This document shows positions 1 through 64,000 of a stretch of DNA of 64,000 bases, piece by piece; position 1 is the first letter of the stretch, and the number at the start of each line of letters is the position of its first letter. The stretch comes from Bryum argenteum (lineage: Eukaryota > Streptophyta > Bryopsida > Bryales > Bryaceae). The position numbers and the translations under genes are program-made. Where the stretch lies: NCBI GenBank assembly GCA_037043015.1, contig CM073325.1, forward strand, positions 15,231,001-15,295,000, given 5' to 3'. Under the pieces are notes generated by a model. That model worked only from the letters and a program-made list of their open reading frames with translations. It was not told where the DNA came from and ran no database searches.

Positions 1-667
1 CAAACGATTGCATCACATGCAACCTCAATGTCTAGGATTTAGAAGTGGTGTACTAAGACTTTAGGGTTCTATTAAGGTCAGTGTTGCAATCAACACATGC
101 GAACGTGCATTAAACACACATGTAATGGACGGAATAGCTCTTTAGTCTTTGGAAATACTATTTTCTGCTTTTTAAATTTCATGCATTCGGAGATGAGGAA
201 TACGCTCAGGCTATGAGTGACTTGTGGCCCTAAATCATTCCAAGTGAGGGTGCTGCCCTATTTGAAGTTGCGGTGAATCTTATGACATGATGTTAGCAAG
301 CGTTTAATCGCATGTCTCTCGCCTTCGATAGCATATCGTATTGGTGAAGGTGACATTGTTCGTTTAGGCTATGATTGTCTCATGTTTAGTAATCAGTGGC
401 GTTATCATCCATAGCGGCCTTGTGGAGTCGGGATGAGTGTTAGCAAGCGTTCTGGACTCGCCTGTTGTAAGAGTCGATGGTGACATTGCCTTGATCTGAA
501 CATCGATCCATGTACTTTCTGATAAAAACGCTAATCAGGGCTAGGAGCGTTTTATTTTCAGTCACGTTACCACTTACAGTGGGGGTGCGGCCCTTTTGAG
601 CCATTTGATCTAGGCAGTTTTCACTCGGAGCATATCTCTTGATTTTTGATAGCATGCTTATGTGCAG
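1..667. other. Upstream flank of the membrane-protein gene
   Basis: No convincing coding frame. Two partly similar segments near 290-360 and 437-490 both contain GTTAGCAAGCGTT and a later GGTGACATTG, so a short degenerate duplication is possible. The stretch probably includes an intron and an unseen first exon of the gene starting at 668, because that exon is preceded by a good acceptor (TATGTGCAG) and no in-frame ATG lies upstream of it. Confidence 0.4.
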
Positions 668-2006
668 GGGGCTCAGGCAGTATCGGCGACAACAGAAGGA
701 GGATCATCAACACCAAATGACGCAGAGCCACTCCCAGAGTTCTCACTAAAACTGAAGATACTAGGAAAGAACGAGAGCGGGGGGTACGAGGACAATTTCT
801 ACGAGGAGAAAGTGGGGTTAGGAGCACCCTCAGCGCGACTTATGGGAGGACGTAATGTCGACAGGCCAGTACCACCAATAGGACTAACGCTGCTCTTCAT
901 GCTGGGAGTGCTAGCTGGAGGATTAATGGCATTCTGCGCAGTGATAATGCTCCAACACGCTGCCCTCCTAGGAACAGTAGCATACAGTGTCATCAGTGCA
1001 TACGCAGGGAAGCAAGTGGGAGTAGTACGAGCGGTGAAATCCGGGTTCCGGCTGGGGATGGTGCGCTTGATCTGGCTCGCTCTTCTGCACGGCACTGTGC
1101 GCGACTTGATGTGTCTATTCGTCATGAAATCGTTTGTGGGGAGTGGTGTTATGGACGCCGAGAAAGCTGATCGTCTTGTGCTGCGATTGTCCCTCATGCC
1201 TTTCTCTATCGTGGCTCCGTTTAAGGATGTTGAAGCGACGAGCTTCTCCCTGGCTGCTCGCATTGGCGGCTTCGTTGTCGTTGATTATATCATTGATGCT
1301 ACGACTTCGTGCATCTATGTTATGGCTTGCTGGGCTACTATTATGGAACGCCAGTACTGGGGCTTTGCTGCTTTCTCGAGAGGCTGGAGGCTTGTTTCTT
1401 CCATGCAGCACCAGGTATGCAACTTTCTCATCCTCTGCACTGTTGTAATGTTTCATTCCTCACCCTTCAGTTGATCCATATCAGACTGTTTTTGTTTCTA
1501 TGACAATGCTGATAGCGAAGTCATGCATAATGTGCAATTTGGTCTAGTCTATGACCGGTAGTAGTTACTATTCCAAGTTGAAACTGTGGACTCCGGAAAA
1601 GTTTTCTCCTTGTTTTTTTAACATAGTGTAGTCTAAAACTTTGGATCGTGGAAATCATTGGAAAAGGGTTTCTTATCGCAGTTGATTCCTCTCATTTGGG
1701 CCAATCAATGTATCCAACATTTTCGGTGGCACTCGTTGCTTCAACAGTCGCTCATAGATCGTGTTCCTTGTTGCTGGGCAGGTGATCGCCATCAAGATTC
1801 TGGAGAGCATGTTGTGTGGCAGAAGTGCACGGTTCGTTTTATCGTTAGCGTTGGGCAATTTTCTGTCACTTTTGGTGATCTCCGTTGGACAACTCTACTT
1901 CATCGTCTGTTGGCTGGTGCTCTACTTGTCCGCACGGTGCAGGCAGGACACAAATCCTCGTTTTAGTCACAGGGTTTTGGAGGGTTTTCTAGACAGGATC
2001 AGATAA
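668..2006 (+). CDS. ASG7-like plant multi-pass membrane protein, two 3' exons
   Basis: Two exons join in frame: 668-1414 (donor CAG|GTATGC) and 1782-2006 (acceptor GGCAG|GTGATC), ending at a stop and giving about 323 residues. The N-terminal part is acidic and polar. It is followed by hydrophobic stretches at LTLLFMLGVLAGGLMAFCAV, VRLIWLALLHG, an SLMPFSIVAPF segment, VVVDYIIDATTSCIYVMA and, in exon 2, LSLALGNFLSLLVISVGQLY and WLVLYLSAR, so roughly five or six membrane passes. The C-terminus reads HRVLEGFLDRIR. From memory this resembles a plant-specific transmembrane family that includes Arabidopsis ASG7, whose members end in a similar ...RELEGF... motif; its biochemical role is unknown. The 5' end is uncertain: no in-frame ATG precedes 842, and the acceptor before 668 suggests an upstream exon. 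An ATG at 842 would be the start if translation begins within this exon. Confidence 0.72.
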
Positions 2007-3289
2007 GTAGCACTTATCTTTTTTAGATAGACGATCGTCTCTCGCGATGGCTACTACTTGTAAATCATTCATTAGTGTGGTGAGTATATGGCCACTACCT
2101 TACGTTACTGTAGATAGAGATACAATACCCTAATTGGAGACCCAGATGCAAATTTCTCAGCATCGAACAATGGAGTGGAGTTTACACTTTCTTTCAAGAC
2201 GACAACATTGTTGCAGCTGAAGGTATGTTTCTTCATGAGCATTATTTGATTGAAAACTTCAATCAATTTTTCTTCGTGTTTTGTTTGGCTACTGATGTGA
2301 TGATTTCGTGTTGTTTTGCAGGCTGAGAAATCATTCTATTTTTTTTTTCATTCATGGCATGAGGGATATTGATAGAACTGGTCGTAGAGTGTTTGCTGAA
2401 GGAGCTTTTTTTGGAGCTACATATTGTTGCTTTTACAAGGTAATCCTGCCGGTTGGTATTTAGATTCCTGTTGATTCCACAGGAAGCATAGCATTTTAGA
2501 TGCTGCTAAATATTTTGGCAAGTTCTTTGTTTTTTGCTCTTCTTTTTAAAAAGAAAAAAAAAAATATTCAAAATGTTCTCTTGATATGTTATGATCATAG
2601 TTTGCCTCTTTTAAGAACTTTTTGCATGCTTTTAGCGAATATTTATTGAGATTTTAGTAAATATTATTGAGCGAGTGGATACTTACTTGCTTATGGTGTG
2701 CCACATTATGGGGCTATAAATACTTGGAAATTCATTGTCTCATGGTATTCATTGTCTTAGGATTTGTTGGCCGGAATTGTTGCTAGCACCTTCATAACAA
2801 ATCCGCTTTCAACAATACCTCATGCACCCCAGCTGACTAATTGTGCCTAAGATCATAATGTTACTCTCTCACACACACATAAAACAAACTACTTGCTTTA
2901 TGTAATAGATGTGGTATGAGTGAACAGGTCCACTATTCAACACGCTTGGGTGTAATTTGTCAATATTTAGCAAGAGTACTTGAATATGCTAACCACACTA
3001 TATGGGGTTTTCCTGTTAGAAGATGTTTAAAGGATGTTCGTGGTCACGAAATATTCAAAAAATGTTGGAGAATTCTATATTTAAGTATCTATTATCTTAG
3101 TTTGCAATTGTTTGATGGAAGCATGATGTTGTTGGTATTGTTGTATGTCTTGAGGTAGAGTGTGAGGTGAATCCAATGCTATATTTCATAAATGTATATA
3201 TGGATTTTCCTTAAATCTATCAATATTTGTTCTCTAAAGACTTGGGGACCTCTTTGGTTAATAAATACCATTTCACTTGTTGAGTTTTA
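2007..3289. other. Gene-poor stretch downstream of the membrane-protein gene
   Basis: AT-rich and without a supportable gene. The first few hundred bases are presumably 3' UTR of the preceding gene. A donor-like AAGGTATGTT near 2222 suggests possible splicing of the 3' UTR, but I cannot confirm it. Confidence 0.35.
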
Positions 3290-3481
3290 GGTTATCCTAA
3301 CTTCCAAACTACCCTACCTCTTTTTAGTCAAAAAAACACAATTTTTTTTAAGTATCATGTGTAATAACGTATGAATCTTAATTGTACAATCTTGTTATAG
3401 AGTACTAAAGATAATTCGGATCAAATTTGGGGCCATAAGGTCTTGTAGATTGCAAGATCATAAGTTATTTGTACTTATAAA

Positions 3482-3512
<31 letters not shown>

Positions 3513-3680
3513 GAAAATCCAAGGTTTTCACTTTGAAATGGAAATGCTACCCATATACCAATTGTAATAAAAGGATCACCAACTAAATAGGTGTTTACTT
3601 TCATCCAAGCAATACTTTAGATCCAAAAAGCAACGCTAGAAAATTTTCTTGCCTCAACGCTTAGGGGCTAAGAGCCCAAT
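3290..3680 (+). repeat. Diverged copy of the TTAA-flanked 20.4-kb element family
   Basis: Several phrases recur in the same order as at 20450-20770: TTTTTAGTCAAAAA, a TTGTAGATTGCAAGATCAT block followed by ATTTGTACT, a GGAAATGCTA.CCA block, and an ...AAATTTTCTTG.CTCAA block. The copy is diverged, and an (AAT)n microsatellite near 3482-3510 interrupts it. No clear inverted ends remain. Confidence 0.55.
3482..3510. repeat. (AAT)n microsatellite
   Basis: About nine AAT/ATA units in a row inside the diverged repeat copy. Confidence 0.8.
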
Positions 3681-5387
3681 TAATCATTTTACAGTCAATT
3701 TCAAAATTTGAGAAGTTGTATCAAGCTAAAAAGAATTTGGAATTTTATTTTGTACCGTCCCAAAAGTTCGTCAAGTTAGGAACCACATTCAATTCATAGA
3801 ACCTCATCTCCTTCTATAATAATGCTAGTAAGGTCCCCGTTATTCCTGCGGGGAGCTCTTTCTTTGATGGTCTTCAATGACCCTTGTCCCCGATTCCCTC
3901 GTTTTTGGTTCCCCATCCTGTGTTCCCTTATTCTTCGTTCCTCGACCCATGTTCCCTTGTTCTTGGCTACCATTCTTTTGTTTTTCATTCCTTGTCTCCT
4001 TTGTCTCCTTACTATGTTAATTAGATCCAAAACTCTTAGTAACAATCAAATATTACTTACAAACTTTCAAACCCCCTCATGTTGGATATGCATGACCATG
4101 GAACCTATGAGCGGGGATCCTTAAACATACACTATTTTGCAAATAGTGTATGAATTCGAAGATCCTTTTTTTATCACACATTGCTTTCTGTTCCTAATCC
4201 AAAATTTATGAATTGTTGAAAGGGGTTTACTGCTTGTACTTATCTTTTGCACCTCGGCCTCAAAAAAACCTATTTTTTGGGAGGAAAGATTTGGATATAA
4301 GTCATTTAGAGGCCGGCGTAAATAGATTTTTGTTCAAAAATAGTAATAAAATGTATGGTACTCAAGGAGTTGCATATCTCTTTTATTCACCATTTGATTT
4401 CAACTCTATTTGTTGGGTTCGATTTCAATTGTATTCTAGCTTTTGTAGTAGAAAGCTTAGGTTGGTCATTTTGTAGAAATGTGCTCAAAAGGTGACAATT
4501 GCGATCTTGGCTTAAGTGACAAAATGTCAAAGTTGATGTTTTAAGTGATGGGCCTCTAATTCCGGTGAGAAAAACAGAGGTAATGTCATTGTCTTAAGTG
4601 ACAGATTTGTCAAAGGTAACTTGTCCCATTAAACATTTTTGCAAATTGCCACTTGAGACAAGGGACAACAAAAATGACACAAATTCTCGTCTTTGTGGAC
4701 ATCACTTTTTTGCATTTTTCATTTAGTGTTTTCACCATTGCAAGGCTTATATTTCACCAGTGCTGAATTATTTCGGTAGAAGGGTGTTTCTAAAATGAAT
4801 GTAAACAACATTTCTTTTTGCAATTGGTACGTAGTACTATTTTCATCCCAAAGTGAAAATGATTAAATTTTGTATCCTAATTCAAGTACAAATACATTAC
4901 GATCTCGCAACCTATGAGGTCTTATGACTCAAACTTTGCTCTAAATGACCTACAATAAGTCTAAATAATACAAGTTTGTAAATTGAGATCTAAATTCTTG
5001 AATTCAATTTCATACACGACAATTTTTCTAAAAAATAAATGTATGAGTGTAAGATATGTAGAATGCAACAGGACCATTAGTGTATTTTGAAAAAATATGA
5101 CAATGTTGTGTTTTGAGTGACTTCAAGGCACAAACTGCCTTTAATGGATGTATCCCAAAAACCTTTGACTCAGGACCATGCCACATGAGAGGAAAGGCAC
5201 TGAGTTGGATGAATTATATTGGTTAAAATGAGCAAGTGGTTGCTACATGAGAGGAAGTATGGAGAGAGGCAACAATGACATGGAACAACTTTATAGCTTT
5301 GGATTCTCCTTTGGATAATTCTTTGGGATCTACATGGCAATGAAGTAACGTGACATGACAGAATAAATGTATTCCAAAACTATCGGG
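3681..5387. other. Gene-poor AT-rich stretch with repeat fragments
   Basis: No supportable gene. An inverted fragment of the 20.4-kb repeat family lies near 4860-4960, where GTACAAATACATTACGATCT reads as the reverse complement of that family's core. The stretch at about 5100-5175, together with 5735-5835, resembles 19675-19870 in order (TGTTGTGTTTTGAGTGA, AAAAACCTTTTGACTCA, then CCGCTTGGTC.AAAATTGG). This points to a dispersed repeat whose copy here is split by other sequence. Confidence 0.45.
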
Positions 5388-5615
5388 CACTACACTAAAT
5401 AGGTAGATTAGTGTTAGATACACTAATTTATATAAACATGTTATAGGTTTTTAGTGTTAGTAAATATTTTTACCCACTACATTGGTCAAGATGGGGATCC
5501 TTCCATAGTATGAGAATCAATACCCTTGGTAAATTGTTTTTACCAGAAGAAAAAAACTTGTAGCATTTTCAAATCTTATAAAAATCTAACACTAATCTAC
5601 CTATTCAGTGTAGTG
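5388..5615. mobile_element. 228-bp MITE with 32-bp inverted ends (CACTAC...GTAGTG)
   Basis: The first 32 bases (5388-5419, starting CACTACACTAAATAGG) match the reverse complement of the last 32 (5584-5615) at 31 of 32 positions. There is no coding capacity. Termini reading CACTAC recall CACTA-type elements, but I see no clean 3-bp target duplication, so the superfamily is open. It lies inside the split dispersed repeat described for 5100-5835. Confidence 0.75.
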
Positions 5616-7029
5616 TTTGGAAGCCCACATTGTAAGGAAAAAAACAAAGAAAAAGAAGGCAAAGTGCCATGTTGAAGGAAGTTGTGAAACTTCCTCTCCC
5701 TCTCGTGTGGTTTGGGCCTCACTTGGAGGTTTGTAAGCTGCTACCATCCTCCTAAATATACTATTTCAGATTTCCCCAAAGCCCCATCCTCACAAGTGAA
5801 ATACCCGATCCGCTTGGTCCAAAATTGGTCGTCATCCAAAACTGTAACTTTGCATGCAAACTATGTGCTATAGTAGTAACGAGCATTGAATGCACTTCCA
5901 TAGTTGCAAGTCGATCATTGATGGGGTAGGTTAGTTTAAACAGTAAGTTTTGTACAACTTCCAAAATTTGACCATGTAAATAAATATAAAGGCTGATAAT
6001 TTATTTAATTTTTTTAATTATTGAAAAATTAATGGACTTAAGTTGGAAAAAGACATGATTTATTGACGAAGCAACAAGCTCATGTGTTGCCTGCAGGACA
6101 TGAATGCCTTTGGCCAGTTTAAAAAGTAATAATAATATTATTATTTTTATTTCTATTAGGTGGTCAACCTTGCATGCTTCTGCCCATTGGTCAGTCAAAA
6201 AACATCAGAATAATTAATAATCTAAGTACATATAGAAAAAAGCTGAAACAGCTTCTGAAGAATTTGCATGTACTTTAGAAGTACATTGTTTTTCTCTTTT
6301 TAATTCTTGAAAAATTTAATGTACCAACAAAGTGCATGATTTAAAAAATCTTCTTGCTAGAACCCTTTTTCTTCAATAACATATGCATTGATTTATTTTA
6401 AGTATCAAGTGTTGTCCATTTTTGAAGTTTGTCATCGAGTTCGTTCTTTTGAAGTTAGAGTGGCATGATGTTGTAACTTCGTATCGTCCACGGGTTAGAA
6501 ATTTCATTCGTAGAGGATGGGAACTTCGACTTTTGAGATGTCCTAAATTTTATGTACAAACTCGGCATGGTAGGATTGATTCCGAACGGGCATGGATGTT
6601 GAGCCAACTCACTCACATTTTGAGTCCATGGGCCACTTGGAGAATACATTAAACAATTAATGAAGTGGGGGCTTCTTACCCCATGTGTAAAGCCCTTGAG
6701 GATGATTTGTAGAAGGGAAAACAAGGTCAATTTGTATTATTAGCTACAGTCTATGCTTTTGATTTGTTTGCATTATAATATTTTAGTGAAATGATGATTT
6801 TGTCTGAAATCAAGCAACGGCTGAATTGGCCTTCCATTCTTGTATCTCATAACTTTTGGAGCGCGGTGGGCCGTGTCATAACTTGTCCCGCACATATTAA
6901 AATACAATTTCAGAAAAAATTGGACTTAACTCTCCCTGTGCCGATTTCAAAAAATTAGACCAATCACAAGTGAGAATTCGGCCATGAATTGGCCCCATCA
7001 ATGGCTTGCCTCCTCGTGCAAAGCGGCCC
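5616..7029. other. Gene-poor AT-rich stretch
   Basis: Contains the second half (about 5735-5835) of the dispersed repeat shared with 19780-19870. Open frames near 6420-6730 exist on both strands but show no domain, no splice context and no coding-like composition. Nothing else is supportable. Confidence 0.35.
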
Positions 7030-7549
7030 TAAGAGCATCTCCTATGGCCCCTCCATCCGCACCCTAGCACCGATGGTAGCGTGCCTGCCAACAAAACAAG
7101 CTCTGGACAACGCTCCTTGTCACCCTCCCTCTAAGAACAGAACTCCCTACGAAAAAGAAACCCTCCCCCTCTTACTAAATGGAAGCTTTTTGCGATGAGC
7201 AAGTGCACAAGAAGATGCACGACAAGCCTCCATTTGTCCTTTTGCGGGAGCAAACAATAAAAAAAATTGAGGTTCCTCGTCGTTGCAGCAGATTGCCCCT
7301 CGCAGCCAGCCTTCTGAGTTCATCGTAGCTACCTTGCCCTTTCCCAACCAAGAATAGAGAAATCCCCAGTCCGTTCTACTTAGCGGACAACTGAAAACAG
7401 ACGGACTAGGGACCAACTAGGGACTACTTAGCAGATTTCTCTAATGTGTCGACCACTTTCATCTTGTAGCTCCCGACACTTCACTTTTTCATGTCGATAA
7501 ATGTGCCACTGGATCCTTTGTTTACAGGGAGCCATAGGAGATGCTCTTA
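7030..7549. mobile_element. 520-bp MITE with perfect 19-bp inverted ends
   Basis: TAAGAGCATCTCCTATGGC at 7030-7048 is the exact reverse complement of 7531-7549. The ends resemble the GAGCATCTCC termini common in plant MITEs. The interior is more GC-rich than its surroundings and has no convincing protein. Superfamily is uncertain (PIF/Harbinger or hAT), because the flanking TAA/TTA can be read as part of the inverted repeat instead of a duplication. Confidence 0.75.
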
Positions 7550-8491
7550 CGTTAAAACAATTCACACCACAACCAAGCCTCACCTCTTTCAACCCTTACA
7601 GAAAATCTAGAGGAATGTTGCCAGTGCAAGCAATTTTTGTGCATGTGGAAAATTAGTAGAAAACTAGAGCAAGTGGAATCATCATTTTTCGACTCTTCTT
7701 CAGTAAGTAATGAATTTCTAAAGATGGAAATATAGGTGTTCCTAAAATGGTGCCCTAAAGTGACGCCCTATAATCTTTGCAGTGTGTACATGGTACTATT
7801 GTATGGAGAAGCTATTATGTATGTGACAGTGAAGATTACTAGGGCTCCATTTTCGGCACTGCACCATTTTGGGCTGCTCAACCATAAACGCCCAAGCATG
7901 CCCCTCGGGCTTGCTTTTTAGTGTAAATTCAGAGGGGCTGGACGTTTAAGGGTAAAAGTGGACAAGGATCTTGGCATTAAATGAAGCCAATAATTGGGTT
8001 CTTAGCAAGAGCAAGCGATCATTTACCTGCTTTGAAAATGATGGACTTACTTACCTCGATATCTATGGCGCAAATGGCATGATGGTATCATCCCATCGTA
8101 AGGAAAATATGATAAGTGGAAAGAACGGTAACCAGGACGACTGACTGCAGTAAACCATCAAGTGCGGTGTCATATTCCCACCTAAATGGCCATCTAAGTT
8201 TTATGATCAAATTTCATTTATCCCCTTTTACTCATAGCTAGCTAGCCATTATTTTTTCAGCCTTATCTGCATGGACGGTTAAATTTACTCTTTTTAAGAT
8301 TCCACTAGTGTGGGGACATTTATTTTGTTTGTTTGATAACCCGCCTTTCTCATGATGACAATCGAAATTTAGAGTCCTCCTAGAGACATCATTGTGTCGA
8401 CTCGATTAATTTTGCGCACATGTATTTTCCGTGCGTGCGGAAGGATCTTGTGCGGTTAATTTATTGCCAAAGAAATCATTAGATTTCTTAA
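7550..8491. other. Gene-poor stretch with decayed repeat ends
   Basis: No gene. Around 7877-7955 lie AAACGCCCAAGC and, inverted, GGACGTTTAAGGGTAA, which resemble the two ends of the 361-bp TTAA MITEs near 52 kb brought close together. This may be a deletion derivative. Confidence 0.35.
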
Positions 8492-8744
8492 CCCATGTAG
8501 ATTCTTGAAACCCCCAAAAATGGGTTTTGAAAGAACAAAATTTAGTCAACTTTGACTGTTATAATCTCACATATGAAGAAGAATGAATGGCTCAAATTTG
8601 GCATGCGCGGAGTATGCCAAGTTAACTTTGAATTCGTACGGTTAGATGTGCTATGTGATGCATAGATTGAGCTATATATGATCTTGAGGTAGAAGGAGGT
8701 TATTTTTTGTAATTTAGATAATTTTGCACTAAGTATCTTTAGGG
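8492..8744 (-). mobile_element. TTAA-flanked piggyBac-type MITE, 253 bp
   Basis: TTAA occurs exactly at 8488-8491 and 8745-8748. The ends read CCCATGTAGATTC and, inverted, CCCTAAAGATAC. Read on the minus strand, the interior aligns by eye with the MITE at 15179-15438: a TCTAACCGTA segment, a CCAAATTTGA.CC.TTCATTCTT segment, and the TGTGAGATTATAA.GTCAAAGTTG core all occur in order. Non-autonomous; mobilisation by a piggyBac transposase is inferred from the TTAA target. Confidence 0.72.
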
Positions 8745-10458
8745 TTAATAACCATGAATAAGAACCAAGAAGATGATCCATCAACATGTTTTTTTAACAA
8801 AGAGAAATTAAGTTAGAAATGGGCACATCACCAAACTTGGACCTTATTGACACCATTTTACGGAATTATTCACACTTGGAGAGTGATGTTGCTCTTGCGC
8901 AATTATTATTAGCTTTCCCCAACAAGCCTCCTTTGAATTTGAAAATTATAGTGTTGGATACACTAAGTATTGATCATGTGATTTGAAAAAATAATGCTTG
9001 TTGCAAGTTTTCTAAATTTAGTACCAAGAACCCCAATGCCGAAAAAATTGCGTTATTCCGCTTAAATGGCACACCTCAACTTCTTGAACAACGGGAGTTT
9101 GAAAACCACAATACAATATATTGAACGATATATTAACCCCTAACCGTCCGTGTGTTTTTGGGAGCTTGAAAGTAGAAAAGTGTGATTTTTCTACCACTAT
9201 GCACTCAAGAAGGTGTGGACCAGATTTTTTTACTTTTTTTAGATATCCAACCATAAGATCTTGTAGCCACTTGTATTTGAAAGTGCTGATCCAAATTTCA
9301 ACCGTTTGGATCTTTTTCATTTGTGAGATCATAACGTTCAAAGTTGAATATGAAATTTTTTTTGCCCTTGCCCGGGATACATAGTGTACATGGTCCAAGA
9401 GCAAGTTGATGATTGTTACCCCAAACTTTTTGCTCATATTTTTTTCCATGTAGGTAATCAAGTTGCACATATGCATGCAAAATTTTTGGAGCTCATTCAA
9501 GTTTTTGAACCATCTTCTAAATTGTTTCCCAAGCGGAGGTCTAAATTGGCACTTTGTCCCTTGAAAGGGTTGTATGCACATTGCATTTTGAGATTTTGGA
9601 AAATTCGAAAATTGAACGGTCAGAATGTTCCCTTATGAGTTTCTAAATTTGAGGCACAATTATTTTTGAAAAATTCGAAAATCTGAATTTCTTATGATTT
9701 ATCAAAGGGTTGGTGCAAATCATCTCGCTAAATTTGAGATGGGCGGGGGATGGTATATTGGGAGTCCACCGGCGTTGTTCTTCACTCGCCCGGTCCTTTG
9801 TAACAATTATGAATTCACATGCATGTAGTAATAACTACGAGAATAATTTAGTGAGAAGTGGGATGGAAAACATTGATGGCTCCGCCAAACCGAATCTTTT
9901 AATAAATGTTCGCCCCATGTGCAAGGAGAAGTTGATTTTGGCACTTGGCCACCTCGGCCGCCTAGCCGGCCCTCCTCCTTGGACCAAAGAAATGCTCCAA
10001 CAAAGAAATGGGGCCACAAAGACGGCGCGTCCCTGTACAAAAGACTCCTCCGCCAACCGCAGCCCACCGACCGGCTCCAGCAGGGTCCTCCACGCCTGCT
10101 GCTTGCATGGGCGTATCCCCTCCTGCGCATCTGACGTGGATGCCACGTCCTCCTCGTCCTCCAAGCTCCAAGGGCGCTCAAGCTCCGGGGGGCTTGAAGC
10201 TCCATACTGAGGCTCTGTTCCTGTAAAATGGAAAAGAAAAAACTGGTCTTGCTATGCCGTGGTAAACCCTGCACCAAACCCCATAGTATTGTCTACAATT
10301 ACAAATATGATCTCATTCCCTGAGAAAATCTAACGTGTATTGCAAAGAATTATGCATGAAAAAAATATGCATGAAAGAATTGGATGCGTATAAAATGTTT
10401 GGAAATTGGAAACTTGGGACTAACATTACATGTAAAAAATAGGGGTTGTAATTTATAC

Positions 10459-13224
10459 CTATGTTTCATGGCGGTGCCACCGCCGCATAGCCATCTCTGT
10501 GTGATATCGTTCAAAACACCCCTCTTTGTAACACATCCACTTGTTTCCACACAAGTAGCAGTAGTGGTGTGGCCGCCGAACATTACAAACAACACATAGG
10601 CGTCTAGTAGAACTATGGCTAGGTAGGTGAATCACAGGCCGGTCTGGTAAAGGTGGTACGTCAGCAGGTTCCAGAGGCCGCCCAGGCCAGTCAGCTAATA
10701 GAGCTTCACATAGCCCTTTCTTGAATTGTAGGTGTGACATGGGGGTGGCTCTAGGACGGTTTCGGTTGTAATGTGCAGAACGATCCAAATAAACAATGTA
10801 CATGTTGACAACTGTAACATCCAGTAAGAAAAAAAACACGCGATGCCACCACTTGTGGGACCGCACCTGACAACTGTAAGATGCTCTAAGCTGGTCTGCC
10901 ACGTCAACACCGCGCATGTGAGTAGTATATTCCTTCAACATAGGTGAAGTATGCACTGGCTTTCGACGCTTCTCAATAACGCGGGGAACAGTGACAACAT
11001 GCCGCTCACATGGAGCCTGGATGGGCATGCTGTGAGTAGAGATCAAGAGAACGGGCCTCTTGTCCTTCCACATCACAGATGAGATGGACCGACTCGAATG
11101 CACTCTCCAATAAGTGGTGCCTTGTGGGGCATTCTTGAAAGACTTGGTATTCTTCAAGAATGAAGGCAAACCTATCCGGTTTGGTCGGATAGTACCGGTG
11201 GCATACATACCACGAGACAATAGAAAAGAAAATAGACCAATACTGGTAAAAAAATTGTCTAATGTAATACAATGACCACGGTCCCACAAACCATCCACCA
11301 ATCCAACAACAACCTTGTGGGCTAGACCAACATCACCTAGAAGAGGTTGAACTTGGGGTAATTCCCCAATAACCGGTGGGATGACATTCTCCTTTCCACA
11401 ATATATTTGAAAATTCCAAACAAACTTGGAAACAGAGCATGCAAGACACCACACTTTCAAACCCCATTTTTGGGGTTTCTTAGGCATGTACTGGCGTATA
11501 GGGGAGTATGAGCCTTTATACCGTATCATCATTTCATCCACGGTCAAATGCTTTCCCAAATTCCAAGCCAATTGACACCGACCTCTAATGGCATCAACAA
11601 GCCATCTAGTTTGCCCGATTTTGTCATAAGTAGGGTCATTTCTAGTAACACCATCCAAATTAGTAAGATGAAGACATCTTCTAAGGTCCTTGAACCTAGC
11701 ACGACTCATAATTCCTGAAATTACTGGACAACCAAACAATTTATCCTTCATCCAATATGTTTCATAATTAGGTTGCACTTTCACCCCATGTAAAGTGCCA
11801 AAGCCAGAATGCATGAAGTTCGAGGCAAAGTGATGTTATCCCACCGAGGCCCTCCTTTGTACGATTCCCATCCAAAGGTGCATTAGCGTACCTATTAGTT
11901 TCGTGAATTATGCTATTCAAAACGGTAGGAGTCCAAAATAGGGCAAACAATTCCATGAAGCTAGGAAGACCCCTCCAATTACCAAAGGAGCCTCTCCTAT
12001 TTCCAAGAAAAAAGCCTTATTGATGGGTTGTAGAAATTGTGAGAACCCCCAAGTTTCATCTCGATATTCCCACTTCAATCCCGATTGGGATTCCGAAACT
12101 TCATCATTTTCCTCAATATCCTCAATTTCCGCAAATCCTCACTCTCATTTCCGGTTATTATGTGTGGTTCGGACTCATCATCACTTCCCCAACTCCAAAA
12201 CCAATATTATCCCCAATTTGAAACGCACTGACCGGATGGTGTTGTGCCTTGTCCAATCAGCTCTTACGCCGACTTGTTGCCAACTCGACAATGCAGTCCA
12301 GGCACCTCACCGGGCAAGGTCTCCCACGCCCGGGCGCTAAATCACCGCCGTGAGGGCTGTGACCACGCGTCCACGCTGGAAGGCTCGCCCGGCGCCCGGC
12401 TCGGCGGCCCTCGGTGACCGACCACGGCGCCCGGCGCTCGCTGCTGGCTCTGCGAGAGATGACTCGGCGGCTTCAACGGCCGCCACGCGCGAGGGCATGC
12501 CTTGCCCCGGCGACCTCGTCCCACGTGGACCACGCCCACGCCCGGTCGTGTAACCTCATCTCGCTCGCATGCGGCATCGGCGACTTCGCCAAGCTCGGCG
12601 GTCTCGGCAGCGACGTCGAAGAATGCAACTTCGGCATGCTCAAAGTCTCTACTGGAACCTGCTCCACCCATTCGCTCTACGGCCCTTATCGCCTCCATCG
12701 CTCCATGAGTCTCAATCTGATCCTCTGCAATTTGCTTGCGTGTTCCTCCATAGAATCGTGCCTGTAGAAGCAATTCCGGAGGCTGAGGGATGTCCTCTAA
12801 TCCTCCTACATGGTTTCCAGGATCAGAGTCTTCTGTAGAATCATAGAGTTTTTCATGGATTGAATATTGTCGTGGTTCATGCTCTTGTGAGGGAAGGTAG
12901 TCCCCATCGAAGGGTGTGTTTATATTTGTCAAAGGAACAAGCTCTACGGCGTGTCCAAGATCTGGCAGATCGTTGTTGAAGACAGGTATTTCTACTTCTT
13001 CTTCTTCAAATAGATCGTCTGCAAGTATGTTTGGAAGTGGAGCTTGGTGCAATCTTGAGCTTCTCCGAATTGGGATTCCCTCCCACTCCATCTGAGTAAA
13101 CAACAAAGGAGAGAGGTTACAACTTACATAGATCTAGAATGTCATGAAATTTCATTTAGAATTTCAAGAAAGGTACATGAAATGCTACCTGCTTTGCCTT
13201 CTTGCTAGAAGATCGTTTAGGCAT
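10459..13224 (-). pseudogene. piggyBac transposase gene (DDE_Tnp_1_7 type), frameshifted
   Basis: A proposed first exon, 13224-13189, encodes MPKRSSSKKAKQ, a basic nuclear-localisation-like start. A 97-bp intron (CAG|GTAGCA ... TTTACTCAG) leads to 13091 and an acidic region (DDLFEEEEVEIP). An acidic segment with ETWGFSQFLQPINKAF lies near 12060-11990. LFWTPTVLNSIIHETNRYA (about 11955-11885) is the typical N-terminal piggyBac motif. The main domain, 11814-10459, is one 451-codon frame with catalytic aspartates in LTVDEMMIRYKG (D93), ITLDNFFTS (D186) and RGVDVADQLR (D304). It ends in a Cys/His-rich finger (CVVC...YCYLCGNKW). The ETNRYA segment and the main domain are in different frames (shift near 11790), and another shift lies near 11960-12010, so the gene as sequenced is broken. 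All catalytic residues survive, which suggests recent activity. Transposases of this family cut and paste precisely at TTAA. Confidence 0.85.
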
Positions 13225-14272
13225 CTTTCTTGTCTTGCCAATGAGATCTCACAATACTAGTGAAATCACTATCAAAAATTTGCTGATCTCTCCAGCCTAA
13301 CACGTAAGCAGCCTGTCTGTAGTAGTGATGTCTGAAGTTGACAGCTTCAGGCAACTTAAGCCACACTCGACTCTTCTTCCGAACCGGCAAACTCTGTAAG
13401 TAATCTGGGTCTAAGAGACTCACTAATCGACTAATTTTCTCCGAATTCAATTTATGTCTCTCTGCCCATGCGATCAATTGTGTTTCTGCAGAATTGAATG
13501 ATGAAGCTTTCTTGCAGGCACTGACAAGATCGTTCTGCCAGTTGCTAGTTCTCTTCTTGCCGCCGGCCTTCACCACGGCTGCAGTCTCGCCCGACCCGAG
13601 ACCTCGCCGGCCGCGATCTCGCCCGACCATGGCCTGACTTGCAATGCAGTCTCGCCGGGACCATACCGACCTCGCCGGCTTGATCTCGCCTGGACCATCA
13701 CCTCGCCGCAGCAGTCTCGCTCGACCAAAGACTCGTCGTCGGCCGCTAAACCGCCCGACCAAAGACTCGCCCGTCATTGGCAACCTCCCGTTCGAGCCCG
13801 ATCTGCTGGTTCTGCTGAGGCCGGTCCTCCTGCTTGCTTGCCGAGAGGAGTAGCCAAACCGTGGTCGAAGATGAAAACCGCCGTGGGCCGAGAAGCCAAC
13901 CGCCCGCTGATCGATGTGATCATGACACCCTGCACCTCGACGAAGCTCAAGTCGCAGATACCAGACGGCCGGTTGGTCTTGGACCTGATCGGAGTTCTCG
14001 ATGCCGATCACCTCCGACTCGATGCCGACCAACGCCGCAGTGTGTTTGTCCTCGCAGGATCTCCCACCTGCAGCAGATTCGGGACTTGTCTCGAGCTGTG
14101 CAGCCGCCACAGTCGTCCAACACTCACACACCAGATTCGGTGACTTGGAAACTCTCACTATTGCTAAATTATCATTGCAGGCAGAGCTCTCAATTGCATG
14201 AGTATGTTGATTTTGTGAACAATTTGCACATGTGTTGTAACCAAGTATTCCAGAGAAATTGAAACGTTCCAT
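13217..14272 (-). other. Open frame upstream of the piggyBac transposase, overlapping its ATG
   Basis: A 351-codon frame ends with a stop at 13217 that overlaps the transposase start at 13224-13222. Its last hundred or so residues (SNWQNDLVSACKKA ... LVSLLDPDYLQSLP ... YVLGWRDQQIFDSDF) have ordinary protein composition. The first two thirds cross a GC-rich, Arg-rich island with short TCTCGCCCGACC-like repeats and are probably not coding. I do not recognise a domain. It may be a second element-encoded protein, an alternative 5' exon or a captured host fragment. Confidence 0.4.
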
Positions 14273-14752
14273 CTTGTTGATGAGAGTAGGAGAAGTCTGA
14301 ATGTTTGATATTTGAATTCAAATGCTTGCAACCGTTTCATGGTCATGGTAGTTTGGTATTTTGTCTTGGAGTTTGGAATAACGTCATAGTGCATTTAGTG
14401 AGGAGAGCCGCCAATCTCCTCTCTAAGATCATGGGTTACCCTAAACCCACTACAAACCCACTGCCCATAAGTAAGTGTCCTCACTTACCCGAAAATCTGC
14501 CCCAAAATTTAGCTTAGCTCTCGTTGGTGCAGAGTCCAGCCCGAACTGCCCTTTTGGGCACAAGAAACTTGAAAGTGCCATAAAAGATGCACAAATGTGA
14601 ATTTGACCCCAAGATTTTTACCACATTTAGAGTATACAAATATACACCCACTGTAAAAAAATTGAAAAAAAAATATTAATTTCTTGACCTTCAAGTAGCC
14701 TGACCAAAAGTGCAGAAACCCATTTCGGGTTTTTCAGACGGTTAGGGGTTAA

Positions 14753-15174
14753 AGACGTGAGTGGTTTTACGGGAAAAGTGTGATATTACAAAGTACACCA
14801 CGCAGAAGAAAGTTTTGGTGTGACAAGATGGCACTTGGCATAGTGCCATTTTAATGGAAACTAAACATCGGATTGTTGAGGACTTTTAAATCTCAATCTA
14901 AGTATTATTTTGTATAGGCACTTACTCTTTATGAATATCGTAAAAAGATCTTTCAATTACCTCTCTCCTTAAGCTCATAAATAGATTTTCTAATAAACGA
15001 CCTATTATCAACCCCCTAAAGCATTTAGGGTTAAGCTAACTTAGGCCAAATTTAAAAAATAATAATAATAATAAAAATACTGGCTCCAATATCAGTAGTA
15101 GATATCTCCTATCCTCCTCATGTTCAGGAATTGTTATAGTGCTCTTTATTTATTGCAATCTCGGAAACACACTA
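14753..15174. other. AT-rich spacer between TTAA elements
   Basis: No gene. A short palindromic CCCCCTAAAGCATTTAGGG followed by TTAA lies near 15010-15035; it looks like two piggyBac-type ends fused with no interior. Confidence 0.35.
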
Positions 15175-15178
15175 TTAA

Positions 15179-15438
15179 CCCCTAAATTTCCTTGTTGCAA
15201 AACGGTCTAAGTCACAAAATTTGACCTTCCTTTAGATTAAGCTCAAAAAATCTCAATCTAAGAATTGTTCAGAAAATCCAACCGTAACATCTCAAAGTTC
15301 ACTTGACATTCTTCTCACATACCAAATTTGAACCGTCCATTCTTTCTTGTTTGTGAGATTATAATGTTCAAAGTTGGCTGAGTTTTTCTCTTGCTGGAAC
15401 CACTAAAACCAGTTTCGGGTTTCAAGGAAAGTTAGGGG
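15179..15438 (+). mobile_element. TTAA-flanked piggyBac-type MITE, 260 bp
   Basis: TTAA at 15175-15178 and 15439-15442. The left end CCCCTAAATTTCCTTG matches the inverted right end CCCCTAACTTTCCTTG at 15 of 16 positions. It belongs to the same family as 8492-8744, read in the opposite orientation, and contains the shared TGTGAGATTATAATGTTCAA core at 15352-15376. No coding capacity. Confidence 0.8.
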
Positions 15439-15605
15439 TTAACTATAAAGGTCTCCCAAAAAAATTAAATAGTGCGATTGTTTACAGTACCGTACTAGTT
15501 TTTGGCACCAAAAAATTGCCGAGAAAAACAGGGCCTTTGCTGGAAAAAGCTTCCGAACTGGTGTTGCCCAGTGGATGCGCACTTCATAGGAACGTGGGTT
15601 GCAAT

Positions 15606-16190
15606 CCGCAATTATAATTCAACGTACCCCCGAGATCCTTCTAATCATTTTATTCTTTCATTATTTTTTTCGTCATACCATTCAATTTTCTCGCAAAATT
15701 TGACCAACACGACATTTTGTTATGTTCTTGCATAACCGACCACTCCACAAGGAAATTTGTTTACATGAAACTCGTATGCTCGTATGCTTTTTACCTTAGC
15801 ATATAATTATAATTCAAGGGGAATTATAGGTACCCCGTGATTCCTTGTAATCATTTTATTCTTTCATTATTTTTTGTCATACCGTTCAATTTCTTGCAAA
15901 ATAATTTGACCAATACGACGTCTTGTTATGTTCTTGCATAACGGATCGCACCGCAAGGGAACTTGTTTATATGAAACTCCTATGCTCGTATGCTTGTTAC
16001 CATAGCATACAATTCTAATTCAAGGTACCCCCGAGATTCCTTGTAATCATTTTATTCTTTCATAATTTTTTGTCATACCGTTCAATTTCTTGCAAAATAT
16101 TTTGACCAAATCGACGATTTGTTATGTTCTTGCATAACCGACCACTTGTTTATATGCTCGGATGGTTTTTACCTTAGCATAGAATCGAGA
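15606..16190 (+). repeat. Tandem repeat, three units of about 200 bp
   Basis: Phrases recur in order three times: CGAGAT.CCTT, TAATCATTTTATTCTTTCAT, GTCATACC.TTCAATTT, TTTGACCAA, GTTATGTTCTTGCATAAC, then TACCTTAGCATA. Successive AATCATTTT starts lie at 15643, 15849 and 16045, so the spacing is 206 and 196 bp. The third unit is shortened. No protein and no short-repeat/unique-spacer pattern. Confidence 0.85.
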
Positions 16191-17622
16191 AAAAAGATTC
16201 CAATTCCGAGCATGAAGACAAAGCATTTTTTTGCGCTATGGTTATCATCATGATTATTATTATTATTCTTTTTTATGTACTGTCAATTCAGAGCGCGTCT
16301 TAAAGTGAAGCGAACTTACCACATGAGGAAGGGCATTATTAAGTTAAGACCATCATGGGATGCCTCTGATGCTCCTTATCCTTTTTATCCATGACTACCA
16401 TAAAAACTACCCGCGTCAATCAATCGCTCGACAAGTACCTGGTGAAAAAATAATGCCAACTACTACGCATCATTAATTTACCGCTGCAAAATTTGTACCA
16501 ATCATGCACCCGATGGGTATCCAAGAATGTAGCAAGGTCATGTAAGTTGTAAATAGTTGTCTATTTATGAAAGCAAGTACTTGGAAAATAATGAATACGA
16601 GTAGATACCTCGTCGTCGGGGTTCGGGTAATAATTTCGTCCTTATTAGGATAGTTCCTTCGTCCAACCGGTTTTAGGTGAAACTATCGTGGCAATCGTCT
16701 CATTTAATAGTGAGAATAGGAATTTCTCGGGAGTTTTAGCTGGTGTTTGTTTTCAAGGAACAAGTGGCTAATGGGTTATTTCCATCGGCTGATAATGAAC
16801 TAGCCATCGGATCATTGCACATAGTAGCTTTGGGAATTGATGAGATCCCCGACTGTGAGATAGGATTGTCTCCCTTGAAAACTTAACAAATGTAGATGTT
16901 AAACTTAGTAGCTTAGCGGCTTTCGAGCAGCTTACTCACCCCTAAAAATCCTTGTGTTTTTTGGAGTTTGAAAATCAAGGAATGTGATTTTCAATCCCTT
17001 CATACACATGGAGGTATGGGTGAAGTTTTATACATTTCTTTCAGTACTTGTGATTGTAAGATCTTGGAGCTAACTACTACTACTACTACAAGTGTTATGC
17101 TAAATTTTCAACCGTTGAATATTTATTGAGCGTAACATTTAAAGTTGATGCAAGACTTTTTAAAATTGTTACATACCGAAAGTGCCAAAATTGTTACATC
17201 CCTTTTAGGTTTTAGGGATCTACCAAGGTCGACCCCTTTGCGTGCCTTGTATTAGAAGTCAACATTTTGTATGACAAGGTGAAACTTCAAAAAGCCATAA
17301 ATTCTTTGTACAAAGTTGGCAAAAATTGATAAAAATTTGATGGGTTGGAACCTAGATCAAGTCTTGTTTGTGTGGTAAAAAATGCAATATGGTATGGAAT
17401 TATGGCATGCATTTAGTGAAGGCAACTTTTGTATTAGGGTATATAAATATGAGGCTTGTTTTACCATTAGAAGCAAAATATATGATATCCAAAATAGTAT
17501 CTTATATATTTTTGTACAGATTGATTCAACATCATTCTAGTTGGAAGAGTTTCAATCCAAACAATTTTGGAATTGGACTTGTGTTATGTTTTTATAACAA
17601 AAAATTCAAAGATGAATGATTT
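16191..17622. other. Gene-poor stretch with a diverged piggyBac-type left end
   Basis: Near 16936-17160 the sequence CCCCTAAAAATCCTTGTG, a TTTTTTGGAGTTTGAAAA phrase, and a CTTGTGATTGTAAGATCTTG phrase follow the order seen in the left end of the piggyBac element at 9137. An (ACT)n run sits near 17080. No gene is supportable; the open frame at 17368-17619 lacks any domain. Confidence 0.4.
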
Positions 17623-17914
17623 TGAGAAACTGTATACCGTACCACCATAGTAGGTTCGGTCTTCAAGAAACAAATATTTATTTTTTTGGGAAAAATAAGG
17701 TTTGTCTGCCGAAAATAGATTTTTTGAAATTCGTTCTTTTGTTTTTTTATATAATTTCCTACGTTTTGGATACCCTTTCGTCACAATAAAGCGGTTATTG
17801 AAAATAATATAACTTCCCAACTTTTCGTTCCTCCTGGCTTGTAATTTCTAAAAAAATTTGTTTTTTTAAAAATAGAATTATTTATGACCGAACCTGCTAT
17901 GGTGGTACGATATT
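17623..17914. mobile_element. MITE of about 290 bp with 28-bp inverted ends
   Basis: The segment starting ATACCGTACCACCATAG (about 17626) pairs with CTATGGTGGTACGATAT (about 17898-17914). Extending inward, the ends match over about 28 bases with two mismatches. The interior is AT-rich and non-coding. No target duplication is evident, so the superfamily is not assigned. Confidence 0.68.
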
Positions 17915-18351
17915 CTTCATTCAATGTTGGATCTCCACATTATATTTACGGTTGAATTTTAATTTAAATCTAGTCTTTGTTGTAAGAATATATGCTCAAT
18001 CTATGGGAAATATATGCATTAATTTTGTGCAAGGGGTCTAATTTCGGACTTTTTCTCTTTTGTAAATTTTCAAGGTTTTTTTTATCATTGCAAGGCTCTC
18101 ACTTGAGGCATAAACTGTTTTGATGATAATTTTTGTCACAAATGTGTTCTTAGGTTGAATATCAAAAACTTTTTAGTTGAAGATTTTTTGACGGCAACCT
18201 TGTTTGTATCATTTCATACTAATGTGAAATTTATGAATAAAAATTTTCTTTTATTACTCCTAGTACGTTATGATTGTGCAATCTATAAAGCTTCATAACT
18301 TAGAATTTGATTCACACGACCTACAAAAGGTCTATTACAAGACTGTACGAT

Positions 18352-18730
18352 TAACTCCTAAAATCTTTGTGCTTTTTGGAGCTTAAACACCCAAACTTCT
18401 ACCTCTTTATATAAAGAGGGGGGGGGGTATGAACCAATTGCTTTCCCTATTTCAAGAAGTCAATTGTAGGATCTTGTTCTTGACTCCACTTAAAAGAACC
18501 TATGTAAATCTAAATTGTTGGATAAATACCATTTGTAAGATTGTAACATTCAAAGTTTATGCAAAAGCATTTGTGCATTCTGTAGAACTTACGAGATTAT
18601 CTTCATTGTGCAAAGATAGATTCAATGATTGTTACACCAAACATTGTCTTCATATTTATTTCCATGTAGATAACTAATGTGGATGTGTCCATGCCATACA
18701 AAATTTCAAAGACTCATTACATTATTTTGA
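18352..18730 (+). repeat. Diverged fragment of the piggyBac left end
   Basis: CTCCTAAAATCTTTGTGC plus TTTTTGGAGCTTAAA mirrors the left end of the 9137 element. Further in, AATGATTGTTACACCAAAC, then ATTTATTTCCATGTAGATAA, match the order and spacing of that element's 9410-9460 region. Termini and TTAA are decayed (ATTAACTCC remains on the left). Confidence 0.6.
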
Positions 18731-20424
18731 CATGTATGTTAACTATATTAACTATGTTAACTATTTTAGGAAAAAGGTTTCTAAGCAATCTATATACTCA
18801 AAGCAAATGTTTTTTTGGTTGGTTAGTGGCTTTGTAAAAAAGATCCCGAAGATTGTTGGTTGTGTCGAAGCGTCGGAGGTGTCGTTGGAAGCATGTATTC
18901 TTGTAGTTGGGCCATCAACAATTGGATCACCAGTCAAATGTGTGAACCGCGTAATTTAAAATTTTAAAGTTTTCATGGTCCTAAAGATTATGGAAATTGC
19001 AAAAATTACATAATTTTAAAATGTTACAAAGGTAAGAAAGTGGATTGGGTAGCCTTTTTGCTATTTTATCTTGGTGACCTTGGGTGGGACGGGTATATGG
19101 ACAAGGAAGGGGTACATGACATTGTCTAGGTTTAGGACGGGACATAGACAAGGTTTGAGATGGAGATAGAGACAAGATTTGAGACGAGGCTGTAGACATG
19201 GAATCATGGATCAATACGAGGTTTGAGACAAGGATACATATAGAAACAAGAATATCAATAGAGTTTGGAAGGAGGATAAGATAGAAACTACTAATGTCTA
19301 GTTACTTATTTGGGTGCAACAATGCCGCAAGGGCATACTAGAAATATAGTTAACAATCAATATTCTAGTCAAGTAGTTGGATATACCCCTCTTTTCAAAA
19401 GAACTTTACAAATGAGTAAATCTCGCTTTTGCATTTGAATTGTATAAAACTCCAACACATAGCTATTGTATGAGATGCAAGAAGGTGAACATCGCTTCAA
19501 GCACTTGCCCTAGAGCTTGAGAAATGGAAGCTCAAAGTTGAGGACCCAACAGAAGTAGGCATGCCTTTTTGTAAAACTATTCAACCCCAAAATTCGTGTA
19601 CCATGTTAAATAATCATCTGTAAATGTATAAGTGTAAGACAGGAAGGCTACAACACCACCAACGTTGTGGAAAGACATGATTATTGTTGTGTTTTGAGTG
19701 ATTCAGGGCGCTGACTACCTTTCAATGGGTTTATATCAAAAACCTTTTGACTCAAATAAAGCTTTGTAAGCGGCTATCATCCTCCTAGCTACTTAATTTA
19801 AATTTTTCAAGGCCCCATCTTCATAAGTGAAATGCCATATCCGCTTGGTCTAAAATTGGTCGTCATGCTTGAACTACTTAATTAGAATATTGGTTGTTGA
19901 ACATGCATGCCGTTCAATATATTTAGTTTAAGAAAAACAAAAATGGATAATGATTAAGTGCCTCTATGAGTTTGTGAGTTTTGAATGAAACAAGAAAAAG
20001 AAAAAAAGAAAAAAAAATCCAAAATCCAAAATCTCAAATCTTTAATGTTGTTGGAGAAATAAAATACAAAGTTACTAAAAAAATTTTGAGGTTAATGTTG
20101 AACCTTAAAAGTTTTCAAGATTTTGAAGGCTACCCTTCTTAAACTTGAATCACATAGAAATATAAGTAGGAAATTGGTTATGAACATGGTATCAAAATAA
20201 AATGAGAAAAATCTCAAAAAGAAAAAGTTTTCTTGTGCTCGACTTGGACTCCAAATCTATGATGTTTCATATTTCCTTGAACCGTGATTCCTCTTTCTAT
20301 GAGAATCAAGTTTCCAAGAAGCTCTTGAAATCCCCAAACTCAAAAAACCCTCGGAAAGTTGACAAAAAGTTTAGATACTTCATCTAATTTGACCAAAACC
20401 TTAAAAACCCATTTTGAATTTTAA
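18731..20424. other. Gene-poor stretch with a second copy of the 5.1-kb dispersed repeat
   Basis: The region 19675-19870 matches 5100-5175 plus 5735-5835 in phrase order and appears continuous here, unlike the split copy near 5 kb. No gene is supportable. Confidence 0.45.
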
Positions 20425-21148
20425 CCCCTAAACATTTGTGCCATTTTTTAGTCAAAAAGCTTCATAAACAAATGTGAGAGTGAATTAGTCAAATCCCAAC
20501 AACACAATCTTCTAGTACTCTCAGTGTAGTACACATAGTGCACGTCATGTGGGTAAAATTTGGAGTCATGAGGCCTCGTAGATTGCAAGATCATGATGTA
20601 TTTGTACTCACAATGAATATTATATTTCACCATTTTCATTGTAAAGTGGAAATACTATCAACAAACCAGTTGCAATCAGAATCATATCAACAAGAAAGTT
20701 GTTTACCTTTAACTCAAAATTACCCTTCAACTAATAGAGTCAGTGAACAAAATTTCTTGGCTCAAATGATAGCCTTGCAATGGTGAAAATTGCCTCATAT
20801 TTTGAAAAGGAAGAATATTCCGCATCTAAACTTCTTGCACTAAAATCCATGCTCTCTCTTCAAAACATATTGGATGACATTAAGCTTTCCACAACTTGAA
20901 GTAAACTTGAATTTGATTCCAACCCTAAAAATAAAATTGAAATCCAATGCTAAAGTCGATATGGAGATACAATCTCTCAAAGCCCATCCACATTTTGAGT
21001 CCACGTACACCTAAGGACACTTAGGTGTTAAGATTTGAGCAGCTTATTTCTCTAGGAAGGAAATTACCTATCTAGACAACTTATCTATATTTTTATGGAA
21101 ACACTTGAAATAAGTGTTAAACTAAAAGTAGCTTGGGATGTATAGGGG
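20425..21148 (+). mobile_element. TTAA-type element, about 724 bp
   Basis: TTAA precedes the left end CCCCTAAACATTTG. The right end reads TATAGGGG followed by TTGA, a likely one-base decay of TTAA. Inverted, the right end is CCCCTATACATC, matching the left at 10 of the first 11 bases. Related fragments occur at 3290-3680 (same orientation) and 4860-4960 (inverted). No coding capacity. Confidence 0.6.
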
Positions 21149-21329
21149 TTGAAAAACCACACCAAATATACACAACATGGTGAATCAAATGCCTAAACCA
21201 TGGGCCATGGCAAAGTCAATTTGCACTATAACAAGACACTATACACGTGCACCAATACAAAGAACAAACACTTAGAAAACTACCTAATGTAGGAAGTTGG
21301 CTTTATTTAATTACCAATATCAAATCTCT

Positions 21330-21800
21330 TCACTTAACTCCGAATGGTCCAAAAAATCCAAAGTGGATTCCCTTATGAAAAAATTCAGCCAACTTTGACC
21401 ACTAGTACGGTTCTGATATGGGTACCCCCTCCAAAATAGTGTGATTTTTTTTAAACTACTTTTTTGATAAAAAAAATTTATCGAAAATTTATTCTTACTG
21501 TATGGTATTATAGGTGACATGGCTATAGTTGTATACATGTAGTTAAAAAATGGAATTTTTGGCACATATATTATGAATTACACATAGGTCACACATAATG
21601 AGACGCGTCTTAGTGGTACCCATATCACAAATGAAGAAGAATCAACGGTTCAAATTTGATATGTTTATAAATAGTAAAATCAGCTTTGAGATCTTATGAC
21701 TGAAACTTCCAAAGAATACCTAAATTGAGTGTTTTTAAGACCTAAAGTAGAAGAAGGTCATTTTTGATAACTTAGCCAATTTCGCATTGAAATCCTCTAT
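21330..21800 (-). mobile_element. Decayed copy of the 8.5/15.2-kb MITE family, interrupted by a nested MITE
   Basis: AGCCAACTTTGACC near 21386 and AAATGAAGAAGAATCAACGG near 21632 are the two halves of a phrase that is continuous at 8546-8590. Downstream phrases such as CTAAAGTAGAAGAAGGTCAT also match. The interruption is the nested element listed separately. The outer ends are decayed. Confidence 0.6.
21412..21630. mobile_element. Nested MITE of about 219 bp with GATATGGGTACC ends
   Basis: TGATATGGGTACC near 21413 pairs with GGTACCCATATCA near 21616-21629, giving a perfect inverted repeat of 13 bases. It lies inside a copy of the older TTAA MITE family, so it is younger than that insertion. 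The interior is AT-rich and non-coding. Confidence 0.65.
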
Positions 21801-23400
21801 GTTGTCAAAAGAGTCTTTCATGAATGAATAGAGCATCTGTTGCACATGATATTTTCCAACACAATTATGGTAGTACTGGTTTTTTATTGCTCAAGTGTTT
21901 ATGAGTACAATTGTACAAATTTGTAAGATGTATAATTCTGTCATGGCAATCAAACCACCAAGGGCAAATAAACAACTCTCTAGCAAAAGCAAAAGCATTG
22001 GAGTAGTATTTCACATGTTTTATGACTCTCTTTTTTGAGAAATTCAACTACCAATGGTTTGATTTTTGCACAAGCATCCACACATTTAACTCCAAAGCAC
22101 AATAAAATCGCACTTGAGATGAAACCCCTTTTTCTCGAGCCCACATTTAATATCGTCCCCAAAAAGCCATCGGATAAGTTAAATCCAAAATAACAACAAC
22201 ACCTAGTGGTTTTAACATCGCCCACTGACATGCAGTAATCAGTAAGGCATTCATGTGGCACCTGTAGATATACAGTAAAGCACTCTGAGCAAAAATGCCA
22301 CCCGATACCCTTTAAAGTGCAATTATGGTCGCAAAATTGTTTGCTTCCTCGTATGCATGACCATAGAAATCATCGCATGGTTTGTGGCGTATATATATCA
22401 TCGACAAACAAAATGTTTGTCTTCTTGCATCACCCACATCTTAGACCCTCCAATTTGGACACTCATCTACACCATTCTATGCTTTGTGGTGACCAAAGTT
22501 TGTCTTAGGACTCGTGGCATTTCCATATTTGATTGCTCAAACATAGCATAGCATACTTGAGTTTATGCATGTATTTCTTTCGCAACCACCAAGGAGAACG
22601 ATAGCACATGTCGTCAATTTTCGTCGAAAAAATGTTTACAATGATCATGTGCATGAGTTGACCCCACATGAATCAACACATCATTCTGTATCTTAGACTA
22701 CGGTAGGTTGTTTTTCTCGACGCCGAACGAGTTCCGATAGACTTGCGTATGTATATAATATGCATGAAAGGGACATGCAATGGCCTCAATAAGAGACCCG
22801 ATTTGTGGGCTCCAGGAATATACGAGTAGGATTCATTTGGTGCGAACAAAATGATTGATGATTTCAATTGCGCTATCCAACAAGAGCCCATTGTACTTCA
22901 CAATTCGGAAAGTCTTCCCTTTTGTACCAAGTAATGACCTTGTGAGTGCAACCAAACATCATCGGGTGAATGTACCAATGAGTATTTTTGTCACGATCCC
23001 ATATGAGGGGTAAGCATATCTGCTGTTGTAAATATTTGACAAATATTTCACCCTCTCCAATGATAATAAAAAGATTGGGAGGTTTTCTTTTTCACTCTCT
23101 TGCCACATATGTAATAACATCTGAGGAGGAGCCTTTTTGAAAGGAGAACCAAATACAAAACCAAATGGAGGTTCTAATATGTCAAAATGGCACTTGGAAT
23201 ATTGCTAATTTTGATTGAAATTGCCCATTTTCACAATATCCTGAAGCTCCCTTTCCTTTTGCATGAAGGCATAAGAAAGAATAACTGAAAAACCAATCTC
23301 TGTAAACCTCTGATCTTAAGCTATAAAAAATAATATGTGGATATATATTATTATCCACTTTAACTGAATTGATCAGAAGTGACGCACTGTCTGTCGTCAG
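21801..23400. other. Unassigned stretch with possible eroded coding sequence (minus strand)
   Basis: On the minus strand, short coherent pieces appear in shifting frames, for example DRDKNTHWYIHPMMFGCTHK near 22950-23005 and VTWYKREDF-like text beside it, and a Cys-rich frame at 21980-22261. I recognise no family. This may be an old pseudogene or chance. Confidence 0.25.
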
Positions 23401-25587
23401 CCACGGATTCGTCCAATGATTCCGTCCCATAAAGTGAACGATGTGGACTATACGTCGCGTAGCGGGAGTTTCGTCCTTCAATTTCGTCGGCGACAACGAA
23501 TTGTCGCTTTTGTCGTCGAACGGTGGTGGCCCGATCGATCGTCTTCGTCGTTTCAAGTGAACATCACTCCAGGCTCTTTTGGTGTTTTGCTGTTGCAAGC
23601 CCGCCATTGCTTCGCTTCGTCGCGGAATCAAGCAAGCAGCATTACGGAGGTTGGTACTGGTGAAGCTGCAAATGCCAGGCAGGCAGGCAGGCAGGCGGGT
23701 CTGCAACTAACCCGATCTGCAGGTGTGGTGTCAGGGAGCGCCATGGCTTGAAGGCGCTGCATGAGGAGAGGCTAGGTGCAACAAGTGCTGCCTGCGGCCA
23801 TGACCATGTGCAGTCCGCCTTCGCGTCATACAGCGGCGTTTTCTCTCTGTGCTCTACCTCCGTGGATTGTTGCTGAAGTGCCTTGCCAGGCGATGTCGTG
23901 TGCGCATGGCCGTTGTCGGGATCTCCTTGGCCGCTTCGCCCTTGGAACTCTCACTTCACTTCGCTTGCCATGATGACGTCGACGGATACCAGTACGAGCG
24001 TTGAGACGCAACAGACCTCACAAGCTGGAAGAAGAGGTTAAATCACAGAGTCGGTTGCGTTCCAGTCACTGAGCCGTCATGGTTTACCTTCAAGATATCA
24101 CTTCGGTACTTCCAGCAGTTGGAACTTAGGGACGATAAGATGATAGTGACGGTTTTTTTAATCCTCGTGTAGCGCCAAATTTCTGCACTCGCTAGTATCC
24201 GTGGTAGTGTCCTGATTCTATCCTCACTGGTGGACGCCTTTACTTCGTGTAATTTTCGTTGCGATTTCAGAAATCGGAAGTCACAGGTCAGTACCTCTCA
24301 GAATTTTATCTTACTGTATTGTGAAATTTTCGTTTCAGGATTCACCGGGAGAGACAGTGTAGCAACATACTTGGCATTGTTCATCTATAAGCTGGAACGA
24401 CTTGCTTTATGCTCTTCGATTTTGCCTTTGAAGCAAGAAATTCGCGAGCTTCTACTGTCGAAAATGCCGTCACTTGACCATTCAATACTTGTAGAGATGG
24501 TTTTGGTTTAGAAGTAGAGCCTGTGGTCCTCCTTGTCATTCTCATACCTACATTTATGTCGATGGCGATGGTTCACGACGTATGGCCAAAGCCTTGAGTG
24601 CTATTTAAACTTCACGGACGAAGAAGTAGCTAGCCAGAGTTGCGTCGAAGTATCTGCAAGAAAAACAATGTTGTTAGGACGGAGACATTGTCGGTTATTA
24701 CCATGAATTTAGCCCGTCAAAATTATTCGCCGCCTTGATAATCAGAGCTACAGTACCCGGGGACAATAGTATCGGGGATTTGCTGCTCTTGGACGCTGCG
24801 GTGTTCTTTCCTTTGTTACCACGTGCACATAGAAGCTGAAGCGTTTTACTTCTACGTATTTCCTCTCGCGAATTGATACGTAGAAGATTGTAAGAAAGCG
24901 AAAGCTGAGCCACAGATTGTTTTTTGTACTCATATTATTTATCCATGCAGTTGGCGTGGTGGCAATTAGGACGATTGGCTCCTGCATTTACTCGTCTTCT
25001 ATCATATTGCCCACGGACATACAGTTGAAACTCTTTCGCAACTGCTGACTGAAGCCGGTATCCTGTCCTACATGCTGATGAACATCTTGGAGGCAGGACA
25101 TCTGATCGACTTCGAAATCCTTGTCAGAAAGGAAGACAAAAAGAAGTCGGATATTTGTAGCAGGAAACTCAGTTTGCTACAAGTAGACGGAAGGAGTTTT
25201 CTGCGAGGAAGTGGACGACTGAATCACGAGACAAAATTGCATCACACTTTTACTGTCTTCCGGTGCCGCTTCTTTCCTCCATTCCGTTCATCTGCTAACT
25301 CTCTTGAATCTTCTCAATTCCCCTCTAAGTTTGTGTTCTTTTCGGAAATCTTCTTCGATAAATATTGGCTCGTCTAGAAATTTCTCCATGACCTGCAGTG
25401 CTTTTGAGGAGAAGGTGTCTAAGTTTACGAAAGCAGTGGTTCTCCAGTATTTAACGTTCTCTGTGTTGCAGCATGTGGTCGCAGACCTGATCTTGCGATG
25501 GTGACTACAAGCATATTCCTAACGTCTGGAGCAGGGGGACATTCGAGAAACCAGCTCTTACGCCCATCCCCTTTTGGTGTCTCAGTA
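23401..25587 (+). promoter_or_regulatory. Promoter and 5' UTR region of the FEI-like kinase gene
   Basis: GC content rises from about 23400, as expected near a transcribed region. A (CAGG)n run lies at about 23675-23700. Acceptor-like TTGCAG|CATGTGG near 25466-25478 and several donor-like sites suggest a spliced 5' UTR. No protein-coding frame here has domain support. The transcription start cannot be placed from sequence alone. Confidence 0.4.
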
Positions 25588-28500
25588 ATGAGAAGCCTCA
25601 TTGCCCACAGCTTTCATATGCTTGTATTCACCATGATTCTGGCCTCGTCAAGTGTGGCATTGTCACCTGATGGTGAGCATTCATTCACGAAATTCAGTGT
25701 CAGAAATCTTTTATGCTCCCCCGAGAGTACACTTCCTTGACCGTGGTCTGAAGAGCAGCTTAGAATGCAGATTTCATCCTCATAGCTTAGTAGAGAAGAA
25801 TATATAAGATGCAGAGACGACAATTCTCACTTGAATGTCTCAGAACAATCCTAGGATGTGTAAGGATTGCTGGGTTGATCGTCTGATACATTTTGTGTGT
25901 TCAGGTGTGGCCTTATTGTCGATAAAAGCACTTCTGAACGATCCTACAGATGTATTTGCCAACTGGAATGAATCGGATGCTGACCCTTGCGGTTGGAACG
26001 GAGTTTCGTGCCAGATTCAAACAAAACGTGTGCGCATGCTGTAAGTAGCAAATTCATGAATTTCTTTCTCAAAGACACGCCGTCTGTAGGTGCTTAAGAC
26101 GACAATCTGCAGTGCATATGACGACTGTTTGTGCATTACGCAAGAAAATATTGTCTCGAAGGGCAACGTACGTATTGATCCGTAGAACATTCTGTTTTTC
26201 AGGGTACTTCCATTCAAACAGTTGCGAGGGTCTCTATCTCCAGAAATTGGCAAGCTTGATCAACTCCGCAGACTGTACGACATCTATCCGAAATGCTTTA
26301 CTCCTTCCATGAGTACACATGTTCTTTGAAAATCATAGGTTAAAGTATTGCTCGATAATAATTTTGGAATGATCTGAGAAGTACCTGCTGTCATCTCACC
26401 AGAGCAGAATATCTTGGTAATGGACCTTCTTGATCGGTGTCGCCACCTCCCTATGTCTGAGCGTTACTGCGCTTAAAGCCTGGGTGGCAAGTATTATGTG
26501 TTGAATATTTTCACCACGAACATGCTTCTTAGTAATTTCTTCATCTGTTAAACAATCTGTGAATATGTCTCTAACGGCAATTTCCGTGGATTTCTGTACG
26601 GCAGGAGCTTACATTCAAACAAGTTTTTTGGACCTATTCCAAAGGAAATTAGCAACTGCACTTCATTAAGACAATTGTAAGTGCAAAGTGCTCGGAGTTG
26701 GCAAAAGTACATTCTGTTGCACTTTCCAGGTGCAAAATCTTGACGTCCTTCTAAATCTGTAGTGGGGAACCGACACATTGTGTATGAATTCTGCAGGTAT
26801 CTCAGGGGTAACTTTCTTACCGGAAACATACCTTCAGAGCTTGGAAACCTCACACTTCTTGGAGTGCTGTAAGTACTCGTACAGACACATCACACGGAAA
26901 TAATTTTGTCGGCTTTATGCTACGTCAGCTTCGAGTATACGTTAGACGATCACTGATTTGGAATTTTAAGAGACTATTTGACTCTGCAGGGACTTGTCAA
27001 CCAATGGACTAACGGGTAACATTCCAAAATCGATCGGATCGCTTTCGAAACTGCAGTTTCTGTAAGCCTTCAAAACTATGCGTATGCAGTACCTAAGTCA
27101 TGGTCTATTGATACCTACTTTTCAGTCTCTATTATGTTTTTGGTGTAAAAGGCGTCGTATCACTTGAGAAGTGAAGTCAATCACTCTACGTTCATTGCTG
27201 TGTTATGTATAGTGCATCATGTTCGTATATGATCACAGCATGTGGACCTCCTGTGCAGAAATGTTTCTTCTAACTTCCTATCCGGCGAGATCCCAACGAA
27301 TGGTATCTTGAAGAATTTTTCTCTGAAATCGTAAGTGTTTTCTGTAACGATGTACCTCTCCCGGGGAAATTCTAGCCACCTGAAATTTCGAGAAGTGACA
27401 TTTCTATGTCAAGATGACTTCAACATGGTCTTGTTCTGTATCCGATGGAAATGAATGATTCAAGTCCCTTGCAGGTTTCTAGAGAACCCAGGCCTGTGCG
27501 GCTCTCAAGTGCAAGTAGCGTGTCAGAGTGTTCCCTCAGCACCTGCCTCACCGGAAGTAAAATCTCCAGCAAGTTCTCCACGACACTCTGAGCCCATATC
27601 TGTTGGAGTTGGAAACAGTCCCTCTCCGTCACCAGCTGTAGCCTCAGGTACTTCTGTATACAACACCTCTACGTTGTTACGCATAGTGAACATGGTTTCA
27701 TATGGCATACCGACATTAGAAAAATGACGATCCTTGATGAGTAGATTTTGCGAGAGGAGATTGGCCTTATCTCATTCTGACAGGCTGGAAGCATTATTGG
27801 CTTTCTATGCTTGAAGTGCCAACCGATGTTGAAGTTTCCGTTCTTCAGTTGTAAGCAGTTTGATCACCCTCAATGCGTGCTGCAGCAGGGGGACCAATAC
27901 CAGCCCATAATACGAGTCAGAAACACAGCTACTCCAACGCACTCCTGATAAGTGCAATGAGTACTGTCTGTATTGCTCTTCTTATCGCTCTTATGTGCTT
28001 CTGGGGCTGGTTCTTGTATAAAAAATATGGAAACAAGAAATCAAATCTCGCCAAAGTCAAAGGTGCCGAAGGTATGCCTCATACGTACCGTGTCATGTCA
28101 TTCTGCACAGTTCATTTATCTGTTCATCAACAGTCAGGTTTGGGTGATGTTGAAGGTTCTGATTTCACAGCTGTGCTGTGTAGAGCCCATTGAAATTTAG
28201 CAAAATAACTTTGTGCTTTTCATCACGCAGCATGTAAATCGCCGAAGGTGGTTAATTTCCATGGTGATTTGCCTTATACGAACATGCATATCATCAAGAA
28301 AATGGACCTGCTTGATGAAAAGGACATGATCGGCTCTGGAGGCTTTGGCACGGTCTACCGCTTAGTGATGGACGATGGCAAAACCTACGCTGTAAAACGT
28401 ATTGGAGTATTGGGATTATCATCAGACCGTGTGTTCGAAAGAGAGCTGGAAATTCTTGGTAGTTTCAAGCATCGAAATCTTGTAAACTTACGGGGCTACT

Positions 28501-29856
28501 GTAACTCTCCAACTGCCAAGCTTCTGATATACGACTATCTGCCTTGCGGAAACCTGGAGGAATTTCTGCACGGTGTGTGTCTGTGCTATGTCAAGTTCTT
28601 CTAGAATATTGTTTGTGGACGAATTCAAGGTGTCATTACACATCTTTGATTAGTTTCTGTTGCAAAGATGTCAGTAACTGCTGCTCGATTTCCAGCACGA
28701 CATGGATTGAATCAAGATTATTCTGTGGTTCAAGCCACGCTGTGCTGACATTCCCTCAGTTTGAATATTTTGAATATGCGCACGTGTTAGCAAGGGCCTC
28801 CTTGTTACATAGTAACTTGAGAGGTGATTCAATTCGCACTCTGACAGCTTACTTTTGCTTCACAGATAGGGAGCCGCAGGAGGTATTACTGAACTGGGCG
28901 GCACGAATGAAGATAGCCATCGGAGCTGCCCGAGGGCTTGCATACCTACACCACGACTGCTCCCCTCGCATCATCCACCGTGACATCAAGTCAAGCAACA
29001 TTCTACTGGACGATAATCTGGATCCCCATGTGTCTGACTTCGGCTTGGCCAAGCTATTGGATGGCAAAGCCTCTCATGTGACTACTATAGTTGCTGGCAC
29101 TTTCGGCTACCTCGCACCAGGTAGGCCATTGTTCACACTCAGTGTATCAATGCTCTTAGAAGATCGTGATTGCATCTGATCATCACGCAATAGTCGATCA
29201 TAGAAATTTGACGAGACTGTTGTAGTCATTGAACTGTGGGGCTGTGTGCGACTGGCAGAATACATGCATACTGGACGAGCCACAGAGAAGGGCGATGTAT
29301 ACAGCTATGGTGTTGTTTTGCTAGAGCTTTTAAGTGGGAGGCGCCCTAGTGATCCTTCTCTTATCGCAGAAGGCATGAATCTAGTCGGTTGGGTAAGGGT
29401 TCACCACTCGCCAATGATGTCACGGTGTTCACCATGAGTGCTGTAGCTTCAAAGATTCAGATTCTTTACCTCTTTCCAGAACAACATTGAAACCATATGT
29501 TTCGAGTACGAAACATATAAGCTCAGATCTCGTAGGAGTGATACAATAATGCTCACTATTGCCCAAAATCGAATGGTAACAATTAGCCTGTGGAATTGCA
29601 GGTTACGCTGTGCATCAAAGAGAACATGCAATTCGAGATTTTTGACCCTAAGATCATAGATGGAGCTCCGAAGGAGCAACTGGAGTCAGTGTTGCAAATT
29701 GCTGTGACGTGCATAAACACAGCGCCTGAAGATCGCCCGACGATGGATCGCGTGGTGCAGTTGTTGGAGGCAGATACTCTTTCCCCCTGCCCGAGCGAGC
29801 TCAGCAATTTCTACAGATCACCTCAGAATGACGACGAGGAAGCCAGAGGTCGGTAG
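25588..29856 (+). CDS. FEI1/FEI2-like LRR receptor kinase, 13 exons
   Basis: Exons: 25588-25672, 25905-26040, 26203-26274, 26605-26676, 26797-26868, 26990-27061, 27259-27330, 27475-27647, 27889-28071, 28231-28572, 28866-29120, 29259-29392, 29602-29856. All GT-AG junctions keep frame, giving 640 residues (remembered FEI proteins are about 590). Order: signal peptide ([20 protein letters not shown]), LRR N-terminal cap ([12 protein letters not shown]), five LRRs on 72-nt phase-2 exons, Ser/Pro-rich stretch, membrane helix ([20 protein letters not shown]), kinase. Kinase motifs are intact: GSGGFG, AVKRI (K368), HRDIKSSN (D466), DFGLAK (D484), GTFGYLAPE; it is an RD kinase. [16 protein letters not shown] and the RVVQLLE...CPSE tail are FEI-like. 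FEI kinases act at the plasma membrane in cell-wall synthesis and growth control. The exon 9 donor could be GTGCCG or GTATGC; I chose the stronger. Function by homology only. Confidence 0.9.
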
Positions 29857-30429
29857 GTGAAGGAAGATACATCCTCCTTGTACCATAAAAGCAGGTGGAA
29901 GCTGGCTAGTTGGTGTTTGTAAGTGCATATCAGATTTAAGTTAAGCTGACTTAACCTCATTATTTTTCCACTTTTTGCGAGTTTTCTTATTCGTTTCCTA
30001 AGCGCCGTAACGTAGGAGGCTAACTTAGGCAGATCAGTTTCAATACTTGCATTGCTTCAAATTGTAACATAGTGGCCTCTTAATCGCAAGGATTTGGTCA
30101 TCACAAAAAATTCATCCTCTCATAATTACCCCTGCGGTAATCCCATTGTTCCAACAAGTTTCTGACCGACTTGTATGCTCTTTTTGATCTTGTAACTCAC
30201 AAGTTCACTATTGCAGTAACCATTTTAGAGTTCACTGATAATGCACAAACTTGGATGTAAATGCTAGCAAATAAACAAAAAGACCAAAAAGTTATAGCAA
30301 TTAGTGCGGTTGACACTATATTTCAATATTAGAGTCTATATTTCAATATTAGTGTAGTGTTATCAACTGTGCGAGTCTCCAGCATTTACAACAATGAGAA
30401 TATATGCATATATCATGGTTGGCTGCTTC
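29857..30429. other. 3' flank of the kinase gene
   Basis: Presumed 3' UTR then AT-rich spacer. Near 30308-30370 a 21-bp phrase (TATATTTCAATATTAG) is tandemly doubled between GTTGACACTA and TAGTGTTATCAAC, forming a tiny palindromic repeat. No gene. Confidence 0.4.
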
Positions 30430-30455
30430 GGTTTTACAAAGTCGTAAGTAAAGTC

Positions 30456-31780
30456 CTACCTGATCCATTCAAGTCTGCTCTGAAGTTTCATTGATGGTTT
30501 GTGTGTTGTGCCTCTAGCACCCGCTGTGATGACTATGAGGGGGTCTACTTTCCATCCTAGGTTACGGAGGTTGTCAAGAAGTGGTTGATATTTGTCGGTT
30601 TTGTTATTAATTGTTTCTTGAGAGAATCTATCGTTACAATATGTGAATTCTATAAATTGAAGTGTGAGGTTGTCTGATGGGTGTGTTGGTGGGTCGTTTT
30701 TGTGTGGTAGACCTTTAACGCATAGTATATCCAGTTTAAATCTAGCGTTGCAATGACATCTTTGTTGTGTACATTCGCATTGTAATAGCCATGTAGGGAT
30801 TGTATTTTCTTGGGGGTTGTTATTAAATGTGCCTACGTTCATGAGGATATAACATCGTGATTTTTGTGATGAGAGAATTAATTTTCTTAGTTCCCATACG
30901 ACTTTGTTATGTCTCTTGATTCTAATGGCGTGTATGTGGTGGTTGCGACATTTGAGTATTGCGTGTAGCCATGTGTCAGCATCCGTGGAGTTACATATAG
31001 AGCAAGTTACTGAGGGGAATCGTTCTCTACTAAAGAATAGTTGTTTCCTTGCGTTCCCCATGTATTGGCCGGTGCGTAGCTTTAGAATAATTGTTTTTTG
31101 TGAGTCTGTAATTAAGGGGTTTAACCAGTATGCATTTGATAGTTCATTGTCAATATCCGGGTTTGTTGTCCATTTGTTGGTATTTGGGAATTGGTCAGCG
31201 AGTATTATAAGGTTGTTGTCGTAGTCTTGTTTGTGTAGGTATGTTTGAAGGCATCTGACCGGGCCCTTGTCTGGGCATTTTAAGGGTCCTGGCCATTTAT
31301 ATTTCTGGTAGTAGAACGGTGGAGTGTGTGCGAATTCGTGGGGTTTTGTAGCTACCAAATATTGCTTGGTGGCTCCGGCTTTTGCAAGTTTGTTTGCTTG
31401 TTCATTACCAGTGATATTAATGTGCACTTTAACTTTGTGGAATATAGTGGGTTGGGTACGGTTTTGTAATATTTCAACCATTTCTCTTAAAATGGTTCTG
31501 TCAGGATGGCTTTGGTGTGTGGATGGGTGTAATATGTGAATATTTAGGTTATATAGGCAATTCATGCAATCCGTGAAGATATAATCCGGTTCATTTGGGT
31601 ATTTGGTGTTAATTAGGTGTAGGGTTGTATGTATATCCATTAATTCTGCACGAAAGCATGTTTGAAGTCCAGGAAGTCTTTCTGATATTTGCATGTCTGG
31701 TTTTGTGGAATTGTAGATGCCGTATCCAGCTTTTTCTTTTTCCCAATGTCCAATGTCTTTGGGTGGTATAAAAGAGCCGT
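30456..31780 (-). pseudogene. LINE RNase H and C-terminal domain
   Basis: The RNase H catalytic set is visible: YYTDGSFIPP at about 31785-31756, CFRAELMDIH, IFTDCMN and KVHINITGNEQANKLAK. TDGS is in a different frame from the 412-codon segment 30456-31694, so one shift separates them. Downstream is a Cys/His-rich CSICNSTDADTWLHAILKC motif, typical of LINE C-termini, then CECTQQRCHCNARFKLD. Confidence 0.82.
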
Positions 31781-31808
31781 CCGTATAGTAGCTGTGTTGC
31801 GGTTGAAA

Positions 31809-33359
31809 TTAAAGAGTGGGGTTGATTTCGAACATTGGTAGAGGGGGTATACATGTGGGTTCGGATTTTGAGTTTGTATGTGGGGGGTATAACATTTTAT
31901 TCCATCTTTTATTCTTTTTGACAATAGTGTTGTATAGGGTTGGTGGAGCTTGTTGTATATAGTAGTGCGGGATTGCCATGGCCTCAATTTCATTTCTGAT
32001 GTTGTTAATTTGTTCTAATGTACCAATGTAATTGTTTTGATGGTGTATGCACATGATGGATATTGCATGTGGTTCACTTGTTGGTTTGTATTCTGGTGGG
32101 GGTGCTAGAATTTTGTATGTGATTGAGTCCGCGGTGAAATGGGTTATTATATGTGTATCCGGGAATGGTCCACTATATGGGGTTGGGTTTTGGTTCCAGT
32201 TTGGGTCGGGGGTGACTATTATGGTAATTGTATTCGGGTCGTGTTTGGCCGCTAATCTCGCCCAATGGATGGCTTGTTGGGTTGTTTCCGGATTATGTGT
32301 ATGAGCATAACCTATGCCTGTCCATTTATATTCAAAAGCGTTAACTTGGGATTCAAAGATTTTGTCTCGGGAGAAAGTGGAGAAATATTTTGTTATTTTA
32401 GTGGAGCACGTTATTGGTGATGAGAAGTATGAGTGATTGATTTGGAGGTTAGTGGTGATATGATCGAGAATATTCGTTGGAAGGGTGTGGTGGGGTGTTA
32501 GTTTCGGGTTTTTTTTGGAGAATTGAGCTTTGTATCTTTGGTATAACCATATTATTTCTGTTTCAAAGGTTTGTGTGTATGGCATTAGTCCGTGTGAGTT
32601 GTTTGAGTATTTATTAAATTGTTGCCATAGCCACTGTAATCTATTTATGGGTATGGTGGTGAGGTATCGGCCGTTGTTTTCGTATAGGTGAGCTGATGCG
32701 TTATTTATTTGTATGGTGGTTTTGTTAGTAATAATGTCTCTTTCTGGGTTACATTCTGCAAAGTGTATTTGTGTAAGTGGGGTAATTGATGGTGGTGGTA
32801 TGAACCTGGTGTCCTTCAGTTGTGCTTGTATAAAGTGTGTGTTGATCATGTTTCTGTAATGGTTATGTTGCGAGTTGGTGTAGTACTCCTTAAGTAGTTG
32901 AATATTGTGTGAAATGATTGTTGGATATTTTAAAGGGAATAGGTCTCTTTGTTGGAGCCATTTATGATATGTGATGTTGTTGTGATGCCATTTGCATAAG
33001 TATGTGTTGTAGGTTTTAGGTATTTTGTATTTGTCTTTTGTAGTTACTGTTTTGTGATTAAATATTGTATTTATGGGATATTCTAAAGGGTTGTTTTTTA
33101 TGTTTGGTGGTGGGCTTATTTGGTGAGTAGCTTGTTGGGTAGTAGGTTGTGGTTGGTTGTTTAGATTTCTTGGGACTAGGTCAGAATTGTCTAAGATGTA
33201 TATTGGTTTGAGTGTACGGGCCGGTGGGTGTTGGGTGCAAGTATTAGGGCAATTTAGGTTGCATTTAATTTGGCAGAATAGTTTTTCAGCTATTTCTAGC
33301 GCACTTTTCTCAAGTCTAGTTGGTGTTTTACGGTAGGTTGCAAAGTCAGTTGGTGACAT
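31809..33359 (-). pseudogene. LINE linker region between RT and RNase H
   Basis: A 516-codon uninterrupted frame, rich in Asn, Thr, His, Pro and Gln, following the RT. WARLAAKHDPNTITIIVTPD and ALEIAEKLFCQIKCNLNCPN are the most ordered-looking parts. No catalytic motif. Its length without a stop suggests the element is not very old. Confidence 0.65.
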
Positions 33360-33699
33360 GAGGCTTGTGCCGTTTGGGAGAGAGATGTGTTTGATTTTGT
33401 AGATATTGTGTATTAAAAGCTTGTGTAATAGCTTGATTGATAGTTCGGGGTTGAGGTGTGGGAGTTCGATTGTAGCTTGTTCTAACCACTCACGTTCCAG
33501 TTCGGTTTTGTATAATTGGAAGCCATCATTGGTTTCTATAGGTGATGTGGTGTTGCTGTATTTTTTCCTTGAATTTATCAGGCTTTATTTTGGATTTGTT
33601 TGGAGAGCCTGTAATTGCACATTTTTGCGCGCTGAGGTCCATACCTGCCCATTCACAGAATTTATCTATTTTGTATATTTGAGTTTGTATGGATTAAAG

Positions 33700-34925
33700 G
33701 GTGTTTGCAAGTCCTGTTAAATCGTCTGCGTATGTGGCAGTTGTAACGTTTATTTTTGATGTGCCAAATGTATAGCTATTATTCCCTCTTTGTAGCCATC
33801 TGAGTAGTGGTTCTAGAAATATAAGAAATAGGTAAGGCTGGGCTTAATGTGTCGCCTTGAATGGTTCCTCTTTGTATTGGAATTGGTTCTGTCTTGCCAA
33901 AATATTCGCCTGTGAATATTGTAGAGGAGTTTGAATATATGTTACCAACCAGCGTTACCGCGTCTACAGGGTAACGAAGGTCTTTCATTACTGCGAGTAG
34001 TCGAGCATGGTCTAAAGAGCCGAATGCGTTTTTAAAATCTATATATAATATGTAAATGTCTTGTTTTGTGAGTTTTGCGTCCTCTAAGGCTGCAGTGATG
34101 AGTTGTATTTGTCTGGTTGTGCTTCTTTCTGCTCGGAAGCCTTCTTGGCTGTCATGTAGTATTTGGTGATGTTCGCCGTATGTTGAAAGTATAAGTGTGA
34201 GAGTACTCGTGAAGAGTTTGTAAATTGTATTGGCTAACACTATAGGCCTGTGGTTTGGTAGTACTGATGGATCGACTTTTTTGTATAGTTGTATGGTTAG
34301 GCTTAGTTTCCATGATGATGGTATTTGTCGTTGTTTGTAGCAGTGGTGAAAAAACATGGATAGTAGTTTATGAAAGTTGTCAGGTATGTTTTTTTAAAAT
34401 GGAGTTAGGGATTTTGTCAGGTCCTGGTGTTTTATTATTGGATAATTGTTTTAAACATTGACCATATATTTCATCGCTGAAGTATTTATGTAAGGGGGTT
34501 TGTGGGTTACCCCTTTTGTCTATTACAAAGCTGTCTAAATCGTGCCATGGGTATTGTCTCACGCTACATGTACATAGTGTTGGGTGTTGGGGCTGGTGAT
34601 AGCATGTTGGGACTGTGGGTCTATTACTTTGTGATTGTTGTGTATGTATTTCAAGTGCAATGTCTTTCGGGTTGGTTAGGAGGTTGTTATATCTATCTGT
34701 GATATAATCAAGTGGTGGAGTATCTTGATATTTGAAGACTTTTTTATTTATTTTTTTTGGACTTTTGTCGTATAACTGCCTATATTTCGCAATAGCTTTT
34801 TTGATGCATGTTTGAGTGAATTTTGTAGTGATTTTTTGAGCTTGTTTTTTTGATGTTTTTGCTATTTGTGCTAGGGTTTGGATCCATTCTTGTGGATTAT
34901 TGGTTTGTGGCGGGGGTGGTGGCAT
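33700..34925 (-). pseudogene. LINE reverse transcriptase domain
   Basis: Conserved RT blocks are readable across three frames: KTPGPDKIPN (34425-34400), PSSWKLSLTIQLYKK and HRPIVLANTIYK, YILYIDFKNAFGSLDH (first catalytic Asp), IQRGTIQGDTLSPAL and TYADDLTGLAN, with YADD at 33732-33721. Frame changes fall between the KTPGPDK block and the next, and before YADD. Confidence 0.88.
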
Positions 34926-35042
34926 GTCTGTGTGTGTATGTTTGCTTAGTTCTTCTATTATGGAGTGGTTCTGCCAATTGGGGGTGTTTTGTGTAATGTA
35001 TATAGCCTTGCGAATTAAATGGTATGTGGTTAGGTGTTTTTT

Positions 35043-36188
35043 CTATTGTTTTTGGAGTTTTCTTGGTAAAAATCCCCCTTGTTCAGATGTGCGTGGTGTT
35101 AATGTAGGCAAAGGTGGTGCGCTACAAGTATTTTCGATTAACTTGGATGTTTTTTGAATTAAGTGATCTAGTTTTTCGCATGCCGTTTGCCATTGTGTAT
35201 TTGTTAATTGAATATTTGAGAGAAGAGAGGTGAGGTCGTTGATTTCGCTTGAGTTGTCTTCGTAGAATATTCTTTTAAATTTATCAAGGTTTTTTTGTGG
35301 AATAGGGTTTAAAATCCTTGTTGGTTTAGTTGTTGGTTTTTGTGGGGGTCTTGCGAGTAGTGTGTTTGGAGGTATTTGAAGAGTAATTGAAGAATGATCT
35401 GAGTTTAGGTTATGTTCTGTAATAGTTAGTGATGAGTATAAGTTATTATTGGGGGTTTTTATGAAAAATCCATCTATTAGGCTGGTTTCGCTGTAATTTT
35501 GTTCTCCTTGTCTTGAATATACAGTGTTTGTTGGTATATATGTTAGTTGTAGCGAATCTGTGAATGCGCACCAATCCATGTCTTCTATTTGAGGTGGAGA
35601 TGTGTTTAATTCGTGTTGACGACCTATGAGAGCTATGTCTCTATTAAAATCCCCACATAATATTTGAATGTCGTTAGGATGTGCCGTAATCTGTTGTGTT
35701 ATTTGTTGTTGAATTGTTTCTAAGTAAGGGATGTCCTCTGGATGTGACGGCATATACATGTGTATGAGTAACCAGGGTTGTAGGGGTTCGTTTTTTATTT
35801 TTATGATTTATAAATATGGTGATATTGCGACAGGAGTTGGAATTTTGGTAATATTACCTGGGTATGTGTATTTGTTGTTTATAAATATTAAAAGGCCTCC
35901 TCTTGTGGGTATATATTCCATTCGTTGTTTCATGCATCGTGTTAGTGCGTGTGTATTATTGAAGATCATTTTGTGATCAGGGAATAAGTTTTGAAGATAT
36001 TTGGTAGATTTTGTGGCAGTTAGTTTAGTTTCTTGTATTGCAATTATTGCCGGGCTGGTTGGGGTGTTAGTAATTAGTTCATGTAGATTTGGGAGGGCGG
36101 TGTTGAGCAATGAGGCATTCCATGTGATTATATGCGTTTTATGGTTCGTGATGTTTGGTGTTGTATTTTGTGGGGGGGGGGGGCACAT
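35043..36188 (-). pseudogene. LINE AP endonuclease domain
   Basis: Exonuclease-endonuclease-phosphatase signatures: HIITWNASLLN near the start, IIAIQETKL (metal-binding Glu), IQILCGDFNRDI (GDFN), SLIDGFFIKT, and LNSDHSSITLQI (SDH at the C-end). They lie in two frames, 35808-36188 and 35043-35759. This domain nicks target DNA to prime reverse transcription. Confidence 0.85.
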
Positions 36189-36450
36189 TTGGTGCTGGAG
36201 GGGGATGGGAATATTCGGGAAGGGGTTCGTTGAATTTTAGGACTTCTGCAAGTAGGTCGTCGGGTAGAAATGGGAATTTGTTTTTTAATTGTTCTTGATT
36301 GGGTGGTGTATTGTTTTGTTGAATGAATTCATATAATTGTTTGTGTATGGTGTTGGGGGGGTTTATTAGATTAGAATTTGTGTTTTTGAATTGTGTACAT
36401 GGGTGTGGGTTGTTAAGATGTCTTTCCGGCGGGTTTTGAAGTGTGGCCAT
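36139..36450 (-). pseudogene. LINE proline-rich segment before the endonuclease
   Basis: A 103-codon frame with MATLQNPPERHLNNPHPCTQ and a Pro-rich YSHPPPAPNVPPPPTKYN, overlapping the endonuclease frame. The text runs on from the segment after the 2A-like motif, and a matching frame continues into HIITWNASLL. Confidence 0.6.
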
Positions 36451-36609
36451 TTTGTTAAGTAATATAGTGGTCCAATTTGGATTAGTCGGATGTTCAAGGA
36501 TGCGGTTGCATGTTTCGGGGGATGGGTTTATTGTTGTGATAAGAGCGTATAGTATACGTGGTGCTGGATGATGAGAGTTTTCCCGAACGTAGTTTGTGAG
36601 ATATGGGTA

Positions 36610-37278
36610 TTATATTTGTGCTTCTGGATATTTTGGGTGCGTATTTATGAGACGTGGCGCAAATTGTGTTGATAAATGCTGGTACTCAAGGTGCAGTCGA
36701 ATTGTGCATGGTATGAAGTAATTCTTGCATCTTTGTTTGTGGACGGCTGGGTGTGTTTTGAGTACATTTGGCATGAGCCCTGGGTTAGTTTCGACATCTC
36801 CGCATTTTGGTAAGTGATATTTGTTTTTGTATGTGTAGTGGTATGTTTTAGTAGTGTGGGTTGATGTTTTTGATATTTTTGTGGATGTAGTGTTGTTTGT
36901 GTGTGTTTTATAAGTTGTATTTTGGTTAATTGGTTCATAGGCAAGTCGAGGAGGCCGGGTTTGTTTGTTTGTGTCTATAGCATTTTGAGTGGAGTTTGAT
37001 GAGTTTGGTTTGGATTTTTTAGTATGTTTTGAGTGGTGATCTATAATGGGGTGTTTTGGCTTTTTGTTTAGTTTTTGAGGCCAAGAGAGTACGTGTATTT
37101 TGCATGAATTTATTAAATTTAGTTTATAGGCGAGGCCGGGAGGCCGAGCTCGATATTTTGTAGAGTTGTGTGTAGGTTTTGTTTGTTTATTTTTGGGTAA
37201 CTTGGGATATTTTTTGTGGTGTAAATGTTGTTTTGTGATGAGATATTTTGGAGTTTTTGTGTTTATTTTGGCTAGCAT
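36610..37278 (-). pseudogene. LINE N-terminal segment with 2A-like motif and repeats
   Basis: A 222-codon frame holding two modules of the N-terminal repeat (RARPPGLAYKL and TRPPRLAYEP), then KCGDVETNPGLMP at about 36810-36769, then a conserved-looking stretch (QFAPRLINTHPKYPEAQI). GDVExNPG matches the 2A ribosome-skipping consensus except that the last residue after NPG is Leu where functional 2A has Pro. Confidence 0.75.
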
Positions 37279-38520
37279 TTGAAGTCGAATAAGTTGGGAT
37301 TTTTGTATTTTTAGCCTGGGTGTAGTATTGGCTATTAATATTTTAATTTTTGTTATTATTTTTGTTATGTTTTTATGGGCGAGGCCGAGAGGCCGAGCTT
37401 GAGTGCTTGTGTGCTTGCTTGTTTAGTATTTGATGTTAATTTAGTGGGTTTGGACTTTGGCATCATAGAATTTTTTGTGTGATGTAAATGTTTATTGTTT
37501 GTGAGGTAAAAAGGTCGAGCTTGATAATTTGTGTGCTTAGTGTTTTTTGAAGGGGAAAATTACATCCTATTTTTACGTTTGATAATGTTAAATAATGATA
37601 CTTGTGGTTGGTAGAAATGTTTAATATACTCTATAGGCGTTTTTTCATCAAACAAGCAAGATTGTACATTAAACTTTGTACAAAAAGTTACATCTGTTGG
37701 ATTGTTGGTGATTTTGAAGAGTTTTATTCCAATTGTGTATGTTTGTAGTGATTCTTTTTTTTAAATATCAAAACTAAACAGACATGAAGCATTGCAATGT
37801 GTCATGTTTGAGAATTTAATAGTTAGAGAGCTTATAGTTTTTGAAGTGGATTTGGTTGAGATGATTAATAAATGATCACTTTTGAAAACATGAAACAATC
37901 TTGTATTTAATATCATTGTGTTATGATCAATAGAATGGTTCTTTTCAAAAACAGCATGAGATAAACTTCTTTGTATTTTTGATGTGTTATGTAATATCCC
38001 ACAAGAAATAATTAGGAAGTATTTGAAAAGCTTATTGCAGAATTGTCTATATGATGTCTTGATCTTTTGTAATGTTTTAGAGCGATCAAAAGATAAGTGT
38101 ATGTACATCAATTTGTCTTTTATATGTTCAAGACTGTCGATAAGTAATTGCTTATAGATAGTTGTGCTTTCTAGTACTTTGAAGCCATTTGTGAAGTGGT
38201 CTTTGTGCAATTTGTTTGTTATTTGGATTATTGATTTATAAGCGAGGCAAGGAGGCCAAGCTCGATTTTTTTTGTGATTAATGTTTTGTATAGAGTTTGA
38301 TGGTTTGGATGTTTTAGGGTGTTTTGTGTGGTGTAAGTGTTGGTCATTATTGTGATGATTTGTCTTTTTGTTGGGCTTGACTAACCCTTGGGGCCAGTCA
38401 AATTGATTTTCTTGTGTTTTTTGTGCTAGTGTGGGTGTAGGAGCATGTGTGTGGGTTTTGTATGTTTGAATCAATAATTTATAGGTGAGGCCGGGAGGTC
38501 GAGCGCGATTACTTGTGTTC
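36930..38520 (-). repeat. Tandem modules of about 245 bp in the LINE N-terminal/5' region
   Basis: A GAGGCCGGGAGGCCGAGC-like phrase (plus strand) recurs near 36938, 37131, 37379, 37503, 38240 and 38484, with further similarity between (for example LHH..K.PK and NRARPPGLAYK in translation). Spacing is about 193-248 bp, except for a 740-bp gap where unrelated sequence (about 37560-38210) interrupts the array. The modules translate without stops over long stretches, so they may be coding repeats of the LINE protein and not an untranslated promoter array. Confidence 0.75.
37556..38215. other. Interruption within the LINE repeat array
   Basis: This 660-bp segment lacks the repeat phrases found on either side. 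On the minus strand it is open in the frame of the 329-codon segment (for example DRSKTLQKIKTSYRQF). It may be an insertion or a unique part of the LINE. No inverted ends were found. Confidence 0.4.
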
Positions 38521-38829
38521 TTATTGTTTTGTGTAAAGTTTTTAAATTTAAATTTGGGTATGTTATGGTGATGTAAACGAAGGTTTTTGTTGGGATGATT
38601 TGGCTTTGTGTTGGCTTTGGCTAGGTTTTGTCGCCAGAAAATTTGGTTTACTTGTTTAATGTTGGTTTTGATGTTGTTTGTTTTAGTTTTTGTGATTATG
38701 GAAATGGTTATTGTAGTGATGTAGCTTATTTGTTTAGAAGGGTAGTTCATAAACTTAGATTTTGTTTTTAGAAAATGTATTTTTATTGTTATTCTCGTTT
38801 TTGTATTTTGTATTTTGTTCTTTTTTGAT

Positions 38830-39065
38830 GTTTATTGTGTATATGTTCAAATCGATTTTTCTTTTTCTTTTACTATTCTCATCTTTCCTATTTAATTCTT
38901 TATTAGTTTTTCTATTTATTTTCCTATTTATTTTTCTATTTACTTTTCTATTTTTTTTTCTATTTTTTTTTCTATTTGTTTTTTTGTTTATTTGTCTATT
39001 TACCGGTCTATTTAATTTTCTATTTAGTATTCTTTTTTCTTTTTTCTTTTTTTTTTTGAGTCTAC
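38830..39065. repeat. Pyrimidine-rich tract with TTTTTCTATT repeats
   Basis: More than 200 bases almost purely T with regular TTTCTATTT(A/G) units on the plus strand, that is A-rich AAATAGAAAA repeats on the minus strand. It lies just 3' (minus sense) of the ORF1-like region and 5' of the LINE repeats. It may be an A-rich inter-ORF spacer or an expanded poly(A) tail. The plus-strand frame here is merely the F/L-rich shadow. Confidence 0.7.
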
Positions 39066-39152
39066 TTGGAATTGTAAGTTTTCTATTTTTGGTTGTATTA
39101 AGAAATACACTTGGTTTTGTGGTTTGTGTCCTTGGGCCTTTGTTGGTCGAAT

Positions 39153-40763
39153 TTAGTTTTCCGTTTCCATTGAGTCATTTTCCTCTCTTTGACCCAGGCA
39201 AAGTTTTTTGTTTGATTCTATGGTTTGCATAGTCATGGCAAACATTTCACCCATCGCTTTTAATTGTTGTTGTATGCTATCCGATGCTTTTTGGTGCACC
39301 TTCTCTACATAGCTCATAGCTTCTCCAATTATTTCTTTTTTCATCACCCCCTTTTCTTTTCTCATCACATCCATGGTTTTGGAGCTACCTTTCTCAACTG
39401 CCTCGTTTACGATTTGTTGGAGGTCCTCCTTTGTGTATGTTTTTGTTGCGTTGTTCTCCATGGCTTGCACGTTGTTAATGTCATTGAACCCAAGTCTTTT
39501 TAGGTCATCCTCACTAGGTTTGACATTCCCATCTAAGCTTTTGGGGTGGGGAAAAACTCGACATAATTGTTTAGTATTTTGTGAGTTTTCTTGACATACT
39601 TCTTGTAAACCGCTATGTTTAGGCATTCAACATTGCAAATTCCAACATGCCTACCTTTTTCAAGGTGGAAATACACTTCAACAACATTGTCATTGCCCAT
39701 GAGTTTCCTTATTTCCATTTCTATTGCTTCCTTTGGTTTGGTTTTATTAAGGTTCTTCAAGCACATTCCTTTTAGCCTTTTCGTCATCCGTTAGTTTCCC
39801 TTTGGATGGAATTGTTGCTTCCAAAATCTCATTCTCATATCTAACTTTTTCTGCTTTCAAAAGTTTGACTTGAGTAGGTGAAGTGGTGACTATCCAAGCA
39901 AAGTTTGCCTCTATATTCTTGTGGACATTTGTGATTTCGAATTCTATCCCTCTCTTAAAACCATCCTCTACAAAGGCCTACATCATACTTGCCCAATGTT
40001 TTTTGGATAAGTTGAGGCTTGTGATTTTGACTGATAGTAGGCTATTGATAGCCAGCGCATCATAGGATTTGCAAATTTTCCCTCTCAAAGGTTTTCCATT
40101 TATATTGAGAATAAATGGTTTCTTACCTTTTAGAAGGTCCTTAGCGTCGGTTTTGGGGTTTTTTAGGTGAATTCTAAGAGTTCCACACCAAATGTTTGAT
40201 TGGTGGTAGCAAAGGTAAGCAATTGGTTCACCCATGAGGGTTCCTAACTCAATGCCCATGCTTGCTAGCCTAGACTCTACTTGAACCGTTATCTCTTCTT
40301 TAGTGATTGAGGGGGTGCTAATTTTGAAGTAGATTGCCACTTGGTAATCAATAGCATACCCAAACTCATCAATTTCAACCTCACTTGGAATTTGTGCGAG
40401 GTTGAAGTGTTGTCCTTCTTTCCCATTTATTCTACTCGAGGGCCATTCCTCTTGTAGAACATATGGAAATGAAGGTGTGCTCTTCTCAAATTCTTCTCTC
40501 TCTACTTTTCCTAGACCTTTCATGATTGTTTCTTCTTTTTTTCTTATTATCTCTATCATTTCATCATTGTAATGGTTAAAATAGTTGTGTGCTTGAAAAC
40601 CTAGCAAAAACTTTCTCTCATAGTTTTTCCCCTTCTTAGACATGACAACTTCAACATCCTCATTGTTTTGTCTCTTAGATGTCAAACCTTCGGACATGGT
40701 GAAATTTTGGGATAGGTTTTTAACAACGCCCTTGGAGGGTGTGCTTGCACTTGTTTGAGCCAT
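39153..40763 (-). pseudogene. ORF1-like coding region of unknown family
   Basis: ATG at 40763-40761 (MAQTSASTPSKGVVKNLSQN) follows an acceptor (ACTATAG|GATGG). It encodes basic and acidic segments (EVVMSKKGKNYERKF, EIIRKKEETIMKGLGK), then a folded-looking part (YQVAIYFKISTPSITKEEIT ... IAYLCYHQSNIWCGTLRIHL ... INGKPLRGKIC). The sense continues in other frames with VVEVYFHLEKGRHVGICNVE and ends in a helical, Gln/Lys-rich tail (EDLQQIVNEAVEKG). At least two frameshifts separate 39978-40763, 39533-39787 and 39153-39626. The two-block beta/alpha feel recalls RNA-binding ORF1 proteins of LINEs, but I recognise no domain. It may be ORF1 of the adjoining LINE or a separate element. Confidence 0.5.
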
Positions 40764-41008
40764 CCTATAGTATACACAAAAAAAATTTGAGTTGTTTTTA
40801 TTGATCTTTACTAGATTTCTCCATTTATTCCCTACTTCTCCTTCTCCCCTCATCTTTACATGAGGGGCTTTGCGAAGTATGAAGAGAGGGGGGAGGGTGT
40901 TCTTTTTATTATAACTTTGCATGTATGTTCTAATTTTTTTACTAATGCATATTTCATATTTGTTATAATGATACATCAAAGTAAAGAATAAATGATTGGA
41001 AATCGTAC

Positions 41009-42095
41009 CTGATGTTTGGTGATGTCGGCTAATAGCTCCTTTGAGCAAGGTGCTGATGAGCACCAGAGTTGATTGGGTTTTTAGTAACGCTCGGGCAGTG
41101 AGTCTTGATACTTTAGCCTCTACAATCGCTCCGAGCTTTGTCTTGGCAGCGTTGCACTTCACGATGTCACCTTTGCTCCGGTCTCTTCTACGCAAGAGCA
41201 ATTCTCGCTCCAATCTCGTCTCGGCAGCAGTTCCGATGACCACACCTTTGGTTCTTGACTCGGCAGTGGTTACCGTCTTGTTGATGTCGGGGTTTCCCTT
41301 CACCTCCTTAACAACTACTAGTTTGGTCTCGATAATAGGGTTGATGTAATTACCTGCTTCTTTCTTTCTTCCGGTGGCACCTCGAACTCTCTTCTTCACA
41401 ACAGCAGTAGTAGCGGCGTAGGTGCACACAACACCAGCGTTCGTCTTCAACGCAACTCCCAGCCTAGTCTCGGCAGCAGCTACGTTGTTTTTGCTTGTGT
41501 CGATGTTCGCCCCAGTCTGGCTTGCAGCATTCGCTTTTGCTTTGGAAGCGGCAACGTCGTTTCTGGTTACGGTAGCTTTGGCTACCTTACAAGCGATGAT
41601 AGCTCTCGAAGCAGCACTTTGGATGCGGTTCAAAGCATCGACTTCCTCAATAACAATGTCTCTATTAGTCTCGGCAGCAGCGTCGTGCCTTATCTCGAAG
41701 GAGTCGGCGTTGTTAACGGCTCCCTTGGTAGCAGCGTCCCCCTTCGTCTCCGTAGCGTTGGCTTTACAGCGGCAGAGTCTATGTGTGAGTTGCGACAACC
41801 TGCTATTGTAGGGTTTGGCCTCGGCAACAGCGTTTGTGAGAAGGCTTTCGACTCTCGGATTGGCAGCACCTACGGTGTTGTCAACACCAACCTTTAACTT
41901 CGGCTTGGCGTCAGCATCCAATCTTCTCTTGGTAGCACCTCCGGCTTCCGTCCCACCGTTCGTCTTGGCGGCGATTTTCCTACGGAGGTGGCGGAACGGT
42001 CTTGACTGTGGTGAGTTATCCTCCGTCTCTGTCAACAGTTTCGGGTTGAATGGGCTCCGATCTCCTTTCTTGGCGTATCTCGTTGTAACTAGGTT
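41009..42095 (-). CDS. Putative exon: Ala/Lys/Thr-rich protein of unknown family
   Basis: On the minus strand this is a 1087-bp open exon flanked by a strong acceptor (long pyrimidine tract, TCTGTGCAG|AACC) and a donor (ATCAG|GTACGA). The encoded 360 or so residues are rich in Ala, Lys, Thr, Asn, Glu and Arg, with recurring AAETxx, KANA and TNA phrases. It looks like a degenerate internal repeat of 11-13 residues (plus-strand signature GTCTCGGCAGCAG). No known domain; the composition recalls disordered or LEA-like proteins, but that is not an identification. Splicing to 40764 (intron 40765-41008) does not keep frame into the ATG at 40763, so this exon may be 5' UTR for that frame. Confidence 0.4.
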
Positions 42096-42575
42096 CTGCA
42101 CAGATTGACAGAGGTACAACAACAAGCGACAACAGCAAAAGCAATAACACGAATGGGGGTAGCAACAAATAAGCTCTCTAACTTGAGTGTGAGCAACTAT
42201 GAAGACTTCGGAGATCTTCTTCTGGTGTTGCAACGTTAGCAGGAATCTCAGCAAGCAGTTTGATCCAAAGTTTCTATGCTCTACTGTAAGTAACTCTAAT
42301 TGGTTTGACGATCTATCCACTATCTCCTTGTCTAGAGTTTGTATCAAATCTAAGGTTCCTGTTGAAGGAGTGTTTACAGGAGTAGTCAGCTTGAGGGCAG
42401 CGACGCAATGCTCAAATGTGCAGAGAGAAGTGAGATACAGCTCCTTTGCTTCTCTATTTGTATTGCTATTTCTCTCCTCATTTTTAAGCAACGAATGTTG
42501 TCTTTTATTGATAGCTCTATTGACAATTCTACATCTGTTCCTATTTCAACAGAGACTAGGGTTTCGAGAGCTTAC

Positions 42576-43450
42576 CTGTAGGAGTGCCGTTGCCGCCGAA
42601 CTGGTAAATTGCCGCTCCTTTAGCATGCCCTTGTGGTTGACCTTTGGGACTAGGTTGCTCCTTCCTTCTTCTCTTCTCTTGCACAAGTGTTTTTTGGTAC
42701 CGTTGTACCAGCTCTTGGAATTGTTTCTCCGGTTGCTCTTCATGTGGGTGCAGACTTTGACGTTGCTATTCCGCTCCAAGGTTTTTGGACTGTACGTGTT
42801 TGTTTGCATCCTTCAGCAGCTTTTTTCTTCATGCTCTTTGACATCCTTGCAGCTATAGCTACAAATTGTATAGTATTGCCCTTTCTTCTCCGATGTGTGA
42901 CTTTTCGCGGTAGCGCTGTGACGGAGCGTAGTACTGGATTTGCGGTCCTCTTTGTGTGATTTTGGTGCAGATCTCTTAGTCCCCGCATCTTCTTCAGCTG
43001 TTCTCCTTGTGTATGTCAATGTGGAATTCATTCGCCTTGTCTTCAGTTGTACCTTGTTGCCTGATGAGTTTCTTGCTTCGTACTCTTGCACGCTGAATGT
43101 TGATGTTCTTGGTCTCTCGGTCTCCGTAATTATCTTCTTCTCACGAATCTACAAATGCTGGATCTTGCAGGTTTGCGACTTGTCCCTGGTTCCTGCCTCG
43201 CTAGAATTGAAGCTCCAGTAGTTGGTAATTAGATCTACTCTACATAGCTTTTTAGGACGGAAATACGGCCTAGTGAATGGAAATGCCTCTGTTGCTAGCA
43301 TGGTGTACATAGATAATATAGCAATAAGAAAGCAGGAGTTGATAGTTTGAAAAGCAAGCCTTTGATTTGTTGAGGATGTGCTCCACGTCGAGGACTCTTT
43401 GTTGTACATAACTCTTGTATCGATCGTTGTTTTGGGTGTGAGGAAGAGAG
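42576..43450 (-). other. Putative 5' exon(s) of the 39-43 kb minus-strand unit
   Basis: The segment ends (minus sense) at a donor CCTACAG|GTAAGC, and the next exon would start at 42095 (intron 42096-42575, 480 bp). Lys/Ser/Thr-rich open frames (42813-43091, 42740-42988, 43149-43409) overlap in different phases, so coding is unproved. No terminal repeat or tRNA-primer site was found that would mark a retroelement. Confidence 0.3.
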
Positions 43451-44498
43451 AGTTGTTGCTAGAATGAATTCCTACTGCGGTTGTGCTGAAGAAGGAAGAT
43501 TTTACAAACTATTGCTTGTATATGTGTATGACCCAGCTCATACATAACAGATCTGCCAACACTCGGATGCCAACACTCATCCCAGATTTGTTCCAATATT
43601 TAGATCTAGATCTAGATCTGAATCACACATTTCTTCTGGAGTGTTTTTGCTTCACTAGTGTGCGATTGTTTGTATTCTAAGTTTTGCAACTTCACAAGCA
43701 ATGTCGTTGCTTCCCAGCAAGCATCTTCCTAACAACAAGACACATTCACAGAGTATCCATTGCATGCACAAGGGCGTGCAAGGAGCAAACACCCCACACT
43801 CTCTCTTCCTCCTCACCACAAAACGCGGAGCGTTTTAGCCTTCCATCTCTCCTTCCCTGCTCTGGTCTACCAATAAGTTGGAAAATCGGGCAGATCAGAC
43901 GTACCAACAAGCATGCTTTAACCTAACCAACTAGCAAAAAGAATGCTAAAAAGAGAATGTACAACATTAGATGAAATCCAGAATTCGCAAATAGAGACCG
44001 CTATAATGAGCCACAGGGCACTTCAAAAACTTCCCAAGTTAGGTGATTTGAGATATGAAGGATCATCCCCTACCACATAATAATTTGACTGCTGCATGTA
44101 AAAGCAAAGCACTTTCAAATCATGTATCATTCAACAAGAGCGTCCACTATAATAAAATGTGGGAGAAAAGTCAACAAAAAAAAAATCGAACTTGCAGTAA
44201 ACGACCACACTTGAATCGAACTGAGTGGTCTTGAGATACTAAGAAGTAGAAAAGAAAGTAAATGAATATGCCGGCTCATGATGAAAGAGAACTAAAAATG
44301 TGTGTCTCCGCTGATAGAAAATTGTAAATAAAATCCTAGCCTGCAAAAGAGTTGACCATCTCTACCAAGAATCAGCGGTTGGAGGAGGATCTTTAATTGA
44401 AGAAGAATGGGATTGAAGAGTGGCTGCTGCTATCCAAGCCACGACTATTCAATGAAATCTAAACTAAACCCTAACATGGATTATAAAATGGATGACGC
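43451..44498. other. Intergenic stretch between the 39-43 kb unit and the carrier gene
   Basis: Includes GATCTAGATCTAGATCTG near 43600 (a short direct repeat) and the presumed 3' UTR of the minus-strand carrier gene from 44498 downward. No gene is supportable. Confidence 0.4.
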
Positions 44499-47400
44499 CT
44501 AACTCGTCACAGACTTCTGATGCTCCTCAAGAAGCCTCTGGTATTCCACCTGGCTGGCCGCAATAAGGTTCTTTGCAGCGTCGAACGTTGTCAATCGTAT
44601 GCTGCAAGCCCACATTATTCCGAAAACCACAATTTAGTAACAGAATATCATTGGACTTGATGATATTATTATTCCGTAATGAAAGAATCTACCACTTCAT
44701 CCAGTCAAGATTCACTTCCTAATCTTCAGGAATGATAGTTCTCATTAGAAGAGTTTCTCTTGAGCAGTACTAGATCCGGTCTAAGCACGAGGATTGAGAA
44801 AACCGTACCTGCTGTTTGGGAGATTTTTCAGCACATTCGGAACAAATCCACGGTATAGTCCGATAAAGCCGTCTCTAGCAATGATACCTGTAATGGAGAC
44901 AGATAGAGGTGAGATTTAAATTGAAGTGAATACAATCCAAGTTTAAGTTTGCAGGGGTGCCTTGCATTGAGGATCGGTTCATGTGCATCAATAGTTAACA
45001 AGATGGATTTGGCTAAGTCGGCTAATCTGCGATCATATTTGGTAAGTTTAACGCACCTGGAACTGCATCAAGAAAAGAATTGAAAGGTGAGCCCCTCATT
45101 TGCATTTGTCGCCGTGCAGTGTCGAGTGGATAACACATAGCCGTGGCAAAGGAGGCTGATACTAGAGCAGTCATGAATGACGCTTCAGGCCTCTTTCTGA
45201 AGTCCTCTGGAAGAGACTTCTTGAACCTGCCAATATAGAGAACGACTTCCAGTTAGCTGGTTACTCTTATTATTGTTGTCCGTATGGTCTGATTCAATGC
45301 CATCCAATGAAGATAGACTCGTTCATAGGAGCTTACAAGTCAAACACGCAGAAATTAAGAGCGATATACGGTGCAATTCCCAGTAAAGATGGCCCTAGCC
45401 CTTTGTAAAACGACTTCATCCCCTCGTCTCGAAGCATTTGTTTCGCTACCTGATAAGAAACCGTGTTAACAAAAAGCTAGATTTCATAACCATGGCAAGT
45501 AAAAGAAAATCTCTACATGAGTACATGGTATATCAGAGTATGCTTAGTAACTGCAACCAGTGTACCTGACCCATAGTCCTGGTAGTTGGATCAACAGCCA
45601 ATCGCAATCGCAAAACATCCAGTGGATATGTAACCTGAAAGAAGGCAAGAACACAGCCCATGTTAAAACAGCAGGTCTTCAATCCAACTATGTAATAATA
45701 GCACGCACCTGTTTGCAGCAACTAGACTAGCTGCAACAAGGATGGTGAACTCGTCAAGAAGCTCTGTTATCAGGGTTTCAGAGAAAAGAGGAAGATGCAA
45801 AGCTTACCAAAGTAGAGGTCATGCCCGCACATGCACCGGCAGCAAGTCGACCAACGACCGAAAGTTCATCTTTGGTACCTTTGAATAGTTTCTGTAAGTC
45901 AATAACACCAGAGACCATCACCTCAGGACCAGCTCGTCCGCAAAAGAAAACTCAGATATTGAATACGAGACAAAAATCGTAAGTGAAGATTTGACCATAT
46001 TTCATAACATTTCATGAATCCAAGTCAATGTGAAATTGAACTGGCAACTGGTGGTAACCCACGATAAATCACCCTCAGTCAACGTTATGTTGGTGAGAAT
46101 TAGTAGCACGCATCCTACATGATACAAAGGTTTACACGTATCTATCATCACATATGATACTGTCTTCCCAGAGTTGCGAGTAAGCCTGAACTTCTGATAG
46201 TCTCGGGACTACAGGGAACCAAGGCTATGATGTCGATTGCCTAAAGCTATTGCTGTGAGAAAGAACGAGATCACCCAAGCGATCAACGTGCATACCTTGT
46301 ATGCTTCATAAGCGAAAAGTTGCACTGCACTGTAGGGGATGACACGAATAACCTTCACAAACGAGACAGTAGTATCATTGTCAAAAGTCCTGAGAGATAA
46401 AGCACCTACTCAAAAGACTATGAATACCATATAGCACTCCATGATGCAAGAGAAAACACCATCAGTACGAAGGCCATGGATAAGGCAGCGCAAGGGTCAT
46501 AGACAAATACAGTAGGTACTGAAGATTCGCAATACTCAGAGGTAGGCCTTACATGTCTTTCTAATGTGAAACTTAGAATGATAGAACCTTGTTGCAGTGA
46601 AAAGATAAAGCACAAACCTGTGGGATGTTCCCTTTCCAGTAACCTGCAATGCCTTCCTCTCTGCCAATCCGAGCTATTGCCTGCACCGAAAGGTTGAAAG
46701 AGTACATCTTTCAGAGAAGCGAAAGTTGTAGTTCCAAGGATGACTACGAGGTATCTGTAAAGCACCTCCCGCAAATGGATTCAGGCCAGGTTAGACTTGT
46801 GTACCTCCACGAGTCCAATGGAATTCTTGCTTCCTTCCTGCGCCATGCGTACTCCGTGCACCTACATATGCAGTTTTGAGCAACTTAGCAAGCCGTCGCC
46901 ACAAAATAACACTTAAGCACGATAATAACTAGGTCGATATTCTTCTCATGGTTGATCCACTCTGATCGTAATACAGCTGCACACACATCCAAGTCGAGAT
47001 TGTGCAACTTGCACGATAAAATCTCGCTAATAAGAAAAAGCTGTAACCTACGAAAGATGCAGAGAGAACTCGAACATTGTATGGTCGTTGCTGTACAAGT
47101 GCAGGGTTCATCTTCTCTCACTTTCAAGCACAGAACTCTACGGTAACGTAGGAGACACGTTGCTGTTGACAGCAAATTTGTGTTGTTACAATTAAGTGAA
47201 ACTCACCTGCATAAGAAGCTTTACTCTGTCCAATGGAGCAGTAACTGTTTTTGCTGCTGCACCCGCCACAGCACCAGCAGCAAATAGGGCTAACTCACTC
47301 GGCACGAAGCTAAAAAGAGCCAGGGGGTGCTTCAGTAGCTTATCCAGACCAGGAACTCTGGCTTCCACCTGCTCCAGGACCTGACAATCATTTCCCGCTA

Positions 47401-47965
47401 CATAAGCCACCTCTGCGGATGATGCGCCCTGAAACGTTGGCATGCTGGAAAGAAAATTCCAAAATCCAGAATTAGAGAAGCAGGTCGTGAAAGCGCTCCA
47501 CAAAAACCCCTGTCTAATCTACTTCGAGAGTGAACCTGGCACCACGCTAAGTACAGCTACTGATACGTCGCCCGCTCACTAGGGTCCAGAAAAAAGGATA
47601 GAAAGGCACAAACTGTCTTGTCACGAATTTTAGCAGGAAGGCAACTTCAAGGCCATAACACATGCAATGCAATACCTGGTGGAAAGAACAGCAGTTCGCG
47701 CAGGCTTCCCTAGCCCATTGCTTCGTGACGATTGGCGCCCCTTCCAACTCCATGCACTGGGAAACTCAATTCTGCAGAACTTACTAACGCGAAGTTCCTT
47801 CCCTTCAGAACTTCTGCGACCACTTTGAAACGCGTTCTCGACTGCAATTAACATACTTGCAATGTGCTCGTGCGGCATGAGCTTCTGTAGCTCTAAACCC
47901 TTAGGGTTTGGACATTCTCTGGCATTTGACCGTCTCTCGTCGCTCGAGCGCGAACCCGGCTCCAT
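44499..47965 (-). CDS. Mitochondrial-carrier-family protein, TAAC/PAPST-like, 11 exons
   Basis: Exons in transcript order: 47965-47676, 47444-47207, 46861-46805, 46680-46618, 46352-46296, 45891-45808, 45634-45566, 45449-45337, 45226-45057, 44887-44809, 44601-44499. All GT-AG junctions keep frame; 1323 nt give 440 residues. Three carrier repeats each hold the PxDxx[KR] signature: TAPLDRVKLL, TYPLDVLRLRL and CYPLDTARRQMQ, with GLYRGFVPNVLKNLPNSSIR at the end. The N-terminal 130 or so residues are Ser/Arg-rich and fit an organelle transit peptide. The closest relatives I recall are Arabidopsis TAAC/PAPST1 and PAPST2, which exchange ATP/ADP or PAPS/PAP across plastid or mitochondrial membranes; substrate is inferred. 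The start at 47965 is the first in-frame ATG; a second Met at residue 30 is possible. Confidence 0.9.
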
Positions 47966-48694
47966 GAGTACCTCCCGCCCGAACTCTCCTCACTCACTCA
48001 AAATCGAAACTCACGCCGAGCGCATAGATAAACACCAAAAACCGCTCCAGCCGAAAAACTCAACTTGCGCGCCCTCCCTTACAACTAAAACATGCAATTC
48101 GCTCGCCTCCTGTACCAGAAAGTAAACGCCTTCAACTCCAATTACGAAACTCAAAACACAAAAAAACATAGAGAATTATCTAAACATAAATTTGCGGAAA
48201 GCAGCTGTTGAAAGAGGAACCTCGCGAGTGTGGTTTTCAACTTCTGGCATTGCCAGTATCCACTTTCCGTATTCCAATTCTGACGAACTGTAAATGTTCA
48301 AAAGCGCCCTAAGCACCAGCAGAGGCGATTGGACAATTATATCTGCTTGCTCTCACAGGCATAAAGTAGCACGCTCTGTCAACGGCCTTAACCCCTACAC
48401 TAAACCCTGGATAAACCACCGAAAAGGACGAGGAAAATACCGTCGTGAAGCTGCGGAGCTAGCGAGATTGCTGCAAACACCATAACGGAGTGAAATCAAG
48501 TGCTACGTCCGAGTAATCTCGGAAGACGCAAGTCCCTTCCCAGCGCAGCGGCACTACACCATGCCTCAACCAACTCATGAGAGCACTGAAACTGGATAGA
48601 CCGACCTCCGGTCATCTTCTCAGGGGTTGGTAGGTACCACCCTCGAGCAGTCGGTAGGTCGACTACGTACCGGCCTCATATGGTAGCACTGAAG
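47966..48694. promoter_or_regulatory. Promoter and 5' UTR region of the carrier gene
   Basis: Moderately GC-rich upstream flank of the minus-strand carrier gene. Open frames on the plus strand here are antisense shadows or chance. No specific element can be assigned. Confidence 0.4.
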
Positions 48695-48790
48695 TACTCC
48701 CTCTGTCCCATTATTATTGTACAGTAGGTTTTTTCAAATCTACCTCCGGAATAGATTTGAGAGAACATACTCAATGGGACAGAGGGAGTA
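48695..48790. mobile_element. Stowaway MITE (Tc1/mariner), 92 bp plus TA duplications
   Basis: TA|CTCCCTCTGTCCCATT ... AATGGGACAGAGGGAG|TA. The ends match over at least 15 bases and agree with the plant Stowaway consensus (CTCCCTCCGTCCC). The interior also folds back on itself (AAATCTACCTCCGG / ATAGATTT). The element proper is 48697-48788. Confidence 0.93.
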
Positions 48791-50724
48791 CCAAGGGTCT
48801 TGTGGGGCCCTTGGATAGGCTTACAAAAACTTGCTTGAAATTACAGCATCTACATTTTCATTTATGTAGATTTTTGTTGACTTTACATGGACTTATATGG
48901 CTTCAATTTTTTTCTTTTCTTTTACTCTTCAATGCGTACAATTTGTCCTTCCTCCTACTTTACGGTATGTTTGGATAAAGTGAAGCCACCAACTCAACTA
49001 TTGGAGCTAAAAGAAGGTGGATTTAGGGCATAACAAGATCTTATGCCATAGCAAATTTTGAGCAGGCTAATAGGAAATATTTAGTTGTAAGGTTGGCTGA
49101 CATACCTCATCATAAAACCTGCATTGTCTCGTGTGTGTTATTTTGTCATCCATTGGTGGTGCTCTATGGATCTCACCCATATGACAACCCACATAACACG
49201 TTGGTTGACCCCCACACGGTTGCACTAGAAGAAGGTCATTACTTGATAATCTAGACAATTTTATATCAAGGATCTCTAGCGATTACATACCATGTAAAAA
49301 AGCCACTCTTTCTCATCAAATGACAACTTGTTTCAATAACACGAGCATCTAGAAAAATCAAGAAAATTCAAATATTACTAAATTAAAACCATAAATTCAT
49401 AATGATTGCTCATCGCACATATATGATTGATTGTTGAGATATGTTCATGGTATAAGAATGTGAATCCATGAAGTGAATTTTATTCTCAAATCTTGAATAC
49501 ATAGTGTCATGGATATTTTGAACATCCATGTTATACAAAGTTGACACTTGTGTTGATGTCACATATATAGCAATTTAGGGTATTCAAATTCTACCATTAC
49601 TATTATTCTAGAATAAAGTCACATTCAACCATTGCTATTTAAATATCATAATTTTCACATGTATGGATTTTTTTATGATTTAATATCAGTAGGATCTAAT
49701 ATTCTATTCTTACTTGATTTTCATATTCTAAATAGTACGATACATGTTATTTTGTTCCTTAAGGTGCACTTATTAAATTTTATTGGTACCTTACAGAAAT
49801 TTAACAATTCATTTTATCACTAAAATCATGCTAACAACAATAATATGTTTTCTATTGAGCATTATTTGCCAAACTCAAACTCTATTCAATATAACTAGAA
49901 AGAAAACCCACATACGTGAGTTTAAATTAAATTGAACCATAATTGAGTATGCTCTTCTTAGACCCCAATATCATTAGGCATTGTTCACTTGCGCAATAAT
50001 GGTGCCATTTTTGTCCTATATGTTCCACTTGTAATACTCAATTGTTTGTCATCTTGTTATTTTTCAAGAGCTAGATCCTAGAATCATGGTTTTTATCACA
50101 TGAATGAAATGCAGTACTTAACACATGTCAAGCACAAAAGATATGTAATAGTCCATATAGTGGTGCTTGGATGAGATAAACGTTTTCGGACAGACAAAAC
50201 CATTGATCTTATCCTAGCGTTGACCATAACAAAACAATACCTCTTTGCATAATAAAGGGACATGGACAACATTCTTAACCAGACTAGACGTTGATCTTAT
50301 AGAGGTTGATCTTATCCAGGTACCACTGTAGTATTGTACTCAGTTTAAACCTTTGTACCTAGTTTACACCTAACTACACCTAATTCCATGTGAAAGTTTA
50401 AACTTTTCTAGAGAGTTTACATGATCTTCATTTACATTAGTACGCCCCCACGGGGTTGCCACGTAAACGTGAAATTAAGGATGTCCTTGCTGACTTGCTC
50501 ATAAAAGCTCAACTCAAGGTTGAGTAGGTATCCATGTGAGTGAGGAGCTTTGGAACTATCGCTTGTGCACAAACTTCATCATTGATATTGAAGCTTTTGG
50601 TTTATTGAATGAGAATGCCTCACATGCCGAATGTTTGTAGAACAAAGAATTAGAACGCATAAAAATGAAAGGCACCTTGCTTGCATTTGATTCAAGTGAG
50701 AAGGCTTTTGTGTGCAAAAACAAC
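48791..50724. other. Gene-poor AT-rich stretch
   Basis: No supportable gene, RNA gene or clear repeat end. GTTGATCTTAT phrases near 50200-50320 recur three times within about 120 bp. Open frames here are short and AT-driven. Confidence 0.4.
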
Positions 50725-51540
50725 CAAAAACCCTCAAAATTGCCCTTTTTTGACAAAAGATGCAGATTTTTGAATTTTTACAAATTTTGCAATATTTAAC
50801 CGTGAGATCTAGTACCTAACTTATACATGTACTTGTATACTGAATCTTAGATTAAAATTCCTTATCATTTGTGAGATCATAACATTCAAAGTTTTAATAA
50901 GGAGTTTTTTTTGCATGGTGTAAATTGGCAAAAAAATTGTTTTGGGGCCAAAAATACCGTTTTGGGTAGAAATTTTGGTATGAAGCTCTTCATATTCTTG
51001 TTCCTACGTGAGTAAGTAACATGTCTATGCAATTTTTACCCTCACACGACCTATAGATCCTATAAAAATGCTTGATTATGCACATGGAGGTATGCTGAAA
51101 TGTAAATACAAAGGCCCGTTTTAAACAATCAAAAAGGCAAGTAGAAAATCATGGGATCCAGAATCTAAACGATAAGATCATACCTTACTATCATTTCTAC
51201 ATGTACAAAAAACAAAACTTAAAAAAAATATAAAGTCACAATTTTTTATGAATTTTTGAAGTTTTTGCGTATCAATCAATTTTGGGGAGATTTTGAGAAT
51301 AAATGAGCATATAGTGCATTTTGGACAATTTTTGGCAGATTCTGATGTGTGTTTTCGAACTTTGACCTCAAATATCTCTTAAAGTATAAGGAATTTGAAG
51401 CATGAGATAACTCTTCAGAAAGGTATGGAAAAACTCTACAACCTGCAAATGGTTTTGACTTCATGCAATCTAAAATAGTATGTCAAAGGTTGCCCAAAGT
51501 CAAATCGACCCAATTGACCTCACCCATCTTTAAGAGTTGA
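50725..51540 (+). mobile_element. Diverged sibling of the 54.1-kb TTAA element, ends decayed
   Basis: Collinear with 54064-54910: CCCTCAAAATTGCC, ATATTTAACCGTGAGATCT, GTGAGATCATAACATTCAAA, TATGCAATTTTTACCCTCA, CACATGGAGGTATG, GAGAATAAATGAGCATAT and TATGGAAAAACTCT appear in order. The right end reads ATCTTTAAGAGTTGAA, where the better copy has CTTTAGGGGTTAA. No coding capacity. Confidence 0.72.
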
Positions 51541-51628
51541 ATAATAACATCTTTGTACCCCTAACTCAAAACTAGTCCTATACCTTTACCCAAATGCACT
51601 TGCCGCATCCAAAGATTTATGCAGTTAA

Positions 51629-51989
51629 CCTTTAAACGTCAGGGTATACGGATTTGGCCAGCCCAGTATTGGATCACGACATCTTTAGGACTTGGGCATC
51701 ATGAATAGTGCACTTTTTGAACTTGGGCATCATGAATGATCCAATCATTGATGAGCTTGCAACCTCCTACAAGTATTGGACAACCCCAACGTACCTACCA
51801 CAATCCTTTCAGAGCACAAAATCACTCATACAAATTGTGATTTGAATTCTAAAGTTTCACTTTTTGAATGCATTAGAAGAAGGTGACCGGTTTGACATCA
51901 AAATATAAGTAAAAAGTTGAGTACATTCAGAGCTACAGAGGAGATCCTGTTGGAATATGACCCCTCGAGTCACCTCAAGCATTTAAGGG
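51629..51989 (+). mobile_element. piggyBac-type MITE, 361 bp, copy A
   Basis: TTAA at 51625-51628 and 51990-51993. Ends CCTTTAAACGTC and, inverted, CCCTTAAATGCTTG. Collinear along its whole length with copy B (52344-52705), for example GGACTTGGGCATCATGAATA, TGATGAGCTTGCAACCTCCT and TTTGACATCAAAATATAAGT. Non-coding. Confidence 0.87.
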
Positions 51990-52343
51990 TTAAGGTTCAG
52001 AACAAAAGTCAATGGCTCCTCCTTTTTGCAAATGACCATGTGGATTCTCCTCGAGTAATTGTTGTTAAAAAAAATCCCCACCAGTATTTTCCGAAAATTG
52101 CTACAAGATTAAAAAAGCAATACAATTTTTGTTAAAGTTGCCTAGTAGATACGGTAGTGTTAGAGAATTATGATCTTACATTGTAGGTTGTCTTTTAATC
52201 AAGACGTTTTTAAATTGAGTCTACAACAATGTATTCCAAAAATTCAAATACCTATGTCAATAGCTTGTTTTTTAAAAAAATCACCTGATTTTTTCCAAGC
52301 CCATAGTCACATTGCCTTATTAGTACTAATCTAATCACCTTAA

Positions 52344-52705
52344 CCCTTAAACGCCCATGGGGTGTGAAACGGGCAGCCCAAAATTGGATCACAGCATCTT
52401 TTGGACTTGGGCATCATGAATAGTGCACTTTTTGAACAAGGGCATCATGAATGCACCAATCAATGATGAGCTTGCAACCTCCTACAAGGTTATTTACAAC
52501 CCCAACCTCGCTACCACAATCCTTTCAAAGCACAAAATCACTCATACAAATTGTGATTTGAATTGTGAAATTTCATTTTTTGAATGCATCACACGGAGGT
52601 GACCAGTTTGACATCAAAATATAAGTGAAAAGTTGAGTACAGTGAGAGCTAAAGAGAAGATTCTGTTGGAAAGTGACCCCTCGGGTCACCTTGGGCGTTT
52701 AAGGG
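52344..52705 (+). mobile_element. piggyBac-type MITE, 362 bp, copy B
   Basis: TTAA at 52340-52343 and 52706-52709. CCCTTAAACGCCCA matches the inverted right end CCCTTAAACGCCCA over 14 bases, so this copy has the best-preserved termini of the three. Same orientation as copy A. Confidence 0.9.
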
Positions 52706-52894
52706 TTAATGAATGGGGTACCGTATATAAACAATAATTCTATCTATCAACAACATTTTGCAATAGTGATGGTGTCTATATGTGGCAATGCCGAAACTAG
52801 AAGCACTAGCCATACTAATCCTCCCTACGATAATGGTGGATAATATTGTTATATCAGTGTTTTGCAATTCAACATAATCCTTATCATTGCTTAA

Positions 52895-53255
52895 CCCTTA
52901 AAGGCACCTGTCAGCCCCTCGGGCTGTTTTCCAGCAGAATCTTGCATGTAGTTCTTTTGATTCTCAAATTTTCACTTATTTATTTATATCATTTTTGTCA
53001 CCTTTTTGTGATGCATCTACAAAGAGAAATCCTACAATTCAAATCGCAATTTGTATGAGTGATTTGTGCTTTGAAAGGATTGTGGTAGGCAGGTTGGGAT
53101 TGCACAAAACCTTGTAGGAGGTTGCAAACTCATCATTGATCGGTTCATTCATGCTGCCCAAGTTCAAAAAGTGCACTATTCATGTTGCCCAAGTCCAAAA
53201 GATGGTGAGATCCAATTTCGGGCTGCCCATTGAGGAGTGGAAGGACCTTTAAGGG
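52895..53255 (-). mobile_element. piggyBac-type MITE, 361 bp, copy C (inverted)
   Basis: TTAA at 52891-52894 and 53256-53259. Reverse-complement match to copies A and B (ACAATTTGTATGAGTGATTT is theirs inverted). Ends CCCTTAAAGGCACC and, inverted, CCCTTAAAGGTCC. It reads COMPLEMENTARY for the pair of GGGCATCATGAATA-type phrases as CATGCTGCCC / CATGTTGCCC. Confidence 0.87.
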
Positions 53256-53358
53256 TTAACTAGAGCATGACCCTTTCATAGTACATGCATTCAGAAACAA
53301 CCAAGACAATTAAAGAGTAGAGAATTAACGATATTCACCAAAAATTAGGATTTTAAGT

Positions 53359-53402
53359 TTTTTTTTTTTTTTTTTTTTTGTTGTTGTTGTTGTTGTTTGT
53401 TT
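53359..53402. repeat. Poly(T) followed by (TTG)n microsatellite
   Basis: About 22 T then six TTG/TTGT units. Confidence 0.85.
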
Positions 53403-53552
53403 GTATTTAAAACGTGTAAAAGAGATACCAAGGCATATTTTTACCATCAGAGAATCCCTCACATGCCTTTTCCACTTAAAAAGAAAAACTTTGAAAACAA
53501 TTCCAACGTACCACCCAACTTCTTTCTAGGTTTTATATGTCTTAGTAGGGTG

Positions 53553-53683
53553 GTGTCGACCCTCGAGAGGGGGAAGTAGTATTGTTCCTATTTCTCCTTG
53601 TCCAGTGGCCATCGGGATATTTGCATTACGAACGGACACTTCATTCACGCCGGCCTCTTCAAAAGGGACCGAAGTTTCTATCT
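53553..53683 (+). mobile_element. 5'-truncated SINE copy
   Basis: Matches the 3' third of the SINE at 55168-55533: CCTCGAGAGGGGGAAGTAGT, GTGGCCATCGGGATATT and ACGAACGGACACTTCATTCA occur in order, ending at GTTTCTATCTTA. The pol III promoter half is missing, as expected of a 5'-truncated insertion. Confidence 0.85.
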
Positions 53684-54063
53684 TAGTCGGGTGTAAATAT
53701 GTCTTAATAGATGTGTGCCAACTCGCCTCGCCTCGCCTCACCTTCGAAGAGTCTCAAGTCATATCTACTTCCGGAAATGGTTCTTTTTGGCCCTCAATAC
53801 ATTCCTTCCCTTTCATCTCTAAGTAGAAATCAATACTTCCAGCTTTGAACACTATGATGTCACAAACAATGGAAAATTCAAACATTAGATTCAATGTACA
53901 TGTAAATGTATTGATTAGATACTAGAACCTATAATTTCAATTGTCACAATATATCATGACATGATAAAGGACGATTTAAAAGTTAGTGCATAGGAATGAC
54001 CTATTTTTTTTAGGGATCAACCCCTAAAGTCTAGATCGAACACATTGAGGCCGACTTGGTTAA

Positions 54064-54910
54064 CCCCTAAAGTCGAAAGCCCCCAAAATTGCCAGAATTC
54101 CTCAAAACCACCCTCTTTCAATGCAAGATGAAAATTTTCAACTTTTGACGTAGTCTCGAGTATTTAACCATAAGATCTTATACCTAACTTGTCAATGTAT
54201 GTGTGTACCAAAACTTAGTTCCAAATTCCTTACCAATTGTGAGATCATAACATTCAAAGTTGAAAAAAAGTTTTTTTCCCTTGTTGCAAAATGGCTTTAA
54301 AGTTTTTTTTAAGCCCAAAAAACCAATTTTAAGAGTAAAGTAGAATTGAGGCTATTCAAATTCTTGTTCCTAAGTGAGTTAGGAACGTGCCTATGCAATT
54401 TTTACCCTCATGCGACCTACAAAACTTAATGAAATGCTTGAACTTTCACATGGAGGTATGGTGAAATTCAACCTCAAAGGCCCCTCTTTGGTAATAAAAA
54501 TAGCATGTGAAGAATAATTGGAAGAAAGATCCAAACGGTGAAATCATGCCTTACAACCTTGTTTCTAAGTACAAAAAACAAAAAAAATGAAGAAAAGTAA
54601 AATCTCAATTTTTGGTGAATTTTTGAAGTTCCAGTGATCTTATTTATTTTGGGCAGTGATTTTGAGAATAAATGAGCATATACCACAGTTTGGGCAGTTT
54701 TGGGCACATTTCAAACAATGTTTTCAAACTTTGACCGGAAATATCTCATAAAGTATGAGAAATTTTGAAGCATGAAATGACTTTTCGGAAAGCTATGGAA
54801 AAACTCTTCAACCTGCAAAAAGTTTCAATTTCTTACGATCTAAATATAGTAAATTCGGGGCTGACGAGACTCCAAACGACCCGATTCGAACTCGTTTTCG
54901 ACTTTAGGGG
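54064..54910 (+). mobile_element. TTAA-flanked piggyBac-type element, 847 bp
   Basis: TTAA at 54060-54063 and 54911-54914. CCCCTAAAGTCGAAA is a perfect 15-bp inverted repeat with the right end TTTCGACTTTAGGGG. No transposase remnant. The shared core GTGAGATCATAACATTCAAA lies at 54239-54258. A further end-like CCCCTAAAGTCTAGATCG sits just outside at about 54020, suggesting an adjacent decayed insertion. Confidence 0.88.
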
Positions 54911-55152
54911 TTAAAACAAATATGATGTTTCTGCAAAAAACTGAATCTTTAACTCGAGATCCTTGCCCATGAGATTTTGATGAAAATTGGTGGGTAGACT
55001 AATTAGATACTTGTAAACAAGATCGTACGGTTGGATTTCTTAGAATCGAATCAGAAAAAGATTTGTTCATAGATTTCACATATGGTTGTTTGAAGGTTAC
55101 TGTAAAGCTTCTCCTTTTAGGGTTAAATGCATGATATTACTCAAGTTTACTG

Positions 55153-55548
55153 TTAGTTCTTGAACAAGGCACCACAAGCCTTGGCTTGGTGGTTAGGGCT
55201 TAGGCCCCCAATGAGGAGGTCGTGGGTTCTATTCCCCATGCCGGCGTGGTGCTCACCACTATAGTCCACCCAACTATTGTGGGAGGTCCTTGGACCTCGT
55301 TGTATGGGTACCTCAAAGCCCTTTGGGGGGATACTATGTCAAGTATCTTCAAGGCACTAGTAACTAGGCTAGAAACTAGCGTAGTTATAGTGTCCACCCT
55401 CGAGAGGGGGAAGTAGTATTGTTCCAATTTCCCCTTGTCCGGTGGCCATCGGGATATTAGCATTACGAACGGACACTTCATTCACGCCGGCCCCCTTAGA
55501 AAGGGACCGGAGTTTCTATCTATCTATCTATCTTTAGTTCTTGAACAA
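55153..55548 (+). mobile_element. tRNA-derived SINE, 366 bp, with 15-bp target duplication
   Basis: The SINE proper is 55168-55533, flanked by TTAGTTCTTGAACAA at 55153-55167 and 55534-55548, an exact 15-bp duplication. The head carries pol III boxes: A box TGGCTTGGTGG (55182-55192) and B box GGGTTCTATTCC (55224-55235). The body has no coding potential and the tail is (TATC)n. The exact duplication suggests a fairly recent insertion by LINE machinery. It is not a functional tRNA gene: no cloverleaf forms after the B box. Confidence 0.92.
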
Positions 55549-57271
55549 TCTTCTCAATGTTTGAGAGGAAGAGTTCTAAAGTCCACTCTTGACCACACTT
55601 TATTTAGAAGGGGCTGACTTTTTGGATTAAAGCATGTCCACCACTCCACCATATTTTCCACCATATTTGTTGGGTAGAAAAACATGTTCTTTCTATTTTG
55701 AGTGCCCAACTTGAATGCCTAAAAGCAGATAAAACGTGGGCGTTCCCAAGAAAACGAGAACATGAGAACAGGAGTAGGATACAGTTACTTCTCACAGGGG
55801 AACGCCTTCGGTCAACAGTCACGTCGTTCGGACGCAAGCGTCACGATCGAAGGACGTCATGCCCGCCCGCGGGTCTATACAGCCCCGTCCCACGGACGGC
55901 TATCCCCTTTGCTCGTTCCCACCACACCCCGTCCTCCCCGTCCGCCGGTAGGCCCGGCTCCCTTTCGTCGCACACCATCGTGACAAAAGCTCATGTGAAG
56001 GAGGTGAACCCCGTGAACACGCTCCTTTCCAATACCGCATCCAATCCCTCGAATTTCTCAAATCGGTCGGACTAAGAGGAGCTTTTCATCTTAGTCCCGC
56101 CATTGTCATCTTTTTCATATCCATTTTTGATGGCTTGTAGCCACTGCACTGCTTGAGGCAGGAATTTCCGGTGGCCTTTCATTCCTCGGTACCAATGTCG
56201 GTTTAGGGTTTGTAGATCAGACATTGTGCCCGTCATTCGTGGAGTCTTCTCGAATGGGACGGGCTCGTGGATCTGCCAATTGAGCCTCCCTTGCAGGCTT
56301 GAGACAATGGCGTGAAAGGGAGGTTTATGAGCCAGATCTGTGAAGAGCGCGGCAGAAGCTGAGAAGAAGGCTCAACATTGAAATTCCTGCTAAAATTTCA
56401 GGTAGATATCTATCGTCCTTCCGCAACTCTTGTTCAATTTTTCTGTTCAGGGCATCGCCCGTCGAAATGCGAAAGCATTAACTACATAGGAAGGCGATCT
56501 CCACGAGTTTCATATCATCAATTCGAAGTGGCATTCACCCTGCTAGTGATGTACAGAGTGATCCTATGCTCTGCCGTTTTCGACAGTGAGATCGCTGTTT
56601 CTGTTGTGTGTATCTGCTCCTCTTACAAACCCCTTGGTTAACGTAGAGGTGCGGTAACGAGAGGGCATTCAGAGTACCTACATTGTACTCATATGAATGA
56701 TGACTGCAAATTTGATTCCACCAATTGCAAATTACTCTTTTGATGTGATAATTATCCTGGCTTTTCTGAGAGTGATCCATCTTTCGTAAAACCCTCAGAT
56801 GTGGTCATGAGCGGGCATTCTGTTGCATGTCTGTATCTGATATACCGGATTGCGGAGGAGGTGGCTTAATGGTGCTTATATGAATGATAATCTACACGAA
56901 TCTCCTATTGAAATCAAAGTATTGGTAGTTTGACGTAGAATCACTGTAGCTTCCCTGAGAGTTCTCTGCTGAAATCAATTCATGTAGTGATGTTATTTAT
57001 GTAGAATTGATATTTCGGATGTGCGCCGTACAGTTATGAAAGAAAGCTTGGCCTATCTGCTATTGAATGGAGGGAAGGGTATCCAACTTTCATTGATCAT
57101 GGTGCAATGGAGAATGTTATTTAGGGTGCTTTGGATCATGCTTCTGACATCGATCAAAATATCCTGTTTTTTTGATGTTCAGGTCGCTCAAATGAGATGG
57201 TGAGAGCAGCGTCTAGGTTTTGCCGTGCTGTGTTCTGAAGTCAGGTTGTGAAGATTCGTTTCCTTTGAAGT
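55549..57271 (+). promoter_or_regulatory. Promoter and 5' UTR region of the bZIP gene
   Basis: A GC-rich patch at about 55790-55985, then presumed 5' UTR. A TTTCAG|GTAGAT site near 56399 and CAGG.TCGC near 57181 could be splice sites in the leader. Several short upstream ATGs (for example 57021, 60 codons) precede the main start, so leader translation control is possible but unproved. Confidence 0.4.
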
Positions 57272-60200
57272 ATGGAACGGAAGATTGAAATCCCGGACTT
57301 CAGGGAGAATGAGGAAGCAACGATGGAGGATGCGGACGCTCCAGTGGCGACACTCTCGTCTAGTCAAGGTTCTGGTTCCGAGGAGTGGGAGAAAATAAGC
57401 GAAGACTGGGTGTCTCTTTTCCTGGACCCCGCTTTGTTAGATGACCAGTCGAGATCTCTCGGGAGTTATTCACAATTCGACACTACGAATGATCATTATC
57501 CTTCACAGGACCTACTGGCAGATTCGTTGTTGCTTCATTCTACTGACGACCACTTGTCTAGTGGCGATCTGGTGCTCGGAAGCTCCTCCAACGTCGTTGA
57601 AGACTTGTTTGGCAAAATGGAATCTTCCTCACCAGGCGAAGGGAATCTGTCACATCCGAAGAGAGAGTCCACTGGTGCGACTTCTTCTACTAGCAGCTTG
57701 ACTCAGGCCAGTGGCGGTTCCAGCTCAGGGATGGATGTCGACAAAGAAGGTAGCCCAGACTCGTCGATAGTTCTTAAAGCGGAGTTTAATGGCGAGGTTT
57801 CATCCGGTACTGACAGTCCAACATTTGGTGGTGAAAGCGAGTGTGCAACCAACGCTTGTTCGCCGAGCAAAGAGGGAGAAACAGGATCTGGGCGTGAAGC
57901 TGGGATTCCAGCACAGTCGGAGGCTTTTGGTGTTCGACATTTTCAGAGCATTGGCAACGCTATCAAAGTCGGTTTACTAGGAAGGTCCGCGGACGACAGG
58001 AAGGAGTCGAATAAGTCCGAGATTTGTGAAGCGGAATCCTTCGCGTTGCAAAACCAGGAGGTCCCTGAAGACCAGCAGAGTGACCACAGTGATGCTGAGC
58101 GAAAGGGGGAAGGCGGCGATGAGGATGATGAGAAGCGCCGCGCTCGGCTGATGCGCAACCGTGAAAGCGCTCAGCTTTCTAGACAAAGGAAAAAGGTGTA
58201 TGTAGATGAGTTAGAGGGTAAGCTTCGGACCATGACTGCAACTGTTGCAGAGTTAAATGCTACTATCAGCCATTTGACTGCAGAGAATGTCAATCTTCGA
58301 CGACAACTCGGATATTACTATCCAGCTCCAGGTAAACCTTAATACTTTTGTTGTCTCTTACTTTCAATGTTCATGGTTGTCATTCGATGGATCATACCGC
58401 ATGAAGTAAAACTCAAATGGGACCATATTCTTCAATCATTGCGTAAGTAACGAGTCTGTCAAGTAGAACTTAGTTTCAAACATAGAACTTCAGAAAGTCC
58501 TCGTATGATTCGCTCGAAACCGCTATCGGTACAAGAGGCCCTTATTGGGCGTTCTTGTTCCTCCAGTGATTGAAGATCGTTTCTGTCTTGCCTGCCTATC
58601 TGCCTCCGCATGGGCAGAGGTTTCTCAGTAGCATTGCTTGTTAGGTCGGGCATGAATCCGTGTCCACAGATTGGAGGTGATATTCATGCCCTCCTGGTTT
58701 ATGGTTTTCCAGTCTTTGGCTATTTAATCAAGAGCTTGAACATATATTTTGTTTTTAACACATTGTCTCTCCTCCAATGATGCAGGTGTTTGTCCTCCAA
58801 GGCCGGGGATGCCAATGCATGTGTTGCCTATGGGACCCTACCCTGGAATGGTCGCTGGCAGGCCAATGTATCCGGGTGGGCAGATGCCTCCAGTACCTAT
58901 TCCTCGGATCAAAACTCAGACTCCTGCTCGCAGTTCAAAGAGAGCGAAGTCTGGGACGACGAAGGAGGGAGGAGATCAGAAACGAACGAAATTAAAAGCT
59001 GCAGGTGCGGCGTCCATGGCAGTCATGGGCCTTCTCTGTGTGGCCATGGTGTTTGGCTCCTTCGACCACGGCCTCAATGGCACGACCGGAGTAGATGACA
59101 TTTCACGTGTGGGGAATGTGCGAGTCGGGGGTCGGGTGCTTACAAGCTGGAATGAAAGTGCCAATCCTCTCAATAATTCAGGGTTCAGCAAATGGGATTA
59201 CGGACCAGGGTGGGCGCCATTAGAACCAGGGGAACAAGGTCCTGAACGTGAGGGGGTTCCCAGTGCTCACACACGACCAGCGTCTGAGAATCCCGCTGAA
59301 AATCCCGGTACTGGCATTAACTCTTCTATAGATGGAAATGGAACTGTTGCGACTTCGTCTCCACCCAATTACTTCAGCTCCGTGAAAACTCCTCTCCTAA
59401 TAGGAAGTGACGTGGTTCCTGGCAATACAAGTCAATCGTTTGCCGCTTCCGTGTTCATTCCTGGCGCTAACGGTCTCGTCAAGGTGGATGGAAATCTGAT
59501 CATTCATGCAGTCATGGCTGGTGACAAGGCTGCCAAAAAACAGTCTGAGAAGAAACGTAAATGTGGTTCGAAGAAGAAAAAGGAGAAAAAGAAGCAAGTG
59601 GGTTTATCTGCTGTGAAGAAGCTTTCTGTCAATGGACAGGACAAACTGGCTTCTAGAGAATCCAGAGTTGCAAAGAACGCCACGACAGGGCCTTTTGTGA
59701 CGGCGAGGCCTCTCTCAGGAAAGGTGAACTCTGTTGTGGAAACAAGCAATACGATTTCGCCGGTGCTTCGAGCAGGATCTTTGCAGCAATGGATGCTCGG
59801 TGGTCTGCATGGTATGAACCCTGAACTCACCCTTTCTACTGTCCAACCACTGCTATGTGTGTGCCAGGCTACATAATATTCTGAATCATAAGTATTCTTT
59901 GTCTCCCTGAAGCTTAATTTTTGCCGCCTGTCACGTCTTGCGTTGCTACATATTTTACAATGTGTCGATCCTAGGATGACTCTCCGTGTGACTCGTTCTC
60001 TCTGGTCTTTGTTAGACTCAGAGGTAGATTTTGTTGCAAGAGGTTTGATGAAGATGATAGAATCACAACCTCCTGCTGAGCTACCTGTAGATAACTCAAA
60101 AGCTGTAGCTGCCACTCAAGGAAGTTTCTACAGTTTTACCCCCTACGATGCGGTTCCTCGAGGGCCGCTGAATTCGTGGCTTTTTGCAGGCCTTGCCACA

Positions 60201-61632
60201 GGTGCAGCTTCTGTGGTTCACTTGGATATGCTTCACATGCAATTCATTCTTTACGTTTCTTTCTGCTTTAGGTTCACATTTGGTGAATCTTAAGTAGAAA
60301 TGCTCCCATATAATTTGACATTGGAATTAATGAGTGGTACTCGCGCACATGTGTCTGCGCTCTCAGTGCAGCGCTCTCCATGAGGGATTTTTCTTTCATG
60401 AAGATTGTTGGCTGTATTTATGACTGATTAGGGTTCACTTGGCTGACTATGAAGAGCCTATATCATGGTCCACGAGAAATATAAGCAACGTGAAGGAGGA
60501 GGCTATGCCTTTGCCGATCAGAAATGAAGAGAGAGTTGAAACTTTGATGCCTTTCTGGGATAGCCTGCAGCAACCATTCACTTATGACCAGCTCCTCCAA
60601 AAGAAGGCTCATGAGACGAATACCTGCAGCGTGCCTACGCTTAGTAAGCTGTTTTGGGGAAGCAATGAACTGGCCAAAGCTGACTCGCGACAACAATGTC
60701 TTGCTGCTGATCGTAGACCCTATAACTCTTAATTAGTGCACCTTGCTTGTCTTACTATCGAAGTCCTCATCTAAACTTCGGGTCAATGAGTTTTTGCACT
60801 GCTTTTCAAAACTTTCTCAGTATGGGATCATGGGTTTCACACACGTATTACAAGTACAAGACTGGTTTGTATCTGTGACATCCTTCAGGGTATGTCATAA
60901 GACATGTAGAACTCATCCCTCAGGGGTGGCCTAGATAGGTTAGCCTTGTTAGAAACTGCCTCAACCACGGCTAGCTTTTCTAGTTTCTCAAGGTGTTTGT
61001 TCGCTGCTTGGTAAGAACGTCGATTGACTTTCTCGAACTGAAGTATTATCATCTCCTTCCTTACAGTGGTTATAAGTACAGGAGTTTTTGTTTTGCTCAA
61101 TCAAGTTGTTCTTTTGTTGCTTGCAGGACCCGTGCTGAACACAGGCATGTGCACGGAGCTTTTCCAGTTTGATACAGCACCAGCTGCTGCGACATCAGCA
61201 GGGCAGGGTTCAAACTCCGAAACCAAGACAATGGCGGAATCGGTAGCGGCCAGCGCTGCGCAGGGAAGCTCCCACAACGTGACCTTGCCAGTGGTGCCTC
61301 GAAGCCGGCGGGACCCGTTCGCAGTGCCACTGCCGCCGATAAAGCACAAAGGAGCTTCAGCTGGGGAGGAGCGTCGTAGCAATGGGACTGATTCCAGGGC
61401 AGAGAACACAGTCCGAGAGCAGATGCACAACCAGAACATGCGGCATGGGGTGTCCAGCATGGTCGTGTCGGTGCTGGCAGGTCCCGAAGAGTATGGCGAC
61501 AGCCGGCTAAAGGGGAGTACCAAGGGATTGTCTCGCATTTTTGTAGTGGTTCTCGTGGACAATCAGAAGTATGTTACGTACTCGTGCATGCTTCCTTCTG
61601 GTGGACCCCAAGCTCATGTCGTTGCGGAGTGA
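57272..61632 (+). CDS. bZIP17/28/49-like membrane-anchored transcription factor, 4 exons
   Basis: Exons 57272-58331, 58786-59811, 60016-60201 and 61127-61632 join in frame with GT-AG ends (all phase 1), giving 925 residues; flowering-plant relatives are shorter (about 650-720). An acidic N-terminal activation-type region is followed by the basic region (MRNRESAQLSRQRKK, N-x7-R at N296/R304), the zipper (about 314-345), a Pro/Gly-rich linker, a Lys/Arg-rich stop (SSKRAKS) and one membrane helix (about 425-444). RVGGRVL soon after is a candidate site-1 protease motif. The luminal part has FIPGANGLVKVDGNLIIHAV, GPVLNTGMCTELFQFD and GLSRIFVVVLVDNQKYVTYS, all hallmarks of the ER-stress sensors bZIP17/28. 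Such proteins move from ER to Golgi under stress, are cleaved, and the released bZIP acts in the nucleus. A 3' UTR intron (61659-62016) is plausible. Confidence 0.9.
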
Positions 61633-62600
61633 CAACCGAGGGCCTTTCCAGTAAACAGGTACGACTATCTTACCACCACACTTTCTTCTTCAAGTTTCTA
61701 TCCACCATATACTGAAATTATCCTAAGTTGCGATAATTGTTTCAGGCCACATCAACTCATAATTTGATGTCACTTCTTATGCTAAATTTTGGTCGTAGTA
61801 AGTTAACTCAGAAACATGTGTGGCTTCTTCTTTCTGTTGGTTCACTTGATAAAAGTTTTGAGGCTTGAATTCAATTTTGGAAGGATTGAACACGAAGGAA
61901 GTGTTGTTTCATTTACTGCAGCTGAGCACTCACAGATATGGTGTCGTCGTTGTAGTTAGCTTGGATCAAATCATATTGGATTTGTGGGTTTATTGACAAG
62001 GGCTCTCGATTTGCAGGACGGTGTTATGTTCACAACTGCTCAATTTGCCCTGTACGCTGGGCCTCCTGGACTCCAACAACAGACTCCAACAACAAGCGAG
62101 CTTGTTATGTTCATATGTATATTAAACGCCACTGAACTGCTCCGACTTGGTGTTATAGCACACTGTAGTTTGAGACTTCCACATCTTACAGCTTAGAGTA
62201 TGGACGAGAACTCAGAACAGGAGCTGAATAGCTCATTCTCAGATGAAAATTAGCGGCGCTTACAGTTGATACACATGGCCTATCGTGAGATGGAGACACT
62301 ACTTTGAGCAAATCCAATGGAAAAGCTTGGTGACTGACATTCTTCTGAGTTGAGTCGCATTGATGGCCTTTTGAGAGGGTTATATGGACATAATCAACAT
62401 GCGAAAGCCTTCAGAGGTTGTTCTTGGGTTGTATTAGCAAGTGGAAATGTTTTTTTTTTTTTCTTTTTTTTCTTTCTTGGAATGTGTATCTAAATCTTGT
62501 ATTCCAGAAGTGAAACATTCCTACGACATCTATAAAGTTGAGTCATGGAGTGTGTAGATTAGACAACATCTTGACATCCAGAATAAAAAATCAAGATTAC
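61633..62600 (+). other. 3' UTR and downstream flank of the bZIP gene
   Basis: Donor AAACAG|GTACGA at 61659 and acceptor TTTGCAG|GACGG at 62016 outline a likely intron in the 3' UTR. A T-rich run lies at 62449-62476. No further gene is evident. Confidence 0.45.
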
Positions 62601-62602
62601 TG

Positions 62603-63541
62603 TACAGTCGGGTACAGAAATAATTCGAACTGCATTTGAAGGCACTTTTTGAAAAAAGTTTGAAATGTGCCTGTATACTCAAAAATGATCGGAATTGCAA
62701 TCCGTAAAAAACATTGAAACCACATCAGAGTGTTTGATACTATCATTGCCAAAAATTGCTTCTTTTTTGTAAAAATTTTCAAAGAACTAAATCTCTACAT
62801 GTTCCATCCATAATTGACCACTGTCACTTTGTGCTTCAATTACAATGTTCATTTTCACTTGCAAAACTGATATGAGTGCGATAAGTTGTTCATTAGATAC
62901 TTGAGCATATGCTTATTGAATCATTGATGTGTTCCTTGTTTGTTTCTTGGGTAGGAGGGATGTCTAAGAATGTGCTTGTGACTATTCAATTTTTCTCAAA
63001 ACTTTGTGAAGCCATTCACACTACTAGAAATGTCCTACAAGGACTTAAAGGATGGTTTGATAAAGTTAGGGTGATTACTTTCATAAGCTCATTGCCAAAC
63101 TCGAATTCTTTTAGCATTCTCGAAGAGTTTAAATCAAAGTTCAATTTCCCACCTAAGTGTTGATTGGGAACTTATCACAAAACTACTCCAACTCAAAAGT
63201 TTAGAGGGAGCAAGTGTTTTTGAACATTCAACAATGAGCTCAAGTATCTAAAGAACAACTTATGGCACTCATATCAGTTTTGCAAGTGAAAATGAACATT
63301 GTAATTGAAGCACAAAGTGACAGTGGTCAATTATGGATGGAACATGTAGAGATTTAGTTCTTTGAAAATTTTTACAAAAAAGAAGCAATTTTTGGCAATG
63401 ATAGTATGAAACACTCTGATGTGGTTTCAATGTTTTTTACGGATTGCAATTCCGATCATTTTTGAGTATACATGCACATTTCAAACTTTTTTCAAAAAGT
63501 GCCTTCAAATGCAGTTCGAGTTATTTCTGTACTCGACTGTA
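62603..63541. mobile_element. Long-TIR element, 935 bp, TA duplications (Tc1/mariner-type MITE)
   Basis: The element proper is 62605-63539, flanked by TA on both sides. The first 302 bases (62605-62906) and last 302 (63238-63539) are inverted copies with only scattered differences, starting CAGTCGGGTACAGAAATA and CAGTCGAGTACAGAAATA. CAGT ends plus a TA duplication fit Tc1/mariner. The 331-bp centre has no transposase; its 84-codon open frame (62909-63163, LCEAIHTTRNVLQGLKGWFD) shows no known domain. As RNA it would form a long hairpin. Confidence 0.85.
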
Positions 63542-63876
63542 CTGTACATCTCTTTACCGAAAACACTTCAATCTCCTGTAACTCGATCAAGCACCAGCTA
63601 TCACAATCAAAAAGTTCCTAAATCAGTAACAAATTCGCTCGAGTTGCCACATGATAATTCATCGCTGAATCACTGATACTGTACCATCACTCGACCGAGG
63701 ATTCACGATCGGCATGTGCAGGTAGAGAACTTACACTTGGAACTCTCTTGAGAGCAACCTGATGTTAGAGATGTTTTACTCAAAAGAGAACAGAAATTTG
63801 ATTCATTGTAAAATGAGACAAGCAACATCAATCTCAAAGCTAATTCCATCAATCAATCAGATGTAAAGAAAGAAAT
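63542..63876. other. Spacer between the long-TIR element and the right-edge gene
   Basis: Presumed 3' UTR of the minus-strand gene at the right edge in its upper part. No other feature is supportable. Confidence 0.4.
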
Positions 63877-64000
63877 CTACTTCCACGAGGAGGTTCGGGT
63901 CACAAAAGATTTTGACTGTCCATAGTGTTGGACACGGGCATGCGCTACAGAGGGATTGTTGTACCTCTGCATGTTGTCAAAGTAAGCATTGTATTGGGAG
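63877..64000 (-). CDS. Last coding exon of an unidentified minus-strand gene (partial)
   Basis: On the minus strand, from the window edge to a stop at 63879-63877, the frame reads SQYNAYFDNMQRYNNPSVAH and then ARVQHYGQSKSFVTRTSSWK. Forty-one codons without a stop and of ordinary composition suggest the C-terminus of a real protein whose body lies beyond 64000. I do not recognise the family. The short length leaves room for chance. Confidence 0.45.
   Translation of the reverse strand, partial: SQYNAYFDNMQRYNNPSVAHARVQHYGQSKSFVTRTSSWK

Follow-up and report, generated by a model that had tools for sequence, protein, structure and literature searches.

A decayed piggyBac element with a conserved second open reading frame in what is very probably a land-plant genome

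The piggyBac transposon is among the most used transposon tools. Both the T. ni element and piggyBat insert at TTAA and carry short inverted ends beginning with CCC. In the passages cited, the transposons of the animal piggyBac clades A-F and Pokey are said to contain single ORFs, with the catalytic aspartates spaced by 78-85 aa and 98-113 aa (PMC10813416). As for plants, a common-bean TE paper restricts piggyBac to animals or other organisms. A 2022 land-plant TE review lists six TIR superfamilies without naming piggyBac, and a 2025 paper calls its occurrence occasional, 'e.g., red algae'; two other texts count plants among piggyBac hosts, with no element described in the passages cited (PMC8086355, PMC10794571). 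Taken together, the texts cited give piggyBac little or no place in land plants. Here we describe an element from a 64,000-nt stretch of DNA (the window), with the following features.

9133-14752, minus strand (that of the transposase): piggyBac-superfamily element, 5,620 bp including its ends; the flanking TTAA is the target duplication
9133-9148, plus strand: TTAA and 12-bp inverted end on the transposase 3' side
14737-14752, minus strand: TTAA and 12-bp inverted end on the transposase 5' side
9317-9346, minus strand: conserved 30-nt subterminal motif, placed 184 nt from the end on the transposase 3' side and not near the other end, with one mismatch to the motif of locus L057
10459-11835, minus strand: transposase catalytic core (DDE_Tnp_1_7) and C-terminal Cys-rich domain
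about 10500-10605, minus strand: Cys/His zinc-finger-like domain (CVVC..CYLC..C..C...H), by inspection
11768-12138, minus strand: frame-shifted middle pieces of the transposase, 17.4 bits (under the 22.4 cut-off)
12342-13091, minus strand: N-terminal transposase frame from MEWEGIPIRRSSRL onward, with a GC-rich linker
13092-13188, minus strand: putative GT...AG intron of the transposase
13189-13224, minus strand: putative first coding exon of the transposase, MPKRSSSKKAKQ, with the ATG at 13222-13224
13217-14317, minus strand: ORF1 frame, 366 aa from stop to stop; its stop TAA (13217-13219) overlaps the transposase start
13232-13480, minus strand: conserved ORF1 domain of about 85 aa

The sequence TTAACCCCTAACCGTC at 9133-9148 recurs as its exact reverse complement at 14737-14752; the 12-bp terminal inverted repeat CCCCTAACCGTC, with CCC at its start, matches perfectly between the two ends, and TTAA flanks both ends of this element and of its sibling copies. 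With up to two mismatches the end 16-mer was found three times in the window against 0.03 expected, and its exact form occurs 49 times on each strand of the genome against none for a reversed control. In other lineages the terminal repeats mostly begin CCCYTAA. The minus-strand frame at 10459-11835 matches DDE_Tnp_1_7 with E=5e-62 (210.7 bits, cut-off 22.4), and its catalytic Asp codons lie at 11536-11538, 11257-11259, and 10903-10905. An earlier note, drawn from the letters of this DNA, had proposed a near-complete piggyBac transposon with exact TTAA duplications, 12-bp inverted ends, and a DDE transposase with three catalytic aspartates and a C-terminal Cys/His finger. All of these were found, the Pfam comparison that it suggested gave the match above, and the full-length copies described below agree with it; its count of about two frameshifts proved too low. 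In a piecewise comparison with intact relatives, the transposase frames run -3, -2, -1, -3, -2, that is, at least four changes; part of the linker has no alignment. Membership in the piggyBac superfamily is well supported, and the reading of 9133-14752 as a near-complete element with a broken transposase is supported.

Across 15 aligned transposases the three catalytic aspartates are invariant, spaced by 77-99 residues (D1-D2) and 111-117 residues (D2-D3), and a fourth, which we take to be D450-like, is conserved in 14. By inspection of the same alignment, C414 and C417 of the Cys-rich domain are present in all 15 and the later Cys/His residues in most; L045 ends early, L041 and L055 diverge, and L057 lacks one Cys. 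The domain is thus present, and zinc binding is predicted for it. By sequence, the best PDB matches are T. ni piggyBac (6x67, E=3e-22) and piggyBat (9c0f, E=7.3e-19). The same two lead the Foldseek matches of a medium-quality structure model (mean pLDDT 68.5, TM about 0.5), with E=1.2e-18 and E=3e-18, followed by Tn5 with E=1.6e-5; the modelled transposase has the predicted piggyBac fold.

The ORF1 domain, a conserved helical stretch of about 85 aa, is encoded upstream of the transposase. Relative to the 116 transposase matches it was placed 70 times upstream in the same orientation, once downstream, and never on the opposite strand; this count was obtained with all 150 matches of one ORF1 listing and 116 of the 150 of a second, and was unchanged (70/1/0) with all 300 matches (299 distinct places). 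No scored ORF1 stands upstream of the other 46 transposases among the matches listed, although two of these, L043 and L038, do carry ORF1. In most cases ORF1 is a distinct frame that runs up to or into the transposase start; in L039 its tail only remains, and L038 has a frame break in ORF1 and no transposase ATG. The layout of the first transposase exon is otherwise common to the nine lineages compared (8/9), and the intron GT and AG are present in all nine. As a known domain ORF1 was ruled out, nothing scoring above cut-off in Pfam (sub-threshold matches only, E>=0.02), in PDB by sequence (best E=0.2), or in Foldseek (best E=2.1).

The 30-nt motif is a candidate internal transposase-binding site. 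In searches that tolerated up to eight mismatches, all 16 full-length elements of the window clade with known ends carry it, at a distance of 181-184 nt from the end on the transposase 3' side. Of 12 short window-type elements, 11 have it, 161-191 nt away from one end; among these 12, L033 has no motif, that of L031 has seven mismatches, and L023 carries a second copy mid-element. Two of the four short elements within the window have it. The motif is absent from L040 and L042, which belong to other clades. Searches of whole loci also gave none in L034, L036, L041, L046, L047, L056, L058, and L059, of which L034 and L056 are partial, L036 may be incomplete at that end, and L058 and L059 are retrotransposon pieces from the empty sites. 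To our knowledge, neither T. ni piggyBac nor piggyBat has an equivalent of this motif about 182 nt inside one end.

Three other full-length copies (L019, L020, and L021), 95.8-96.5% identical to the window element, share both its ends in different flanks, with one mismatch in the right end of L021. The 9137 and 14748 ends are therefore linked, and the objection that they might belong to different elements fails. With the window element, four full-length copies were found of an older subfamily, which sits within a large and diverse piggyBac radiation: the 258.8-Mb genome contains 116 scored transposase domains above the Pfam cut-off, relatives occur on every one of contigs C1-C11, transposases of different deep clades are 33-46% identical, and TTAACCCYTAA ends number 28,902 against 745 for the reversed control. 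Judged from its copies, a sister family has been copied afresh and mobile so recently that they are still nearly identical: eight copies of 5.7 kb vary at 37 of 5,714 columns, and 13 full-length and 21 short pairs were found among 100 listed of its 699 ends. Long uninterrupted transposase frames elsewhere in the genome answer the earlier guess of intact relatives; ORF1, the sister family's recent burst, and the short derivatives had escaped the earlier note. Sister copies are nested in the genome's own repeats, and target duplication can be read from them. When the flanks of L050 were joined with one TTAA, the junction was spanned in 34 of 36 matches, the other two being its own halves, and for L053 one other place matches positions 1-124 of the joined flanks at 100%. 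Full-length empty sites were thus found for two of the five joins tested; for the window element, L054, and L024 the genome gave no full-length exact empty site. In a search for viral relatives 17 stretches matched a pattern and none was confirmed, and an Rfam search of the window gave no matches. COX1, used as a lead to organelle contigs, was rejected as such, since its 14 matches all lie within contigs C2-C5.

The conservation upstream of the transposase admits readings other than a second gene. ORF1 could be the N-terminal exon or exons of one long transposase, joined by unseen splicing, as its regular place upstream on the same strand would allow and as L045 (1290 aa) and L046 (1331 aa), with the ORF1 domain and transposase in one uninterrupted frame, suggest; because of these two, a separate ORF1 protein is not certain everywhere. 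However, only two of the 150 ORF1 matches listed lie in an open frame of more than 1000 aa, the rest in frames of 64-478 aa. In the window, L004, L036, and L037 a stop stands directly before or over the conserved ATGCC of another frame, and a GT donor follows 36-39 nt after the start of the transposase ATG in nine of nine lineages. We consider the long transposase unlikely, though a serious reading; fusion, being so rare, was rejected as the ancestral form and is handled as a side case. That the region is instead a cis-acting DNA element, with no protein, is very improbable: it does lie inside the element, where such signals are possible, with a candidate cis motif near the other end, but third codon positions differ most often in all of the 14 ORF1 comparisons save one (that with sibling L021, which has only two differences from the window, both protein-changing), dN/dS is 0.07-0.31 in the seven comparisons with computable nonzero dS (dS is saturated in six of the 14), and protein similarity persists between clades with transposases only 33-46% identical. 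ORF1 is, on these sequence comparisons, probably made as its own protein, and it may assist the transposase.

The origin and status of the copies can be questioned as well. An element that is a contaminant, or that came in once by horizontal transfer from an animal or fungus, would agree with the omission of piggyBac from plants in two plant TE papers. Yet in the one plant genome searched relatives in several deep clades occupy C1-C11 and sister copies sit inside the genome's own repeats, and we regard this origin as scarcely credible, though the superfamily may have arrived long ago. The genome is very probably that of a land plant, probably a moss, with MIR156-like hairpins at two places (53.3 and 51.8 bits, under a cut-off of 62) and 39 WRKY matches. 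A grass, with Oryza brachyantha as the candidate, was rejected in view of the character of the kinase and bZIP sequences and the low numbers of MIR156 and WRKY loci. Since the 116 domains and the relatives on all these contigs share a genome with such markers, the element is no stray contaminant, and that objection from the earlier note falls. Some intact frames might be domesticated host genes, given open frames of up to 1331 aa and dN below dS between lineages. End pairs were surveyed at 19 loci (L037-L055) plus L057, out of the 116 domains: L041, L045, L046, L047, and L055 have no matching TTAA end pair around the transposase in the 8 kb examined, and that of L043 has two mismatches. On the other side, matching TTAA ends (at most one mismatch) were found at 12 of the 19 (L037-L040, L042, L044, L048-L050, L052-L054). 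L057 also has matching ends, and L051 has a pair whose outer bases are altered; moreover, there are multiple near-identical copies as well as short derivatives. Domestication thus seems improbable.

We are highly confident that 9133-14752 is a decayed, once autonomous two-gene piggyBac transposon of an older subfamily, with a recently mobile sister family. If intact, its transposase would use DDD chemistry to cut at the 12-bp ends beside TTAA and would place the element in a new TTAA, thereby duplicating it; the short derivatives, which share these ends, were presumably mobilised in trans. The element would encode two proteins. ORF1 would be small and helical; the transposase frame has an ATG that lies at or within the end of ORF1, and its first intron would follow after 12-13 codons, the transposase perhaps being reached via an alternative transcript or reinitiation. 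ORF1 might help it, perhaps by contacting the one-sided subterminal motif or by taking part in building the end complex. Tentatively, and as something nearly as apt to be right as wrong, we propose that this land-plant (probably moss) clade is a two-protein system, in which an undescribed small helical ORF1 protein and the transposase act together, probably at a one-sided 30-bp site about 182 bp inside the end, and that it kept moving until very recent times and has filled the genome with its short derivatives, thousands in number. Such a fresh burst in a plant genome, together with intact transposase frames and abundant short derivatives, would provide a native plant piggyBac for study, and the conserved ORF1 and one-sided motif make a specific, testable case for a partner protein in some piggyBac elements.

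Like T. ni piggyBac (6x67) and piggyBat of Myotis lucifugus (9c0f), the window family has the DDD core and the C-terminal Cys-rich domain. It differs from both in the extra ORF1 and in length, their transposase chains having 594 and 578 aa, whereas the complete-core frames among the aligned transposases span 861-1331 aa from stop to stop, with long linkers. With the animal clades A-F and Pokey, as excerpted, it shares the TTAA duplication, TIRs with a conserved CCC start, and the DDD core (PMC10813416); in contrast to them it has a second conserved ORF, and the Asp spacings exceed the ranges given there in 12 of 15 aligned proteins, those of L040, L042, and L043 being near or within them. Because of the conserved ORF1 upstream, the window family does not have the animal-type architecture of a transposase alone, and we do not file it as an animal-type single-ORF piggyBac. 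The two-ORF architecture is new within piggyBac. Among plant DNA transposons, MuDR, PIF/Harbinger, and CACTA differ from it, its transposase, ends, and TTAA target being those of piggyBac and its ORF1 domain having no Pfam match above cut-off; in the part of the source cited, they also carry further coding sequence beside the transposase (PMC9033089), and the case for a partner protein in piggyBac parallels these extra coding sequences.

The element at 9133-14752 of the window (G000:C5:15231001-15295000; the genome comprises 258.8 Mb in 25 contigs) has linked TTAA-flanked ends and belongs to a group with a conserved catalytic core. The earlier note's assignment of a piggyBac element with a DDE transposase is borne out by a Pfam DDE_Tnp_1_7 match of the frame 10459-11835(-) (E=5e-62) and by the three catalytic Asp, unchanged in 15/15 transposases aligned from this genome. 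The same frame matches PDB sequences of T. ni piggyBac (E=3e-22) and piggyBat (E=7.3e-19), and a fold search with the transposase model (pLDDT 68.5) returned piggyBac first, piggyBat next and Tn5 third. The window transposase is broken, and more so than the two or so frameshifts originally estimated: piecewise comparison with intact relatives gave the frame order -3, -2, -1, -3, -2, that is, at least four frame changes. GC-rich stretches lie in the transposase linker (12221-12700, GC 0.66) and upstream of the domain encoded by the second gene, ORF1 (13561-14140, GC 0.63), whereas the other seven stretches measured have GC 0.34-0.45; the two are possibly captured sequence.

Features of the window
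9133-14752: piggyBac element; left end TTAA + CCCCTAACCGTC, right end its exact reverse complement
13232-13480 (-): conserved ~85-aa ORF1 domain, 5' of the transposase and in the same orientation
15175-15442: short TTAA-bounded element with CCCYTAA ends, holding the 30-nt motif
52340-52709: short TTAA-bounded element with CCCYTAA ends, without the motif
52891-53259: short TTAA-bounded element with CCCYTAA ends, without the motif
54060-54914: short TTAA-bounded element with CCCYTAA ends, holding the motif
8547-8748: additional motif copy, decayed TTAA end ~172-178 nt away
18351-18558: additional motif copy, decayed TTAA end ~172-178 nt away
50865-50894: additional motif copy

The exact 16-mer ends of the element occur 98 times genome-wide (49+/49-), against 0 for the reversed control. 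Three full-length siblings at other sites (L019, 5,629 bp; L020, 5,637 bp; L021, 5,624 bp) carry both termini, which disposes of unlinked ends, one of the cases the earlier note had named against itself. Identity between siblings and window copy is 95.8-96.5% (K2P 0.036-0.044), K2P among the siblings themselves is 0.025-0.032, and private substitutions are most numerous in the window copy (105; 29, 67 and 44 in the siblings). Among the loci fetched, shorter elements also have window-type ends: ten of them measure 506-615 bp and another two ~1.5 kb. The four short elements of the window, whose CCCYTAA ends differ from each other, look like non-autonomous piggyBac derivatives.

A one-sided subterminal motif, CAACTTTGAACGTTATGATCTCACAAATGG, occurs with 0-4 mismatches in every full-length window-clade element whose ends are known (16/16: the window element, L019-L021, L037-L039, L044, L048-L054 and L057), always 181-184 nt inside the transposase-3' end; none of these elements has a second copy at up to 8 mismatches. 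It falls within the best-conserved 30-nt stretch of six aligned 3' ends (0.94, median 0.80), and is absent from the other-clade elements L040 and L042 and from five mononucleotide shuffles of the window. Eleven of 12 short window-type elements hold it 161-191 nt from one end; L033 lacks it, and L023 has an extra mid-element copy. In the window's 15175-15442 and 54060-54914 elements the distance is 172-173 nt. The motif is a candidate binding site, and the copies at 8547-8748 and 18351-18558, with their decayed TTAA ends, probably mark older derivatives.

Insertion at TTAA and recent copying are shown by the sequences of a sister family. Empty sites were sought with flanks joined by a single TTAA for the window element, L024 and the sister copies L050, L053 and L054. 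The L050 join is matched across the junction at 34 other places (the remaining 2/36 matches being its own halves), and the L053 join is matched at 100% over its full length at C4:26693698-26693821. No full-length empty site was found for the L054, L024 and window joins. Exact matches to the window join are its own two halves only; repeats at 78-81% span it (query 412-484, 421-491), likely a diverged, non-exact empty site.

The sister-family end TTAACCCCTAAAGGCC has 699 exact occurrences (control 0), and the 100 listed include at least 13 full-length pairs (5,700-5,716 bp) and at least 21 short pairs (268-273 bp). For seven copies, L048-L054, the pairs compared (10 of 21) show 99.7-99.9% identity across 5.7 kb; with L057 added, 37 of 5,714 columns are variable, many of them single-base gaps. 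L057 has an uninterrupted 916-aa transposase frame with one finger Cys altered; uninterrupted relatives, which the earlier note thought possible, do exist. The ORF1 domain is identical in the eight sister-burst copies read out, and 58 ORF1 matches among those scored have equal scores and a 149-aa frame each. Two full-length sister elements adjoin at a common TTAA (C2:1912919-1912922; span G000:C2:1907221-1918618), head to head, since their ORF1 matches near the junction are on opposite strands.

Genome-wide, at least 116 transposase domains exceed the Pfam cut-off (116 scored, from 776 first-look candidates), and the window protein has at least 97 matches (905 candidates, 92 of those scored), both counts being lower bounds; none was found by the domain search in 14 control genomes. 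A tree of 15 transposase cores has deep clades at 33-46% identity, and 68-77% within the window clade. TTAACCCYTAA occurs 14,364+14,538 times (reversed control 361+384). The largest contig, C1 (44.1 Mb), is depleted: it holds 5/116 transposase matches, 0/58 sister-burst ORF1 matches and 0/39 WRKY matches, and one full-length sister pair among the ends listed; window-family ends are not depleted there (13/98). C1 is perhaps a gene-poor sex chromosome, mostly avoided by the recent burst.

MIR156-like hairpins (two places, below cut-off) and 39 WRKY matches point to a land plant; the few WRKY matches, together with ten contigs of 16.8-44.1 Mb and a smaller C11, suggest a moss. Elsewhere in the window, 30456-42545(-) is an unusual non-LTR retrotransposon. 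Its AT-rich frames match RNase H (E=3.7e-9) and reverse transcriptase (E=9e-16); a match to endonuclease is weak and falls short of the cut-off, and one stretch, CGDVETNPGLMP, is taken to resemble a 2A self-cleaving peptide. COX1-like exons at G000:C4:5371557-5379459, within a large nuclear contig, either stem from inserted mitochondrial DNA or represent a nuclear copy.

ORF1 is conserved in sequence and in position relative to the transposase. Compared with the 116 transposase matches, it lies upstream on the same strand in 70 (992-3138 bp), downstream in 1 and on the opposite strand in 0. The protein search scored at least 150 places from 356 candidates; a distant-clade query gave 151 matches from 309 candidates (150 listed), and with an HMM of eight lineages the domain is also detected in L040-L043, L045-L047 and L055, all from distant clades (E 4e-17 to 3e-4). 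The transposase ATGCC adjoins or overlaps the ORF1 tail in 8/9 lineages compared (in the window element the overlap is ATGCCTAA); all nine have a GT donor 12 codons after the transposase start (13 in L044) and, past a short inferred intron, an AG before MEW/LEW. In L045 and L046 both domains share a single frame, a fusion seen in just 2/150 matches listed for the distant-clade query. ORF1 differences are most frequent at third codon positions in 13/14 comparisons, and dN/dS is 0.07-0.31 in the seven with computable non-zero dS (another six are saturated in dS); window and L021 have two differences, both protein-changing. The AlphaFold model of the domain has six helices (pLDDT 78.5), and no relatives were found in Pfam or in PDB by sequence or by fold.

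PiggyBac elements move by a DDD transposase through hairpin-mediated, TTAA-precise excision and insertion. In the elements described here, ORF1 may supply a partner protein acting at the element ends, the transposase would come either from a transcript of its own or from reinitiation once ORF1 has been translated, and the short derivatives would be mobilised in trans.

In the excerpts cited here, piggyBac is confined to animals or other organisms and not in plants (PMC4093653), unnamed among six plant TIR superfamilies (PMC9033089), of occasional occurrence among plant genomes, with red algae as the example (PMC12732532), or represented by piggyBac-like elements in fungi, plants and metazoans (PMC8086355). 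Likewise in excerpt, PMC10794571 lists PiggyBac with other superfamilies in a sentence on plants without describing an element, the repeat tables of PMC10576809 and PMC6890710 give small piggyBac counts averaging ~80 and ~100 bp, respectively, a MITE survey of 207 genomes (PMC12550479) mentions neither piggyBac nor TTAA, and two moss genomics papers (PMC10619864, PMC13120521) leave piggyBac transposons unmentioned, the first having just the word 'piggybacking'. Among the titles and abstracts listed by searches of the open-access literature, we found no description of a moss piggyBac element or of a two-ORF piggyBac; an earlier description of either may exist. For comparison with these two-gene elements, the animal piggyBac elements in the excerpt of PMC10813416 have single ORFs.
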